Part shown: piece by piece, positions 1 to 42,820 of the stretch
How positions within the stretch are numbered: the stretch's first letter is position 1
How the letters are laid out: each line of letters starts with the position of its first letter
Source of the DNA: Nitrosomonas sp.
GTDB lineage: Bacteria; Pseudomonadota; Gammaproteobacteria; Burkholderiales; Nitrosomonadaceae
Assembly: GCA_020890945.1 (NCBI GenBank)
Contig: JAJHPK010000032.1
Coordinates: 1-42,820, forward strand
DNA: 42,820 bases
Reading direction: 5' to 3'
The notes under the pieces: generated by a model
The model's database searches: none
Told to the model about the DNA's origin: nothing
Seen by the model: the letters and a program-made list of their open reading frames with translations, nothing else
Position numbers and translations under genes: made by a program

Positions 1-2
1 TA

Positions 3-95
3 AGAGGTTATAATCTGTTAGCAGATGTAATCAATGGCGTTAAATTTGTTAACGGTATTAAACAAGCAGAGGATCAAAAACAGAATGCCGCTTGA
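3..95 (+). CDS. C-terminal 30 codons of an unidentified protein (cut by window edge)
   Basis: An open frame enters from the left edge and ends at a TGA at 93-95, coding a tail that ends in [15 protein letters not shown] do not recognise the family. It directly abuts IstB remnant sequence, so it may itself belong to a mobile element. Only the tail is visible. Confidence 0.35.
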
Positions 96-283
96 TTCTC
101 TATACACCAGATTTGACTATAGCTCCCACCAACCTGAAATTCAGTGAATGGGTGCGGGTTTTTGGTGATGCGAAAATGACCACTGCACTGCTAGACCGCA
201 TTACACATCATTGCGACATCCTGGAAACCGGTAATGATTCTTACCGTTTCAAGCATCGAAAACAATGTATAAAATCCGATTAA
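92..283 (+). pseudogene. IstB-like ATPase, C-terminal remnant (IS21 family)
   Basis: The frame encodes the hallmark C-terminus of an IS21 helper ATPase: an NLKFSEW segment, then [23 protein letters not shown] and a SYRFKH end. The same tail occurs in the two other IstB remnants of this window, near 11.7 kb and 25.2 kb, which supports the assignment. The Walker A and B regions are absent, so this is a truncated, non-functional piece about 60 residues long against roughly 250 for the intact protein. The apparent start is only a TTG within the decayed sequence. Confidence 0.75.
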
Positions 284-298
284 CCAACTAAAACAGGT

Positions 299-345
299 GG
301 ACAATTTTCGACGCTGATGACTGGACAGTTTTCAATGCTGATTGA
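299..345. repeat. Tandem terminal motifs of an IS21-type element
   Basis: Two similar 22-23 bp units follow each other directly (GGACAATTTTCGACGCTGAT at 299-318 and GGACAGTTTTCAATGCTGAT at 323-342). They lie just downstream of the IstB tail, where IS21-family elements carry repeated transposase-binding sites. A related motif (GGAAAGTTTTCAACGCCGAT) lies at the end of the 106-bp repeat at 24788 and 42091. Confidence 0.5.
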
Positions 346-531
346 CAGCGAGCAAGGCAAAAGATGAAAACAATCTGGAAAGAGAAGACTCTATCCAGAG
401 CAATTCGAAAAGAAAACTGTTAGTATGAATGAGTGATAAGTAAAGCCTACTTGATTCGAGTTGGACGATTGTTTTAAAAGCAGTTATTCTGTGCATCTTT
501 TAGCGCATAATTGCAGTACTAAATCATCAAC

Positions 532-608
532 GCGCCCATAGCTCAGTTGGATAGAGTACCGCCCTCCGAAGGCGGGGGTCGCACGTTCGAATCGTGTTGG
601 GCGCGCCA
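532..608 (+). tRNA. tRNA-Arg (anticodon CCG)
   Basis: A full cloverleaf can be drawn. The acceptor stem pairs GCGCCCA (532-538) with TGGGCGC (598-604). The D arm is GCTC/GAGT, the anticodon stem CCGCC/GGCGG with loop CTCCGAA gives anticodon CCG, and the T arm is GCACG-TTCGAAT-CGTGT with one G-T pair. Discriminator G605 is followed by an encoded CCA at 606-608. The tRNA sits in a gene-poor, IS-rich stretch. No integrase lies next to it and no duplicated 3' end was noticed, so there is no direct sign that it serves as an attachment site. Confidence 0.95.
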
Positions 609-733
609 AAAAAGTTATTGATATACAAAAAATTGGGATTTCCATCGCTTAATATAATTCTTTCTCTCGGAATAAATTTCTTTATTAGGTGCCATTAAAA
701 AGACTCCTGCACAAACACCTTTGCCATTGCAAT

Positions 734-1407
734 TGTAGTCTCCTCGGTAAATTGATCCAGTTTGAAGTAGAGTTTCTTAACCAAAAGGATCTCTAAGATG
801 AAGAAGTCGAAATATAGCGAGCAGCAGATCATTTCACTGCTCAAGGAAGTTGAACTGGGTGCCAACAAGGTTGCCGATGTCTGCCGTAAATACGGCATCA
901 GCAAGCGACCTACTACAAATGGAAGGCTGCCTACGGCGGCATGGATGTTTCTCAACTTGGACAACTGCGCGCGCTTCAAGCCGAGAACGCTAAATTGAGA
1001 TTGACACCAGCCTGCCTGCCGCCCGAATTGTTAGGGCACTTGACGAGCTGATCGAGATGCGCGGCAAGCCGAAACAGCTGCGGATGGACAACGGCCCAGA
1101 ATTCGTCAGCCGGTTGCTGGCTGAGTGGGCAAAGCGCCGGGTCCATCTATTGCAATTCATTCAACCCGGCAAACCAACGCAGAATGCTTTTATCGAACGA
1201 TTTAATCGCACTTATCGCACGGAGATACTGGACTGCTATGTCTTCGACACGCTCGATGAGGTCAGACGCATAACCGAGGAATGGAGACAACGCTATAACC
1301 AAGAGCGACCCATGAGTCGCTCGGGAGAATTCCACCTATCCAGTTCGCTATGGCAAAATACCATCAACTTCTACTTTAGGTTGGATCGAAAAAAAGAGGA
1401 GACTACA
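734..1407 (+). mobile_element. IS3-family element, internally deleted (about 674 bp)
   Basis: The left end begins TGTAGTCTCCTC (734-745). The right end, read in reverse from 1407, also begins TGTAGTCTCCTC, and the similarity continues through a GATCCA block and an AAGTAGA block, so both terminal inverted repeats survive. Inside are the start of orfA and the second half of orfB, with the middle missing. An intact relative would be about 1.2 kb. Flanking bases show no clear target duplication. The element cannot make transposase, but its ends could be mobilised in trans. Confidence 0.8.
798..1379 (+). pseudogene. IS3-family transposase OrfA-OrfB remnant
   Basis: OrfA starts at 798 with MKKSKYSEQQIISLLKEVE, the typical N-terminal helix-turn-helix of the family. 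A one-base slip near 908 shifts the frame: the continuation ATYYKWKAAYGGMDVSQL is read in another frame. An internal deletion then joins it to the late part of OrfB, where the DDE segment MDNGPEFVS, the FNRTYRTEILD motif and EERQ-type C-terminal residues are legible. A second frameshift near 1310 separates the normal end, HESLGRIPPIQFAMAKYHQ, which closes at 1377-1379. It is non-functional. Confidence 0.8.
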
Positions 1408-1651
1408 GATTAACTATGCGATTTTTTTCATCCTCCCGTTTATACCTCATATTGATTCGTGCTTTTGCAAAAGTGTCGCTTTTGTGGCTGACGTTGGAAA
1501 ACGATGCACTTGATCATTCTGTATTGCCATGTTCCATAATCCGACCTACTACACCAAGTTTTGGAGTAACTTACTAGAATAAATTCACCCTCAACCAATA
1601 CAAATTAATTCACTTCTGAATCGATGCGTTACCTTCATTTTTTTGTAAATC

Positions 1652-2950
1652 TTAAATCATGCGTTTAGCTGGAAAAACGATTGAAAAACGACTTCCTTTT
1701 CCTACTTCGCTGGTAATTTCTAAATCTGCTTCATGACGATTCAAAACATGTTTGACAATAGCCAACCCTAACCCTGTTCCACCTGTTTCACGAGAGCGGC
1801 TCGTATCAACTCGATAGAAACGCTCTGTCAAGCGAGGAATATGCTGAGCTTCAATCCCGATACCGCTATCTTGCACATAAAAAATCCCTTTCCCGTTCTC
1901 TTCCTGCCACTGGATACTAATTTCACCACCTTCGGGGGTATACCGTACTGCGTTACCAATTAAATTACTGAAAGCACTGCGTAGTTCACTTTCATTCCCT
2001 AATAACTGGCTTTGCGTCGTAACATTCAATTTAATTTGATGCTTTCCGGTACTTAGTGACTGCGCGTCACGTAATATTTCATTCAATAATTCGGGCATAT
2101 TGACATTCGTTTCGTTAATTTTGTTCTGGTCGTTTTCTAAACGTGATAATGCCAACAGATCTTCTACTAAAGATTGCATGCGAAGTGCTTGTTCTGACAT
2201 CAATGTCAAAGCCCTTTTGTCAAAATCAGGGGTTGTTTCTTCGTGCGTTAATGTGTCGAGAAAACCGCTAATGACGGTCAACGGTGTACGTAATTCATGC
2301 GAAACGTTGGCGATAAAATCCCGGCGCATAGTTTCCAGTTTCTCAAACCGAGTAATGTCTCGGCTGATGAGCAACTTCTGATTGAAACCATACGGTACCA
2401 ATTGTAAAGAAATGATAATTTTTTGCCGCCGACGTGTCTGATTCAACACTAATGGTTTACTAAAGTTGCGTGCCGCTAAGTATTCAAAAAATGGAACTTG
2501 TCTTACCAAATGAGTAATTTGCTGTCCGATATCCAGCGTCGAACTGATTCCTAAATGATCCTCGGCAATCGGATTGCACCATTCAATATGATCGTTTTCT
2601 GTCAAAAGCACGATTCCATCCGGCATGGCGGAAGTCACATTGCGCATGCGCTCAAGCGCTAAACTCAGTAACTCTTTACTATGACTATGTTGCCTTACGT
2701 ATCGTGCCAAATGTGCAAATACGTCATCCCACTCAGAAGTCCCTGCTGGAATGTTGCTGGAAGATTTTTTGGGCAACAGTAACCAACGATCAAGCGCTAC
2801 CAAATGAAACACATGATGCGTTGCCACCCAAAACATGATGACGCCAAAAAGTAACAATGAGGAAATTGGGCCAAAAAGTATCCAAAAAGCACTGCTAAAG
2901 AATATAGTTGTCAAAACGATATAGACGAAACGTTTCCAAATGCTCGGCAC
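1652..2950 (-). CDS. phoR: PhoR-type sensor histidine kinase
   Basis: This 432-residue kinase has two N-terminal hydrophobic segments (about residues 8-25 and 30-50), a PAS-like region (about 100-200) and a HisKA domain with SHELRTP and phosphoacceptor His218. A HATPase domain follows with an N box (NLIGNAVRYTPEGG), a G1 box (DSGIGI) and a G2 box (GTGLGLAIV). The layout matches phosphate-regulon PhoR, which phosphorylates PhoB when phosphate is scarce. The start is a GTG at 2950, preceded by an AAAGGG ribosome site. No phoB or phoU lies beside it: upstream is an empty region, then the RTX gene, and downstream is IS debris. The partner must be encoded elsewhere. The phoR name rests on domain layout alone. 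Confidence 0.82.
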   Translation of the reverse strand: MPSIWKRFVYIVLTTIFFSSAFWILFGPISSLLLFGVIMFWVATHHVFHLVALDRWLLLPKKSSSNIPAGTSEWDDVFAHLARYVRQHSHSKELLSLALERMRNVTSAMPDGIVLLTENDHIEWCNPIAEDHLGISSTLDIGQQITHLVRQVPFFEYLAARNFSKPLVLNQTRRRQKIIISLQLVPYGFNQKLLISRDITRFEKLETMRRDFIANVSHELRTPLTVISGFLDTLTHEETTPDFDKRALTLMSEQALRMQSLVEDLLALSRLENDQNKINETNVNMPELLNEILRDAQSLSTGKHQIKLNVTTQSQLLGNESELRSAFSNLIGNAVRYTPEGGEISIQWQEENGKGIFYVQDSGIGIEAQHIPRLTERFYRVDTSRSRETGGTGLGLAIVKHVLNRHEADLEITSEVGKGSRFSIVFPAKRMI

Positions 2951-3271
2951 ACTAAAACCCTTTAACTGTAACGGTAATCTGAATTAACGAAGGTATCCTA
3001 TCAGTCTAGCTTCTTATCATGACATTTCCAATACAAAATTTTTTCATCACAGTACAGTAATACGTCAGACTCAGAAAAGGTCGTTGCAAAATCGTATCTT
3101 TAAGAAATACTCTCAATAAAAACAATATATTAATAACGCAGGAAGTGTTTTATAAGAATGTGCTGATTTTAAGAAACAGTGATAGCATTTGACTCGTCAA
3201 CCAAGATTGCAACCGTGCAAAGATTTTTTGGCAGATACTTTTTCCAGAAACAACACATTAAAAATTGAACA
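2951..3271. other. Intergenic region, nothing recognised
   Basis: AT-rich DNA lies between the start of the kinase gene and the terminator of the RTX gene. No frame of convincing coding character was found. It must hold the kinase promoter, but I cannot point to a clear -35/-10 pair or a PhoB box. Confidence 0.5.
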
Positions 3272-3303
3272 CCCCCATCCTACAAAATTTTGTAGGGTGG
3301 GGG
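3272..3303 (-). terminator. Intrinsic terminator-like hairpin after the RTX gene
   Basis: A 32-base palindrome has its arms meeting at AAAATTTT and a GC-rich base (CCCCCATCC against GGGTGGGGG, one G-T pair). It lies about 40 bases beyond the stop of the RTX gene on the minus strand and is followed by TGTTCAATTTTT, a broken T tract. It probably ends RTX transcription before the kinase gene. Confidence 0.6.
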
Positions 3304-3342
3304 ATTTAAAGAGTTGACTCTATAGAAAGACAGTCCTCTTTA

Positions 3343-4236
3343 CTAAGCAATAACATCCAACACTGGGTTGAATCCTGCTGCACCTAATAAATTTACTGAC
3401 CAGTCGGCTCCGCCAATGACATTGGCGACCAATATATGAGTTCCAGGATTCCAGATCAATTGCGCAGGTTTGAAACTTTGATTTCCAGCGACATTGACAT
3501 TAGCGTCAATACCTGAAATATCGATTTTATCGCCTTCATAGTGACTGAAATTTTGAATCGTATCTCGCGATGCAGTGTTAGGGCTACCGTCGATAAACAA
3601 ATACTTAAAGCTATCCGCACCCGCTGCGCCATCGAGCCAATCCTTTCCAAGACCACCAGTTATAAGATCATTACCTTCTCCGCCATAAACTGTGTCATTA
3701 CCCCCCATGGCATTTAGATTGTCATTTCCATCACCACCAAACATTTTGTTGTTTCCATTGGTGCCAATAACTGTGTCATTACCATTTCCCATGTCGACAT
3801 TTTCAAAATTGATGTATTTTTGTCCGGAATTGTTGGTAAGACCCGTCTTCATGTCGAAAATATAGTCATCCCACCACAAAGAGTGGCAGATGGTATCATT
3901 ACCTGTTCCACCATCCAACATTTCATACCCCAAGGCTATGCCAGAGACCATATAGTCATTGCCACTGCCTCCGGTATAGTTACCGCCATCTCCATCAGAC
4001 TCTATAAAGTCGTTACCGCTTCCACCGTCTACCTGATCTGTACCATCATCGCCATACAAATGATCATTTCCGAGCCCACCGAAAATGAAGTCGTTTCCAC
4101 TTGCACCATAGATATAATCATTACCTGCTTGACCACTAATTAAATCGCTTAAAAATGTGGGATATCCGCTTACTCCGGATGAAATGTACTGTGGTGAAAT
4201 CACGTCATCGTTAACTGTTCCAGAAATATTAGCCAT
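3343..4236 (-). CDS. RTX (hemolysin-type) calcium-binding repeat protein
   Basis: The 297 residues are largely made of GGxGxDxhx nonapeptides, for example [20 protein letters not shown] near the N-terminus and [20 protein letters not shown] near residue 200, about a dozen in all. They form Ca2+-binding parallel beta-rolls outside the cell. The last 60 residues (from about 235) resemble the C-terminal region of serralysin-type secreted proteins, and there is no N-terminal signal peptide, which is the pattern of type I secretion substrates. No enzymatic domain precedes the repeats. A strong AAGGAG ribosome site stands before the ATG at 4236. No type I secretion ABC, MFP or TolC gene is in the window, so its exporter must lie elsewhere. 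Confidence 0.85.
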
Positions 4237-4813
4237 TTTCTTTCTTCTCCTTAATTATTAGACGAGTTGTTTAAAACGCTTTTGAGCTTTAATATTCAGT
4301 AAAACAATTTTGAAAACTCATTAGTACCTCTCAGAATAGGATAAAAAGATTAAACTTTTATTACCCTATTTCATGTAGTCAGTCGATAAAAAATTAAGTC
4401 TAATTTTTAGTCGCTTTTCGCATGGAGAAGTGCCAGCCTAACATACATCAGGAGTAGCAGTAAGTATTTAAGAAAACACATTAACCACTTGATTTAATTG
4501 TGAATTTCAGTCAAAAACAACGAGCGAAACAATTTTCTTCTATGATTAAGCTCATATATAAGCTTAGGTACAGTCATTTGTTACCCCAAAAAGTATATAA
4601 ACAACTTCCTGCCAAATGCCATTTATACAAAATTATTTTGTTGAATGGTGGCTTGGTTTAATAATTGCCTCTTACTGGAGCTGATTAGAAATATTCCACC
4701 AGCCGAACTTGAAATGACATATTATCGTCAATTAAAAGGGTCAGTTGATTCAGCTTGACTCCGAACCAATAGCCTCTGGAAAACACAGAACGATTCAATT
4801 CCAAGGAGTCAAC
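4237..4813. other. Intergenic region between divergent RTX and VOC genes
   Basis: About 580 bases of AT-rich DNA without a credible reading frame. It carries the promoters of the RTX gene and the VOC gene, but no operator-like inverted repeat stands out. The AAGGAG at 4803-4808 is the ribosome site of the VOC gene. Confidence 0.5.
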
Positions 4814-5260
4814 ATGACCAACCTCACGATTCAACCCTATTTAATGTTTGGCGGACGCTGCGAAGAAGCCCTTGAATTCTACCATACCGCTTTGGGCGAG
4901 CAGATCGATATGCTGATGCGCTTCAGTGAAAGCCCTGATCCCACCCCACCCGGCATGCTGCCTCCCGGTTTTGAAAACAAAGTCATGCATGCCAGTTTCC
5001 GCATCGCCGGTAATGTCTTGATGGCTTCGGATGGTTGCGAGGTGGAAACGCAATTTAAAGGCTTTTCACTGTCCATCTCAGTTACCACCGAAACCGAAGC
5101 GGATCGCTATTTTTCCGCGCTCTCCGATGGTGGTCAAGTGCAGATGCCGCTGACTAAAACCTTCTGGTCGCCGCGCTTCGGCATGCTCACCGACCGTTTT
5201 GGAGTGAGTTGGATGGTTAACGATGTCACCACCGGATGCATCAAAAAGACCTCTGCATAA
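4814..5260 (+). CDS. VOC-family (PhnB/glyoxalase-like) protein
   Basis: A 148-residue protein beginning MTNLTIQPYLMFGGRCEEAL, the typical opening of PhnB-like members of the vicinal-oxygen-chelate superfamily. It has a central FRIAGNVLMASDG strand and a C-terminal WSPRFGMLTDRFGVSWMVN segment, which is the family's characteristic DxFGxxWm end. The ATG at 4814 is chosen because AAGGAG lies six bases before it; an upstream in-frame extension lacks both homology and a ribosome site. These small proteins dimerise, and some bind metals, but many have no known reaction, so no substrate is assigned. It stands alone between the RTX gene and an IS region. Confidence 0.85.
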   Translation: MTNLTIQPYLMFGGRCEEALEFYHTALGEQIDMLMRFSESPDPTPPGMLPPGFENKVMHASFRIAGNVLMASDGCEVETQFKGFSLSISVTTETEADRYFSALSDGGQVQMPLTKTFWSPRFGMLTDRFGVSWMVNDVTTGCIKKTSA

Positions 5261-5367
5261 CTGCGTAGATTTGCTGTGCTTAATGAGAAAATATCTAAAT
5301 GACAGTTGTTATGCGTCATTTGGGTAAAAATGAAGCTCTTCCTTCTTTTTTAGGAACTTTCCTCCCC

Positions 5368-5538
5368 TTATGCAACATTTGAACGGATTGCTTCCCTTAA
5401 TGGTTGATCTACGAAGATTTTGTTGACTGCTTTTTTCAGATTCATGCAGATACTCTTTAGTATGACTTGGACGTTGACTTTTACCGTACCGAAGTAGCTG
5501 GCGCGTCTTATTCTGAATAAGCGTTTGATTGTACCGAA
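5368..5538 (-). pseudogene. C-terminal remnant of a DDE transposase (IS5/IS1182-like)
   Basis: On the minus strand a 56-residue frame begins FGTIKRLFRIRRASYFGTVK, continues with LKSICMNLKKAVNKIF and ends at a stop at 5368-5370. This is the usual tail of IS5- or IS1182-type DDE transposases (R-SY-G--KV motif followed by the LNL-KA-NK helix). The rest is missing, and its 5' side runs straight into the IS21 fragment at about 5545. Confidence 0.55.
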
Positions 5539-5544
5539 ACACTG

Positions 5545-6113
5545 TATGTGCCGCTAAAACTTTACGGTGTATACCGCCGATCACCAGCCACTCTTCGCTC
5601 CAGTCAAACTGAAATGCTTCGCCCAGCGCAAACTTCAGCGGCATAAACGCCGTTTTACTTCGACCACCTTGCGTACGCCAATCACGGATAAAATCGCACA
5701 CAATCGTATAACCGCCAACATAGCCGTCCTTTCTGATTTCCTCAAACAGCATCTTGTGGCCGTACGGCGGTCTTTTCTGGGACGACGGAAATCCGCTTCC
5801 AGCGCCAGCAATAACCGAGATTCAAACACCGTCAGCTTGCCTGGCTTCTTCGCCCTTTGATATTTAACAGCGCTATCGCCCGGCGCTTTCAACCACTTCT
5901 TTATCGTGTTCCGCGACAGGCTCGTGCGACGCTGAATCTCTTTAATCGACAGATGTTCACGATAAAACATCCGTCGTATCTTTGCATACATAACGATGGT
6001 AATCACTTCTTAATTTCTTCTGCCTAAAATTTAGGCAGGGTACGTGAATTACCTGGTCAATTTTCAACCGTTACAACTAGGCTTTTTAGGTCAATTTTTG
6101 ACTGGTGTCAACA
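5545..6113 (-). mobile_element. IS21-family left-end fragment with istA 5' part (copy 1)
   Basis: Read on the minus strand, the element starts at 6113 with TGTTGACACC and repeats an AAAAATTGACC motif. It then codes the start of IstA from 6006: MYAKIRRMFYREHLSIKEIQ, a helix-turn-helix with SRNTIKKWLKAPGDSAVK. A frameshift near 5750 moves the rest (MLFEEIRKDGYVGGYTIVCDF, then FDWSEEWLVIGGIHRKVL) into another frame. The copy stops abruptly after HRKVLAAH at about 5547, so the catalytic DDE core is lost. It is inserted in an IS30-like transposase gene whose sequence resumes immediately at 6114. Confidence 0.8.
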
Positions 6114-6225
6114 CATGGCAGCGCGGCACGAATGAGAATACCAACGGTCTTCTGCGGCAATACTTCCCAAAAGGCACCGATCTATCTCGTTGGAGTGTTC
6201 AAGAGATCCAAGCAGTTGCCCATAG
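6114..6225 (+). pseudogene. IS30-family transposase fragment
   Basis: The frame reads WQRGTNENTNGLLRQYFPKG followed by TDLSRWSVQEIQAVAH, the conserved third-catalytic-residue region of IS30 transposases (the E of RGTNENTNGLLR). The 5' side is cut by the IS21 left end and the 3' side by an IS3-type fragment. Confidence 0.8.
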
Positions 6226-6417
6226 GAAAGCTTCCGGGAGTTACTTAAAACCGAACTGGTGCATCATCGAAGATTCAAAACACAGCAACAATCCATGCAG
6301 GAAATTTCCGAATATATCGAAATATTCTATAACCGACAGCGCAAGCAAGAAAAATTAGGATATTTATCGCCTGCACAATTTTCGCAGCAATACTATGCTA
6401 ATTTGCTTGCCGCTTAA
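6226..6417 (+). pseudogene. IS3-family OrfB C-terminal fragment
   Basis: A 63-residue frame reads ESFRELLKTELVHHRRFKTQ, then ISEYIEIFYNRQRKQEKLGY, then LSPAQF, ending at 6415-6417. It contains the ESF catalytic glutamate, the YNRQRKQ motif and the LGY-SP-QF end of IS3 OrfB. A likely right-terminal sequence, GGACTCCATTTTTGACAGCA, follows at about 6423. The upstream two thirds of the element is missing. Confidence 0.8.
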
Positions 6418-6479
6418 ACCAATGGACTCCATTTTTGACAGCACACCTCAGCGAAGAAATTACCAGATTTTGCAAAGGT

Positions 6480-6536
6480 CTTGCGCAGTATCCTGTACTC
6501 TGTTTTTTCTTAATTAGTTTTAAATCGGTAACAACA
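6480..6536 (+). mobile_element. IS21-family right-end remnant
   Basis: This 57-base stretch ends in GGTAACAACA and contains CTCTGTTTTTTCTTAATTAG and a TTTTAAAT block. It matches the right end at 25390-25438 (CTCTGTTTTCCCCTGGTCAA, TTTTAAACTGGTAGCAACA) apart from scattered changes, and the mirrored end at 11439-11500. No coding part of the element is attached. Confidence 0.5.
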
Positions 6537-6558
6537 AATTACTTTTTGCATCTGAAGG

Positions 6559-6614
6559 AAAAAATCATCCGCGCCTTAATTGAGGAGGGGTAAGGAGGGA
6601 TAGCGCGGATGATT
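6559..6614 (-). terminator. Intrinsic terminator of the YdbH-like gene
   Basis: The minus strand has a perfect 12-bp stem, AATCATCCGCGC pairing with GCGCGGATGATT (arms 6603-6614 and 6563-6574), with a 28-base loop, followed by a run of six T. It lies about 110 bases beyond the stop of the YdbH-like gene. The long loop is unusual, but the stem and T tract are convincing. Confidence 0.7.
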
Positions 6615-6725
6615 ACGAGGGACAGGTGATACAAGAACATCTGAGAGCCATTATGAACTGGTAAATCTGTTTTGTGAATGTGACATATTGTCGCATCTGA
6701 TAGTTCAGTATTGGCAAACACCCAA

Positions 6726-9215
6726 TTAGTGTTCATCCAGTTTCAAAGAATCGCGCAATACTTCGTTGGAAAACAATAAACCCTGCTGGATTGCTTTTAA
6801 TAGCTTATCGATTTTAGATTCTAATTGGATATTCAGACGGAAATCGTGGCCATCTTTAACGTTTGGATTGTTACCCAATACCGATAATTTGGCGTGCAGA
6901 TCGTGCGTTTCAGATTTATCGAGATTCAGTGTCAGTTCTTTATAGCGGAAATCTTCGATGGCTTGTAATAATAGATCGACTTCTATTCCTTTATTGGCGA
7001 GCAATTCAGTTACTTTTTGTGATTGAAAGCGTACTGTTCCTGGTGTTTTTGCTGCAAGTTGTCCATTGACTATAACGATTCCCTCTTTTTTCAAAATCAA
7101 CGGGATTTTTCCTGACAATCGTCCATCACCACTTAAACCGTCAACTTCAATCCAATTGAAGAAGGTATTTAAATCAATGTCGTCGAGCTTTGTATTCACG
7201 TAAGAAATACCACTGGGGCTAAGATGGATGACGGTAGGATCGATAGAGACTTCGCCATCCAAAATAAAAAAGCGCATTTGATCCAGAAAAACCTGGGGAG
7301 AATGACGAGCGTTCAGTTGGTACGATATGAGAAAGTCCTTTATGGGCGTGCCAAAACCGATTGTTTGAATGGCGAGCTTTTGTCTAGCTTCGCTTTGAAT
7401 CGGCAAGAGACTTTTTAAATTAAGTTGGGTATTCAATCCGCTGATTTTCATGCCCGTGTTATGTGTCAAAGAAAGATTGTTAGCCGCAAAACTACCACTA
7501 CTCTTCACAATTCCTTTTTTCGACCAGCGAATATTTACTTTGCCATTGACTTGACCATTGACGTCTTCTATGGCGGCCAGTGCTGGAAAAAGTTGCGCTG
7601 GTTGCAATTGACCTGTTGAAAATTTCATTGGCGCAATGTGCAGCGTTAAAAAACCATCACCGCTTTTAAAAGTATGTTCGCCGTTTATTTTCAAATAGCG
7701 TAATGCCTGAGTTCCACCGGTTAGATTCAAAAGATATTTTGGTGAACTATCTTTACCTGTTTGATGAGTAATGTTCCCAGAAATTGAAAGCGGGGCAAAA
7801 ATTGGGGTTGTCGAAAGATGTTTTACTTGTGGAATCGTAAAATCCACAACGTGATTGGTAGTGGAATCGTTGATATACACATGCGTGGAAATACCACTGA
7901 GCTTTAATTGATTTTTGGGGAAACTCAAAACAACATCATTTAATAGGATCTTTCCGCGATAGAAATCGCCGATCGATTGTTTTCCGTTTAAGCTGATTTT
8001 CGCCGAATCAAGTTGAATTTCGTGAGTGGCTTTTTTGTTACGCGAACCCGCTTCCTGATAGATTGCGGAGATTTTCTTGGGGTTAATTGAAATATCATGT
8101 TTGAAGCTGATACCTTGCCCGTGTTTTTCTAATTCAATATTCGCTTGCGTGATCGCTATCGATAGAGGTTCTTTTACAAAAACAGGATACTCAGAACGCA
8201 TTTGACTCAAGTCGATCTGTCCATTTTGACGCAGATTGATTTGCCAGATATCTTTTTCTTTTTTGATGTTGAGTGGAAGTGAAAGAGAGGTTCGTATAAA
8301 ACGCAGCGATTCCGCACTGAATTCGCCTCCTTTAAATACCAAATCAAGAGCGTTGTGTAGTGATTCTTTTTCTTTTCGGAGATTGCCGGTTATCGCTAAT
8401 TCATCAATTTTGAGATCTTGCAAAGGGAAATCGACGGGTAATGATTGCTGTTGAATTCCTTTGAAAACAAATGACATTTCTGCTTTTTCTAATGCAAAGG
8501 TTGTTAGTTTAAATAAGGCATCGCCGGAAAAACTGGTAATTTTGGCTTGCGGTAAATTCAGCATTCCGTCTGAAACAATTATTTGGCCTTGCATATTGCC
8601 TTGTGTATTTAAGGTCGCTTGCACATTTGTTTTTATTTGCCCGAGCGATCCGAAAGCACTGATGTCCAAGTTAATAATATTGGTTTGCTGATGTTTATGT
8701 GACTCAGTTTCGCCTGATATCAGAATTGTAGTGCTTTGATCACCATACTGCAGATCTAAACTAACGTTCTTAATTGACAAAACAGGGAGCCACGGTATGC
8801 GAATGTTTTTTTCATCCAATCGAGATACGGATTGCGAATTTGAAGCATCTTGCTTTGTGATAACTTGATCCAGGTTTGCTTTGATTTGTAGGCCATCGAT
8901 GGTTAATGCATCCATTTTACCTTGCAACAAATCCCGCCAATTCCAATTGACTCGAACTTCATTGAGACGCAATTCCTGATCATTCCCAGCAATTAATTCA
9001 TTGATATAAAGCTGATCAACCGAGAGATCATATGTTTTGACCGATTGCAGCGGATATCCCAATTTATTGAGTTGATCACTCAGGAAATATTCAATCAGAT
9101 AATGACGCGAACCATACAATCCAACTGTTGATAGAACAATCACAACGATCAGAATCGATAGTACGATTTTCCATCGATGTGTTGACTGACTAGTTTCTGT
9201 TGCTGCTACATTCAT
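6726..9215 (-). CDS. YdbH-like AsmA-superfamily intermembrane transport protein
   Basis: An 829-residue protein with one N-terminal transmembrane anchor (about residues 17-37). A very long periplasmic part rich in beta strands follows, with repeated LxIxxLxI-type patterns, and the C-terminal region has the DLNTFFNWIEVDGLSGDGRL segment typical of YdbH/DUF3971-like proteins. In E. coli YdbH is one of the redundant AsmA-like proteins that carry phospholipid from inner to outer membrane, working with the lipoprotein YnbE and with YdbL. Neither ynbE nor ydbL follows here; instead there is a terminator and IS debris. No strong ribosome site precedes the ATG. The family is well supported, while lipid transport in this organism is inferred. 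Confidence 0.8.
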   Translation of the reverse strand: MNVAATETSQSTHRWKIVLSILIVVIVLSTVGLYGSRHYLIEYFLSDQLNKLGYPLQSVKTYDLSVDQLYINELIAGNDQELRLNEVRVNWNWRDLLQGKMDALTIDGLQIKANLDQVITKQDASNSQSVSRLDEKNIRIPWLPVLSIKNVSLDLQYGDQSTTILISGETESHKHQQTNIINLDISAFGSLGQIKTNVQATLNTQGNMQGQIIVSDGMLNLPQAKITSFSGDALFKLTTFALEKAEMSFVFKGIQQQSLPVDFPLQDLKIDELAITGNLRKEKESLHNALDLVFKGGEFSAESLRFIRTSLSLPLNIKKEKDIWQINLRQNGQIDLSQMRSEYPVFVKEPLSIAITQANIELEKHGQGISFKHDISINPKKISAIYQEAGSRNKKATHEIQLDSAKISLNGKQSIGDFYRGKILLNDVVLSFPKNQLKLSGISTHVYINDSTTNHVVDFTIPQVKHLSTTPIFAPLSISGNITHQTGKDSSPKYLLNLTGGTQALRYLKINGEHTFKSGDGFLTLHIAPMKFSTGQLQPAQLFPALAAIEDVNGQVNGKVNIRWSKKGIVKSSGSFAANNLSLTHNTGMKISGLNTQLNLKSLLPIQSEARQKLAIQTIGFGTPIKDFLISYQLNARHSPQVFLDQMRFFILDGEVSIDPTVIHLSPSGISYVNTKLDDIDLNTFFNWIEVDGLSGDGRLSGKIPLILKKEGIVIVNGQLAAKTPGTVRFQSQKVTELLANKGIEVDLLLQAIEDFRYKELTLNLDKSETHDLHAKLSVLGNNPNVKDGHDFRLNIQLESKIDKLLKAIQQGLLFSNEVLRDSLKLDEH

Positions 9216-9373
9216 AAATTTACCGAAGAGAGATCTTCACAAAAATACAGAGACTTCTGGTTTCTATGTAATTATGGTTTTTACATTTGAGCATTCTTTA
9301 CCTATTCTTCTGCAACCAAAACAAGAATACGCAACGTTAGTCGATTATTCGCGTTGCAACAAACGTATATTTC

Positions 9374-9520
9374 CTATATTTGCATAATTGTTTGACGATC
9401 GGCAAAGAGTTTGGATAGTTTTTTCAAGTTATGCGTCATAATTAAAAGAATGTGCCAGACATGAACCTTGATTAAATCGCATTCACTCAGCGCTTTGATC
9501 TTGAAATAATTTAGAAAAAC
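9374..9520 (-). pseudogene. Possible tail of a transposase, unresolved
   Basis: In the otherwise empty 320-bp stretch between the YdbH-like gene and the next IS21 fragment, one minus-strand frame reads KIKALSECDLIKVHVWHILL then IMTHNLKKLSKLFADR, ending at 9374-9376. The HN-KK pattern after a hydrophobic helix resembles DDE transposase C-termini, but I cannot name a family. The rest of the stretch shows nothing I recognise. Confidence 0.25.
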
Positions 9521-9533
9521 TCATATTCACTGC

Positions 9534-10066
9534 TGTTGACACCGGTTAAAAATTGACCAGGTAATTCACGTGCCCTGCCTAAATTTTAGACAGGAGAAAT
9601 TAAGAGGTGATTACCATGGTTATGTATGCAAAGATACGACGGATGTTTTACCATGAACATCTGTCGATTAAAGAGATTCAACAACGCACAAGTTTTGTCG
9701 AGGAACACGATCAAGAAGTGGTTGAAAGCGCCGGGAGATAGCGCTGCTGTTAAATATCAAAGAGCGAAGCAGCCTGGCAAACTGACAGCGTTTGAATCCC
9801 GGTTATTGCTGGCGCTGGAAGCAGACGCTCGTCGTTCCAGAAAAGATCGTCGTACGGCCAAGATGCTGTTTGAGAAAATCAGAAAGGACGACTATGTTGG
9901 CGATTATACGATTGTGTGCGATTTTATCTGCAATTGGCGCAATCAAGGAAACCAGTGAAAAACGGCGTATGTGCCGCTGAAGTTTGCGTTGGGTGAAGCG
10001 TTTGAGTTTGACTGGAGCGAAGAGTGGCTGGTGATTGGCGGTATACACCGTAAAGTTTTAGCAGCG
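9534..10066 (+). mobile_element. IS21-family left-end fragment with istA 5' part (copy 2)
   Basis: The fragment starts with TGTTGACACCGG at 9534 and has the repeated AAAATTGACCAGG motif and a TGCCTAAATTTTAGACA palindrome before the gene. IstA begins near 9616 (VMYAKIRRMFYHEHLSIKEI), with a frameshift near 9690 and another near 9955. The readable parts include NTIKKWLKAPGDSAA, KMLFEKIRKDDYVGDYTIVC and FDWSEEWLVIGGIHRKVL. It ends after HRKVLAA at about 10066, within a few bases of where copy 1 ends. It lies in the opposite orientation to copy 1 and interrupts a relaxase gene. Confidence 0.8.
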
Positions 10067-10161
10067 CGCTCACTCTTGTCTTGAGGGTCGGTTAAGTACT
10101 GTATCAGCGCAGAGAAGCTGCTTTTGCGCACTGATTTGATGGGTATGATTTTAGCGATCAT
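10067..10161 (-). pseudogene. TraI/VirD2-type relaxase, N-terminal remnant
   Basis: From an ATG at 10161 the minus strand codes MIAKIIPIKSVRKSSFSALI then QYLTDPQDKSER, matching the opening of IncP-type TraI relaxases (MIAK-IP-K----S-F--L--Y-TD-Q-K-ER). The active-site Tyr of this family lies near the N-terminus, but the metal-binding histidines lie further on and are lost. The copy is cut at about 10070 by IS21 copy 2. It follows traJ by 41 bases, the order known from IncP plasmids. Confidence 0.65.
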
Positions 10162-10202
10162 CGTATTTAAGCTGCTTAAGTCAAAAAAGACTATTCCGAA
10201 AG

Positions 10203-10573
10203 TTATTTTTTAAACTGGATAATGACATCCAACATCGTGCTTTGCGTATTTCGAATACTATCCAAGGTCAACTGTAATTGTGACTTACCAATCAATTTTG
10301 TACGCTTGCCGTTGGTAAGTCACAGCTTGATCAAACCACCCAACCTTCCAAGATCCGCATTAATTTTTAACAAAGCATCCACTTTCCGGTTATCTATAAC
10401 ACTGGGCACTTGATAACCCAGGCCCAAGTTGTGCGGGTACTCGGCAACGGTTAATCCGGCGTCTTGCGCTTTACTCTTTATTTCAGCTTCCTCGATTGGC
10501 AAAACAGGAACCCTGAGCTTCTTGTCTCTTCTTTCTTTTTTTTGATTGTCGTGGGATTCTTTCTGTCAATCAT
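10203..10573 (-). pseudogene. TraJ-like relaxosome protein, broken by a frameshift and a stop
   Basis: The start is an ATG at 10573 (MIDRKNPTTIKKKK). A slip in the A-rich stretch near 10520-10550 shifts the frame to KKLRVPVLPIEEAEIKSKAQ. The conserved TraJ core follows, including LGLGYQVPSVID and KINADLGRLGGLIKL. The next codon is TGA where the family has Trp (LWLT), after which LTNGKRTKLIGKSQLQLTL continues in frame to a TAA at 10203-10205. TraJ binds an inverted repeat beside nic and recruits TraI; the palindrome and nic site are present just upstream. Two lesions make the gene non-functional. Confidence 0.75.
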
Positions 10574-10618
10574 GTCAATTTTCCTCGAAAAGCAAGATCA
10601 ATGTTGAGCACAAAGTGC

Positions 10619-10672
10619 GAATAAGTTGTGATGGAGATGGCCATCTCCACATATCTTGCCCGGTTGCGTGAG
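10619..10672 (+). other. RP4-like origin of transfer (oriT) with nic site
   Basis: A GAATAAG element (10619-10625) is followed by a perfect 18-bp palindrome, TGGAGATGGCCATCTCCA (10632-10649), and then ATATCTTGCCCGGTTGCG. The last block corresponds to the IncP nic region (core TATCCTG/CCCGG), which places the predicted nick after G10658 on the plus strand. The order palindrome, nic, then traJ and traI on the other strand is that of RP4. The palindrome differs from RP4's in sequence, as expected for a different TraJ specificity. Confidence 0.7.
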
Positions 10673-10927
10673 TTTCATAAAGGATACTAACACTATAGTC
10701 GATGATTGTAAATAGATTATTTTCGTTATATCATAATTCCAAACAGTATAAAATACTTTAAAGAATCTTCTTTCAACTAAATAACAGTCGCTTAGCAACA
10801 AAAAAAAAGGATAAGAAATTCAAAGAATCCGAAAGAAATTGAAAGCAACAAAAAGAAACAAATAAGAAAGCAAGAAAATTAAAAACTGTTTGTACGCCAA
10901 GATAATTATTTTTGTGGAAATTGTGTG
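10673..10927. other. A/G-biased region beside oriT
   Basis: No gene seen. From about 10800 to 10890 the plus strand is almost entirely A and G with A tracts every few bases (AAAGAAA-type words), a composition likely to be intrinsically bent. In RP4 the accessory protein TraK binds a bent AT-rich segment on this side of oriT. Confidence 0.4.
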
Positions 10928-11065
10928 ATGACTAAATCCTTATCCGATCGAATCGCACTTTATGCGGATAAAAACAAAAGTCCCGCTAAGCTATTTTTAC
11001 CGGCATTCATCGCGTTAAAGCCTGATATTTTTAATTTTGTTATAGCAAGACTTTCGAAAAAATAA
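10928..11065 (+). CDS. Small 45-residue protein, possibly TraK-like
   Basis: A short frame (MTKSLSDRIALYADKNKSPA, then KLFLPAFIALKPDIFNFV, ending RLSKK) opens at 10928, divergent from traJ and on the far side of oriT. That is the location of traK in IncP plasmids. The start and the FIALKPDI segment are loosely like the N-terminal part of TraK proteins, but the protein is about one third of the usual length, so it would be a truncated version. Without a search this is only a suggestion. It could also be an unrelated small gene of the mobile element. Confidence 0.3.
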   Translation: MTKSLSDRIALYADKNKSPAKLFLPAFIALKPDIFNFVIARLSKK

Positions 11066-11077
11066 ATTGGATAGTCC

Positions 11078-11407
11078 ATGAGAACATTAAATTTAAGTGA
11101 AGCTGCCCAATTCTTGAAATTGCACCCTGAAGAAGTGCGTCGTCGTGCTAAAGCGGGAATTATTCCGGGTGCAAAATTAGGAAAACGATGGGCATTTATT
11201 GAAGATGATCTTGCTGATCACATTCGCTCGTTATATGCTTGCACTCGGCAAGCGTTGCAAGTGGGGCACGAGGAGAAACAATTATGTCACTCTGCAAACG
11301 TGGTAAGACGTGGTGGATTCGCTTCACCACACCAAGCGGCGAGCGAGTTAGATGCTCTGCTGCAACTGAAGACAAAACCCAGGCGCAAGAATTCCACGAT
11401 AAGCTGA
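11078..11407 (+). CDS. Helix-turn-helix excisionase-like protein
   Basis: A 109-residue protein with an N-terminal MerR/excisionase-type winged helix: MRTLNLSEAAQFLKLHPEEV, then RRRAKAGIIPGAKLGKRWAF and IEDDLADHIRSLY. The C-terminal half is variable and ends in a basic LLQLKTKPRRKNSTIS tail common to this group. Such proteins typically sit directly upstream of, and overlap, a tyrosine integrase, as here: the integrase ATG at 11284 lies inside this gene in another frame. The expected role is to direct recombination or regulate the integrase. The gene appears intact although its partner is destroyed. A GGA-containing ribosome site lies shortly before the start. Confidence 0.75.
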   Translation: MRTLNLSEAAQFLKLHPEEVRRRAKAGIIPGAKLGKRWAFIEDDLADHIRSLYACTRQALQVGHEEKQLCHSANVVRRGGFASPHQAASELDALLQLKTKPRRKNSTIS

Positions 11408-11438
11408 AAGCGGAGTCCTGGCGTGTTGTAAGACTGGG
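11284..11438 (+). pseudogene. Tyrosine integrase, N-terminal remnant
   Basis: From the ATG at 11284 the frame reads MSLCKRGKTWWIRFTTPSGE, then RVRCSAATEDKTQAQEFHDK and LKAESWRVVRLG. This is the arm-binding/SAM-like opening of phage-type integrases (W-I-F---G-R-R-SA-T-DK--AQE--D-LKAE-WR). The sequence ends at about codon 52, where the IS21 terminus TGTTGATACCGG begins at 11439. The catalytic domain is not found in the window. Upstream GAGGAG (within 11271-11277) is a good ribosome site. Confidence 0.75.
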
Positions 11439-11615
11439 TGTTGATACCGGTTTAAAATTGACCAACCATTACGGTTGAAAATTGACCAGGGGAAAACAGA
11501 GCGCACGATACTACACATCTGTGGATAAGTCGACCAGACTGAGTTGGTGTTTTGCCTCCTGTTGATGCTACAAATTAACCAGATTTTCTTCTGGTGTGTA
11601 TTTTTCTTTTTCCCG

Positions 11616-12323
11616 TTACTTTATTCTGATCTTTGCGCTGGCTGTGCTTTGTTTGTAGCGAAAAGACTCGTTGCCAGTTTCAATGATATAGCAATGGTGC
11701 GTGAGCCTATCCAGAAGTGCGGTGGTCATTTTAGCATCGATAAAAACGTTGCTCCATTCTGCGAACGTGAGGTTGGCGGTAAAGATCACACTGGTGCGTT
11801 TATACAACCTGGAGAGCAAGTGAAACAGTAGCGCGCCACCGGCTTGTAAGAATGGCAGATAGCCCGCCCAGTTCATCGAGGATGACCAGATCGATTTGCA
11901 GCAGGCTTAAAGCAAGCTTGCCTTGTTTGCCCGCTGCTTTTTCCTGTTCGAGGTTATTGGCCAGGTGTGTTTTGCCGGTACCGGTACCGCCGACCATCAC
12001 CAGATTCTGTGCGGCGGCGGTAAATTCCATCGTGGCCAGTTGCTGAATCAGTTGTTGATCGACTTTGAACTGACTGAAGTCGAACCCCTGCAAGTGGCGC
12101 TGTATTGGGAATCTGGCGGCCTGAGTCTGATAACGGATGGAACGGATATTGCGCTCGGTTGATTCGGCCTGGAGCAGTTGAGACAGAATCCGGTCTGCCG
12201 ATTCGGGATTCGGGATTCGGGATTCGTCATCTGGTCTGGCGTATTCTGCTGCCTCAGTTCAGCATAGGAGCTGGCCATGCCGTATAGCTTCAGTGCCTTG
12301 AATTGCGTGATAATATCAGACAT
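11616..12323 (-). pseudogene. IstB ATPase pseudogene
   Basis: The start reads MSDIITQFKALKLYGMASSY AEL. A shifted frame carries the DFSQFKVDQQLIQQLATMEF region and Walker A (GGTGTGKTHLA). A segment of about 30 residues that normally follows Walker A is missing (the text jumps to [20 protein letters not shown]), then Walker B ([10 protein letters not shown]) is present. A further frameshift precedes [20 protein letters not shown] and the SFRYK end. Three frames and an internal deletion make it non-functional. The remnant at 24.9 kb has the same LEQEK junction, so the deletion is ancestral to both copies. Confidence 0.75.
12200..12226. repeat. Heptamer microsatellite (GATTCGG, nearly four units)
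   Basis: Three complete GATTCGG units and a fourth of six bases lie head to tail inside the istB pseudogene. They replace the normal coding sequence between the N-terminal helix and the ATPase core. Slipped-strand expansion in an unselected pseudogene is the simplest explanation. Confidence 0.85.
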
Positions 12324-13066
12324 GTGGCACCTCTTTGGCGTTCAGAGGATCATAACCCGCTGTATCGGCCTGCGGTTCTTCCTTGAGTTTCAGTGTTGTT
12401 TCCACTGACGCTGGCACGTTGGTGTGTTTCAACCGCGACCAGTACCGCTTCCAGTCCATGCGTTGGCACCAGGCTGAGCACTTTTGCCATGATTCGATCA
12501 ACCTGTTGGCGCTCTCTACGCCGCAATGCAGTCTGCAACTGCAGAAAGGGTGCCGGTAGTTCTGCAAGCGGTGCGCCGTTGCGTAAAGCACCCGGCTTTT
12601 TCTCGATGACCGGCAACCATTTGATTGGCCAGACGGCAAGACACGGAAAATACCGATTGTGCAGCAATGTGACCAAACATGTGCTGGATACACCCGCCAA
12701 TACTTCGATATAACCATCGAAAGGTGCTGGCATTGGCATCAGGTACAGTTGTTCCTGTTCCAGTGCATCGACAAGGGTGATGCCCACATAATCTGGATGT
12801 TGTATTTCCGGCCATAACGCGAGGTAGCGTGCTTCGAGCCAGCTGTTCAAATCCGCGAATTGTAGGAGAGTAATAAAGTTGAATACTAAAGCTGCTAGGG
12901 CTAGACTTGTCATACAGGTACAGAACTATCGGTTAGCAACAAGATCATTCAAACGGTATCCAACTTTATTACTCTCCTACACGAATGGGCTGAATCGTTG
13001 CTGTTTGGCTTCATTCCAGATACGGCGGTGCATATCCTGAACATTCTTCTCGACAACACCTTTCTC
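12316..13066 (-). pseudogene. IstA transposase C-terminal part, decayed
   Basis: On the minus strand the readable sequence runs WLREKGVVEKNVQDMHRRIW NEAKQQRFSPF, is interrupted by the MITE-like insertion, then continues FADLNSWLEARYLALWPEIQ and LEQEQLYLMPMPAPFDGYIE. After a frameshift and a short deletion come EKKPGALRNGAPLAELPAPF and VPTHGLEAVLVAVE. This is the post-catalytic C-terminal domain of IS21 IstA. The DDE core and the N-terminus are missing. Confidence 0.75.
12861..12981. mobile_element. 121-bp MITE-like insertion with perfect 21-bp inverted repeats
   Basis: The left end (12861-12881, starting TGTAGGAGAGTAATAAAG) and the right end (12961-12981, ending CTTTATTACTCTCCTACA) are exact reverse complements over 21 bases. 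CGAAT occurs immediately outside both ends (12856-12860 and 12982-12986), a 5-bp target duplication. Removing the insertion and one CGAAT restores the IstA reading frame from FSPF into FADLN. The 79-bp interior has no reading frame, so this is a non-autonomous element. Confidence 0.85.
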
Positions 13067-13207
13067 TCAGCCAAAAGCCACATTGCAGAAATCCGGATCG
13101 CCCCCATCAAGAAGCTGAATCACAGTATATTTGAAATTGTTTGGCATGGATCACAATTTATCGGTGCAGTTACGGCCAATGCACGGCTAGTAATCGATAT
13201 CAGCACA

Positions 13208-13954
13208 TTACAAAAAATGCAAAATACCGATCAGCGACGCACCGCCAACCGCATAGATGAGCGGGCTATCCCAGGTATGCGGAGAAAAAGCCTCAGCCAG
13301 GGTAATCAGAACCGGCACCGTGAGCACAGCGGCGATAAATTGGTTTGTGCTGAAATAGGAGTGGAAAGCCAGAATAGCGATTAAAGTTGTGATGAATACG
13401 CATGCGCTACCGGCATAACTACGAACGTATTTTTCCTGAGTAAAAAGCGCATAAGTCGTATATTTTCTTTTTCCGAATTTTATCCCTACCGGTTCGGCAA
13501 GCCCGTCGCCGATTCCATTGGCAATAATAATGATCATGATGACCGGCAGCAGCGCATGGCTCTCAAAGTAGGACAGTAAGGGAATGAGCACCAGATAACT
13601 GGCGATAAACTGAGTATAAAGCCAGGTTAGCGTTAATGGCCTGTCTTCCGGCCGGTCAAACGAGCAGAACATCACGGACAACACCTTGATCCGATTACGC
13701 AAGGGCGCTATAAAAAATGTCAGAAAAATAATTGCACAGGCTAAATCGATGAAAAATGTCGCTGCACTATAAGGGTATTCGATCACTAACGACAGCAAAG
13801 TCGGTAGGAAGAAAAAGGCGAAATGATTGATTTTTCTTGTGTAATTGACTTTAAATTTTCGATGAATAACGAGTAGTCCACAAATATAGTGGATTAAAAA
13901 CAGCGCTGCATAGAAGATGGCATGGTGCAGCCAATATTCGGCGGGGATATTCAT
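13208..13954 (-). CDS. Phytol/dolichol kinase-like integral membrane protein
   Basis: A 248-residue, strongly hydrophobic protein with about seven predicted membrane helices. An early RKINHFAFFFLPTL segment and the central ANGIGDGLAEPVGIKFGKRK TTY segment match the conserved RK--H and GDG-A---G---GK-K motifs of CTP-dependent polyprenol kinases (phytol kinase VTE5, dolichol kinase, distant to CdsA). These enzymes phosphorylate an isoprenoid alcohol at the membrane. The gene is complete, but its 3' end faces the truncated IS21 element, and 140 bases of unrecognised sequence lie between. No isoprenoid gene is adjacent, so the substrate is unknown. The assignment rests on motif recognition. Confidence 0.6.
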   Translation of the reverse strand: MNIPAEYWLHHAIFYAALFLIHYICGLLVIHRKFKVNYTRKINHFAFFFLPTLLSLVIEYPYSAATFFIDLACAIIFLTFFIAPLRNRIKVLSVMFCSFDRPEDRPLTLTWLYTQFIASYLVLIPLLSYFESHALLPVIMIIIIANGIGDGLAEPVGIKFGKRKYTTYALFTQEKYVRSYAGSACVFITTLIAILAFHSYFSTNQFIAAVLTVPVLITLAEAFSPHTWDSPLIYAVGGASLIGILHFL

Positions 13955-14046
13955 TTTTTGGTTAAAAAACTGAAGATATTTAGCTTGGTAATATTCTAAG
14001 CGAGATTTGGTTTACCAAATCGGGTAACTGCTTATTAAGATTTTGG

Positions 14047-14089
14047 GGCTGTATAGATTAGCTTATCATCTAAGCTAATCTATACAGCC
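14047..14089. repeat. Perfect 19-bp hairpin between divergent genes
   Basis: GGCTGTATAGATTAGCTTA (14047-14065) and its exact complement (14071-14089) are separated by the 5-base loop TCATC. Outside the perfect stem the pairing continues imperfectly (TTAAGATT against AATCTTAAA), and a GCGAGATTT/AAATCTCGC pair lies still further out at about 13998 and 14103. It sits between the divergent kinase-like and YezD genes and has no T tract, so it is not a typical terminator. A palindromic repeat element or an RNA regulatory structure is possible. Confidence 0.7.
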
Positions 14090-14257
14090 TCCAACATAAT
14101 CTTAAATCTCGCATTATTCGTTGAAGTTGATAACTCCAAGGCAATATACATTTATAGTTTTTTGTTATATTGAAATTATTAAATATTATTTCTATTTATA
14201 TAAAAAAATTGATATCTTTTGCACCCATGAATTTCTACCACTTTGCTGATAAATAAA

Positions 14258-14446
14258 ATGACTATCGTTTCCGACTTGGAACAAGAAAATGTCGCACCCA
14301 ACAATCGTGCTAAAAAGATTTCAGCAGAAATTGCACAAGAGATTTTGCATGCGGTTGCAAACATCAAATATGGTTCGATCGAAATCATTATTCATGACAG
14401 CAAAGTTGTACAAATAGAACGCCGCGAAAAAATCCGAATAAATTAG
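14258..14446 (+). CDS. YezD-family small protein (DUF2292)
   Basis: A 62-residue protein whose second half, EILHAVANIKYGSIEIIIHD SKVVQIERREKIR, is the whole conserved core of the YezD/DUF2292 family. These proteins have no established biochemical role but are repeatedly found beside sulfate transport and cysteine synthesis genes. That fits the position here, about 0.75 kb upstream of a sulfate-binding protein gene in the same direction. The ATG at 14258 is preferred to a TTG at 14243; neither has a clear ribosome site. The family assignment is confident, and involvement in sulfur assimilation is inferred from context. Confidence 0.8.
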   Translation: MTIVSDLEQENVAPNNRAKKISAEIAQEILHAVANIKYGSIEIIIHDSKVVQIERREKIRIN

Positions 14447-14620
14447 AGCGGATCAAACCTCAACGCGTTGAAATCTATAATTTCTTGAATAGCCTGAAAA
14501 TTTCACTGCAAAGATTGAGCTAATCACAAGAATGGTACCGACCAGTAAATCTGGAGGAAAGAAAACAAATAAAATCAGTGACTCAACTGGATTACCGGAG
14601 AGTTCATTTAGGAGAATAAA

Positions 14621-14989
14621 GTGAAGCTTTTTTGGTATTTTTTACACATTGTGACATTGAGCTCATTTTCTGTTAGCGAGCCCCGAGCATCTTCTGATCA
14701 AACAACATCGGTAGTAGACCTTCAAAACACGCAACGCAATTTGTTTCAGTTAGTGCAAAAATTGTCACCCGAAATCTTACCGGAAACAAAAGTTGCTGAG
14801 GCGAAAATACCGACAGATTATCGCCAAAGTTCCAATAGATATCTTATCAATCCAGATTCACACACAACACGACATGTGAACAGGTTAAGCGGAATCGACA
14901 TCAAAAGATTTAAAGATGTCACTTCACTTGCCAGCAGCACCTACCATATGTTCGAAATTTTTGGTGTCAACATTAGTAATACCGTTTAG
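14621..14989 (+). CDS. Small secreted protein of unknown function
   Basis: A GTG start at 14621 is preceded by TAGGAG at a good distance. The 122-residue product begins with a short basic and hydrophobic stretch (MKLFWYFLHIVTLSSFSVSE) that looks like a signal peptide cleaved near residue 20-25. The mature part is polar with no repeats, Cys pairs or known motif. I do not recognise a family. It lies between the YezD gene and the sulfate-binding protein gene on the same strand and could belong to that transcription unit, but 210 bases separate it from the latter. Confidence 0.55.
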   Translation: MKLFWYFLHIVTLSSFSVSEPRASSDQTTSVVDLQNTQRNLFQLVQKLSPEILPETKVAEAKIPTDYRQSSNRYLINPDSHTTRHVNRLSGIDIKRFKDVTSLASSTYHMFEIFGVNISNTV

Positions 14990-15127
14990 GAGCTTGAGTT
15001 CATTTGTAACCGAATTGGGCTCAGCTATACCTATTTTACCGTCAGCTAGTTTGCCAAGAACACTACTGTAGTAACCACTTATACAACTTTACAAAAACAC
15101 TCTTGCCCGACCAACGCTCGAGTGAAA

Positions 15128-15157
15128 TTGACTTCTCATACTTTTAAACACTAATCA
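15128..15157 (+). promoter_or_regulatory. Possible sigma-70 promoter of the sulfate/encapsulin operon
   Basis: TTGACT at 15128-15133 is followed after 17-18 bases by TAATCA within CTAATCAGTA. This gives a good -35 and a weak -10, 45-70 bases before the sulfate-binding protein start. AT-rich DNA surrounds it. No CysB-like site could be pointed out with confidence. Confidence 0.3.
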
Positions 15158-15199
15158 GTATTTTATTAATCTTCTTAAATTTCTAATGGAGAAAATATT

Positions 15200-16207
15200 A
15201 TGAACATCAAAACACGATTAACAATCAGTCTCTTGTTAGCAAGTCTATTTATCGGTACGAACGCATGGGCGGAAAAAACTTTGCTTAACGTCTCCTATGA
15301 TCCGACTCGAGAGCTTTATCAGGAGTTTAATGTGGCTTTTGCTAAATACTGGCAAGCCAAAAACAACGAAAAAATTACGATTCGGCAATCGCATGGCGGT
15401 TCCGGCAAACAAGCGCGTTCGGTGATCGACGGCCTCGAAGCGGATGTGGTGACACTTGCTTTGGCCAATGATATCAACGCCATCGCCGAAAAGGCTAAAT
15501 TGCTGCCAGAAAAATGGCAGCAACGGCTGGCACTCAACAGCACGCCGTATACCTCGACCATCATCTTTCTGGTGCGTAAAGGCAATCCCAAAGGCATCAA
15601 AGATTGGGACGATTTGGCTCATCCCGGCGTGGCTGTGATTACACCAAACCCGAAAACATCCGGTGGCGCGCAATGGAATTATCTGGCGGCCTGGCAATTT
15701 GGTAAACGCAAGTTTGCCGGTGACGAAAGCAAAGTAAAGGAATTTGTTACTAACATTTATAACAATGTACCGGTATTGGATTCTGGTGCACGCGGTTCAA
15801 CCACGACATTTGTCGAACGCGGTGTTGGTGACGTGCTCATTTCCTGGGAAAACGAAGCATTCTTAGCACTCAAGGAATACGGCGCAGATAAATTTGAAGT
15901 TGTCATTCCGACGTTCAGCATACTTGCAGAACCCCCGGTTGCGGTAGTCGATAAAGTAGTCGACAAGCGTGGTACACGTCAGATTGCAGAAGCATATCTC
16001 GAATATCTCTACTCCGAGGAAGGCCAGGAAATTGCCGCCAAACACTTCTACCGCCCAACAAACAGTAAAGTCGCGGAAAAGTATGTTAGCCAATTCCCCA
16101 AAGTTGAGCTATTCAAAATCGACGAGGCTTTTGGCGGCTGGAAGAATGCGCATAAAACCCACTTCGCCGATGGCGCCACATTCGATCAGATTTATCTGAA
16201 GCGATAA
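15200..16207 (+). CDS. sbp: Periplasmic sulfate-binding protein
   Basis: A 335-residue solute-binding protein with a cleavable signal peptide ([21 protein letters not shown], cleavage after AWA near residue 24). The mature protein has the Sbp/CysP family landmarks: [65 protein letters not shown] and a C-terminal [12 protein letters not shown]. It captures sulfate (or thiosulfate) in the periplasm for the CysTWA transporter encoded 4 kb downstream in the same operon. A TGGAGA ribosome site lies just upstream. It is the first gene of a nine-gene run in which the shell and cargo genes lie between the binding protein and its permease. The sulfate-versus-thiosulfate preference cannot be read from the sequence. 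Confidence 0.93.
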
Positions 16208-16252
16208 CTGCGTACCGCATCGCGGTACGTTACCAAACGAAGAGGATTACAT

Positions 16253-16597
16253 ATGACTGTTCTTATTGTGGGTGGAGATTACGTGACATCGTTCAAATAC
16301 TTCATTGCTACGCAACACGATGCGCGCATCGAACATTGGAGTGGCCGTACGAAAGGGCATAACAAACGGCAGCTTCCGCATGAAACCAAGCTGGTGATTG
16401 TTATTTGTGATTTCATTAACCATAACCTTGCTAATTCAATCAAAGCGAAAGCAAATCGCAACGGTATACCGCTTCTTTATTGCCATCGCTCGATTAATGA
16501 ACTGAAGCGCAAATTGACGGATGTCTATCCAGTAGATCAAAAAAGTTGTTGCGAAAAATATTGTAGCGATAACAATCAGTCTCGCAAGCTTCATTGA
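16253..16597 (+). CDS. DUF2325 domain protein
   Basis: A 114-residue protein whose first 90 residues form a complete DUF2325 domain: MTVLIVGGDYVTSFKYFIAT, an IEHWSGRTKGHNKRQLP stretch and LVIVICDFINHNLANSIKAK followed by GIPLLYCHRSINEL. The fold is a small Rossmann-like domain with a GGD turn. The function is unknown, but the family often accompanies sulfate transport and iron-sulfur genes. The C-terminal tail contains a CC and an additional Cys (KSCCEKYCSD), which could bind metal or be redox active; it lies beyond the conserved domain. AGAGGA precedes the ATG. It begins 45 bases after the sulfate-binding protein gene and is probably cotranscribed. Confidence 0.8.
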   Translation: MTVLIVGGDYVTSFKYFIATQHDARIEHWSGRTKGHNKRQLPHETKLVIVICDFINHNLANSIKAKANRNGIPLLYCHRSINELKRKLTDVYPVDQKSCCEKYCSDNNQSRKLH

Positions 16598-16698
16598 TGA
16601 ATTGAACAGACGGCAGAGCATTAGCACCAAAGTCGCGCAGCAACGTAATAGGTTTTACTGCCTGCCATAGCCGCATTAATTTTTATGGAGATCATTCC

Positions 16699-17535
16699 AT
16701 GAGTACCTCAACAAACAATACTTTTATAGCCCTCGACGAATTTGAGCTCGTCAATTCAGCAACCGATTATGCGTTGAAGCGTGTAAAAACTGGTTGGATC
16801 AGCGGGTATTTTTATCAGTGCGAATTGACCAGCGTGTTCCAGCCCATATTTAGCGTTAATTTGGGCAGAACCATTGGACATGCCGCATATGTGCGCTCCA
16901 AATCGAACGAAGAAATTGCACTTTGGCCATGGCAGGTTTTCGCCATGGCATCAAAAGACTATCAATTAGTTGAATTGGACCGCTTATGCCGGGCAATTCA
17001 CGCGCTGAATTATCATTTCAATCATACATCTCGGTCGGATAATTTGTTTGTTGAAGTTCATCCGCGATTGCTGGAAAGCGTCAAAGACGATTATGGCCGT
17101 GCATTTGAGAGTTTTCTCGACTTGATCGGCATGAAAACTTCGCGCGTCGTCATTGAAATTCCGGCAATTGTCAACCGCAATTGGAAATTGCTGCAGCATG
17201 TCATCAGCAATTACCGTTCGCGCGGTTATCGAATCGCCGCCAACTACAGCGGCAACCGCAGCGATTGGATGGTGGAACTGGGAAGTTTGTATCCGGATTT
17301 CGTGAGAATCGAGGCCAGCGATTTGATGCGTCATGAAGACATTACAGCGCTAACGGATACCGTGCACAGCTTTGGTGCAAGCTTGCTGGTGTGGGGTATC
17401 GAAACACCGGAACAGTTAGTTGCTGCCAAACGAACCGATGCAGATAATCTGCAAGGGAATCTACTCGGCAAGCCGGTATCCGTGATCGAAACAATCGAGC
17501 TAACAGCTGTTTCAAGACCAGTTACTAAACCATAA
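16699..17535 (+). CDS. Degenerate EAL-domain protein, probably not a phosphodiesterase
   Basis: A 278-residue protein with an EAL fold from about residue 48 to 270 (TSVFQPIFSVNLGRTIGHAAY at the start, LQGNLLGKP at the end). The catalytic signature is lost: the EAL/EVLxR motif is replaced by HAAYVR, the family's ELTE-like segment reads VIEIPA, the DDFG motif reads ANYSG, and the Lys of the D-hK segment is Arg (FVRIEASD). It is therefore unlikely to cleave c-di-GMP and more likely binds a nucleotide or a protein partner. The N-terminal 45 residues have no recognised domain. It starts 101 bases after DUF2325 and ends 93 bases before the encapsulin gene, so it is embedded in the sulfur operon. 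Confidence 0.82.
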   Translation: MSTSTNNTFIALDEFELVNSATDYALKRVKTGWISGYFYQCELTSVFQPIFSVNLGRTIGHAAYVRSKSNEEIALWPWQVFAMASKDYQLVELDRLCRAIHALNYHFNHTSRSDNLFVEVHPRLLESVKDDYGRAFESFLDLIGMKTSRVVIEIPAIVNRNWKLLQHVISNYRSRGYRIAANYSGNRSDWMVELGSLYPDFVRIEASDLMRHEDITALTDTVHSFGASLLVWGIETPEQLVAAKRTDADNLQGNLLGKPVSVIETIELTAVSRPVTKP

Positions 17536-17628
17536 AAGAAGCATTTTTACACATTTATTTCAGCGAGTTTCTCAAACCTGAAGCAGCAAACATTACGAAT
17601 TTATTGACATAATTTAAGGAAAATTAAA

Positions 17629-18546
17629 ATGACCGATATCCATCAAGCCCATACCGCACTAGGCGATGTAGCCGCTCGAACGCTTGCCAATGCCACAAAA
17701 ACTGTCCCGATGATGGGAACCATCACGCCACGCTGGTTAACCCACTTACTGAACTGGGTGCCAGTCGAGGCGGGTATTTATCGTGTGAATAAAGTGAAGG
17801 ATCCCGATCAAGTAGAAGTTGATTGCTCGGCCAAGGATGAACGTGAATTACCCGCAACATTCGTGGATTATGAAGAATGGGGACGGGAATATGTTCTGAG
17901 TGCGGTCAATACCGTGCTGGATGTGCATACCCGTGTTTCCGATCTGTACAGCAGTCCGCACAATCAAATTCGCGAACAGTTGCGCCTCACGATCGAAACG
18001 GCAAAAGAACGTCAGGAAAGCGAGTTGATCAATAACAAGGAGTATGGTCTGCTTAACAATGTCGCAAAATCCATGAAAGTGAAGACACGCACGGGCGCAC
18101 CTACACCCGATGATTTGGATGAGTTGATCGCGCACGTCTGGAAAGAGCCGGGCTTTTTTCTGGCACACCCGCAGGCGATTGCCGCGTTCGGTCGAGAATG
18201 TACCCGCCGTGGCGTTCCACCTCCAACCGTTTCGCTGTTTGGCTCGCAATTTTTGACGTGGCGTGGAGTTCCATTGATTCCAAGCGACAAACTTAATGTT
18301 ACTGGCGGCAAAACCAATATCCTATTGCTCCGTACTGGAGAAAGCCGCCAAGGTGTAGTCGGGCTTTATCAACCCAATTTACCGGGCCAGCAGGGTATGG
18401 GGTTATCGGTGCGTTTCATGGGTATCAACCATAAAGCGATTGCTTCCTACCTGGTTTCCCTCTATTGCTCGCTCGCGGTGTTAACCGAAGACGCGCTTGG
18501 CGTACTCGAAAATGTCGAAGTAGGTAAATATCATGAGTACAAGTAA
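17629..18546 (+). CDS. srpI: Family 2A encapsulin shell protein (SrpI type)
   Basis: A 305-residue HK97-fold shell protein of the Family 2A (SrpI) group. Recognisable segments are the N-terminal arm (TLANATKTVPMMGTITPRWL), LLNWVPVEAGIYRVNKVKDP, the EEWGREYVLSAVNTVLDVHT RVSDLYS helix, a GLLNNV region, GRECTRRGVPPPTVSLFGSQ FLTWRGVPLIPSDKL and GESRQGVVGLYQPNLPG. It would self-assemble into an icosahedral nanocompartment around the desulfurase encoded next. The two genes overlap by 14 bases, which favours translational coupling and cotranslational cargo loading. TAAGGA precedes the ATG. No cyclic-nucleotide-binding insertion is seen, which separates it from Family 2B shells. The length equals that of characterised SrpI proteins (about 300-310). 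Confidence 0.92.
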   Translation: MTDIHQAHTALGDVAARTLANATKTVPMMGTITPRWLTHLLNWVPVEAGIYRVNKVKDPDQVEVDCSAKDERELPATFVDYEEWGREYVLSAVNTVLDVHTRVSDLYSSPHNQIREQLRLTIETAKERQESELINNKEYGLLNNVAKSMKVKTRTGAPTPDDLDELIAHVWKEPGFFLAHPQAIAAFGRECTRRGVPPPTVSLFGSQFLTWRGVPLIPSDKLNVTGGKTNILLLRTGESRQGVVGLYQPNLPGQQGMGLSVRFMGINHKAIASYLVSLYCSLAVLTEDALGVLENVEVGKYHEYK

Positions 18547-20359
18547 TTTCGATCAGTTCACAGGTGAAAGCTTGCAAGCGGCATCCGGTTACTTGCCGGA
18601 TGTCGAGTTACTAACCCGCCTGGCTAACGAATTTTTTACTGCTTTACCAAACGCGGCAATCGCTTCAAATTCAAACGCGCCATCTTCAGCGGCTACGCCA
18701 GAACTGGATATTCCTGCATTTCCTGCGGATCATCCGCATGTGGAAAATTTCGTTTCTCAATCGGATATTCCGCTGCCGTTTGAAACCGAGCTCAACGCTC
18801 TGCTGGCCCCCATAAATGAAATCTCTGCCGCTTTATCCGGCACAGCACACGCCGCTGGTGCACCATCCCCCGCAGCAGCAACATTTCCACCCCCGCTGGA
18901 AATTCCCGTATTTCCCGCCAACTTCTCCAGCGCTGTAACCCCTCTCCCCCTCTCGGCCATCCCGTTGCCGTTTGAGGATGAGTTACGCGCTCTGTTTACA
19001 CCGGCGCAAAAAGCTTCTCATGCACACGCAAGCGCACCGGCCAGTTCCAACTCAGGGTCATCATTTTATTTTCTCGACAGCATCGCATCGCCAGTAACTC
19101 GCGCGCCGCTACCGGCATTTGCGGCTGCACATCCACCTTTCGACGTTAATGCCATCCGGCGGGATTTTCCAATATTGAAAGAACTGGTGCACGGCCGTCC
19201 GCTGATTTGGCTGGATAATGCCGCGACGACACAAAAACCGCAATCAGTCATCGACCGCCTCAGCTATTTCTATCAGCACGAAAACTCCAACATCCACCGC
19301 GCTGCGCATGAATTGGCAGCTCGCGCGACAGATGCCTACGAAGACGCGCGCAAAAAAGTCGGTCATTTCCTGAATGCGCCATCTGCCGACGAAATCGTTT
19401 TTGTCCGTGGCACCACCGAGGGCATCAATCTCGTCGCACAAAGCTGGGGGCGGCAACATATCCATGAAGGTGACGAAATCGTCATCACCTGGCTGGAGCA
19501 TCACGCCAATATTGTGCCGTGGCAGCAACTGTGCACCGAGAAAGGCGCCAAGTTGCGCGTCGCGCCAGTGGACGATCACGGACAGATATTATTGGATGAG
19601 TATCAGAAACTACTTAATTCGCGCACCAAGCTGGTGGCATTTTCGCAAGTATCGAATGCGCTGGGCACGATTACGCCAGCACAGCAAATGATTGCGATGG
19701 CGCACCGGGTTGGTGCGCGCGTACTGTTAGATGGCGCGCAATCCGTTTCGCACATGCGCATCGATGTACAGCAACTCGACTGCGATTGGTTTGTTTTTTC
19801 CGGTCACAAAGTATTCGCCCCAACCGGGATCGGTGCCCTATTCGGTAAAGCTGAATTGCTCAATTCAATGTCACCTTGGCAGGGTGGCGGCAATATGATC
19901 CAGGATGTCACCTTTGAAAAAACCACTTACCATGCGGCACCTGCTCGCTTTGAAGCCGGCACCGGTAATATCGCCGATGCTGTCGGATTGGGCGCCGCGA
20001 TTGATTACGTTCAGCGCATCGGTCTTGAAAACATCAGCTGCTATGAACATCAACTGCTGGTTTACGCGACACGCGGTCTCAGTACGATTCCGGGTTTGCG
20101 TTTGATTGGTACTGCAGCGGAAAAAGCCGGTGTGCTGTCTTTTGTACTGAAGGGATTCAGTTCCGAAGAAGTTGGCGCAGCGCTGAACCGTGAAGGTATC
20201 GCCGTGCGTTCCGGTCATCACTGCGCACAGCCGATTTTGCGCCGCTTTGGTTTGGAAACTACGGTTCGTCCGTCATTGGCGCTGTACAACACCTGCGCGG
20301 ATATCGATTTTCTAATCGCTGCGCTGCACCGTATCCAAAGCGGACGTGTAAGTTTTTGA
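18533..20359 (+). CDS. Encapsulated cysteine desulfurase with long cargo-loading N-terminus
   Basis: A 608-residue protein. Residues about 200-608 are a complete type II (SufS-like) desulfurase: PLIWLDNAATTQKP (PLP-fold start), TWLEHHANIVPW, DGAQSVSH, the PLP lysine in SGHK (Lys426) and the persulfide cysteine in RSGHHCAQP (Cys564). It removes sulfur from cysteine, leaving alanine. The first ~200 residues are low-complexity, rich in Ala, Pro and Ser, and contain two copies of a 36-residue unit (58-93 and 122-157; pattern L-IP-FPA ... IPLPFE-EL-AL--P). This is the expected disordered shell-targeting region of Family 2A cargo. The start lies inside the shell gene (14-base overlap). The start is supported by homology-like MSTSNFDQFTGESLQAASGY reading directly from the coupled ATG. 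Confidence 0.93.
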   Translation: MSTSNFDQFTGESLQAASGYLPDVELLTRLANEFFTALPNAAIASNSNAPSSAATPELDIPAFPADHPHVENFVSQSDIPLPFETELNALLAPINEISAALSGTAHAAGAPSPAAATFPPPLEIPVFPANFSSAVTPLPLSAIPLPFEDELRALFTPAQKASHAHASAPASSNSGSSFYFLDSIASPVTRAPLPAFAAAHPPFDVNAIRRDFPILKELVHGRPLIWLDNAATTQKPQSVIDRLSYFYQHENSNIHRAAHELAARATDAYEDARKKVGHFLNAPSADEIVFVRGTTEGINLVAQSWGRQHIHEGDEIVITWLEHHANIVPWQQLCTEKGAKLRVAPVDDHGQILLDEYQKLLNSRTKLVAFSQVSNALGTITPAQQMIAMAHRVGARVLLDGAQSVSHMRIDVQQLDCDWFVFSGHKVFAPTGIGALFGKAELLNSMSPWQGGGNMIQDVTFEKTTYHAAPARFEAGTGNIADAVGLGAAIDYVQRIGLENISCYEHQLLVYATRGLSTIPGLRLIGTAAEKAGVLSFVLKGFSSEEVGAALNREGIAVRSGHHCAQPILRRFGLETTVRPSLALYNTCADIDFLIAALHRIQSGRVSF

Positions 20360-20381
20360 TTAAAGATAAGTCCAAATCAAC

Positions 20382-21230
20382 ATGAGGTATTTTCAATTGA
20401 ACCGTTTCAAGCAATACAGTATCTTGCCGGGTTTCAATCTGGCATTGGGATTCACACTGCTGTATCTCAGTTTGATCGTGTTAATTCCACTGTCGGCTGC
20501 ATTCATTCGCACCGCCGAATTGACCTGGCCGGAATTCTGGTCGATTGTCACCACGCCACGTGTTCTGGCTTCTTATCGATTGACATTCGGCGCGTCGTTC
20601 GCGGCCGCCACTATCAATGCTTTTTTCGGTCTGTTAGTCGCGTGGGTGCTGGTACGCTACCATTTTCCCGGCAAGAAAATAGTCGACGCTTTGGTGGATC
20701 TCCCCTTCGCCTTGCCTACCGCAGTAGCGGGCATTGCATTAACCGCGCTGTATGCCGGTAATGGCTGGATCGGACAGTTTCTCGAGCCGCTTGGCATCAA
20801 AGTGGCTTTCACGCCACTGGGGATTTTCGTGGCGCTGACTTTTATCGGTCTGCCGTTTGTGGTGCGTACCGTGCAGCCGGTGCTCGAAGATATTGAAGCC
20901 GAACTGGAAGAAGCGGCTGCGACACTCGGCGCCAATCGCTGGCAAACCTTCACACGCGTGATTTTCCCGGCACTCTATCCCGCCTTAATGACCGGTTTTG
21001 CATTGGCTTTCGCACGCGCGATCGGCGAGTACGGCTCGGTGATTTTTATTGCCGGGAATATGCCGATGATTTCCGAAATCACACCGCTGCTGATTATCAC
21101 CAAACTGGAACAATATGATTATGCAGGCGCCACAGCTCTGTCCGTGGTGATGCTGGTCATCTCGTTTATTCTGCTGCTCATCATTAATCTGCTGCAATGG
21201 TGGAATCGGCGGCGCAGCACCCTAACCTGA
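20382..21230 (+). CDS. cysT: Sulfate ABC transporter permease CysT
   Basis: A 282-residue inner-membrane permease with six predicted helices. It begins [23 protein letters not shown], and the cytoplasmic EAA loop is [22 protein letters not shown], which contacts CysA. The C-terminal segment [24 protein letters not shown] is diagnostic for the CysT/CysU subunit. It pairs with CysW to form the sulfate channel. It begins 22 bases after the desulfurase stop and ends 8 bases before cysW, so all are in one transcript. The ribosome site before the ATG is weak, which fits coupling to the upstream gene. Confidence 0.94.
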
Positions 21231-21238
21231 GAACGATT

Positions 21239-22117
21239 ATGACGACGATTACATTCCTCTTACCCGGCAAAACCTTTCCGCAGCATGCCACGAAAGAACC
21301 TGCTTGGGTACGCCGAACCTTAATTGGCCTAGCATTGGTATTTTTAACGCTATTTCTTTTCATTCCGCTGGTGTCGGTTTTTTATGAAGCTTTCAAGAAA
21401 GGCGCAGAAGTTTATGTCGCGGCGATCACCGATCCCGATGCGGTTTCCGCTATCAAACTGACGTTGCTCGTAGCAGTCATTGCGGTACCTTTGAATCTGG
21501 TATTCGGTATCGCGGCGGCCTGGGCTATCGCCAAGTTTGAATTCCGTGGCAAAAATCTGCTGATCACGATGATCGATCTGCCTTTCTCAGTTTCTCCGGT
21601 GGTTTCCGGGCTGATTTACGTACTCGTGTTTGGTTTGCAGGGATGGCTGGGGCCGTGGCTGGCGGAGCACGATATCAAAATTATCTTTGCCGTTCCCGGC
21701 ATCGTGTTAGCGACCATGTTTGTAACGGTACCATTCATCGCACGCGAATTGATTCCACTGATGCAAGCGCAGGGCACCGAGGAAGAGGAAGCGGCCGTCG
21801 TTCTGGGCGCGAGTGGCTGGCAGACTTTTTATCATGTCACGCTGCCGAATATTAAATGGGGGTTGCTGTACGGCGCTATTTTGTGTAACGCACGGGCGAT
21901 GGGAGAATTTGGCGCGGTATCGGTGGTATCCGGCCATATCCGCGGCAGCACCAATACTCTGCCACTGCACGTCGAAATTCTCTACAACGAATATAACTTC
22001 GCGGCCGCGTTTGCCGTGGCTTCACTGCTGGCTTTGCTGGCATTGGTAACATTAGCGCTGAAAACCCTGATTGAATTTCGTAACCAACAACATCAAAAAC
22101 AACGAGGTATCGAATGA
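21239..22117 (+). CDS. cysW: Sulfate ABC transporter permease CysW
   Basis: A 292-residue permease whose helices follow a 35-residue cytoplasmic N-terminus. Landmarks are [44 protein letters not shown] and the EAA loop [21 protein letters not shown]. The segment [28 protein letters not shown] is diagnostic for CysW. The ATG at 21239 is chosen over an upstream frame start at 21197, which would overlap cysT and add 14 residues unlike the family. It overlaps cysA by four bases (ATGA), indicating translational coupling. Together with CysT it forms the membrane channel of the sulfate importer. Confidence 0.94.
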
Positions 22118-23202
22118 GCATTGAAGTGATTAGTCTTTCAAAACAATTTGGCACATTTACTGCACTGCATAATGTCAGTCTACAAGTGCATTCCGGTGAA
22201 CTGCTGGCGTTACTGGGGCCTTCGGGCTCCGGCAAAACTACGCTGCTACGCGTAATCGCCGGACTGGAAACCACCGATAGCGGCCAGGTGTTATTTCATG
22301 GTGAAGATGCAACCGATCAGCACGTGCGAGATCGCCATGTCGGGTTTGTATTTCAGCATTATGCTTTGTTTCGCAACATGACCATTTTTGAAAATGTTGC
22401 TTTCGGTCTGAATGTGCGTCCAAAGAAATTCCGACCTTCTAAAGAAGAAATTCATGACCGTGTGATGAAACTATTGCATCTGGTACAGCTGGATTGGCTG
22501 GCAGACCGCTATCCGCACCAGCTCTCCGGCGGTCAGCGCCAGCGTATCGCTTTGGCGCGGGCACTGGCAGTGGAACCGAGGGTGTTATTGCTCGATGAGC
22601 CTTTCGGTGCATTGGATGCCAAGGTGCGCAAGGAATTGCGCTCCTGGCTTCGCAGACTGCACGATGATATGCATATTACCAGTGTATTTGTCACACACGA
22701 TCAGGAAGAAGCGTTGGAAGTCGCCGACCGGGTGGTCGTTATGAACGAAGGGCGGATTGAACAAATCGGCACACCGGATGAAGTATACGAACAACCTGCC
22801 AGTCCCTTCGTATACGAATTCCTTGGCAACGTTAATTTATTTCACAGCCGTTTACATCGTGGCCGTGCCTGGATCGGTGATCTTGAAGTCGATGCGCCGG
22901 AACACGCAGAAGCGGAAGAACTGGCTGCAATCGCTTATGTGCGCCCGCATGAAATCGAAGTCGAGCGTACTCAGAATGGTGAAGCGGCGCTGGCAGCACA
23001 GATCGTCCATGTTTTATCTGTGGGACCTATTGTCAGGTTGGAGCTAGTGCGGGAAAACGACGACGAAAAACATCCGGTGCATGCTGAAATCAGTAAGGAG
23101 CGTTTTCGCGAATTGCAGCTCACCAAGGGAGAGAAAGTCTTTATCAAACCCAAGCGGCTTGATTTGTTCCCCAACTACCCGCGCAGCCAATTGAAGCATT
23201 AA
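22114..23202 (+). CDS. cysA: Sulfate ABC transporter ATPase CysA
   Basis: A 362-residue ATP-binding subunit. Walker A is [11 protein letters not shown] (Lys41), the Q loop is [12 protein letters not shown], the signature is [15 protein letters not shown], Walker B is [12 protein letters not shown] and the switch histidine is in [13 protein letters not shown]. After residue ~235 comes the TOBE-like C-terminal domain typical of CysA ([32 protein letters not shown]). It hydrolyses ATP to drive sulfate import through CysT-CysW. The four-base overlap with cysW and 43-base gap to the serine acetyltransferase gene keep it within the operon. The order of genes T-W-A follows the usual arrangement. Confidence 0.95.
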
Positions 23203-23245
23203 GACGTGGCCTTGAAAAGCAGATTGAACGAAATGGATTGAAGAT

Positions 23246-24199
23246 ATGACTACCGAACTCAAAATGCAGGGCACAGCAGAATCAGAAATCAATCGTCTGG
23301 AAATCGATCATATTGTTTCCCAATTACGCGTATTACGTGTGACATCCCTGGAGCATCGGCAACGGCTTAACAAGCCACCCAAACTGCCTTCACGGAAAGT
23401 CCTGGCATCCATCATTGAACGATTAAGCGCCGCGTTGTTTCCGAATCGTCTGGGCACACCAAACATTTCCGATGAAGGAATCGATTACTACGTAGGACAT
23501 ACTCTGGATGTTACATTACGCGACCTGATCGATCAGATTCACCATGAATTGTTTTTTGTCTCGGGACAGGAAATTGCCGGTGCGCCGATTCGTGAGCATG
23601 CTACGAGCATTGCCAATACGTTTGCCAAGCAATTACCCAAAATCCGCAGTCTGCTGGAAAATGACATCCGTGCGGCTTATGAAGGCGATCCGGCAGCACG
23701 CAGCATTGACGATGTATTGGTATGCTATCCCGGGATTACAGCGATTATTCACCACCGCATCGCGCATGAGCTGAACCAGCTGGGTGTGCCGCTGATCGCG
23801 CGCATGATGTCGGAAATCGCTCATTCGCTCACCGGTATAGAAATCCATCCGGGCGCGCAGATAGGCGATAGTTTCTTTATTGATCATGGAACCGGCGTAG
23901 TGATCGGCGAAACTACGGTCATTGGCCGCAATGTGCGGTTGTATCAGGCTGTCACCCTCGGTGCTAAGCGCTTTCCCGTCGATGAGCACGGTATTCTGGT
24001 GAAAGGCAGTCTGCGTCATCCCATCGTTGAAGACGATGTGGTAATCTATGCCGGCGCCACGATTCTCGGGCGTATCACCATCGGCCACGGTTCAACGGTT
24101 GGAGGCAATGTCTGGTTGACACACAGCATCCCGCCGGGAAGCCACGTTACGCAAGCGCAAATCCGCACGGATGTCATCGCAGCCGTTACCGGAACTTAG
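23246..24199 (+). CDS. epsC: Serine O-acetyltransferase (EpsC type)
   Basis: A 317-residue enzyme with a long helical N-terminal domain (to about 185) and a C-terminal left-handed beta-helix of hexapeptide repeats: GIEIHPGAQIGDSFFIDHGTGVV, IGETTVIGRNVRLYQAVTLG AK, VIYAGATILGRITIGHGSTV GGN. The catalytic Asp-His pair is in FFIDHGTG. It transfers acetyl from acetyl-CoA to serine, giving O-acetylserine, the carbon acceptor for sulfide in cysteine synthesis. It is the last gene of the operon. No cysteine synthase or sulfate-reduction genes follow, so these lie elsewhere. Its presence couples precursor supply to import and to the encapsulated desulfurase. Confidence 0.9.
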   Translation: MTTELKMQGTAESEINRLEIDHIVSQLRVLRVTSLEHRQRLNKPPKLPSRKVLASIIERLSAALFPNRLGTPNISDEGIDYYVGHTLDVTLRDLIDQIHHELFFVSGQEIAGAPIREHATSIANTFAKQLPKIRSLLENDIRAAYEGDPAARSIDDVLVCYPGITAIIHHRIAHELNQLGVPLIARMMSEIAHSLTGIEIHPGAQIGDSFFIDHGTGVVIGETTVIGRNVRLYQAVTLGAKRFPVDEHGILVKGSLRHPIVEDDVVIYAGATILGRITIGHGSTVGGNVWLTHSIPPGSHVTQAQIRTDVIAAVTGT

Positions 24200-24252
24200 A
24201 ATTCTTGTATTTGAATCCCGCCGCAGGTAAAGCGCATGTTTCCTCAATGCGC

Positions 24253-24535
24253 TCAATGGGATGTAAATATTAACTGATCTGAGAATTCACCTGCGACTAT
24301 TTTGTCCAGCAATTTCCTCGCTTTCTCACCGACTGCTGCCCCATTTTGCAGATAATATTGCGCTGCCAGCGCGGGCGAACAATCCCAGATCGTATATCCC
24401 TGCACGTTGATTTCTTACTGCGATACTGCAGTCACTGTCAGTTTTTCTTTTCCCAACTTGATCACAAGCAACTTCTTTCCACTCGCTTCTGCAATGATTG
24501 CTGTATTTCGATGTTGATGACAATCACAGTTGGTT
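24253..24535 (-). pseudogene. Decayed gene tail, family not recognised
   Basis: A minus-strand frame reads NTAIIAEASGKKLLVIKLGK EKLTVTAVSQ, meets a TAA, then continues in the same frame as EINVQGYTIWDCSPALAAQY YLQNGAAVGEKARKLLDKIV and stops at 24253-24255. The continuous, well-structured text on both sides of a single stop suggests an inactivated gene whose 5' part is gone. I do not recognise the family. The rest of the 24200-24660 stretch shows nothing else, and no clear terminator for the sulfur operon is visible. Confidence 0.4.
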
Positions 24536-24660
24536 GCATTTTGTCGGTCTCAAACTGTCAATCAACATGCAAAAATTACCAGGGAAAGGGTGAAATCAAC
24601 ATTAAAAATATTACCACCCTATGGATGAGAAAATCCGACATTTAGTCGGAGAGCCCTGGA

Positions 24661-24720
24661 GTGATAACAATGGAGCATATGGCCGAAATCAGACGCAGAT
24701 ATTTTGAGACCTTTGCAAAA
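24661..24720 (+). pseudogene. Possible first codons of another istA
   Basis: GTGATAACAATGGAGCATAT opens a frame reading MITMEHMAEIRRRYFETFAK, similar to the start of a second IS21 IstA subgroup. Similarity ends after about 16 codons, immediately before the 106-bp repeat region. Too short for certainty. Confidence 0.3.
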
Positions 24721-24787
24721 TCACAGGTAATTCTTGTTTCAATGCAATGCTGTGTCAATCAGCATCAAATATTTGCCGCTTTTGAAA

Positions 24788-24893
24788 ATATTATTTTCAA
24801 ATACGAAATTTATTATTTATATAGAACAATGGAATATGAATTTATGCTGAAAATATTGATGCTGATACCTGGAAAGTTTTCAACGCCGATTGA
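24788..24893. repeat. 106-bp direct repeat, copy 1 (left of PKS cluster)
   Basis: This 106-base segment, from ATATTATTTTCAAATACG to AAGTTTTCAACGCCGATTGA, is identical base for base and in the same orientation to 42091-42196. Its last 30 bases resemble the terminal motifs of IS21-type elements (compare 299-345). It lies between a sliver of istA and an istB remnant. Confidence 0.9.
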
Positions 24894-24911
24894 TACTTCA
24901 GGCATACAGCA

Positions 24912-25438
24912 TCTCAATAAAAAAGTGCGCTTCTTCAGCGCCATTGATCTGGCTAATAGTCTGGAGCAGGAAAAATCCACCGGCAAACAAGGGAGTCTTG
25001 CCCTGCGACTGTTGCAGGTCGATCTAGTCATTCTCGATAAACTAGGCTATCTGACACTCTCACAAGACAGAGGTGCTTTATTGTTTCACTTGCTCTCCAG
25101 ACTGTAGAACGCACCAGCGTAATCATTACCACCAACCTCACATTCGCAGAATGGAATTTTTTATCGATGCCAAAATGACCACCTCACTTCTGGATCGACT
25201 CACGCACCATTACTATATCCTTGAAACTGGAAACGAGTCTTTTCACTACAAATAAAGTACATCTAGCGCAAAGATCAGAATACAGCAACGGGGGAAAAAA
25301 CACTCACCAGAAGAAAATCTGGTTAATTTGTAATATCAGCAGGAGGAAAAACACCAACTCAGTACGGTCGAGTTATCCACAGATGCGTAGTATCCTTTGC
25401 TCTGTTTTCCCCTGGTCAATTTTAAACTGGTAGCAACA
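24912..25438 (+). mobile_element. IS21-family right part with istB pseudogene
   Basis: The istB text runs KKVRFFSAIDLANSLEQEKS, TGKQGSLALRLLQVDLVILD KLGYL (Walker B) and [13 protein letters not shown]. It then hits a frameshift, after which RTSVIITTNLTFAEW and [29 protein letters not shown] lead to a stop at 25253-25255. Walker A is absent. After the gene come the element's terminal motifs, CCTGGTCAATTTTAAACTGG, and the end GGTAGCAACA at 25438. It shares the LEQEK deletion junction with the copy at 11.6-12.3 kb. Confidence 0.7.
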
Positions 25439-25500
25439 CATTATGCACAGTTGGTAGGAGACAACCCCAAAAATAGCGGCTGATTACACGACTATTGGAT

Positions 25501-26199
25501 CTACTCATACAACCAGAATCCAGTATAAATATACGATTGATCAAAGTACACATGCCCAACTGGTTTGCATTTCCCAAAAAAAGATTGTTTCATTGAATGT
25601 TCAGGTATATATACAGAGAAATTATTTTGATTCAAATGCATTGTGATGCTGATGCAACTTAATTCAAGTAAATAACTATATGCATAGTAACAGCATTTTA
25701 GGACACTTTCTTTTGCAGAAAATATGCTATAGGCATATCGATCTCTCAATGCAAGCTGAATAAGTAAAATTGCATTTTTTTCCGATGATGAAAATATACT
25801 GTTAATTGTATTGTATGGAAAAGGAGTCAAGAATTCTTGAATATCGATTCCCAATGCACGAATGTTTTTTTTCAGCGCAGCTACTGCAATAGCTTTGCTG
25901 CCACTGTGGCTGATACTGCCAGTAATACCGGGAGGCCAGAGCGGTGCGCCATATTGATCGGCTAAAAGCGGTATGTCTTTATATCCCATTTTATCGAGAA
26001 CCTGATGGGCGCAAAAACGGCCGGTACAGAAGTCTTGCTGACGCTTAATACTAGCCCCGGTTATTAAAGATAATTCCAATTTGTGAAGTGCCTGCTGGTC
26101 TTTCGGAGTGTCACACATTTCAAAATAAAAAGGTGGAGAAGGTAGCATGATTGCCAGCGCTTGCTCTGTAGGATAGCTAAAGGATAATTTCTTTTGCAT
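25501..26199 (-). CDS. 4'-phosphopantetheinyl transferase (Sfp/EntD-like)
   Basis: About 232 residues. Landmarks are CTGRFCAHQVLDKMGY (the R--AH-AL motif), APLWPPGITGSISHSGSKAI (the PpGi-GSiSHs motif), ALGIDIQEF (Mg-binding GID-x-E/Q) and FSAKESVLKC (the F-aKE-hyK motif). It transfers the phosphopantetheine arm from CoA to the serine of a carrier protein; the obvious client is the ACP of the polyketide synthase in this cluster (Ser2036). It is the last gene on the minus strand and starts about 18 bases after the barrel gene. An ATG at 26199 is taken as start; a TTG at 26214 would add five residues. Low GC relative to neighbours is noticeable. Confidence 0.88.
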   Translation of the reverse strand: MQKKLSFSYPTEQALAIMLPSPPFYFEMCDTPKDQQALHKLELSLITGASIKRQQDFCTGRFCAHQVLDKMGYKDIPLLADQYGAPLWPPGITGSISHSGSKAIAVAALKKNIRALGIDIQEFLTPFPYNTINSIFSSSEKNAILLIQLALRDRYAYSIFSAKESVLKCCYYAYSYLLELSCISITMHLNQNNFSVYIPEHSMKQSFFGKCKPVGHVYFDQSYIYTGFWLYE

Positions 26200-26217
26200 G
26201 ATGATATTTTTCAAAAG

Positions 26218-27438
26218 CTAGAAATAGCGTGAGATGCGGAACTGAATGTAACTGTCCTTACGATAACCGGTTAGAATCTCTGTTCTGGGGTTATCAGACG
26301 AAATATTTTCAAAGAAACGGGATTCCAATTCGATTTTCCATTTTTCACCAATTCTGCGGCTTGCAGTGACGGTGCCGATTTTTGCTTGAGTTTCTAGATC
26401 AGTAGTAACACCAGCCAAGAACTGAGAATTTTGCGCATCGTTAAATGCAAATCGCACGCCAAAGAACACATCGTTGTTGAACGGTGTGGGGGGTGCGACT
26501 CTATCGCGTCCATCGTAAAGATACTCTGCCAACAAACCAACATCGATATCGGTACCTAGCAAACCATAGTGGGTATACTCAGCGCCGACTACAACTGCTG
26601 CAAAACGCTTCCCCTGTCCGCTGCGTGTAATCGCTTCCAGCTTGAAAAGCCAGTTTCCCAGCGATGCCTGAGCATCCAGACTGGTTTGTTGAATCAGATC
26701 GTAAACTGGGATAAGTGCTGTCGGATTGGTGTTGAGTCCATTATCAAACCTGGGAAGTAATCGAGGCTCCCGCCCAACGCCCATGAAATGCGCCAAACCG
26801 ATATCGACATTACCAAAAGTCCGACTCCAGCGAACCGCCCAGTCCGGATGCCAGCGATTGGCGCTATCACTAAATTCGGATGCATTTTGATCAACCGGCG
26901 GCACAAACCTCAATCTTCCATGTAATGCAGGGAAAGTTCGATCTCGGAAATATGGTAAATATAAAAAGTTGAAATTCCCATAGGCACTGGGTATGTTCAA
27001 GCTGACCATCGGTTGTCCCAGTTTCTCTTCGCCGTTAATATTTTCTACCAGATCGATTTGATTGATGATATCAACGAGATGACGCGACTCGGTTACACCC
27101 CAGAATACTCTACCGACTCCCGCGCGGATATTCCACTTTGGATTTTGATATAACCAATTAAGCTCGCGAATATCAAAGTGCGTTCGATGTTCATCAATTG
27201 CATCAATCCGGCCAAAAGGGATAAAAGTCAGGCGATTCGAGCCATTACCCCACTCATGGCGGAATTCCGGTTGTGCGACACCTGACGGTACGAAACGAAG
27301 ATTGCTTTGTTCCGCAAATACCGGAGCGTTTGCATAGGTGCGGAAATCAATGGCCGCAAAACCGGACCATTCGGCAGCGTGAGCATCGATCATAGTCATA
27401 TGAATCACCAACATGAAGAAGAGTAATCTCGATTGCAT
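26218..27438 (-). CDS. Outer-membrane beta-barrel protein of the export set
   Basis: A 406-residue protein with a signal peptide (LLFFMLVIHMTMIDAHAAE, cleavage near residue 22). Alternating strands with many aromatic and charged residues follow, and the chain closes in SYIQFRISRYF, the terminal aromatic expected for BAM-inserted barrels. Recognisable features include WLYQNPKWNIRAGVGRVFWG and FLYLPYFRDRTFPALHGRLR. I cannot name its Pfam family, but similar barrels accompany RND/LolA-like pairs in lipid-export loci. It starts at the ATG at 27438 after an AAAGG site; a GTG one codon earlier is possible. It is separated by about 160 bases from the LolA-like gene. The expected role is the outer-membrane step of product export or anchoring. 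Confidence 0.7.
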   Translation of the reverse strand: MQSRLLFFMLVIHMTMIDAHAAEWSGFAAIDFRTYANAPVFAEQSNLRFVPSGVAQPEFRHEWGNGSNRLTFIPFGRIDAIDEHRTHFDIRELNWLYQNPKWNIRAGVGRVFWGVTESRHLVDIINQIDLVENINGEEKLGQPMVSLNIPSAYGNFNFLYLPYFRDRTFPALHGRLRFVPPVDQNASEFSDSANRWHPDWAVRWSRTFGNVDIGLAHFMGVGREPRLLPRFDNGLNTNPTALIPVYDLIQQTSLDAQASLGNWLFKLEAITRSGQGKRFAAVVVGAEYTHYGLLGTDIDVGLLAEYLYDGRDRVAPPTPFNNDVFFGVRFAFNDAQNSQFLAGVTTDLETQAKIGTVTASRRIGEKWKIELESRFFENISSDNPRTEILTGYRKDSYIQFRISRYF

Positions 27439-27596
27439 CACAGTTGCCTTTGAATACTGGTTTTTCGGATTTTCAGGGCGATCGATGTTTAATCCGGTAT
27501 CCGGTGAGGTACCGGATTAAACCATTTCATTTCTGCAAAACCTGTTAACTAAACAGATAGTTTATTGAAGGATCTGAGTGCATTGATATTGGCTAT

Positions 27597-28379
27597 TTAC
27601 TGCACGTTCTTCAGAGAGCTATCCATAAAGTCACTTTCTGTTAGTCCAATACGAAACCGGTAGTTAGTGCGTATCAATGAAGTACTTTTGCCATTTTGGT
27701 GATTGACCATTTCAAGCTTCCCGGCTCTCCAGTACTGACCTAAATATTGGTTGTAATCACTAAAAGTAAGCGTTTTCAGCAAAGTGTTCTTGCGATCATA
27801 AAAATCGATCCGGCGCGGCTGGTAGATGGTTTTATCAATCCATTCAACTTGACGAACATAACCCGAATACTCATATGCGGGGATATTTTCGATAACAAAG
27901 CAGTCATTGCCGTCTATTACTTCATCGCGCAGGTATTTATATTTATATTTTTCCAATTCCCATGAGGCGATATCTTCGTAGGCGAATTCACTGCCCATGA
28001 ATGGCCCGGATTTGTTGACCGTTGAAATACGCTTGACGCGCTTCAATTCCGGTAGGTATAGCCATTGGTCATCTGGTTTTAAACCATGCGCATAAGTCAG
28101 AATGGCAGTGCCTTTTACATCTGCCGGGCGATGGAAAACGCCGAGCTCTTTATCGCCGTCGCCCGTCATTTCTAGTGTTTTGTAGGTAAACTCGCGCTTG
28201 CTTTCATCGCCTTGCGTATTGCGCAATACCATTAAAGCATCATGAATGCTGTCGCCAAAACCGCTGTCACGGCGTTCAACTTCGCGATTGATGGCGTAAC
28301 CTTTTTCTTCGTCGGTCATGGCATGAAGCGTGATGCTCATGCTGAAGAAAAGGCTAATTAGGTAAAAGATCTTTTTCAT
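27597..28379 (-). CDS. LolA-like outer membrane lipoprotein-sorting family protein
   Basis: A 260-residue secreted protein (signal peptide MKKIFYLISLFFSMSITLHA). The mature part has the half-barrel landmarks of the 'outer membrane lipoprotein-sorting' LolA-like group: DALMVLRNTQGDESKREFTY, ILTYAHGLKPDDQWLYLPEL KRVKRIS, FMGSEFAYEDI and VEWIDKTIYQPRRIDFYD. Such proteins occur next to MMPL-type RND transporters and are thought to receive a hydrophobic cargo in the periplasm. The ATG at 28379 is chosen because GGAGA lies just before it. It begins 19 bases after the RND gene stop, so the two are coupled in one transcript. Confidence 0.85.
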   Translation of the reverse strand: MKKIFYLISLFFSMSITLHAMTDEEKGYAINREVERRDSGFGDSIHDALMVLRNTQGDESKREFTYKTLEMTGDGDKELGVFHRPADVKGTAILTYAHGLKPDDQWLYLPELKRVKRISTVNKSGPFMGSEFAYEDIASWELEKYKYKYLRDEVIDGNDCFVIENIPAYEYSGYVRQVEWIDKTIYQPRRIDFYDRKNTLLKTLTFSDYNQYLGQYWRAGKLEMVNHQNGKSTSLIRTNYRFRIGLTESDFMDSSLKNVQ

Positions 28380-28398
28380 AGGTTTCTCCATTTAAAAT

Positions 28399-30717
28399 TT
28401 AGTGATGATAGGTGGAAGATCTGGTCAGATGGCTTTTCCATGATTCCAGCGTTAGTAGTAGCGGGGGAAGCAAGAGGAATTCTGCGAACAGTCCCAGACC
28501 GAAAATGGTCGAGGTGAGCATTCCCATTTCGTTGTTGATTTTGAAGCTGGAAAACGCGAACAGGGAAAATCCCATGATCAGCACAGCGGAAGTAATCCAT
28601 AAGGCGCTGCCTACTGTGGCGAAAGCGTAGCGGATGGAGTCTTCCGGTGTCAGATTGAGCTGTTTTCTGGCGTGCTGGTATTTGCTGAGAAAATGGACGG
28701 TATCATCCACCAGAATTCCCAGCGTCATGGCCGCCACGACCGAAGCTGCAAGCCCTACCTGACCGACAATCAATCCCCATAAACCGAATGCAATTGCAGC
28801 AGGAATCAGATTCGGGATTAAGCTGATCAGGCCGAGTTCGACTGAGCGCAATACCAGAATCAGGATCAACGAGATAACGCCGATGGACACAATCTCTCCT
28901 GTGATCATACTAGTTATATTCCGTTGGCCGATATGCGCGAACAATAATGTCGCGCCTGTGCCTCCGCTGTGTTTTATCGCGGAAGTATTGGCAGCGAGCC
29001 AAGCCTGCGCGCGTTCTTCAAGATCGATCACCTGCTGGCTGGAAATACTATGCAGAGTGGTGGTTACGCGTGTAGCCGATTTACTGACATTAATGCGATC
29101 GTTCAGATCCAATCCATACGGTAAGGACATTTCGTACATCAATAGAATCTGTGCGCTTAGGTCTCTGGTCTCCGGCAAGCGGTACCATGCCGGATCGTCG
29201 TCATGCATGTTCCGATTCAGCCGCTTAAGGATATCGGTTACCGCGTAGACATGCATAACTTCTGGTTGCTTCCGGTACCATTGTACAAAGGCGTCAACCT
29301 GATTCAGAAATGTCGGATCACTGATTCCACCTTCGATTTCTGTGCCAAGGGAATAATCGATGCGGTAAACACCGGTTAGATTGGCCGTGGTGTAATCAGT
29401 ATCGCGACGGAATGCAATGGAATCATCAAAGTATTTGACATACTCATCATCCAGTTCATTCAGCGGAATGCAGGCAATCAGTGCGATCGTAATCACAACG
29501 AGAAAGAACAAGACGGTGTTGCGGTAATCGATGATAAAGTTCGCCAGTCGCGCGAGTGTCCTGCTGTTGCCGATGCCGGTGCGACCTTTATGCAGCGGTA
29601 ATAGCATGATCAGCGCAGGCAAGAAAGTGACTGTCAGAAAGAAAGCCAGTCCGACACCCATGGCCGTAATATTGCCGAGATCCTGAAAAGGCGGAACCTC
29701 GCTGAAGTTCATCGAAAGAAAACCGATCGCTGTGGTCAGATTGGTAAAAAGAATCGCTTTAAAGTTAACCGCGATGCTATCTGTCATGGCGTTCTTTCTG
29801 TTCAGTCCGAGTTCCAGCGCGCTGTAGTAGCCTGTTAATATATGCACAGCATCGGCGACAACGACGGTGAGCAAAATGGTTGGAGCGGGGATGCTCGAAG
29901 GAGAAAACGCAATATTCATCCAGCCGGCCAACCCGATTGCACCGGTGACTGCCAGCACCATCATGGCGATAATAGCGGCTGTTCCCCACAATGATTTAAG
30001 GAACAGCGCTAAGGTGAGACAAATGATGGTGAGCATTGCCGGTGTCAGCGTGGCCATGTCGTGCTTAGACGATTCCGCAAAGGAGGTATCCAGGATCAGC
30101 GAGCCGGTCAGCCGGATATCCAAATCGACGTATTCCTTTTTTAGCGTATTCACCAGATTTCTGACGAATTCGACCGCTTCCGTGGTTTCTTTGTCTTGAT
30201 CCAGCGCGGGTCTGTGCACGACTATATTGATTCCCATCACGCTCGAATCAGGGGAGATGAGCCTGTTAATCAACAGCGGCTCGTTTAAAGCAATTTTTCG
30301 CTTCTCATTGATTTGCTGCACGCTGAGTTGATCAGCATTCCTTACCAAATCTTCAACAAAAAGCTCGTCACCGATGGCATGGCTGTATTGAAAATTTGTG
30401 ATCGAATCGACTCGTATCGAATACGGTGTTTGCCAGAGCGCTTTGGTTAATTTCTCGGCGATGACAAGATTCTCCTTGGTGAATACATCACCGTTAGCGG
30501 GTGTCACCACCACCAGCAGATTGTCATCCCGCACATAAGTCTTGTTTAAGGAATCAAAAGCGAGGAGCTGCGGATTTTCTTCGCTGAAGAACATGCGGTA
30601 ATCGCTTTTAAAGTCCAGAAACTGGATACCGTAACTGGCGGCCATCACCAACAGGACGCTTAGAATGACGGTCCACCAGCTATATTGCAGTATCTGGCGG
30701 GTATAGGGAGTAAGCAT
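28399..30717 (-). CDS. MMPL-family RND transporter
   Basis: A protein of about 772 residues with the two-fold RND layout: one helix near the N-terminus, a large periplasmic loop (about 50-210), a five-helix bundle (about 215-390), a second loop and a second bundle (about 620-760). Motifs include PAPTILLTVVVADAVHILTG YY and MTLGILVDDTVHFLSKYQHA, the paired D-xx-H transmembrane-4/10 relay expected in MMPL/HAE3 exporters. It uses the proton gradient to move hydrophobic molecules from the inner-membrane outer leaflet. The ATG at 30717 follows AAAAGGA; an earlier ATG at 30735 lacks a ribosome site. Next to a polyketide synthase with amino-lipid chemistry, the likely cargo is the cluster product. 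Confidence 0.88.
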   Translation of the reverse strand: MLTPYTRQILQYSWWTVILSVLLVMAASYGIQFLDFKSDYRMFFSEENPQLLAFDSLNKTYVRDDNLLVVVTPANGDVFTKENLVIAEKLTKALWQTPYSIRVDSITNFQYSHAIGDELFVEDLVRNADQLSVQQINEKRKIALNEPLLINRLISPDSSVMGINIVVHRPALDQDKETTEAVEFVRNLVNTLKKEYVDLDIRLTGSLILDTSFAESSKHDMATLTPAMLTIICLTLALFLKSLWGTAAIIAMMVLAVTGAIGLAGWMNIAFSPSSIPAPTILLTVVVADAVHILTGYYSALELGLNRKNAMTDSIAVNFKAILFTNLTTAIGFLSMNFSEVPPFQDLGNITAMGVGLAFFLTVTFLPALIMLLPLHKGRTGIGNSRTLARLANFIIDYRNTVLFFLVVITIALIACIPLNELDDEYVKYFDDSIAFRRDTDYTTANLTGVYRIDYSLGTEIEGGISDPTFLNQVDAFVQWYRKQPEVMHVYAVTDILKRLNRNMHDDDPAWYRLPETRDLSAQILLMYEMSLPYGLDLNDRINVSKSATRVTTTLHSISSQQVIDLEERAQAWLAANTSAIKHSGGTGATLLFAHIGQRNITSMITGEIVSIGVISLILILVLRSVELGLISLIPNLIPAAIAFGLWGLIVGQVGLAASVVAAMTLGILVDDTVHFLSKYQHARKQLNLTPEDSIRYAFATVGSALWITSAVLIMGFSLFAFSSFKINNEMGMLTSTIFGLGLFAEFLLLPPLLLTLESWKSHLTRSSTYHH

Positions 30718-30780
30718 TGATTTAGTCCTTTTCATTTCTTAGGTTGTGCAATTGCTGCGCATTTCCGGTGGCTATCCGGA

Positions 30781-32142
30781 TCAAGATAAAGTAACTCCGT
30801 CCCTAGTTTTCTGTTGCAATTGGCGTAGCGCTTGCGCAAGTGTGTTCACCGTGTAAATCACTTCTTCCTCGGATAGATTGCTGGTAATAAAAAAACGTAA
30901 CCGGGCAGCCGATTCAGGTACGGCAGGATACATGATCGGATGAACGTTGATTCCTGCCTCGTATAACTTCTGGCTGAGTTTCAAGCAAAGAACCGAATCT
31001 CCCAAGATGATCGAAACAACGCCTGTGCCATTGGCCAAACCGGTATCTAGCCCTTGTTCCTTGGATCGTTGGAGAAATAAAGCCGATCTGGTGCGTAAGC
31101 GCCTGGCCCGTTCCGGCTCGCGTTTCAAGATTCGGACCGAAGCGAGAGCGGCGGCGGTATTTGGAGGAGAAATACCGACGCTGAATAACACTGCGCCGGC
31201 TGCGTTGTATTTAAGATTCTCGATCAGAGCGCGAGAGCCGCAAATATAGCCTCCGCAACTTGCGAATGCCTTGCTTAACGTACCCATCCAGATATCGACT
31301 TCAGCGGCATCGATTCCGAAGTGATCATGTGATCCGAATCCGCTCGGTCCGATAATACCGGCTGCATGCGCCTCATCGACCATGAGCAGGCACTTGTGTT
31401 TTTTCTTGAGCTCGATGAAACGTGGCAGATCGGAAATATCGCCGTCCATACTATAAACGCCCTCGATAATAATCAGGATGCGTTGATAGGCACAGCGCTC
31501 ATCGGTCAAAATTTTATCGAGCGTTTCCCAGTCGTTATGGGGAAATGTCATGCGCCGTGCACCCGATAACTTGCATCCTGTGATAATGCTATTGTGAATC
31601 AAACTATCGTGTATCAACAGATCATAGGGGCCGAATAAATGGCTGATCACGGCGACGTTGGTCGAGTAGCCGCTGACTAAAGCCAGGGCATCTTCTGTGC
31701 CGTGAATTTCGGCTAGGATTTGTTCCAGTTCGCGATGTAGCGGAATTTCTCCCGACACGATGCGGCTGGCTGAAACCGAAGTGCCATATTGATCGATAGC
31801 CGCCTTGGCGGCGCCGGATACCTCGGGATGACCCGATAAACCGAGATAGTTATAGCCTGAGTAGTTAATGAAGTCTTTGCCGTCGATACGGGTAATATGG
31901 TCGCTGATACCTTGATGCGGATTGAAATACGGATTATTCATCGAAAGTGTCTTGAATATTTTTTCCTGCTCCATCAGCGTGTTGTAATCCGGAAACTTTT
32001 CAAACCGGTACCATGCTTCCGGTATGCTGTCCGAGTCTGGTTTCTCATTCAGATCATTATTTTTTTGCGAGATCAGTTTTTTCAGCAAATTGCGCTTTTC
32101 ATCTAGTGGTAAATTTTCCAACTGACTGGCTTTATTGTTCAT
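30781..32142 (-). CDS. Alpha-oxoamine synthase (PLP-dependent, AONS/SPT-like)
   Basis: A 453-residue fold-type I PLP enzyme of the family that includes 8-amino-7-oxononanoate synthase, KBL and serine palmitoyltransferase. Landmarks are INYSGYNYLGLSGHPEV, GTSVSASRIVSGEIPLHREL E, LIHDSLIHNSIITGCKLSGA, MVDEAHAAGIIGPSGFG and the PLP lysine in GTLSKAFASCGGYICG. These enzymes condense an amino acid with an acyl thioester, releasing CO2 and CoA or ACP. A 50-residue N-terminal extension (LPLDEKRNLLKKLISQ) resembles carrier-interacting or docking regions. The ATG at 32142 follows AAAGG; an upstream in-frame extension overlaps the next gene and is not coding. With a thioesterase-less PKS upstream, it is the probable release enzyme. 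Confidence 0.85.
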   Translation of the reverse strand: MNNKASQLENLPLDEKRNLLKKLISQKNNDLNEKPDSDSIPEAWYRFEKFPDYNTLMEQEKIFKTLSMNNPYFNPHQGISDHITRIDGKDFINYSGYNYLGLSGHPEVSGAAKAAIDQYGTSVSASRIVSGEIPLHRELEQILAEIHGTEDALALVSGYSTNVAVISHLFGPYDLLIHDSLIHNSIITGCKLSGARRMTFPHNDWETLDKILTDERCAYQRILIIIEGVYSMDGDISDLPRFIELKKKHKCLLMVDEAHAAGIIGPSGFGSHDHFGIDAAEVDIWMGTLSKAFASCGGYICGSRALIENLKYNAAGAVLFSVGISPPNTAAALASVRILKREPERARRLRTRSALFLQRSKEQGLDTGLANGTGVVSIILGDSVLCLKLSQKLYEAGINVHPIMYPAVPESAARLRFFITSNLSEEEVIYTVNTLAQALRQLQQKTRDGVTLS

Positions 32143-32213
32143 TTGATCAACCTTTATAAAATTTTTTAATGGATTGAAGTTGGTTATTGATCTGCTGTTT
32201 GCACGGGTGTGCT

Positions 32214-33821
32214 TTATTGATTTCCACGAGCAACAACAGCCATCATATCTTTCTGGAGAATATTGGAAGCAGCGACCACTCCACCAAACAGTGCTTCGAC
32301 AATACCGCAACCAGCTACATCCTGGCCCGTTAGAAGTAAATTCTTTATCGGTGTGCGTGCACCTAGCCAGCGTGCATTAAAACGTTCCGGTGTATGTGCT
32401 AATCCATAAATTTCTCCTGAGGGATAATTTGCAAAATGCTCTGTTGATAAGGGTGTAGAAAGCTCACAGTAGTCAATATTTCCTTTTACCGCCGGAACAT
32501 GGCGCTCCAGAGCTTCTAGTAGTCGCTTGGATAATCTATTTTTAAATGTTTCGTACTCTTCACCACGATGCTGCCACCGTGAACCTTTCCATTTTTCGAA
32601 ATGATTGAATGGTGTAAGCGTAAAAACCTCAATAGTTGAACGACCGGGGTAACGACTTAAAAAGGTTGAATCTTTGGATGAAGGAAACGATATATAAAAG
32701 AAAGGAAATGGTGCTTCTATGTTTTCACAAAAATGTGCGAAATTGAGATCCTGGTTATGGTCAGGATAAATCCAAAGATTCGAGTCACCATATTTATTAG
32801 CGATTTCTGAAGTATTCTTGAGACCAATGTAGAGGCAAATATAGCAAAAGGAAGGTGGAATAGAGCTGAGCAAATTTTTCTCAGGTAACGAATGTGTTAC
32901 TTCGGAGGAAAGCAAGTTGTTATAAGTATTCACTGCTCCGGCATCACTAATAACATTCTCTGCTCTAATTTCCTGCCCACCTTTCATTCTCACTCCGAAG
33001 GCTTTTTTATTTTTATCCACAAGAATTTCTTCTACATGTGCACTTCTGACTATACATCCACCACTTTTTTCAATCGTAGAGGCGATAGATTCGGCTATTT
33101 TTGATGCACCACCAATTGGATAGCCCGCTACCTCGAAATAGTGATGTGCAACCATACTGTGCATCCCGAAGCTGCTTTTGCCAGGCGGCAAACCGTAGTC
33201 ACCCCATTGTCCTGTTAGTACAGCAGCTAACTCAGGATTTGACGTGAATTCAGAAATAGCTTGTGCGGTGGTTTTTTTTGCATGACGCATGAAACCATAT
33301 CGAAGCAACCCTCCGATGGAACTAGCAATTGGACTTGGGATGGTTTTTTCAGCAAAACACAAACTGCTCAATTTTTCGGCAGAGTTGACGGTACAAATAT
33401 ATTTATCAATTGCTCGTGACTCGGATGGAAAATAGGCATGCATCTGTTGCCTGAATCTTTCAGTACCTGTTGGAAAATCAAAAACTTGATTCCCAATGAA
33501 TACTCGGTCATAAATATCCGGCATTTTGTTCCATAGCAATTCGCCATAAGTGAGATAATCAAAAGCTGCCCGAACTTCCATAGTTGGATCGCCGGTCCGG
33601 CCGATATAATGTACTCCTACATCCCACTCATAATCTGAACGGTGAAACACATGGGTAAATCCTCCGGCCACAGAGTGTTTCTCGAGGACAAGTACTTTTT
33701 TATTTCCATGCCGAGATAGAAGTGCCGCTACCGTAAGCCCACCAATACCGGAACCGATTACAATGCAATCGTATTTTTTGTCCAGCTTATGTTGCTTATA
33801 AGAAACACCGACCTGTTTCAT
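32214..33821 (-). CDS. FAD-dependent CrtI/RetSat-like oxidoreductase
   Basis: A 535-residue flavoprotein. The N-terminal dinucleotide-binding motif is DCIVIGSGIGGLTVAALLSR, followed by VLVLEKHSVAGGFTHVFHR and YEWDVGVHYIGR, the signature of retinol saturase and carotenoid isomerase relatives. The C-terminal FAD motif is NLLLTGQDVAGCGIVEALFG GVVAA. Members desaturate, saturate or isomerise long polyene chains. In this cluster it would act on the polyketide-derived chain, not a carotenoid, as no carotenoid genes are present. It starts 27 bases after the PKS stop in the same direction and ends 71 bases before the oxoamine synthase. The direction of the redox reaction cannot be read from sequence. 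Confidence 0.85.
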   Translation of the reverse strand: MKQVGVSYKQHKLDKKYDCIVIGSGIGGLTVAALLSRHGNKKVLVLEKHSVAGGFTHVFHRSDYEWDVGVHYIGRTGDPTMEVRAAFDYLTYGELLWNKMPDIYDRVFIGNQVFDFPTGTERFRQQMHAYFPSESRAIDKYICTVNSAEKLSSLCFAEKTIPSPIASSIGGLLRYGFMRHAKKTTAQAISEFTSNPELAAVLTGQWGDYGLPPGKSSFGMHSMVAHHYFEVAGYPIGGASKIAESIASTIEKSGGCIVRSAHVEEILVDKNKKAFGVRMKGGQEIRAENVISDAGAVNTYNNLLSSEVTHSLPEKNLLSSIPPSFCYICLYIGLKNTSEIANKYGDSNLWIYPDHNQDLNFAHFCENIEAPFPFFYISFPSSKDSTFLSRYPGRSTIEVFTLTPFNHFEKWKGSRWQHRGEEYETFKNRLSKRLLEALERHVPAVKGNIDYCELSTPLSTEHFANYPSGEIYGLAHTPERFNARWLGARTPIKNLLLTGQDVAGCGIVEALFGGVVAASNILQKDMMAVVARGNQ

Positions 33822-33848
33822 TTTTTATCCATCCAATTTATTAAGAAG

Positions 33849-36800
33849 TTAAGCCTGAAGTTGCTGCAGCAATAGATCAATATCTTTCTCAGACATATGA
33901 TCAATTACTGAGCTTTCTTGAATGGTTGCTTCTGAAACAGGAGATGAGATCGACAGGATCGTTTTCTCCATCAGGATGTGCGCCATATGCGCTAGGTTTG
34001 GACTGCGCATTAACTCTAGCGTAGAAATTCTGACGCCGAAAGCTTTATTGATCAGCGCTTGCAACTCCGCAGACATCAGAGAGTCGATGCCCATGTGCAT
34101 TAAAGAATGCTCACTATCGATTTTTTCCATCGGTATGCGCAACACCGAAGCCACTTGTTCGGAGAGGACATGCAGCATTCCCGCCTCTCTTTGTTCCGCA
34201 GGAAGCTGGAATATTTCTTGACAGACTTTGGTGAGTGCGTTTTCCGATTTTTGATCGGCATGGCCGACCAAGTTTTCGAACCGGGGAGAATTGCCGCCGG
34301 TAGGTTCGAATGCTTGCCACTTCTCCCAATCGCAATTCATCAATCCATATTGAGAGAGATCGGTACCGCGCATTTGCGCCCAGCAATCCATGGATTGATT
34401 GACCGTGATGGTGTTCATCCCCATCAGATTCAGATGTTTTTTCACTTCTTCGCTATTCACTGCCATACCGGTTGCTATAGCCCCCCAGTTGATACTCGTG
34501 CCAGCCAAACCATCTGCACGGCGTTTGGCCGCCAGTGCGTCGAGGAAAGTATTGGCTGCGGCGTAGTTAGCTTGACGCGCATTTCCGATGATTGCGGAAA
34601 CCGATGAGAATAGAACGAAGAAATCGAGCGCATCGTTTTGAGTGTATTGATGCAGATACCAAGCACTCAATGCTTTAGCACGCATGACTCGAGTCATTCG
34701 CTCCGGAGTCAATTCGGCAATCGGTGCATCATCCAGAATGGCCGCAGTATGGAATATTCCTTTCAGGGGTGGACAAGTGCTAGAGATTTTGTCAAATAAA
34801 GACTTAACTTGCGTTTCATCGGTTAAATCAGCAGCTACTGCCGTTACTTGCACATCTTTCCCCGATAACCAATCCAACAGTGTTTTTGCCGCATCATCCG
34901 AAGCACCGCGGCGGCTAACCATGATCAGGTGCTTAGCACCATGCTTGGCCATCCATTTTGCTGCTTCGAGTCCAAACCCGCCGAAACCGCCAGTAATCAG
35001 ATAGGCTGCATGTTCTTTGAATAATACGGATTGCTGTTGATCAATGACCGTGATGGCGGATTTATCCTGTAGCGATAAAATTTTCGTGGCATCGGTGATA
35101 GAGTGATTCCGATCGGACAAGTAGGCAACGCCTTCAGTCAGTGTGAATTCATTAATCTGCGGCAAACTGAGAATCTGACCCGTGCTGAATAAATGCACGA
35201 TCGCATCCAGCAGTTGCTGGAATAAATCCGGAGCCGTCAGTGCAAGTTTTAGTGCATCCAGGTGAATAAAGCTTTTTTGCAATAAACTGACCGGTAAGCG
35301 ATCGGTATGGCTTTGGGTTAGAACAATTTCATGTGTTTCGGGCAACAGCAAGTGCTCTATGCCCTCCGGTTTGTGTGCGGCAATGCCTCGTATCCAGACG
35401 CGTATCGGCGCTGCTTCCGGATTTCTAAGGCAGGTAATGTCTTCCTTTTGATGATAAAGCACGGGAGATGCGCCCAGGCAGTTTGCCACTGCCACTATAG
35501 CGCTAGCCGCAGCACCTAACGCACCATCGATCAGCACTGTTTCCAAAGGTGCCACCCGGGCGACGTATTTCAGGGCGTAATACGCGGGTACTAGCGTGGT
35601 TGCCAATGAAGTAATTTCTTCATGGTTGAGTTGGAATCCGTCAACAGAAAATACCTTGTCAGCTGTACAAACGACGTGCGAAGCAATGATTTCATCGGTC
35701 ACCAGCATGACAAGTTCGCCAACGCTGTGATTGAGCACTTGGCTTCCTACTTTATCGATAACACCTAGCGCAAAATAACCGTGCACATCGGTTTCATTCG
35801 TTTCGGTAAGCTGATAGCTGGTCAAGTTAATGCATTGCAACACCACGACCACTTCAACATTTTCGGGAACTGGTGCAGGCATAGCATGAAATTCATAGCG
35901 GCCTTGTCTGCTGAGTCGAAACGCTTCAACGCTTGCGCCACTGCGCTCGTTCGATGGAAGCTCAATGCTCTGTCTGATCCAGCGATGAACATAGCGTTCT
36001 TGGCCGCGTAAAGCGACATCATCTTCGCTGTCGTCAGACATTAATTCCTTGGTTAATAAATGAACCTCTTTGCCCGCGTTTACCGGATCCAAATCGATTT
36101 GTGTGCAGCGCAACAACGGAAATTCATTCAATGCCACACGTGTCAATCCGGTTAATGCGGTTAACGGGATATTTGAAATTTCACCGCCGCCGCTAACCGC
36201 TTGCGTTCCTTGAGTGACGACATAGACACGAGGCGCCTGGGTTGTAAACACTTTGCTAAGCAGCTGGATAATTTGTAAGGCAACATTCGCTTGTTCGATA
36301 CCGACGGGATCATTGTGCGTTGTTCCTGCCAGTCCCCATAAATAGGCGATACCGGCGCATCCTTGCGATTTTGCTTTTAAAACGATTTGTTCCAAATAAC
36401 CAAGCTCGCCGGGATTGAGCGCATGAACATGACTGAATTCCTGCTGATAAACTTCGTTGAGCGGTACCCGTATCACATGATTACCGCTCGCTTTCAGTTC
36501 TTGACACAGAGCTTCGCTGGCGTTGCTGTTGTCGCTGAACACCAACCAGCCGCCCTTGCGCTTCACATTCGATGGCATCGCTTTTTTCTGCCATTGCCAC
36601 GCATATGTCCATTCCGCCAATTGCTCGCTCAGATTTTTCTTTTCGTTGGTTAAAGCGCGGCAGCGCAAGCCTTCGACTTTCACCAGCACATTGCCCTGCT
36701 CGTCGAATAGCGTTAGTTCTCCTTCAATGCTGTGTTCATTGATGTGATTCAGCTTGCCGTGACACCACAGCTTATTACCCGGTTTTCCCTGATAGCTAAT

Positions 36801-39800
36801 GCATTTGATCGTAACCGGCATGTAAAAATGATCGTTTTCACTGGTGGCTGCAATGAGTGACTGAAAACAGCCATCCAGCATGGTGGGATGCAAGAAGTAA
36901 CCCGGGTTTTCTTGCAACAGGCCGATATGCAGCTGGATCTGTGCCAGTACTTCGTTGTGACCGCGCTGGAGTTGCTGAATAGTCCGGAAGTAAGGGCCGT
37001 AAGATAAGCCACGTTCGTTAAGTTCCGCGTAAAGTTCGCCGACATTAACTTTCTCGGTGCATCGCTGCTGAATATCCGCTCGTGCGATCATTTCTGATTC
37101 CAACGCTGCCGGCAAAATTTTCGCTGAAGCATGCAGGGTCCAATCCAGCGCTGTATCCTGGTAGTAGCTGTGGAATGCATATTGGCCGTTTTCTTGATCG
37201 TAACTGACGTGGATAAGAGGTTCACTTCCATTGCCACTCAGAATTAACGCTTGGTGAAAATATAATTGCTCAATCACGCACGCCGTGTTGCCCGTTGCCT
37301 GGTTAAATGCCGCCAATCCCGCTTCTACATAAGCGGCGCCCGGTATGACAACAAGTTCATCGACCACATGATTATCCAGGTACGGTAGGAATTGACGATT
37401 GATGGCACTTTGCCATACCGGTTTGGGACCGGATAAACGGCGATCGAGCAATGCATGAACGGGTGTTCCGATACGATCAGTAACAGACTCTTGATCTTCG
37501 TTCCAGTACGTCTCTCTTTGCCAAGGGTAGGTTGGCAATTTAACGTACCCGGCATCATCCGGATACAATCGTTTCCAGTCGATTTTGCAACCGGCCGTGT
37601 AAAGTCCGGCCAAAGTCATTCGGAATGTGTGCTGCTCGGCTCGATCTCGCCGCAAGGAGGCGAAAGCTTGCGGTTTGATATTTTGTTGTTGACAGCAATC
37701 CTTGATAGCGGTTGATAAGACCGGGTGTGGGCCCACCTCGAGAAAAGTGCGGTAACCGTCTTGCAGCAAACTGTCCATGGCCTGAGCAAAATAAACCGGT
37801 TCGCGCACGTTATTGCACCAGTACTCAGCATCAAATCTCAAACTGTCAGTCAATTTTCCCGTCACCGTCGAGTACAATGGCACCTGCGGCAAGTTAGGTT
37901 GCAAGTCAGCCAGAGTTTTTCTGATTTCAGGTTTCAAATGCTCCAAGAAAGCACTGTGATAAGCCAGCTCGACTTGCAAAAACCGATTGAACTCGCCCTG
38001 TGCTGTCAAATGTATTGATATTCTCTCTAATGCGGCGGAATCACCTGAAAGCGTCACTTGCGTAGGACCGTTAACTGCTGCGATGGAAACATCGCCATTG
38101 GTTAGTTTCGTGATTAACTCCGCGCAGTGTTCCATACTGACGCCAACGGCGAGCATTCTTCCACAGCCAGCGGCTTTTTTTAGAATGCGGCTGCGTTCAT
38201 AACTGACTTTGATGGCATCTTCCAGACTGAGCGCACCTGCGGCATAAGCTGCGGTAATTTCTCCCAAACTATGTCCGACGATCGCGCCCGGTTCGATGCC
38301 GCTGGCACGCCACATAGCAGTTAATCCGGCTTGCACCAGGAAGTTTGCCGGCTGCGCTATTTCTGTTTGGGTGATTTTCGAGTTTTGTTCGTCGGCCAGC
38401 ATTTCGTTCAGGATTGACCATCCTGCTAGTCGTCGGAAAATCGAATCGCATTTTTCTACGGTTTCCCGATAGATGGCGTTGTTTTCATACAATTCTCTTC
38501 CCATGGCCCACCATTGCGGGCCCATGCCGGTGTAAACGAATACTGGTTTTGTCGTTGTCTTGCTGTCGGTTTTTCCCGCAACCCCGGTGTAATTTGCTTG
38601 CCCCGCCAGATAAGCGCTGAGTTGGTCGTACATGTTTTTCCAGGAATTACCAATAACCGCCAGCCGGTAATCGTGATGCCCCCGGCGGCATGCCGCTGAA
38701 AAGCACAGGTCTTTTAATGCTCCTTTATAATCGCGCGAAAATTTGTTCATCCAAGCACGTGCAAGGTTTTGTAACGCTTGCTCACTGCGGGCGGAGAGTG
38801 GCAGTAAATAGATTTGACCCGCTGCATCTTCCTTGCGAATCAGTTTCAGAGTATGGGGCGCATTTTCCAGTACCGCGTGCGCATTGGTTCCGCCGTAACC
38901 GAACGAATTGACGGCGGCGTAAATGGACTGGGAATCGGATTGTAATGGTTCCAATCGGGTCGGTAAGCGCAGACCTAATTCTTCAAAAGGAATGTTAGGA
39001 TTGGGCGTATGTAAATTAGCTTGCGGCGGCACCTGATGATGCGCGAGGCAAAGCGATGTTTTAATGATTCCGGCGATGCCGGCTGCTGCTTCCAAGTGAC
39101 CGATAGCGCCCTTGACGGAACCCATCAAGCGAGATTTGTAGCGTTTCGAATGTTTGTAGACGGCATCCCCCAATGCTTTGGCTTCGAGTGGATCGCCGAC
39201 CGGTGTGCCGGTGCCATGGGCTTCGAAATAACAGATTTCGCTGGTATCGATCCCGTATTTATCACACACCGACCGAATCAATGCCGTTTGTGAAGCTGGA
39301 TTAGGGACAGTAATACCGTTGGTTCTGCCATCTTGATTGACGCCGGTGCCGCGTATCAGTGAATAAATCGAATCTCCATCTTTTAATGCTGCCGATAACG
39401 GTTTCAGCACAACAACTCCGGCACCCTCTCCGCGCCCGTACCCATTAGCACTGGCGTCAAAACTTTTACTGCGTCCGTCAGGTGCAAGAAAGCCACCTTT
39501 GCACATGGCAATCGGATACTCCGGACGCATCATGACATTGACTCCTCCAGCCAGTGCCAAATCGGATTCACCGTTCCAGATAGCCTGGCAAGCGAGGTGT
39601 AATGCCACCAATGAAGACGAGCAAGCCGTATCGACACTCATACTGGGACCGCGCAAGTCCAAAATATACGAAATGCGGTTGGAAAGGATGGTCATCGTTG
39701 AGCCCACGGCGGTATGCGTACTGATCAGATCACGATTCATTTTACCCATCTGGGTGAGTTTATGATCGAGCGTAAATGCTCCGATAAAAACGCCTGTGTT

Positions 39801-40187
39801 GGATCCGATCAGAGATTCATACGGAATGCCAGCATCTTCCAAGGCTTCCCAGCTGGTTTCCAGCAGAAGGCGCTGTTGAGGATCAATCGCCCCTGCTTCA
39901 CGGGGGGTGATACCAAAAAATAGTGCATCAAATTCATCGACTCGCTGCTGTAAGAAACCGCCTTGCTTGACATACATTTTTCCGGGCTTGTTTTGGTCTG
40001 GATCATAAAAACGCTTAAGGTTCCACCGTTCTGGGGGGATATCGACGATTGCGTCCTTACCTGTAACCAATAAATTCCAGAAACTTTCCGGATCGTGAGA
40101 TCCCCCGGGAAAACGACAACCAATTCCTACTATTGCTATTGGTTCGTAAGCCGCTTTTTTGGTTGATCTTAATTTTTTCTGCCTCAT
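33849..40187 (-). CDS. Type I polyketide synthase, KS-AT-DH-ER-like-KR-ACP
   Basis: A 2112-residue single-module enzyme. KS about 14-440 (Cys189 in DTACSSS, His324 in EAHGTGT, His364 in GHLEA). AT about 548-850 (Ser640 in GHSLG, substrate motif LAYHS, probably malonyl). DH about 908-1175 (His940, Asp1105 in LDGCFQ; the Gly of HxxxGxxxxP is Glu944). A structural region about 1190-1400. An ER/MDR-like domain about 1425-1700 whose nucleotide motif is eroded (VLIDGALGAAAS in place of a GGVG-type loop). KR about 1727-1910 (TGGFGGFG, Tyr1875, Asn1879). ACP about 2005-2075 (Ser2036 in MGIDSL). No thioesterase follows. The order equals highly reducing iterative PKSs. AGGAG precedes the ATG. Confidence 0.93.
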   Translation of the reverse strand: MRQKKLRSTKKAAYEPIAIVGIGCRFPGGSHDPESFWNLLVTGKDAIVDIPPERWNLKRFYDPDQNKPGKMYVKQGGFLQQRVDEFDALFFGITPREAGAIDPQQRLLLETSWEALEDAGIPYESLIGSNTGVFIGAFTLDHKLTQMGKMNRDLISTHTAVGSTMTILSNRISYILDLRGPSMSVDTACSSSLVALHLACQAIWNGESDLALAGGVNVMMRPEYPIAMCKGGFLAPDGRSKSFDASANGYGRGEGAGVVVLKPLSAALKDGDSIYSLIRGTGVNQDGRTNGITVPNPASQTALIRSVCDKYGIDTSEICYFEAHGTGTPVGDPLEAKALGDAVYKHSKRYKSRLMGSVKGAIGHLEAAAGIAGIIKTSLCLAHHQVPPQANLHTPNPNIPFEELGLRLPTRLEPLQSDSQSIYAAVNSFGYGGTNAHAVLENAPHTLKLIRKEDAAGQIYLLPLSARSEQALQNLARAWMNKFSRDYKGALKDLCFSAACRRGHHDYRLAVIGNSWKNMYDQLSAYLAGQANYTGVAGKTDSKTTTKPVFVYTGMGPQWWAMGRELYENNAIYRETVEKCDSIFRRLAGWSILNEMLADEQNSKITQTEIAQPANFLVQAGLTAMWRASGIEPGAIVGHSLGEITAAYAAGALSLEDAIKVSYERSRILKKAAGCGRMLAVGVSMEHCAELITKLTNGDVSIAAVNGPTQVTLSGDSAALERISIHLTAQGEFNRFLQVELAYHSAFLEHLKPEIRKTLADLQPNLPQVPLYSTVTGKLTDSLRFDAEYWCNNVREPVYFAQAMDSLLQDGYRTFLEVGPHPVLSTAIKDCCQQQNIKPQAFASLRRDRAEQHTFRMTLAGLYTAGCKIDWKRLYPDDAGYVKLPTYPWQRETYWNEDQESVTDRIGTPVHALLDRRLSGPKPVWQSAINRQFLPYLDNHVVDELVVIPGAAYVEAGLAAFNQATGNTACVIEQLYFHQALILSGNGSEPLIHVSYDQENGQYAFHSYYQDTALDWTLHASAKILPAALESEMIARADIQQRCTEKVNVGELYAELNERGLSYGPYFRTIQQLQRGHNEVLAQIQLHIGLLQENPGYFLHPTMLDGCFQSLIAATSENDHFYMPVTIKCISYQGKPGNKLWCHGKLNHINEHSIEGELTLFDEQGNVLVKVEGLRCRALTNEKKNLSEQLAEWTYAWQWQKKAMPSNVKRKGGWLVFSDNSNASEALCQELKASGNHVIRVPLNEVYQQEFSHVHALNPGELGYLEQIVLKAKSQGCAGIAYLWGLAGTTHNDPVGIEQANVALQIIQLLSKVFTTQAPRVYVVTQGTQAVSGGGEISNIPLTALTGLTRVALNEFPLLRCTQIDLDPVNAGKEVHLLTKELMSDDSEDDVALRGQERYVHRWIRQSIELPSNERSGASVEAFRLSRQGRYEFHAMPAPVPENVEVVVVLQCINLTSYQLTETNETDVHGYFALGVIDKVGSQVLNHSVGELVMLVTDEIIASHVVCTADKVFSVDGFQLNHEEITSLATTLVPAYYALKYVARVAPLETVLIDGALGAAASAIVAVANCLGASPVLYHQKEDITCLRNPEAAPIRVWIRGIAAHKPEGIEHLLLPETHEIVLTQSHTDRLPVSLLQKSFIHLDALKLALTAPDLFQQLLDAIVHLFSTGQILSLPQINEFTLTEGVAYLSDRNHSITDATKILSLQDKSAITVIDQQQSVLFKEHAAYLITGGFGGFGLEAAKWMAKHGAKHLIMVSRRGASDDAAKTLLDWLSGKDVQVTAVAADLTDETQVKSLFDKISSTCPPLKGIFHTAAILDDAPIAELTPERMTRVMRAKALSAWYLHQYTQNDALDFFVLFSSVSAIIGNARQANYAAANTFLDALAAKRRADGLAGTSINWGAIATGMAVNSEEVKKHLNLMGMNTITVNQSMDCWAQMRGTDLSQYGLMNCDWEKWQAFEPTGGNSPRFENLVGHADQKSENALTKVCQEIFQLPAEQREAGMLHVLSEQVASVLRIPMEKIDSEHSLMHMGIDSLMSAELQALINKAFGVRISTLELMRSPNLAHMAHILMEKTILSISSPVSEATIQESSVIDHMSEKDIDLLLQQLQA

Positions 40188-40279
40188 ATCGCTTGCTCCT
40201 GAAAATTATGTGGCTCGCCTTCAAAGGCTTACTTGAAACCTGAGATAGAATGAACTACCTACAAAGTAGACTAAGTATG

Positions 40280-41650
40280 TCAAGTAGTGACCTGCATCCG
40301 TACGTCCGGATTGACTTTTAGGATTGCAAAATCCTCTGCGGTGGGCATGGGCCAATCCAATTTCCGATACAACTTGCGCACACGCTTGCGGAATGTGAGC
40401 CAATCGCAATAGTAAGTATGTCGAGGAGAGTCGATCATGTGTATCGGTCCCCGCAAGTCTCCGTATTCATTTCGGGCAATTTCGAGTAGCGCGAGGTCTT
40501 GCCCGGTTTTTTGCTTCTGGCTAAAGAGATAACAAGCCACCATGGATGCGAACAGCTCAAGATGCGGAAAAACTGCAGCATTGCCTTCGTAAAATCCGAG
40601 CGTGAACAAGTTCGGATGCCTGCGTGAGAAACATGTCATGTAATGGCCGACGCCATGCCCCGCCCATTCAATATGCTCGGAATCAAGGTATGGAAATTCG
40701 GCCTTGTAACCTGTCGCAAAAATAATTTGATCGACTTCAATCGATGAGGCATCGACGAAATGAACCATCGATCCCTCAAATCTTTCGATATCGGGTTTGG
40801 CATGCAAGTCACCATGGGCAAAACAAGAAAGGATCTCGGAGTTAAGGATCGGTTGTGTTTCAAGGATGCGATGCTTCGGTTTTTGTAATCCGTAGCGTGT
40901 CAGATCACCTAACAGGACGTTTAACATATGTCCGAATACCCACTGCCTGAATCTAAACGGCATCCATTCATTTTCCCGTTCGTAAATATCCGCTGGTTTT
41001 CCAAAAATCACCTTAGGAAGAAAATGATATCCCCGGCGCATGCTGATATAAGCAGCTTTGGCATTTCTTGCAGCTTCGGTGGCGATATCACAACCTGAGT
41101 TACCGGCGCCGACGATCAAAACACGCTGGTTTTTGAATTCATCAGAACTAAAGTAGTCTTTGGAATGACGCTGCCAACCGGTGAATGTTCCTGGAATTTC
41201 CGGATAACTTGGATTCCAGTGCATTCCGGAAGCGCAAATTACGCTACGGTAAATTCTTGTTTGGTTATTGACCTTGACCAGCCAGTAGCCATCTTTAGGT
41301 TCAATTTTTTTAACTTCACTGGAAAAATATATGTATTTTTTTAAATCGTAGGTATTGGCAAATTCATGCAAATAGGCGAGAATTTCATCCCGTCTTGGAA
41401 AATCGGCACCTGGCGGAAAGGGGAAACCCATAAAGCCGGATTCCGTTCTCGATGAAACGAAGTGCGTATGTTCATACACTGGTGTGCCGGGGTTCTCAAT
41501 GTCCCAGAGTCCGCCGATATCTTTATGGCGTTCAAAAACATCAAAAGGCAAGTCCAACGTCAGAAATGCACGTGCTTGTGCCAACCCGGAAGGGCCGGCA
41601 CCTATGATGCAGTGTTTATCCTTGCAGTCGATAATCGTTGTGTCATCCAT
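40280..41650 (-). CDS. Flavin-containing monooxygenase
   Basis: A 456-residue class B flavin monooxygenase. The FAD site is HCIIGAGPSGLAQARAF, the family fingerprint FxGxxxHxxxY appears as FTGWQRHSKDY and the NADPH site is VLIVGAGNSGCDIATEAARN. A late FATGYKAEFPYL corresponds to the FATGY motif. It inserts one oxygen into a nucleophilic N or S, or next to a ketone (Baeyer-Villiger). In this cluster a free amine or ketone made by the oxoamine synthase would be a natural target, which is an inference. It is the first gene of the minus-strand run, with TAGGAG before the ATG, 92 bases ahead of the PKS. Confidence 0.88.
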   Translation of the reverse strand: MDDTTIIDCKDKHCIIGAGPSGLAQARAFLTLDLPFDVFERHKDIGGLWDIENPGTPVYEHTHFVSSRTESGFMGFPFPPGADFPRRDEILAYLHEFANTYDLKKYIYFSSEVKKIEPKDGYWLVKVNNQTRIYRSVICASGMHWNPSYPEIPGTFTGWQRHSKDYFSSDEFKNQRVLIVGAGNSGCDIATEAARNAKAAYISMRRGYHFLPKVIFGKPADIYERENEWMPFRFRQWVFGHMLNVLLGDLTRYGLQKPKHRILETQPILNSEILSCFAHGDLHAKPDIERFEGSMVHFVDASSIEVDQIIFATGYKAEFPYLDSEHIEWAGHGVGHYMTCFSRRHPNLFTLGFYEGNAAVFPHLELFASMVACYLFSQKQKTGQDLALLEIARNEYGDLRGPIHMIDSPRHTYYCDWLTFRKRVRKLYRKLDWPMPTAEDFAILKVNPDVRMQVTT

Positions 41651-42090
41651 GCAGTGCTCCTAAGTAAATGTCAAATTTTTTAAAACCGGAACAGATCAAT
41701 CTATAAACAGAAAAAATTTCAGTCGTAATACTTGTCTGTTTTATTCATCCAGACGTTATATTCAGAAGTACAAAACTAAGAAGCTGAAATCATTAGCTGT
41801 AATAACTCCCTTTCCCCACTCTAAACGAAGATGTACTAAATAGGATTATGGCAGTCAGTTCTTATTTACTCTTTCGTAATAAAATAAATATGCAAAATCG
41901 ACTCAATTAAATATTGCATTGTGCTGATACGACAAAAATATTATATTCAGCATAGCCATTATTCCGCTGTGGCATTTAGCACATTTAATCAAAATCAAGT
42001 ATAAATAACGGAGATGGTATGGACACCTTCCTCCCCACGGGGAGTCGGGGTAAGCAATTCGATTGAGTTAGAGCTCCTCGCGCCTGACAT
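41651..42090. other. Upstream region of the PKS cluster, no gene seen
   Basis: About 440 bases, very AT-rich up to 42000, then a short GC-rich patch (CCTTCCTCCCCACGGGGAGT near 42028). The promoter for the 16-kb minus-strand cluster must lie here, but no clear -35/-10 pair or operator palindrome could be singled out. The CTCCCC-AC-GGGGAG palindrome has too short a loop for a stable hairpin. Confidence 0.45.
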
Positions 42091-42196
42091 ATATTATTTT
42101 CAAATACGAAATTTATTATTTATATAGAACAATGGAATATGAATTTATGCTGAAAATATTGATGCTGATACCTGGAAAGTTTTCAACGCCGATTGA
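42091..42196. repeat. 106-bp direct repeat, copy 2 (right of PKS cluster)
   Basis: Identical to 24788-24893 over 106 bases in the same orientation; identity ends abruptly on both sides (the flanks diverge within a few bases). The two copies enclose 17.2 kb including all eight genes of the PKS cluster. Confidence 0.9.
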
Positions 42197-42306
42197 CACT
42201 TATGGAATACTCGACGATGATTTCAATCAATCTCTCAGTGAACAATCCAGAAATTTCTTACACCTAAAATAATCGGCCATTTGACCACCTATGAACATTT
42301 ATCTTT

Positions 42307-42672
42307 ATGAGTAAAAATCGAACTATCGCATTAGTAGCAGTGATCCTACTTATGAGTGGATGTGGTGCAGTAAAAGAGAATCGAATCCGGTATGAAGTAT
42401 TATCTGACTCCAGCTTGCCGGAAGAAATACGAAGAGCAATCGATCATAAAGAGCTTGTCGCTGGTATGACACGGCAACAAGTAATAGCCTCTTGGGGGCT
42501 TCCTTGCAAATGGTGTTACAGAACCCAAAAAAGTCGGGGCGGAGATATATGGGAATATCATATTCCCGGAGCAGACTCCATCATTGTCGGATCTGATTTC
42601 ATCGGCATTGGAACCGGAACTTATCTATACTTCGATAAAGATGGAATACTAAAATATTGGTCTAACCAATAA
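42307..42672 (+). CDS. Small OmlA/SmpA-like lipoprotein
   Basis: A 121-residue protein with a lipoprotein signal (MSKNRTIALVAVILLMSGCG, lipobox LMSG-Cys19). The segment ELVAGMTRQQVIASWGLPCK WCY matches the core of the SmpA/OmlA (BamE-like) fold, in which a GMT--QV---G-P turn is conserved. A GGDIWEYHIPG strand and a final YLYFDKDGILKYW strand complete the small two-layer domain. It would be anchored in the outer membrane facing the periplasm. It is not BamE itself by length and context; it stands alone just beyond the 106-bp repeat. The function is unknown. Confidence 0.75.
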   Translation: MSKNRTIALVAVILLMSGCGAVKENRIRYEVLSDSSLPEEIRRAIDHKELVAGMTRQQVIASWGLPCKWCYRTQKSRGGDIWEYHIPGADSIIVGSDFIGIGTGTYLYFDKDGILKYWSNQ

Positions 42673-42820
42673 ATAGAGACCCTACATGGACGTCCACGAT
42701 TTGCAAGGCATTCAATAGTTGATGATGAATTGGTTTAGATTGCAGCCATACATTCGGATTACTATTGGAGAACGAGCTCCTATCCCTGATGGAATTCGCT
42801 AAATAGCTCCTGATCATTGC

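Follow-up and report, generated by a model that had tools for sequence, protein, structure and literature searches.

An eight-gene unit on the minus strand of the window (the whole 42,820-nucleotide stretch of Nitrosomonas DNA that was analysed) appears to encode both the synthesis and the export of a polyketide-derived amino lipid; taken as a whole, this is the explanation that we favour, with moderate confidence. The product would probably be an unsaturated 2-amino-3-keto lipid, optionally tailored by an FMO and a CrtI/RetSat-like enzyme and sent towards the outer membrane; the amino acid, the chain and the transport are what we infer here. The genes run from 41650 to 25501, with one hairpin among them, as follows:

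40280-41650, minus strand: flavin-containing monooxygenase, FMO type (Pfam FMO-like, 5.8e-51; FxGxxxHxxxY from amino acid 156)
33849-40187, minus strand: monomodular PKS of 2112 aa, KS-AT-DH-(decayed ER)-KR-ACP (Pfam domains and motifs; no MT or TE found)
35088-35948, minus strand: decayed ER region within the PKS, aa 1414-1700, GGVG lost (motif and dN/dS)
32214-33821, minus strand: CrtI/CrtISO/RetSat-like FAD oxidoreductase (carot_isom 2.1e-37 and crtI_fam 2.1e-32, both below cut-off)
30781-32142, minus strand: alpha-oxoamine synthase (AONS), 453 aa, start probably ATG 32142
28399-30735, minus strand: MMPL/HAE3-type RND transporter (Pfam MMPL 5.9e-31; TIGR00921 3.7e-46, below cut-off)
27597-28391, minus strand: LolA-like periplasmic protein (PF17131, Pfam 2.3e-60; no lipobox by eye)
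27487-27522, no strand assigned: hairpin (15 pairs) in the gap that separates the LolA-like gene from the OMP gene (paired change in L017, by eye)
26218-27441, minus strand: predicted outer-membrane protein (OMP) with C-terminal Phe (no Pfam family; barrel inferred by eye from sequence)
25501-26214, minus strand: 4'-phosphopantetheinyl transferase (PPTase; Pfam 4PPT_N 2e-22, ACPS 3.5e-11)

The first-pass annotation had named the FMO, PKS, CrtI/RetSat-like and AONS genes, and these four lie where it placed them, with family matches far beyond chance; the unit then runs on from the AONS gene, on the same strand, through the MMPL, LolA-like, OMP and PPTase genes. Since the genes are separated by short same-strand gaps (92, 27, 71, 45, 7, 155 and 3 bases, from FMO to PPTase), the arrangement is consistent with a single operon. 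Promoter-like sites number 20, fewer than in shuffles (mean 28.3), while the 21 terminator-like sites are no excess over chance (18.0, sd 4.4, in shuffles); a viral scan found no viral relative. Clusters of the window's type, i.e. those with the MMPL-LolA-OMP trio, are referred to below as W-type.

The PKS has strong Pfam matches for KS (2.4e-92), AT (4e-82), KR (3.1e-65), DH (2.6e-38) and ACP (8.3e-13), and its catalytic motifs are intact, with DTACSSS, EAHGTGT and GHLEAA in the KS, GHSLGE in the AT, and those of the DH, KR and ACP as well. No thioesterase is found among the 14 Pfam families in the protein at E<=0.001, in agreement with its earlier description as a megasynthase without one. 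That description had also called the PKS highly reducing, with an ER-like domain; the latter term is right but understated. The Pfam ER domain is absent from the PKSs of the window and L020 and from the C-terminal part of that of L022, and present in the capsule-associated PKSs L024 and L027. Counted over PKSs longer than 1800 aa, the NADPH-binding motif GGVG is retained by none of the eight W-type enzymes (those of the window, L016-L021 and L028, whose bin carries the label Nitrospira) but by 34 of the 38 others. The four others without it include L027, where the Pfam ER is still there, and L077, which fits a looser pattern; GALG in the PKSs of the window and L018 fits it too. Read separately, the PKSs of L022 and the diverged L216 are without GGVG, that of Thiomargarita L030 has EGVG and that of L073 has GGVG.

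Between the window and L018, dN/dS is 0.26 for the ER region and 0.18 for the preceding linker, against 0.01 for the KR and 0.03 for the KS; the corresponding values against L016 are 0.19, 0.17, 0.05 and 0.04. Over the KS, AT, DH and KR dN/dS is 0.01-0.11 where computable, synonymous sites being saturated for most domains in the comparison with L019. The relaxation of the ER region is thus close to that of a structural linker, at slightly higher dN/dS, while the catalytic domains are tightly conserved. Because the ER has decayed and lost its NADPH motif, the highly reducing label, which holds for the other domains, is doubtful; the window PKS is unlikely to be fully reducing, and from the relaxation of this region we infer that double bonds stay in the product. 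EGVG is kept in Thiomargarita L030, so such unsaturation would not be general. Against this reading, too, a trans-acting reductase could stand in for the ER.

In a tree of 59 KS sequences the eight W-type KSs form a clade (support 0.996), joined by L073 (0.967), Tsukamurella (0.686) and Aureibacter (0.977); the resulting 11-tip clade (0.977) leaves out both Pseudomonas (L062, L088) and the capsule-associated KSs. With 68 sequences the W clade has support 0.988, its union with L073 and L216 0.985, and the 12-tip clade with Tsukamurella and Aureibacter 0.978; deeper KS-tree nodes are weak (0.587 and 0.479), and L022 and L030 are in neither tree. Judged by these trees, the W-type PKSs are a lineage separate from the Pseudomonas and capsule-type pairs.

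This bears on whether the product might instead be a saturated sphinganine like those of PfSgaAB, in which case another enzyme would carry out enoyl reduction in trans and the decayed ER would serve as mere scaffold. Such a product would fit the two-enzyme logic shared with PfSgaAB, the constraint that the decayed ER still shows in both comparisons, and the RetSat-type enzyme of some W-type clusters. However, the KS clade excludes the Pseudomonas sequences at 0.977 and 0.978 in the two trees, there is no RetSat match at E<=1e-30 in five of the eight W-type genomes, and no free SDR of the SgaC-like 3-keto reductase kind was found among the cluster's eight genes (Pfam, NCBIfam); we regard a saturated product as rather doubtful, and continue to prefer an unsaturated one.

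A search of 12 same-genus genomes found the CrtI/RetSat-like gene in three, each of them W-type, and no remnant of it was detected (blastn, E<=1e-3) in L016, L018, L020, L021, L022, L028 or L030; with neither match nor remnant in so many clusters, RetSat has been set aside as a general trans-acting ER. The FMO is present in five of the eight W-type same-genus genomes, and the remaining FMO matches across the 12 genomes show 31-38% identity. An FxGxxxHxxxY type motif marks an FMO rather than a classical BVMO, and it is found in the window protein and in 5 of 5 close homologues. The earlier interpretation had stressed these two flavoenzymes and left the exporter trio unused; the flavoenzyme genes are indeed there, but as accessory, optional tailoring enzymes, whereas MMPL, LolA-like and OMP genes are found in all eight W-type same-genus genomes.

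The longest AONS reading frame, 30781-32310, begins at a TTG and overlaps the preceding gene by 97 bases. Given this overlap, and since similarity to six of the seven W-type relatives (L016, L017, L019 and L020-L022) starts nearby, at ORF residues 42-70, the true start is probably ATG 32142, which is residue 57; the match to L018, from ORF residue 4, is counter-evidence. The protein matches Aminotran_1_2 (7e-44), bioF (3.2e-102) and SPT models (4.9e-86 to 7.3e-60), the bioF and SPT matches all being below the curated cut-offs. An identity as BioF has been rejected (342 bits against a TIGR00858 cut-off of 426.45), as has one as canonical betaproteobacterial SPT (243.1 bits against an NF047599 cut-off of 500). 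Elsewhere the genome has its own BioF (451.2 bits), lying between bioB and bioH in the order bioB-bioF-bioH, and its own canonical SPT (580.7 bits). The canonical SPT is above cut-off in all 12 same-genus genomes searched; in 14 control genomes the model has matches in three, above cut-off in two. An spt gene and ceramide genes of N. eutropha are given in PMC9386255 and PMC11324152, respectively.

Residues K291, D256, H259, H183 and R416 of the AONS are invariant in 13 aligned proteins and also align to SPT and KBL structures; we take them to be the PLP lysine, the Asp and His of the DEAH motif, the stacking His and the C-terminal Arg. With all of these catalytic positions kept, the protein can be assigned to the alpha-oxoamine synthase superfamily. 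Five longer homologues (two with an N-terminal ACP, one with an acyl-ligase and ACP, and two joined to PKS modules) argue for a carrier-bound acyl substrate. Release of the PKS chain by the PLP enzyme is therefore well supported at the sequence level, since the AONS keeps its catalytic positions, an ACP-ended PKS without a thioesterase adjoins it, and homologues are fused to ACP or PKS. The residue after the catalytic His is Ala in 10 of 11 W-clade tips (9 of 10 distinct ones), with Ser in L030; it is Ser in 31 of 35 AONSs of the capsule-type clade and in all 38 cyanobacterial, planctomycete and related AONSs, while in structures it is Ala in KBL 1fc4 and Ser in SPT 3a2b. The Ser preceding the invariant Arg is the same as in SPT. 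These positions may help to set the choice of amino acid.

The W-type AONSs form one clade, with support 0.986 (11 tips) in a first tree and 0.991 (10 tips) in an enlarged one. L029 is the L021 contig (identical over 17,858 bases); the first tree held both, the enlarged tree and the GGVG count only one. A grouping with cyanobacterial, planctomycete and myxobacterial AONSs was discarded, its support falling from 0.912 to 0.153 after 13 loci were added, and the capsule-type AONS clade has support of only 0.514. The W-type AONSs thus constitute, in these trees, a clade of their own, for which no neighbour group is claimed.

Counting the genome of the window itself, 13 of 101 relatives have an AONS match at E<=1e-80, one match each; 12 belong to the same genus and one to the same order, and eight of the 12 same-genus genomes are W-type. 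A search for the eight-gene set in other genomes had been suggested in the first-pass annotation; what recurs is PKS-AONS-MMPL-LolA-OMP, which is present in these eight, in L028 and in Thiomargarita nelsonii L030 (where the PKS is in two reading frames), as well as in L216, while the FMO, the RetSat-like gene and the PPTase vary. The PPTase has a match in six of the eight W-type genomes and none in L019 and L022, whose stretches continue beyond the OMP gene. At E<=1e-120, 12 of 369 class genomes, own included, encode the AONS; among 13 other AONS places examined in the class, one, in the gammaproteobacterium L216, has the five core genes in order, at 40, 46, 37, 43 and 29% identity. The best 80 of at least 588 AONS-encoding genome loci span many phyla, including cyanobacteria, planctomycetes and proteobacteria.

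A further alternative, in which the AONS leaves the PKS chain untouched and each enzyme has its own product, would accord with the fact that within the window only linkage joins them. But PKS and AONS are adjacent or one gene apart in W-type loci (directly adjacent in L016, L018 and L020-L022; the window has the RetSat-like gene in between), 36 of 76 other AONS-tree tips (outgroups not counted) have a PKS close to the AONS, AONS homologues are fused to ACPs and PKSs, and the PKS has no detected thioesterase. Two separate products are thus highly improbable, and a joint product remains our preferred reading.

In the other four same-genus genomes and the same-order genome the PKS-AONS pair adjoins capsule-type genes. 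Pfam identifies the neighbours in L024 as a Wza-like protein, an ABC-2 permease and an ABC ATPase, the label KpsE having been given by eye; L027 has a Capsule_synth neighbour, and the capsule-type labels of L023, L025 and L026 come from similarity to L024. The window's product could by analogy be the lipid part of a capsule, as may hold for such pairs, the more so as each of the 12 same-genus genomes has a single AONS match, as if the two types were alternatives, and four of them have the pair beside a Wza-like export protein and ABC-2 exporter (by Pfam for L024). No capsule export gene is found among the cluster's eight genes by Pfam, though, and both PKS lineage and exporter differ; with no capsule genes in the cluster, a capsule role has been set aside as improbable, in favour of a lipid with its own export route.

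The MMPL/HAE3 pump, LolA-like carrier and predicted barrel could plausibly form a path across the envelope, with direction and substrate deduced from the protein families and the linkage. Of 369 class genomes (own genome counted), 125 have an OMP relative at E<=1e-30, and 15 of 20 other loci taken from the best OMP matches have the complete trio on one strand; none of the 20 has a match to the PKS, AONS, RetSat or FMO at E<=1e-15, some of the contigs being short. Two clusters of regulator-sized neighbour genes recur in nine and five of the 20 loci, and the one member scanned of each is a TetR. The trio could then be a lipid-uptake or envelope module of general use, carried in the operon as a bystander, as its broad occurrence and the recurrent regulators would suggest. 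Yet in Nitrosomonas, L028, L030 and L216 the trio comes after the AONS in the same orientation, and on two Sulfitobacter plasmid records it follows another type I PKS, one with a Pfam ER (galE lies between LolA and OMP, and no AONS is annotated or matched in the stretches examined). An incidental passenger is on this evidence unlikely; rather, the trio appears to be a module of general use, acquired by PKS clusters on more than one occasion. As it mostly stands without a PKS, its substrate here rests on linkage. No work on such an exporter system was found in a search of titles and abstract openings.

In the pathway that we propose, the PPTase would activate the ACP of the PKS, which would work iteratively and, without a working ER, leave double bonds in the chain. 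In a decarboxylating condensation with a small amino acid, Ala, Ser or Gly, the AONS would take the chain from the ACP and set free a 2-amino-3-ketone. This product may be oxygenated on its nitrogen by the FMO, and the CrtI/RetSat-like enzyme, where present, would isomerise its double bonds or reduce them; transport of the lipid towards the outer membrane would fall to the MMPL pump, LolA-like carrier and OMP. A bolder and more tentative extension is that ammonia oxidisers have here one self-contained system that both makes and exports a sphingoid-like lipid of the outer membrane, polyunsaturated and possibly N-oxygenated; the system would combine a separate PKS lineage with a widespread RND-LolA-OMP module and exist beside the canonical SPT gene of the genus. 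If so, oxoamine-synthase release would have been paired with at least two PKS lineages, one of them with a candidate dedicated envelope route, and some ammonia oxidisers might have two separate sphingoid-type routes. The link between exporter and lipid synthase would make the transit of a sphingoid-type lipid to the outer membrane directly testable.

The nearest precedent is bacterial. PfSgaA and PfSgaB of Pseudomonas fluorescens MYb115 give C24, C26 and C28 sphinganines (Peters et al. 2025, PMC12134224), PfSgaB having a strong preference for Ser over Ala and Gly; that paper counts 6,101 homologous clusters, and the words Nitrosomonas and capsule are absent from its main text. The first-pass annotation had drawn its release logic from fungal fumonisin and proposed a bacterial route. 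The logic itself is likely, but because PfSgaAB is bacterial, oxoamine release had already been shown in bacteria and fumonisin is a more distant precedent; a claim of a new bacterial route has been overtaken (PMC12134224). Both systems link a monomodular type I PKS with an AONS, and in both a PLP enzyme frees, or would free, the PKS chain by joining it to an amino acid. The present cluster is nonetheless a distinct variant, with another PKS lineage (P. putida and P. paraversuta homologues serving as stand-ins for MYb115), a decayed ER, an AONS clade of its own, optional tailoring by FMO and RetSat, no SgaC-like SDR, and a linked MMPL-LolA-OMP trio instead of capsule-type exporters.

Literature searches (titles and abstract openings) found no description of the present gene cluster, and one on rkpG/rkpA found no paper. 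PMC3908369 names wcb/rkp capsule PKS clusters, also in Nitrosomonas. These too have a monomodular PKS, and related loci in the present analysis pair it with an AONS, but the capsule-associated L024 and L027 have a Pfam ER and adjoining capsule export or synthesis genes, both of which the window lacks. Vitroprocines of Vibrio sp. QWI-06, for which PLP-dependent chain release was proposed from labelling (PMC4523872), are likewise amino-polyketides, though built with Tyr or Phe. The MMPL-LolA-like-OMP modules of Gammaproteobacteria show the same three families in the same order, without the biosynthetic genes in the 20 loci searched. Fungal sphinganine analogues such as fumonisin are made by an HR-PKS with an active ER, the chain being released by an oxoamine synthase; these systems are eukaryotic and have other tailoring, and their release logic is alike.

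The PKS-AONS cluster, in which an alpha-oxoamine synthase (AONS) is proposed to release the polyketide chain as an amino lipid, may be mobile, since its copies in relatives occupy differing neighbourhoods. Among the same-genus loci that carry it, the surroundings vary, with one neighbourhood common to L016 and L018, while by-eye reading places the L022 copy close to ATP-synthase-like genes. An ORF with a partial match to the IS21 protein IstB lies close to the PPTase end of the cluster in the window; it is listed here with two further features of the window.

15200-24199, Family 2A (SrpI-like) encapsulin locus
24661-25107, ORF with partial IS21 IstB match
27487-27522, hairpin in the intergenic region between the LolA-like and OMP genes

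The window PPTase is a single open frame, whereas in L016, L017 and L018 the match is split, at about the same position, into two pieces in different frames. The hairpin is present in five aligned genomes; by eye, L017 shows a paired change and L019 a mismatch. The only exact copies of its 13-base arm in the window's genome are its own two arms; with up to one mismatch, 8 sites were found there, against 4 in the control.

The encapsulin is adjoined by a 608-aa class V aminotransferase-fold protein, presumably of the cysteine desulfurase type, and the neighbouring genes include an ATPase with a CysA C-terminus, along with an EAL protein, a solute-binding protein, two permeases and a hexapeptide-repeat protein. 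This is likely a sulfur-related encapsulin locus.

Other loci encoding AONS homologues show variations, including these genes:

L049:11143-12054, formyltransferase-domain protein, immediately after AONS in a PKS-AONS locus
L046:11373-12149, formyltransferase-domain protein, likewise placed
L063:14617-16173, RetSat-like oxidoreductase, 25% identical, at a Dolichospermum AONS locus where PKS pieces are also present

Because the formyltransferase-domain gene directly follows AONS, the first two loci hint at N-formylated amino lipids. In L038, L044, L051 and similar planctomycete loci the AONS proteins are of ~1150 aa; the one examined, from L038, joins an acyl-AMP ligase, an ACP and AONS in a single chain, and is a variant of the release logic proposed for the window in which the protein itself contains no PKS.

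Genes resembling the Capsule_synth protein of L027, where PKS-AONS lies beside capsule-type genes, are also found near the PKS-AONS pairs of Pseudomonas L062 and L088, which stand in here for the PfSgaAB sphinganine system (PMC12134224); these neighbours raise the question of a capsule role for SgaAB-type sphinganines.
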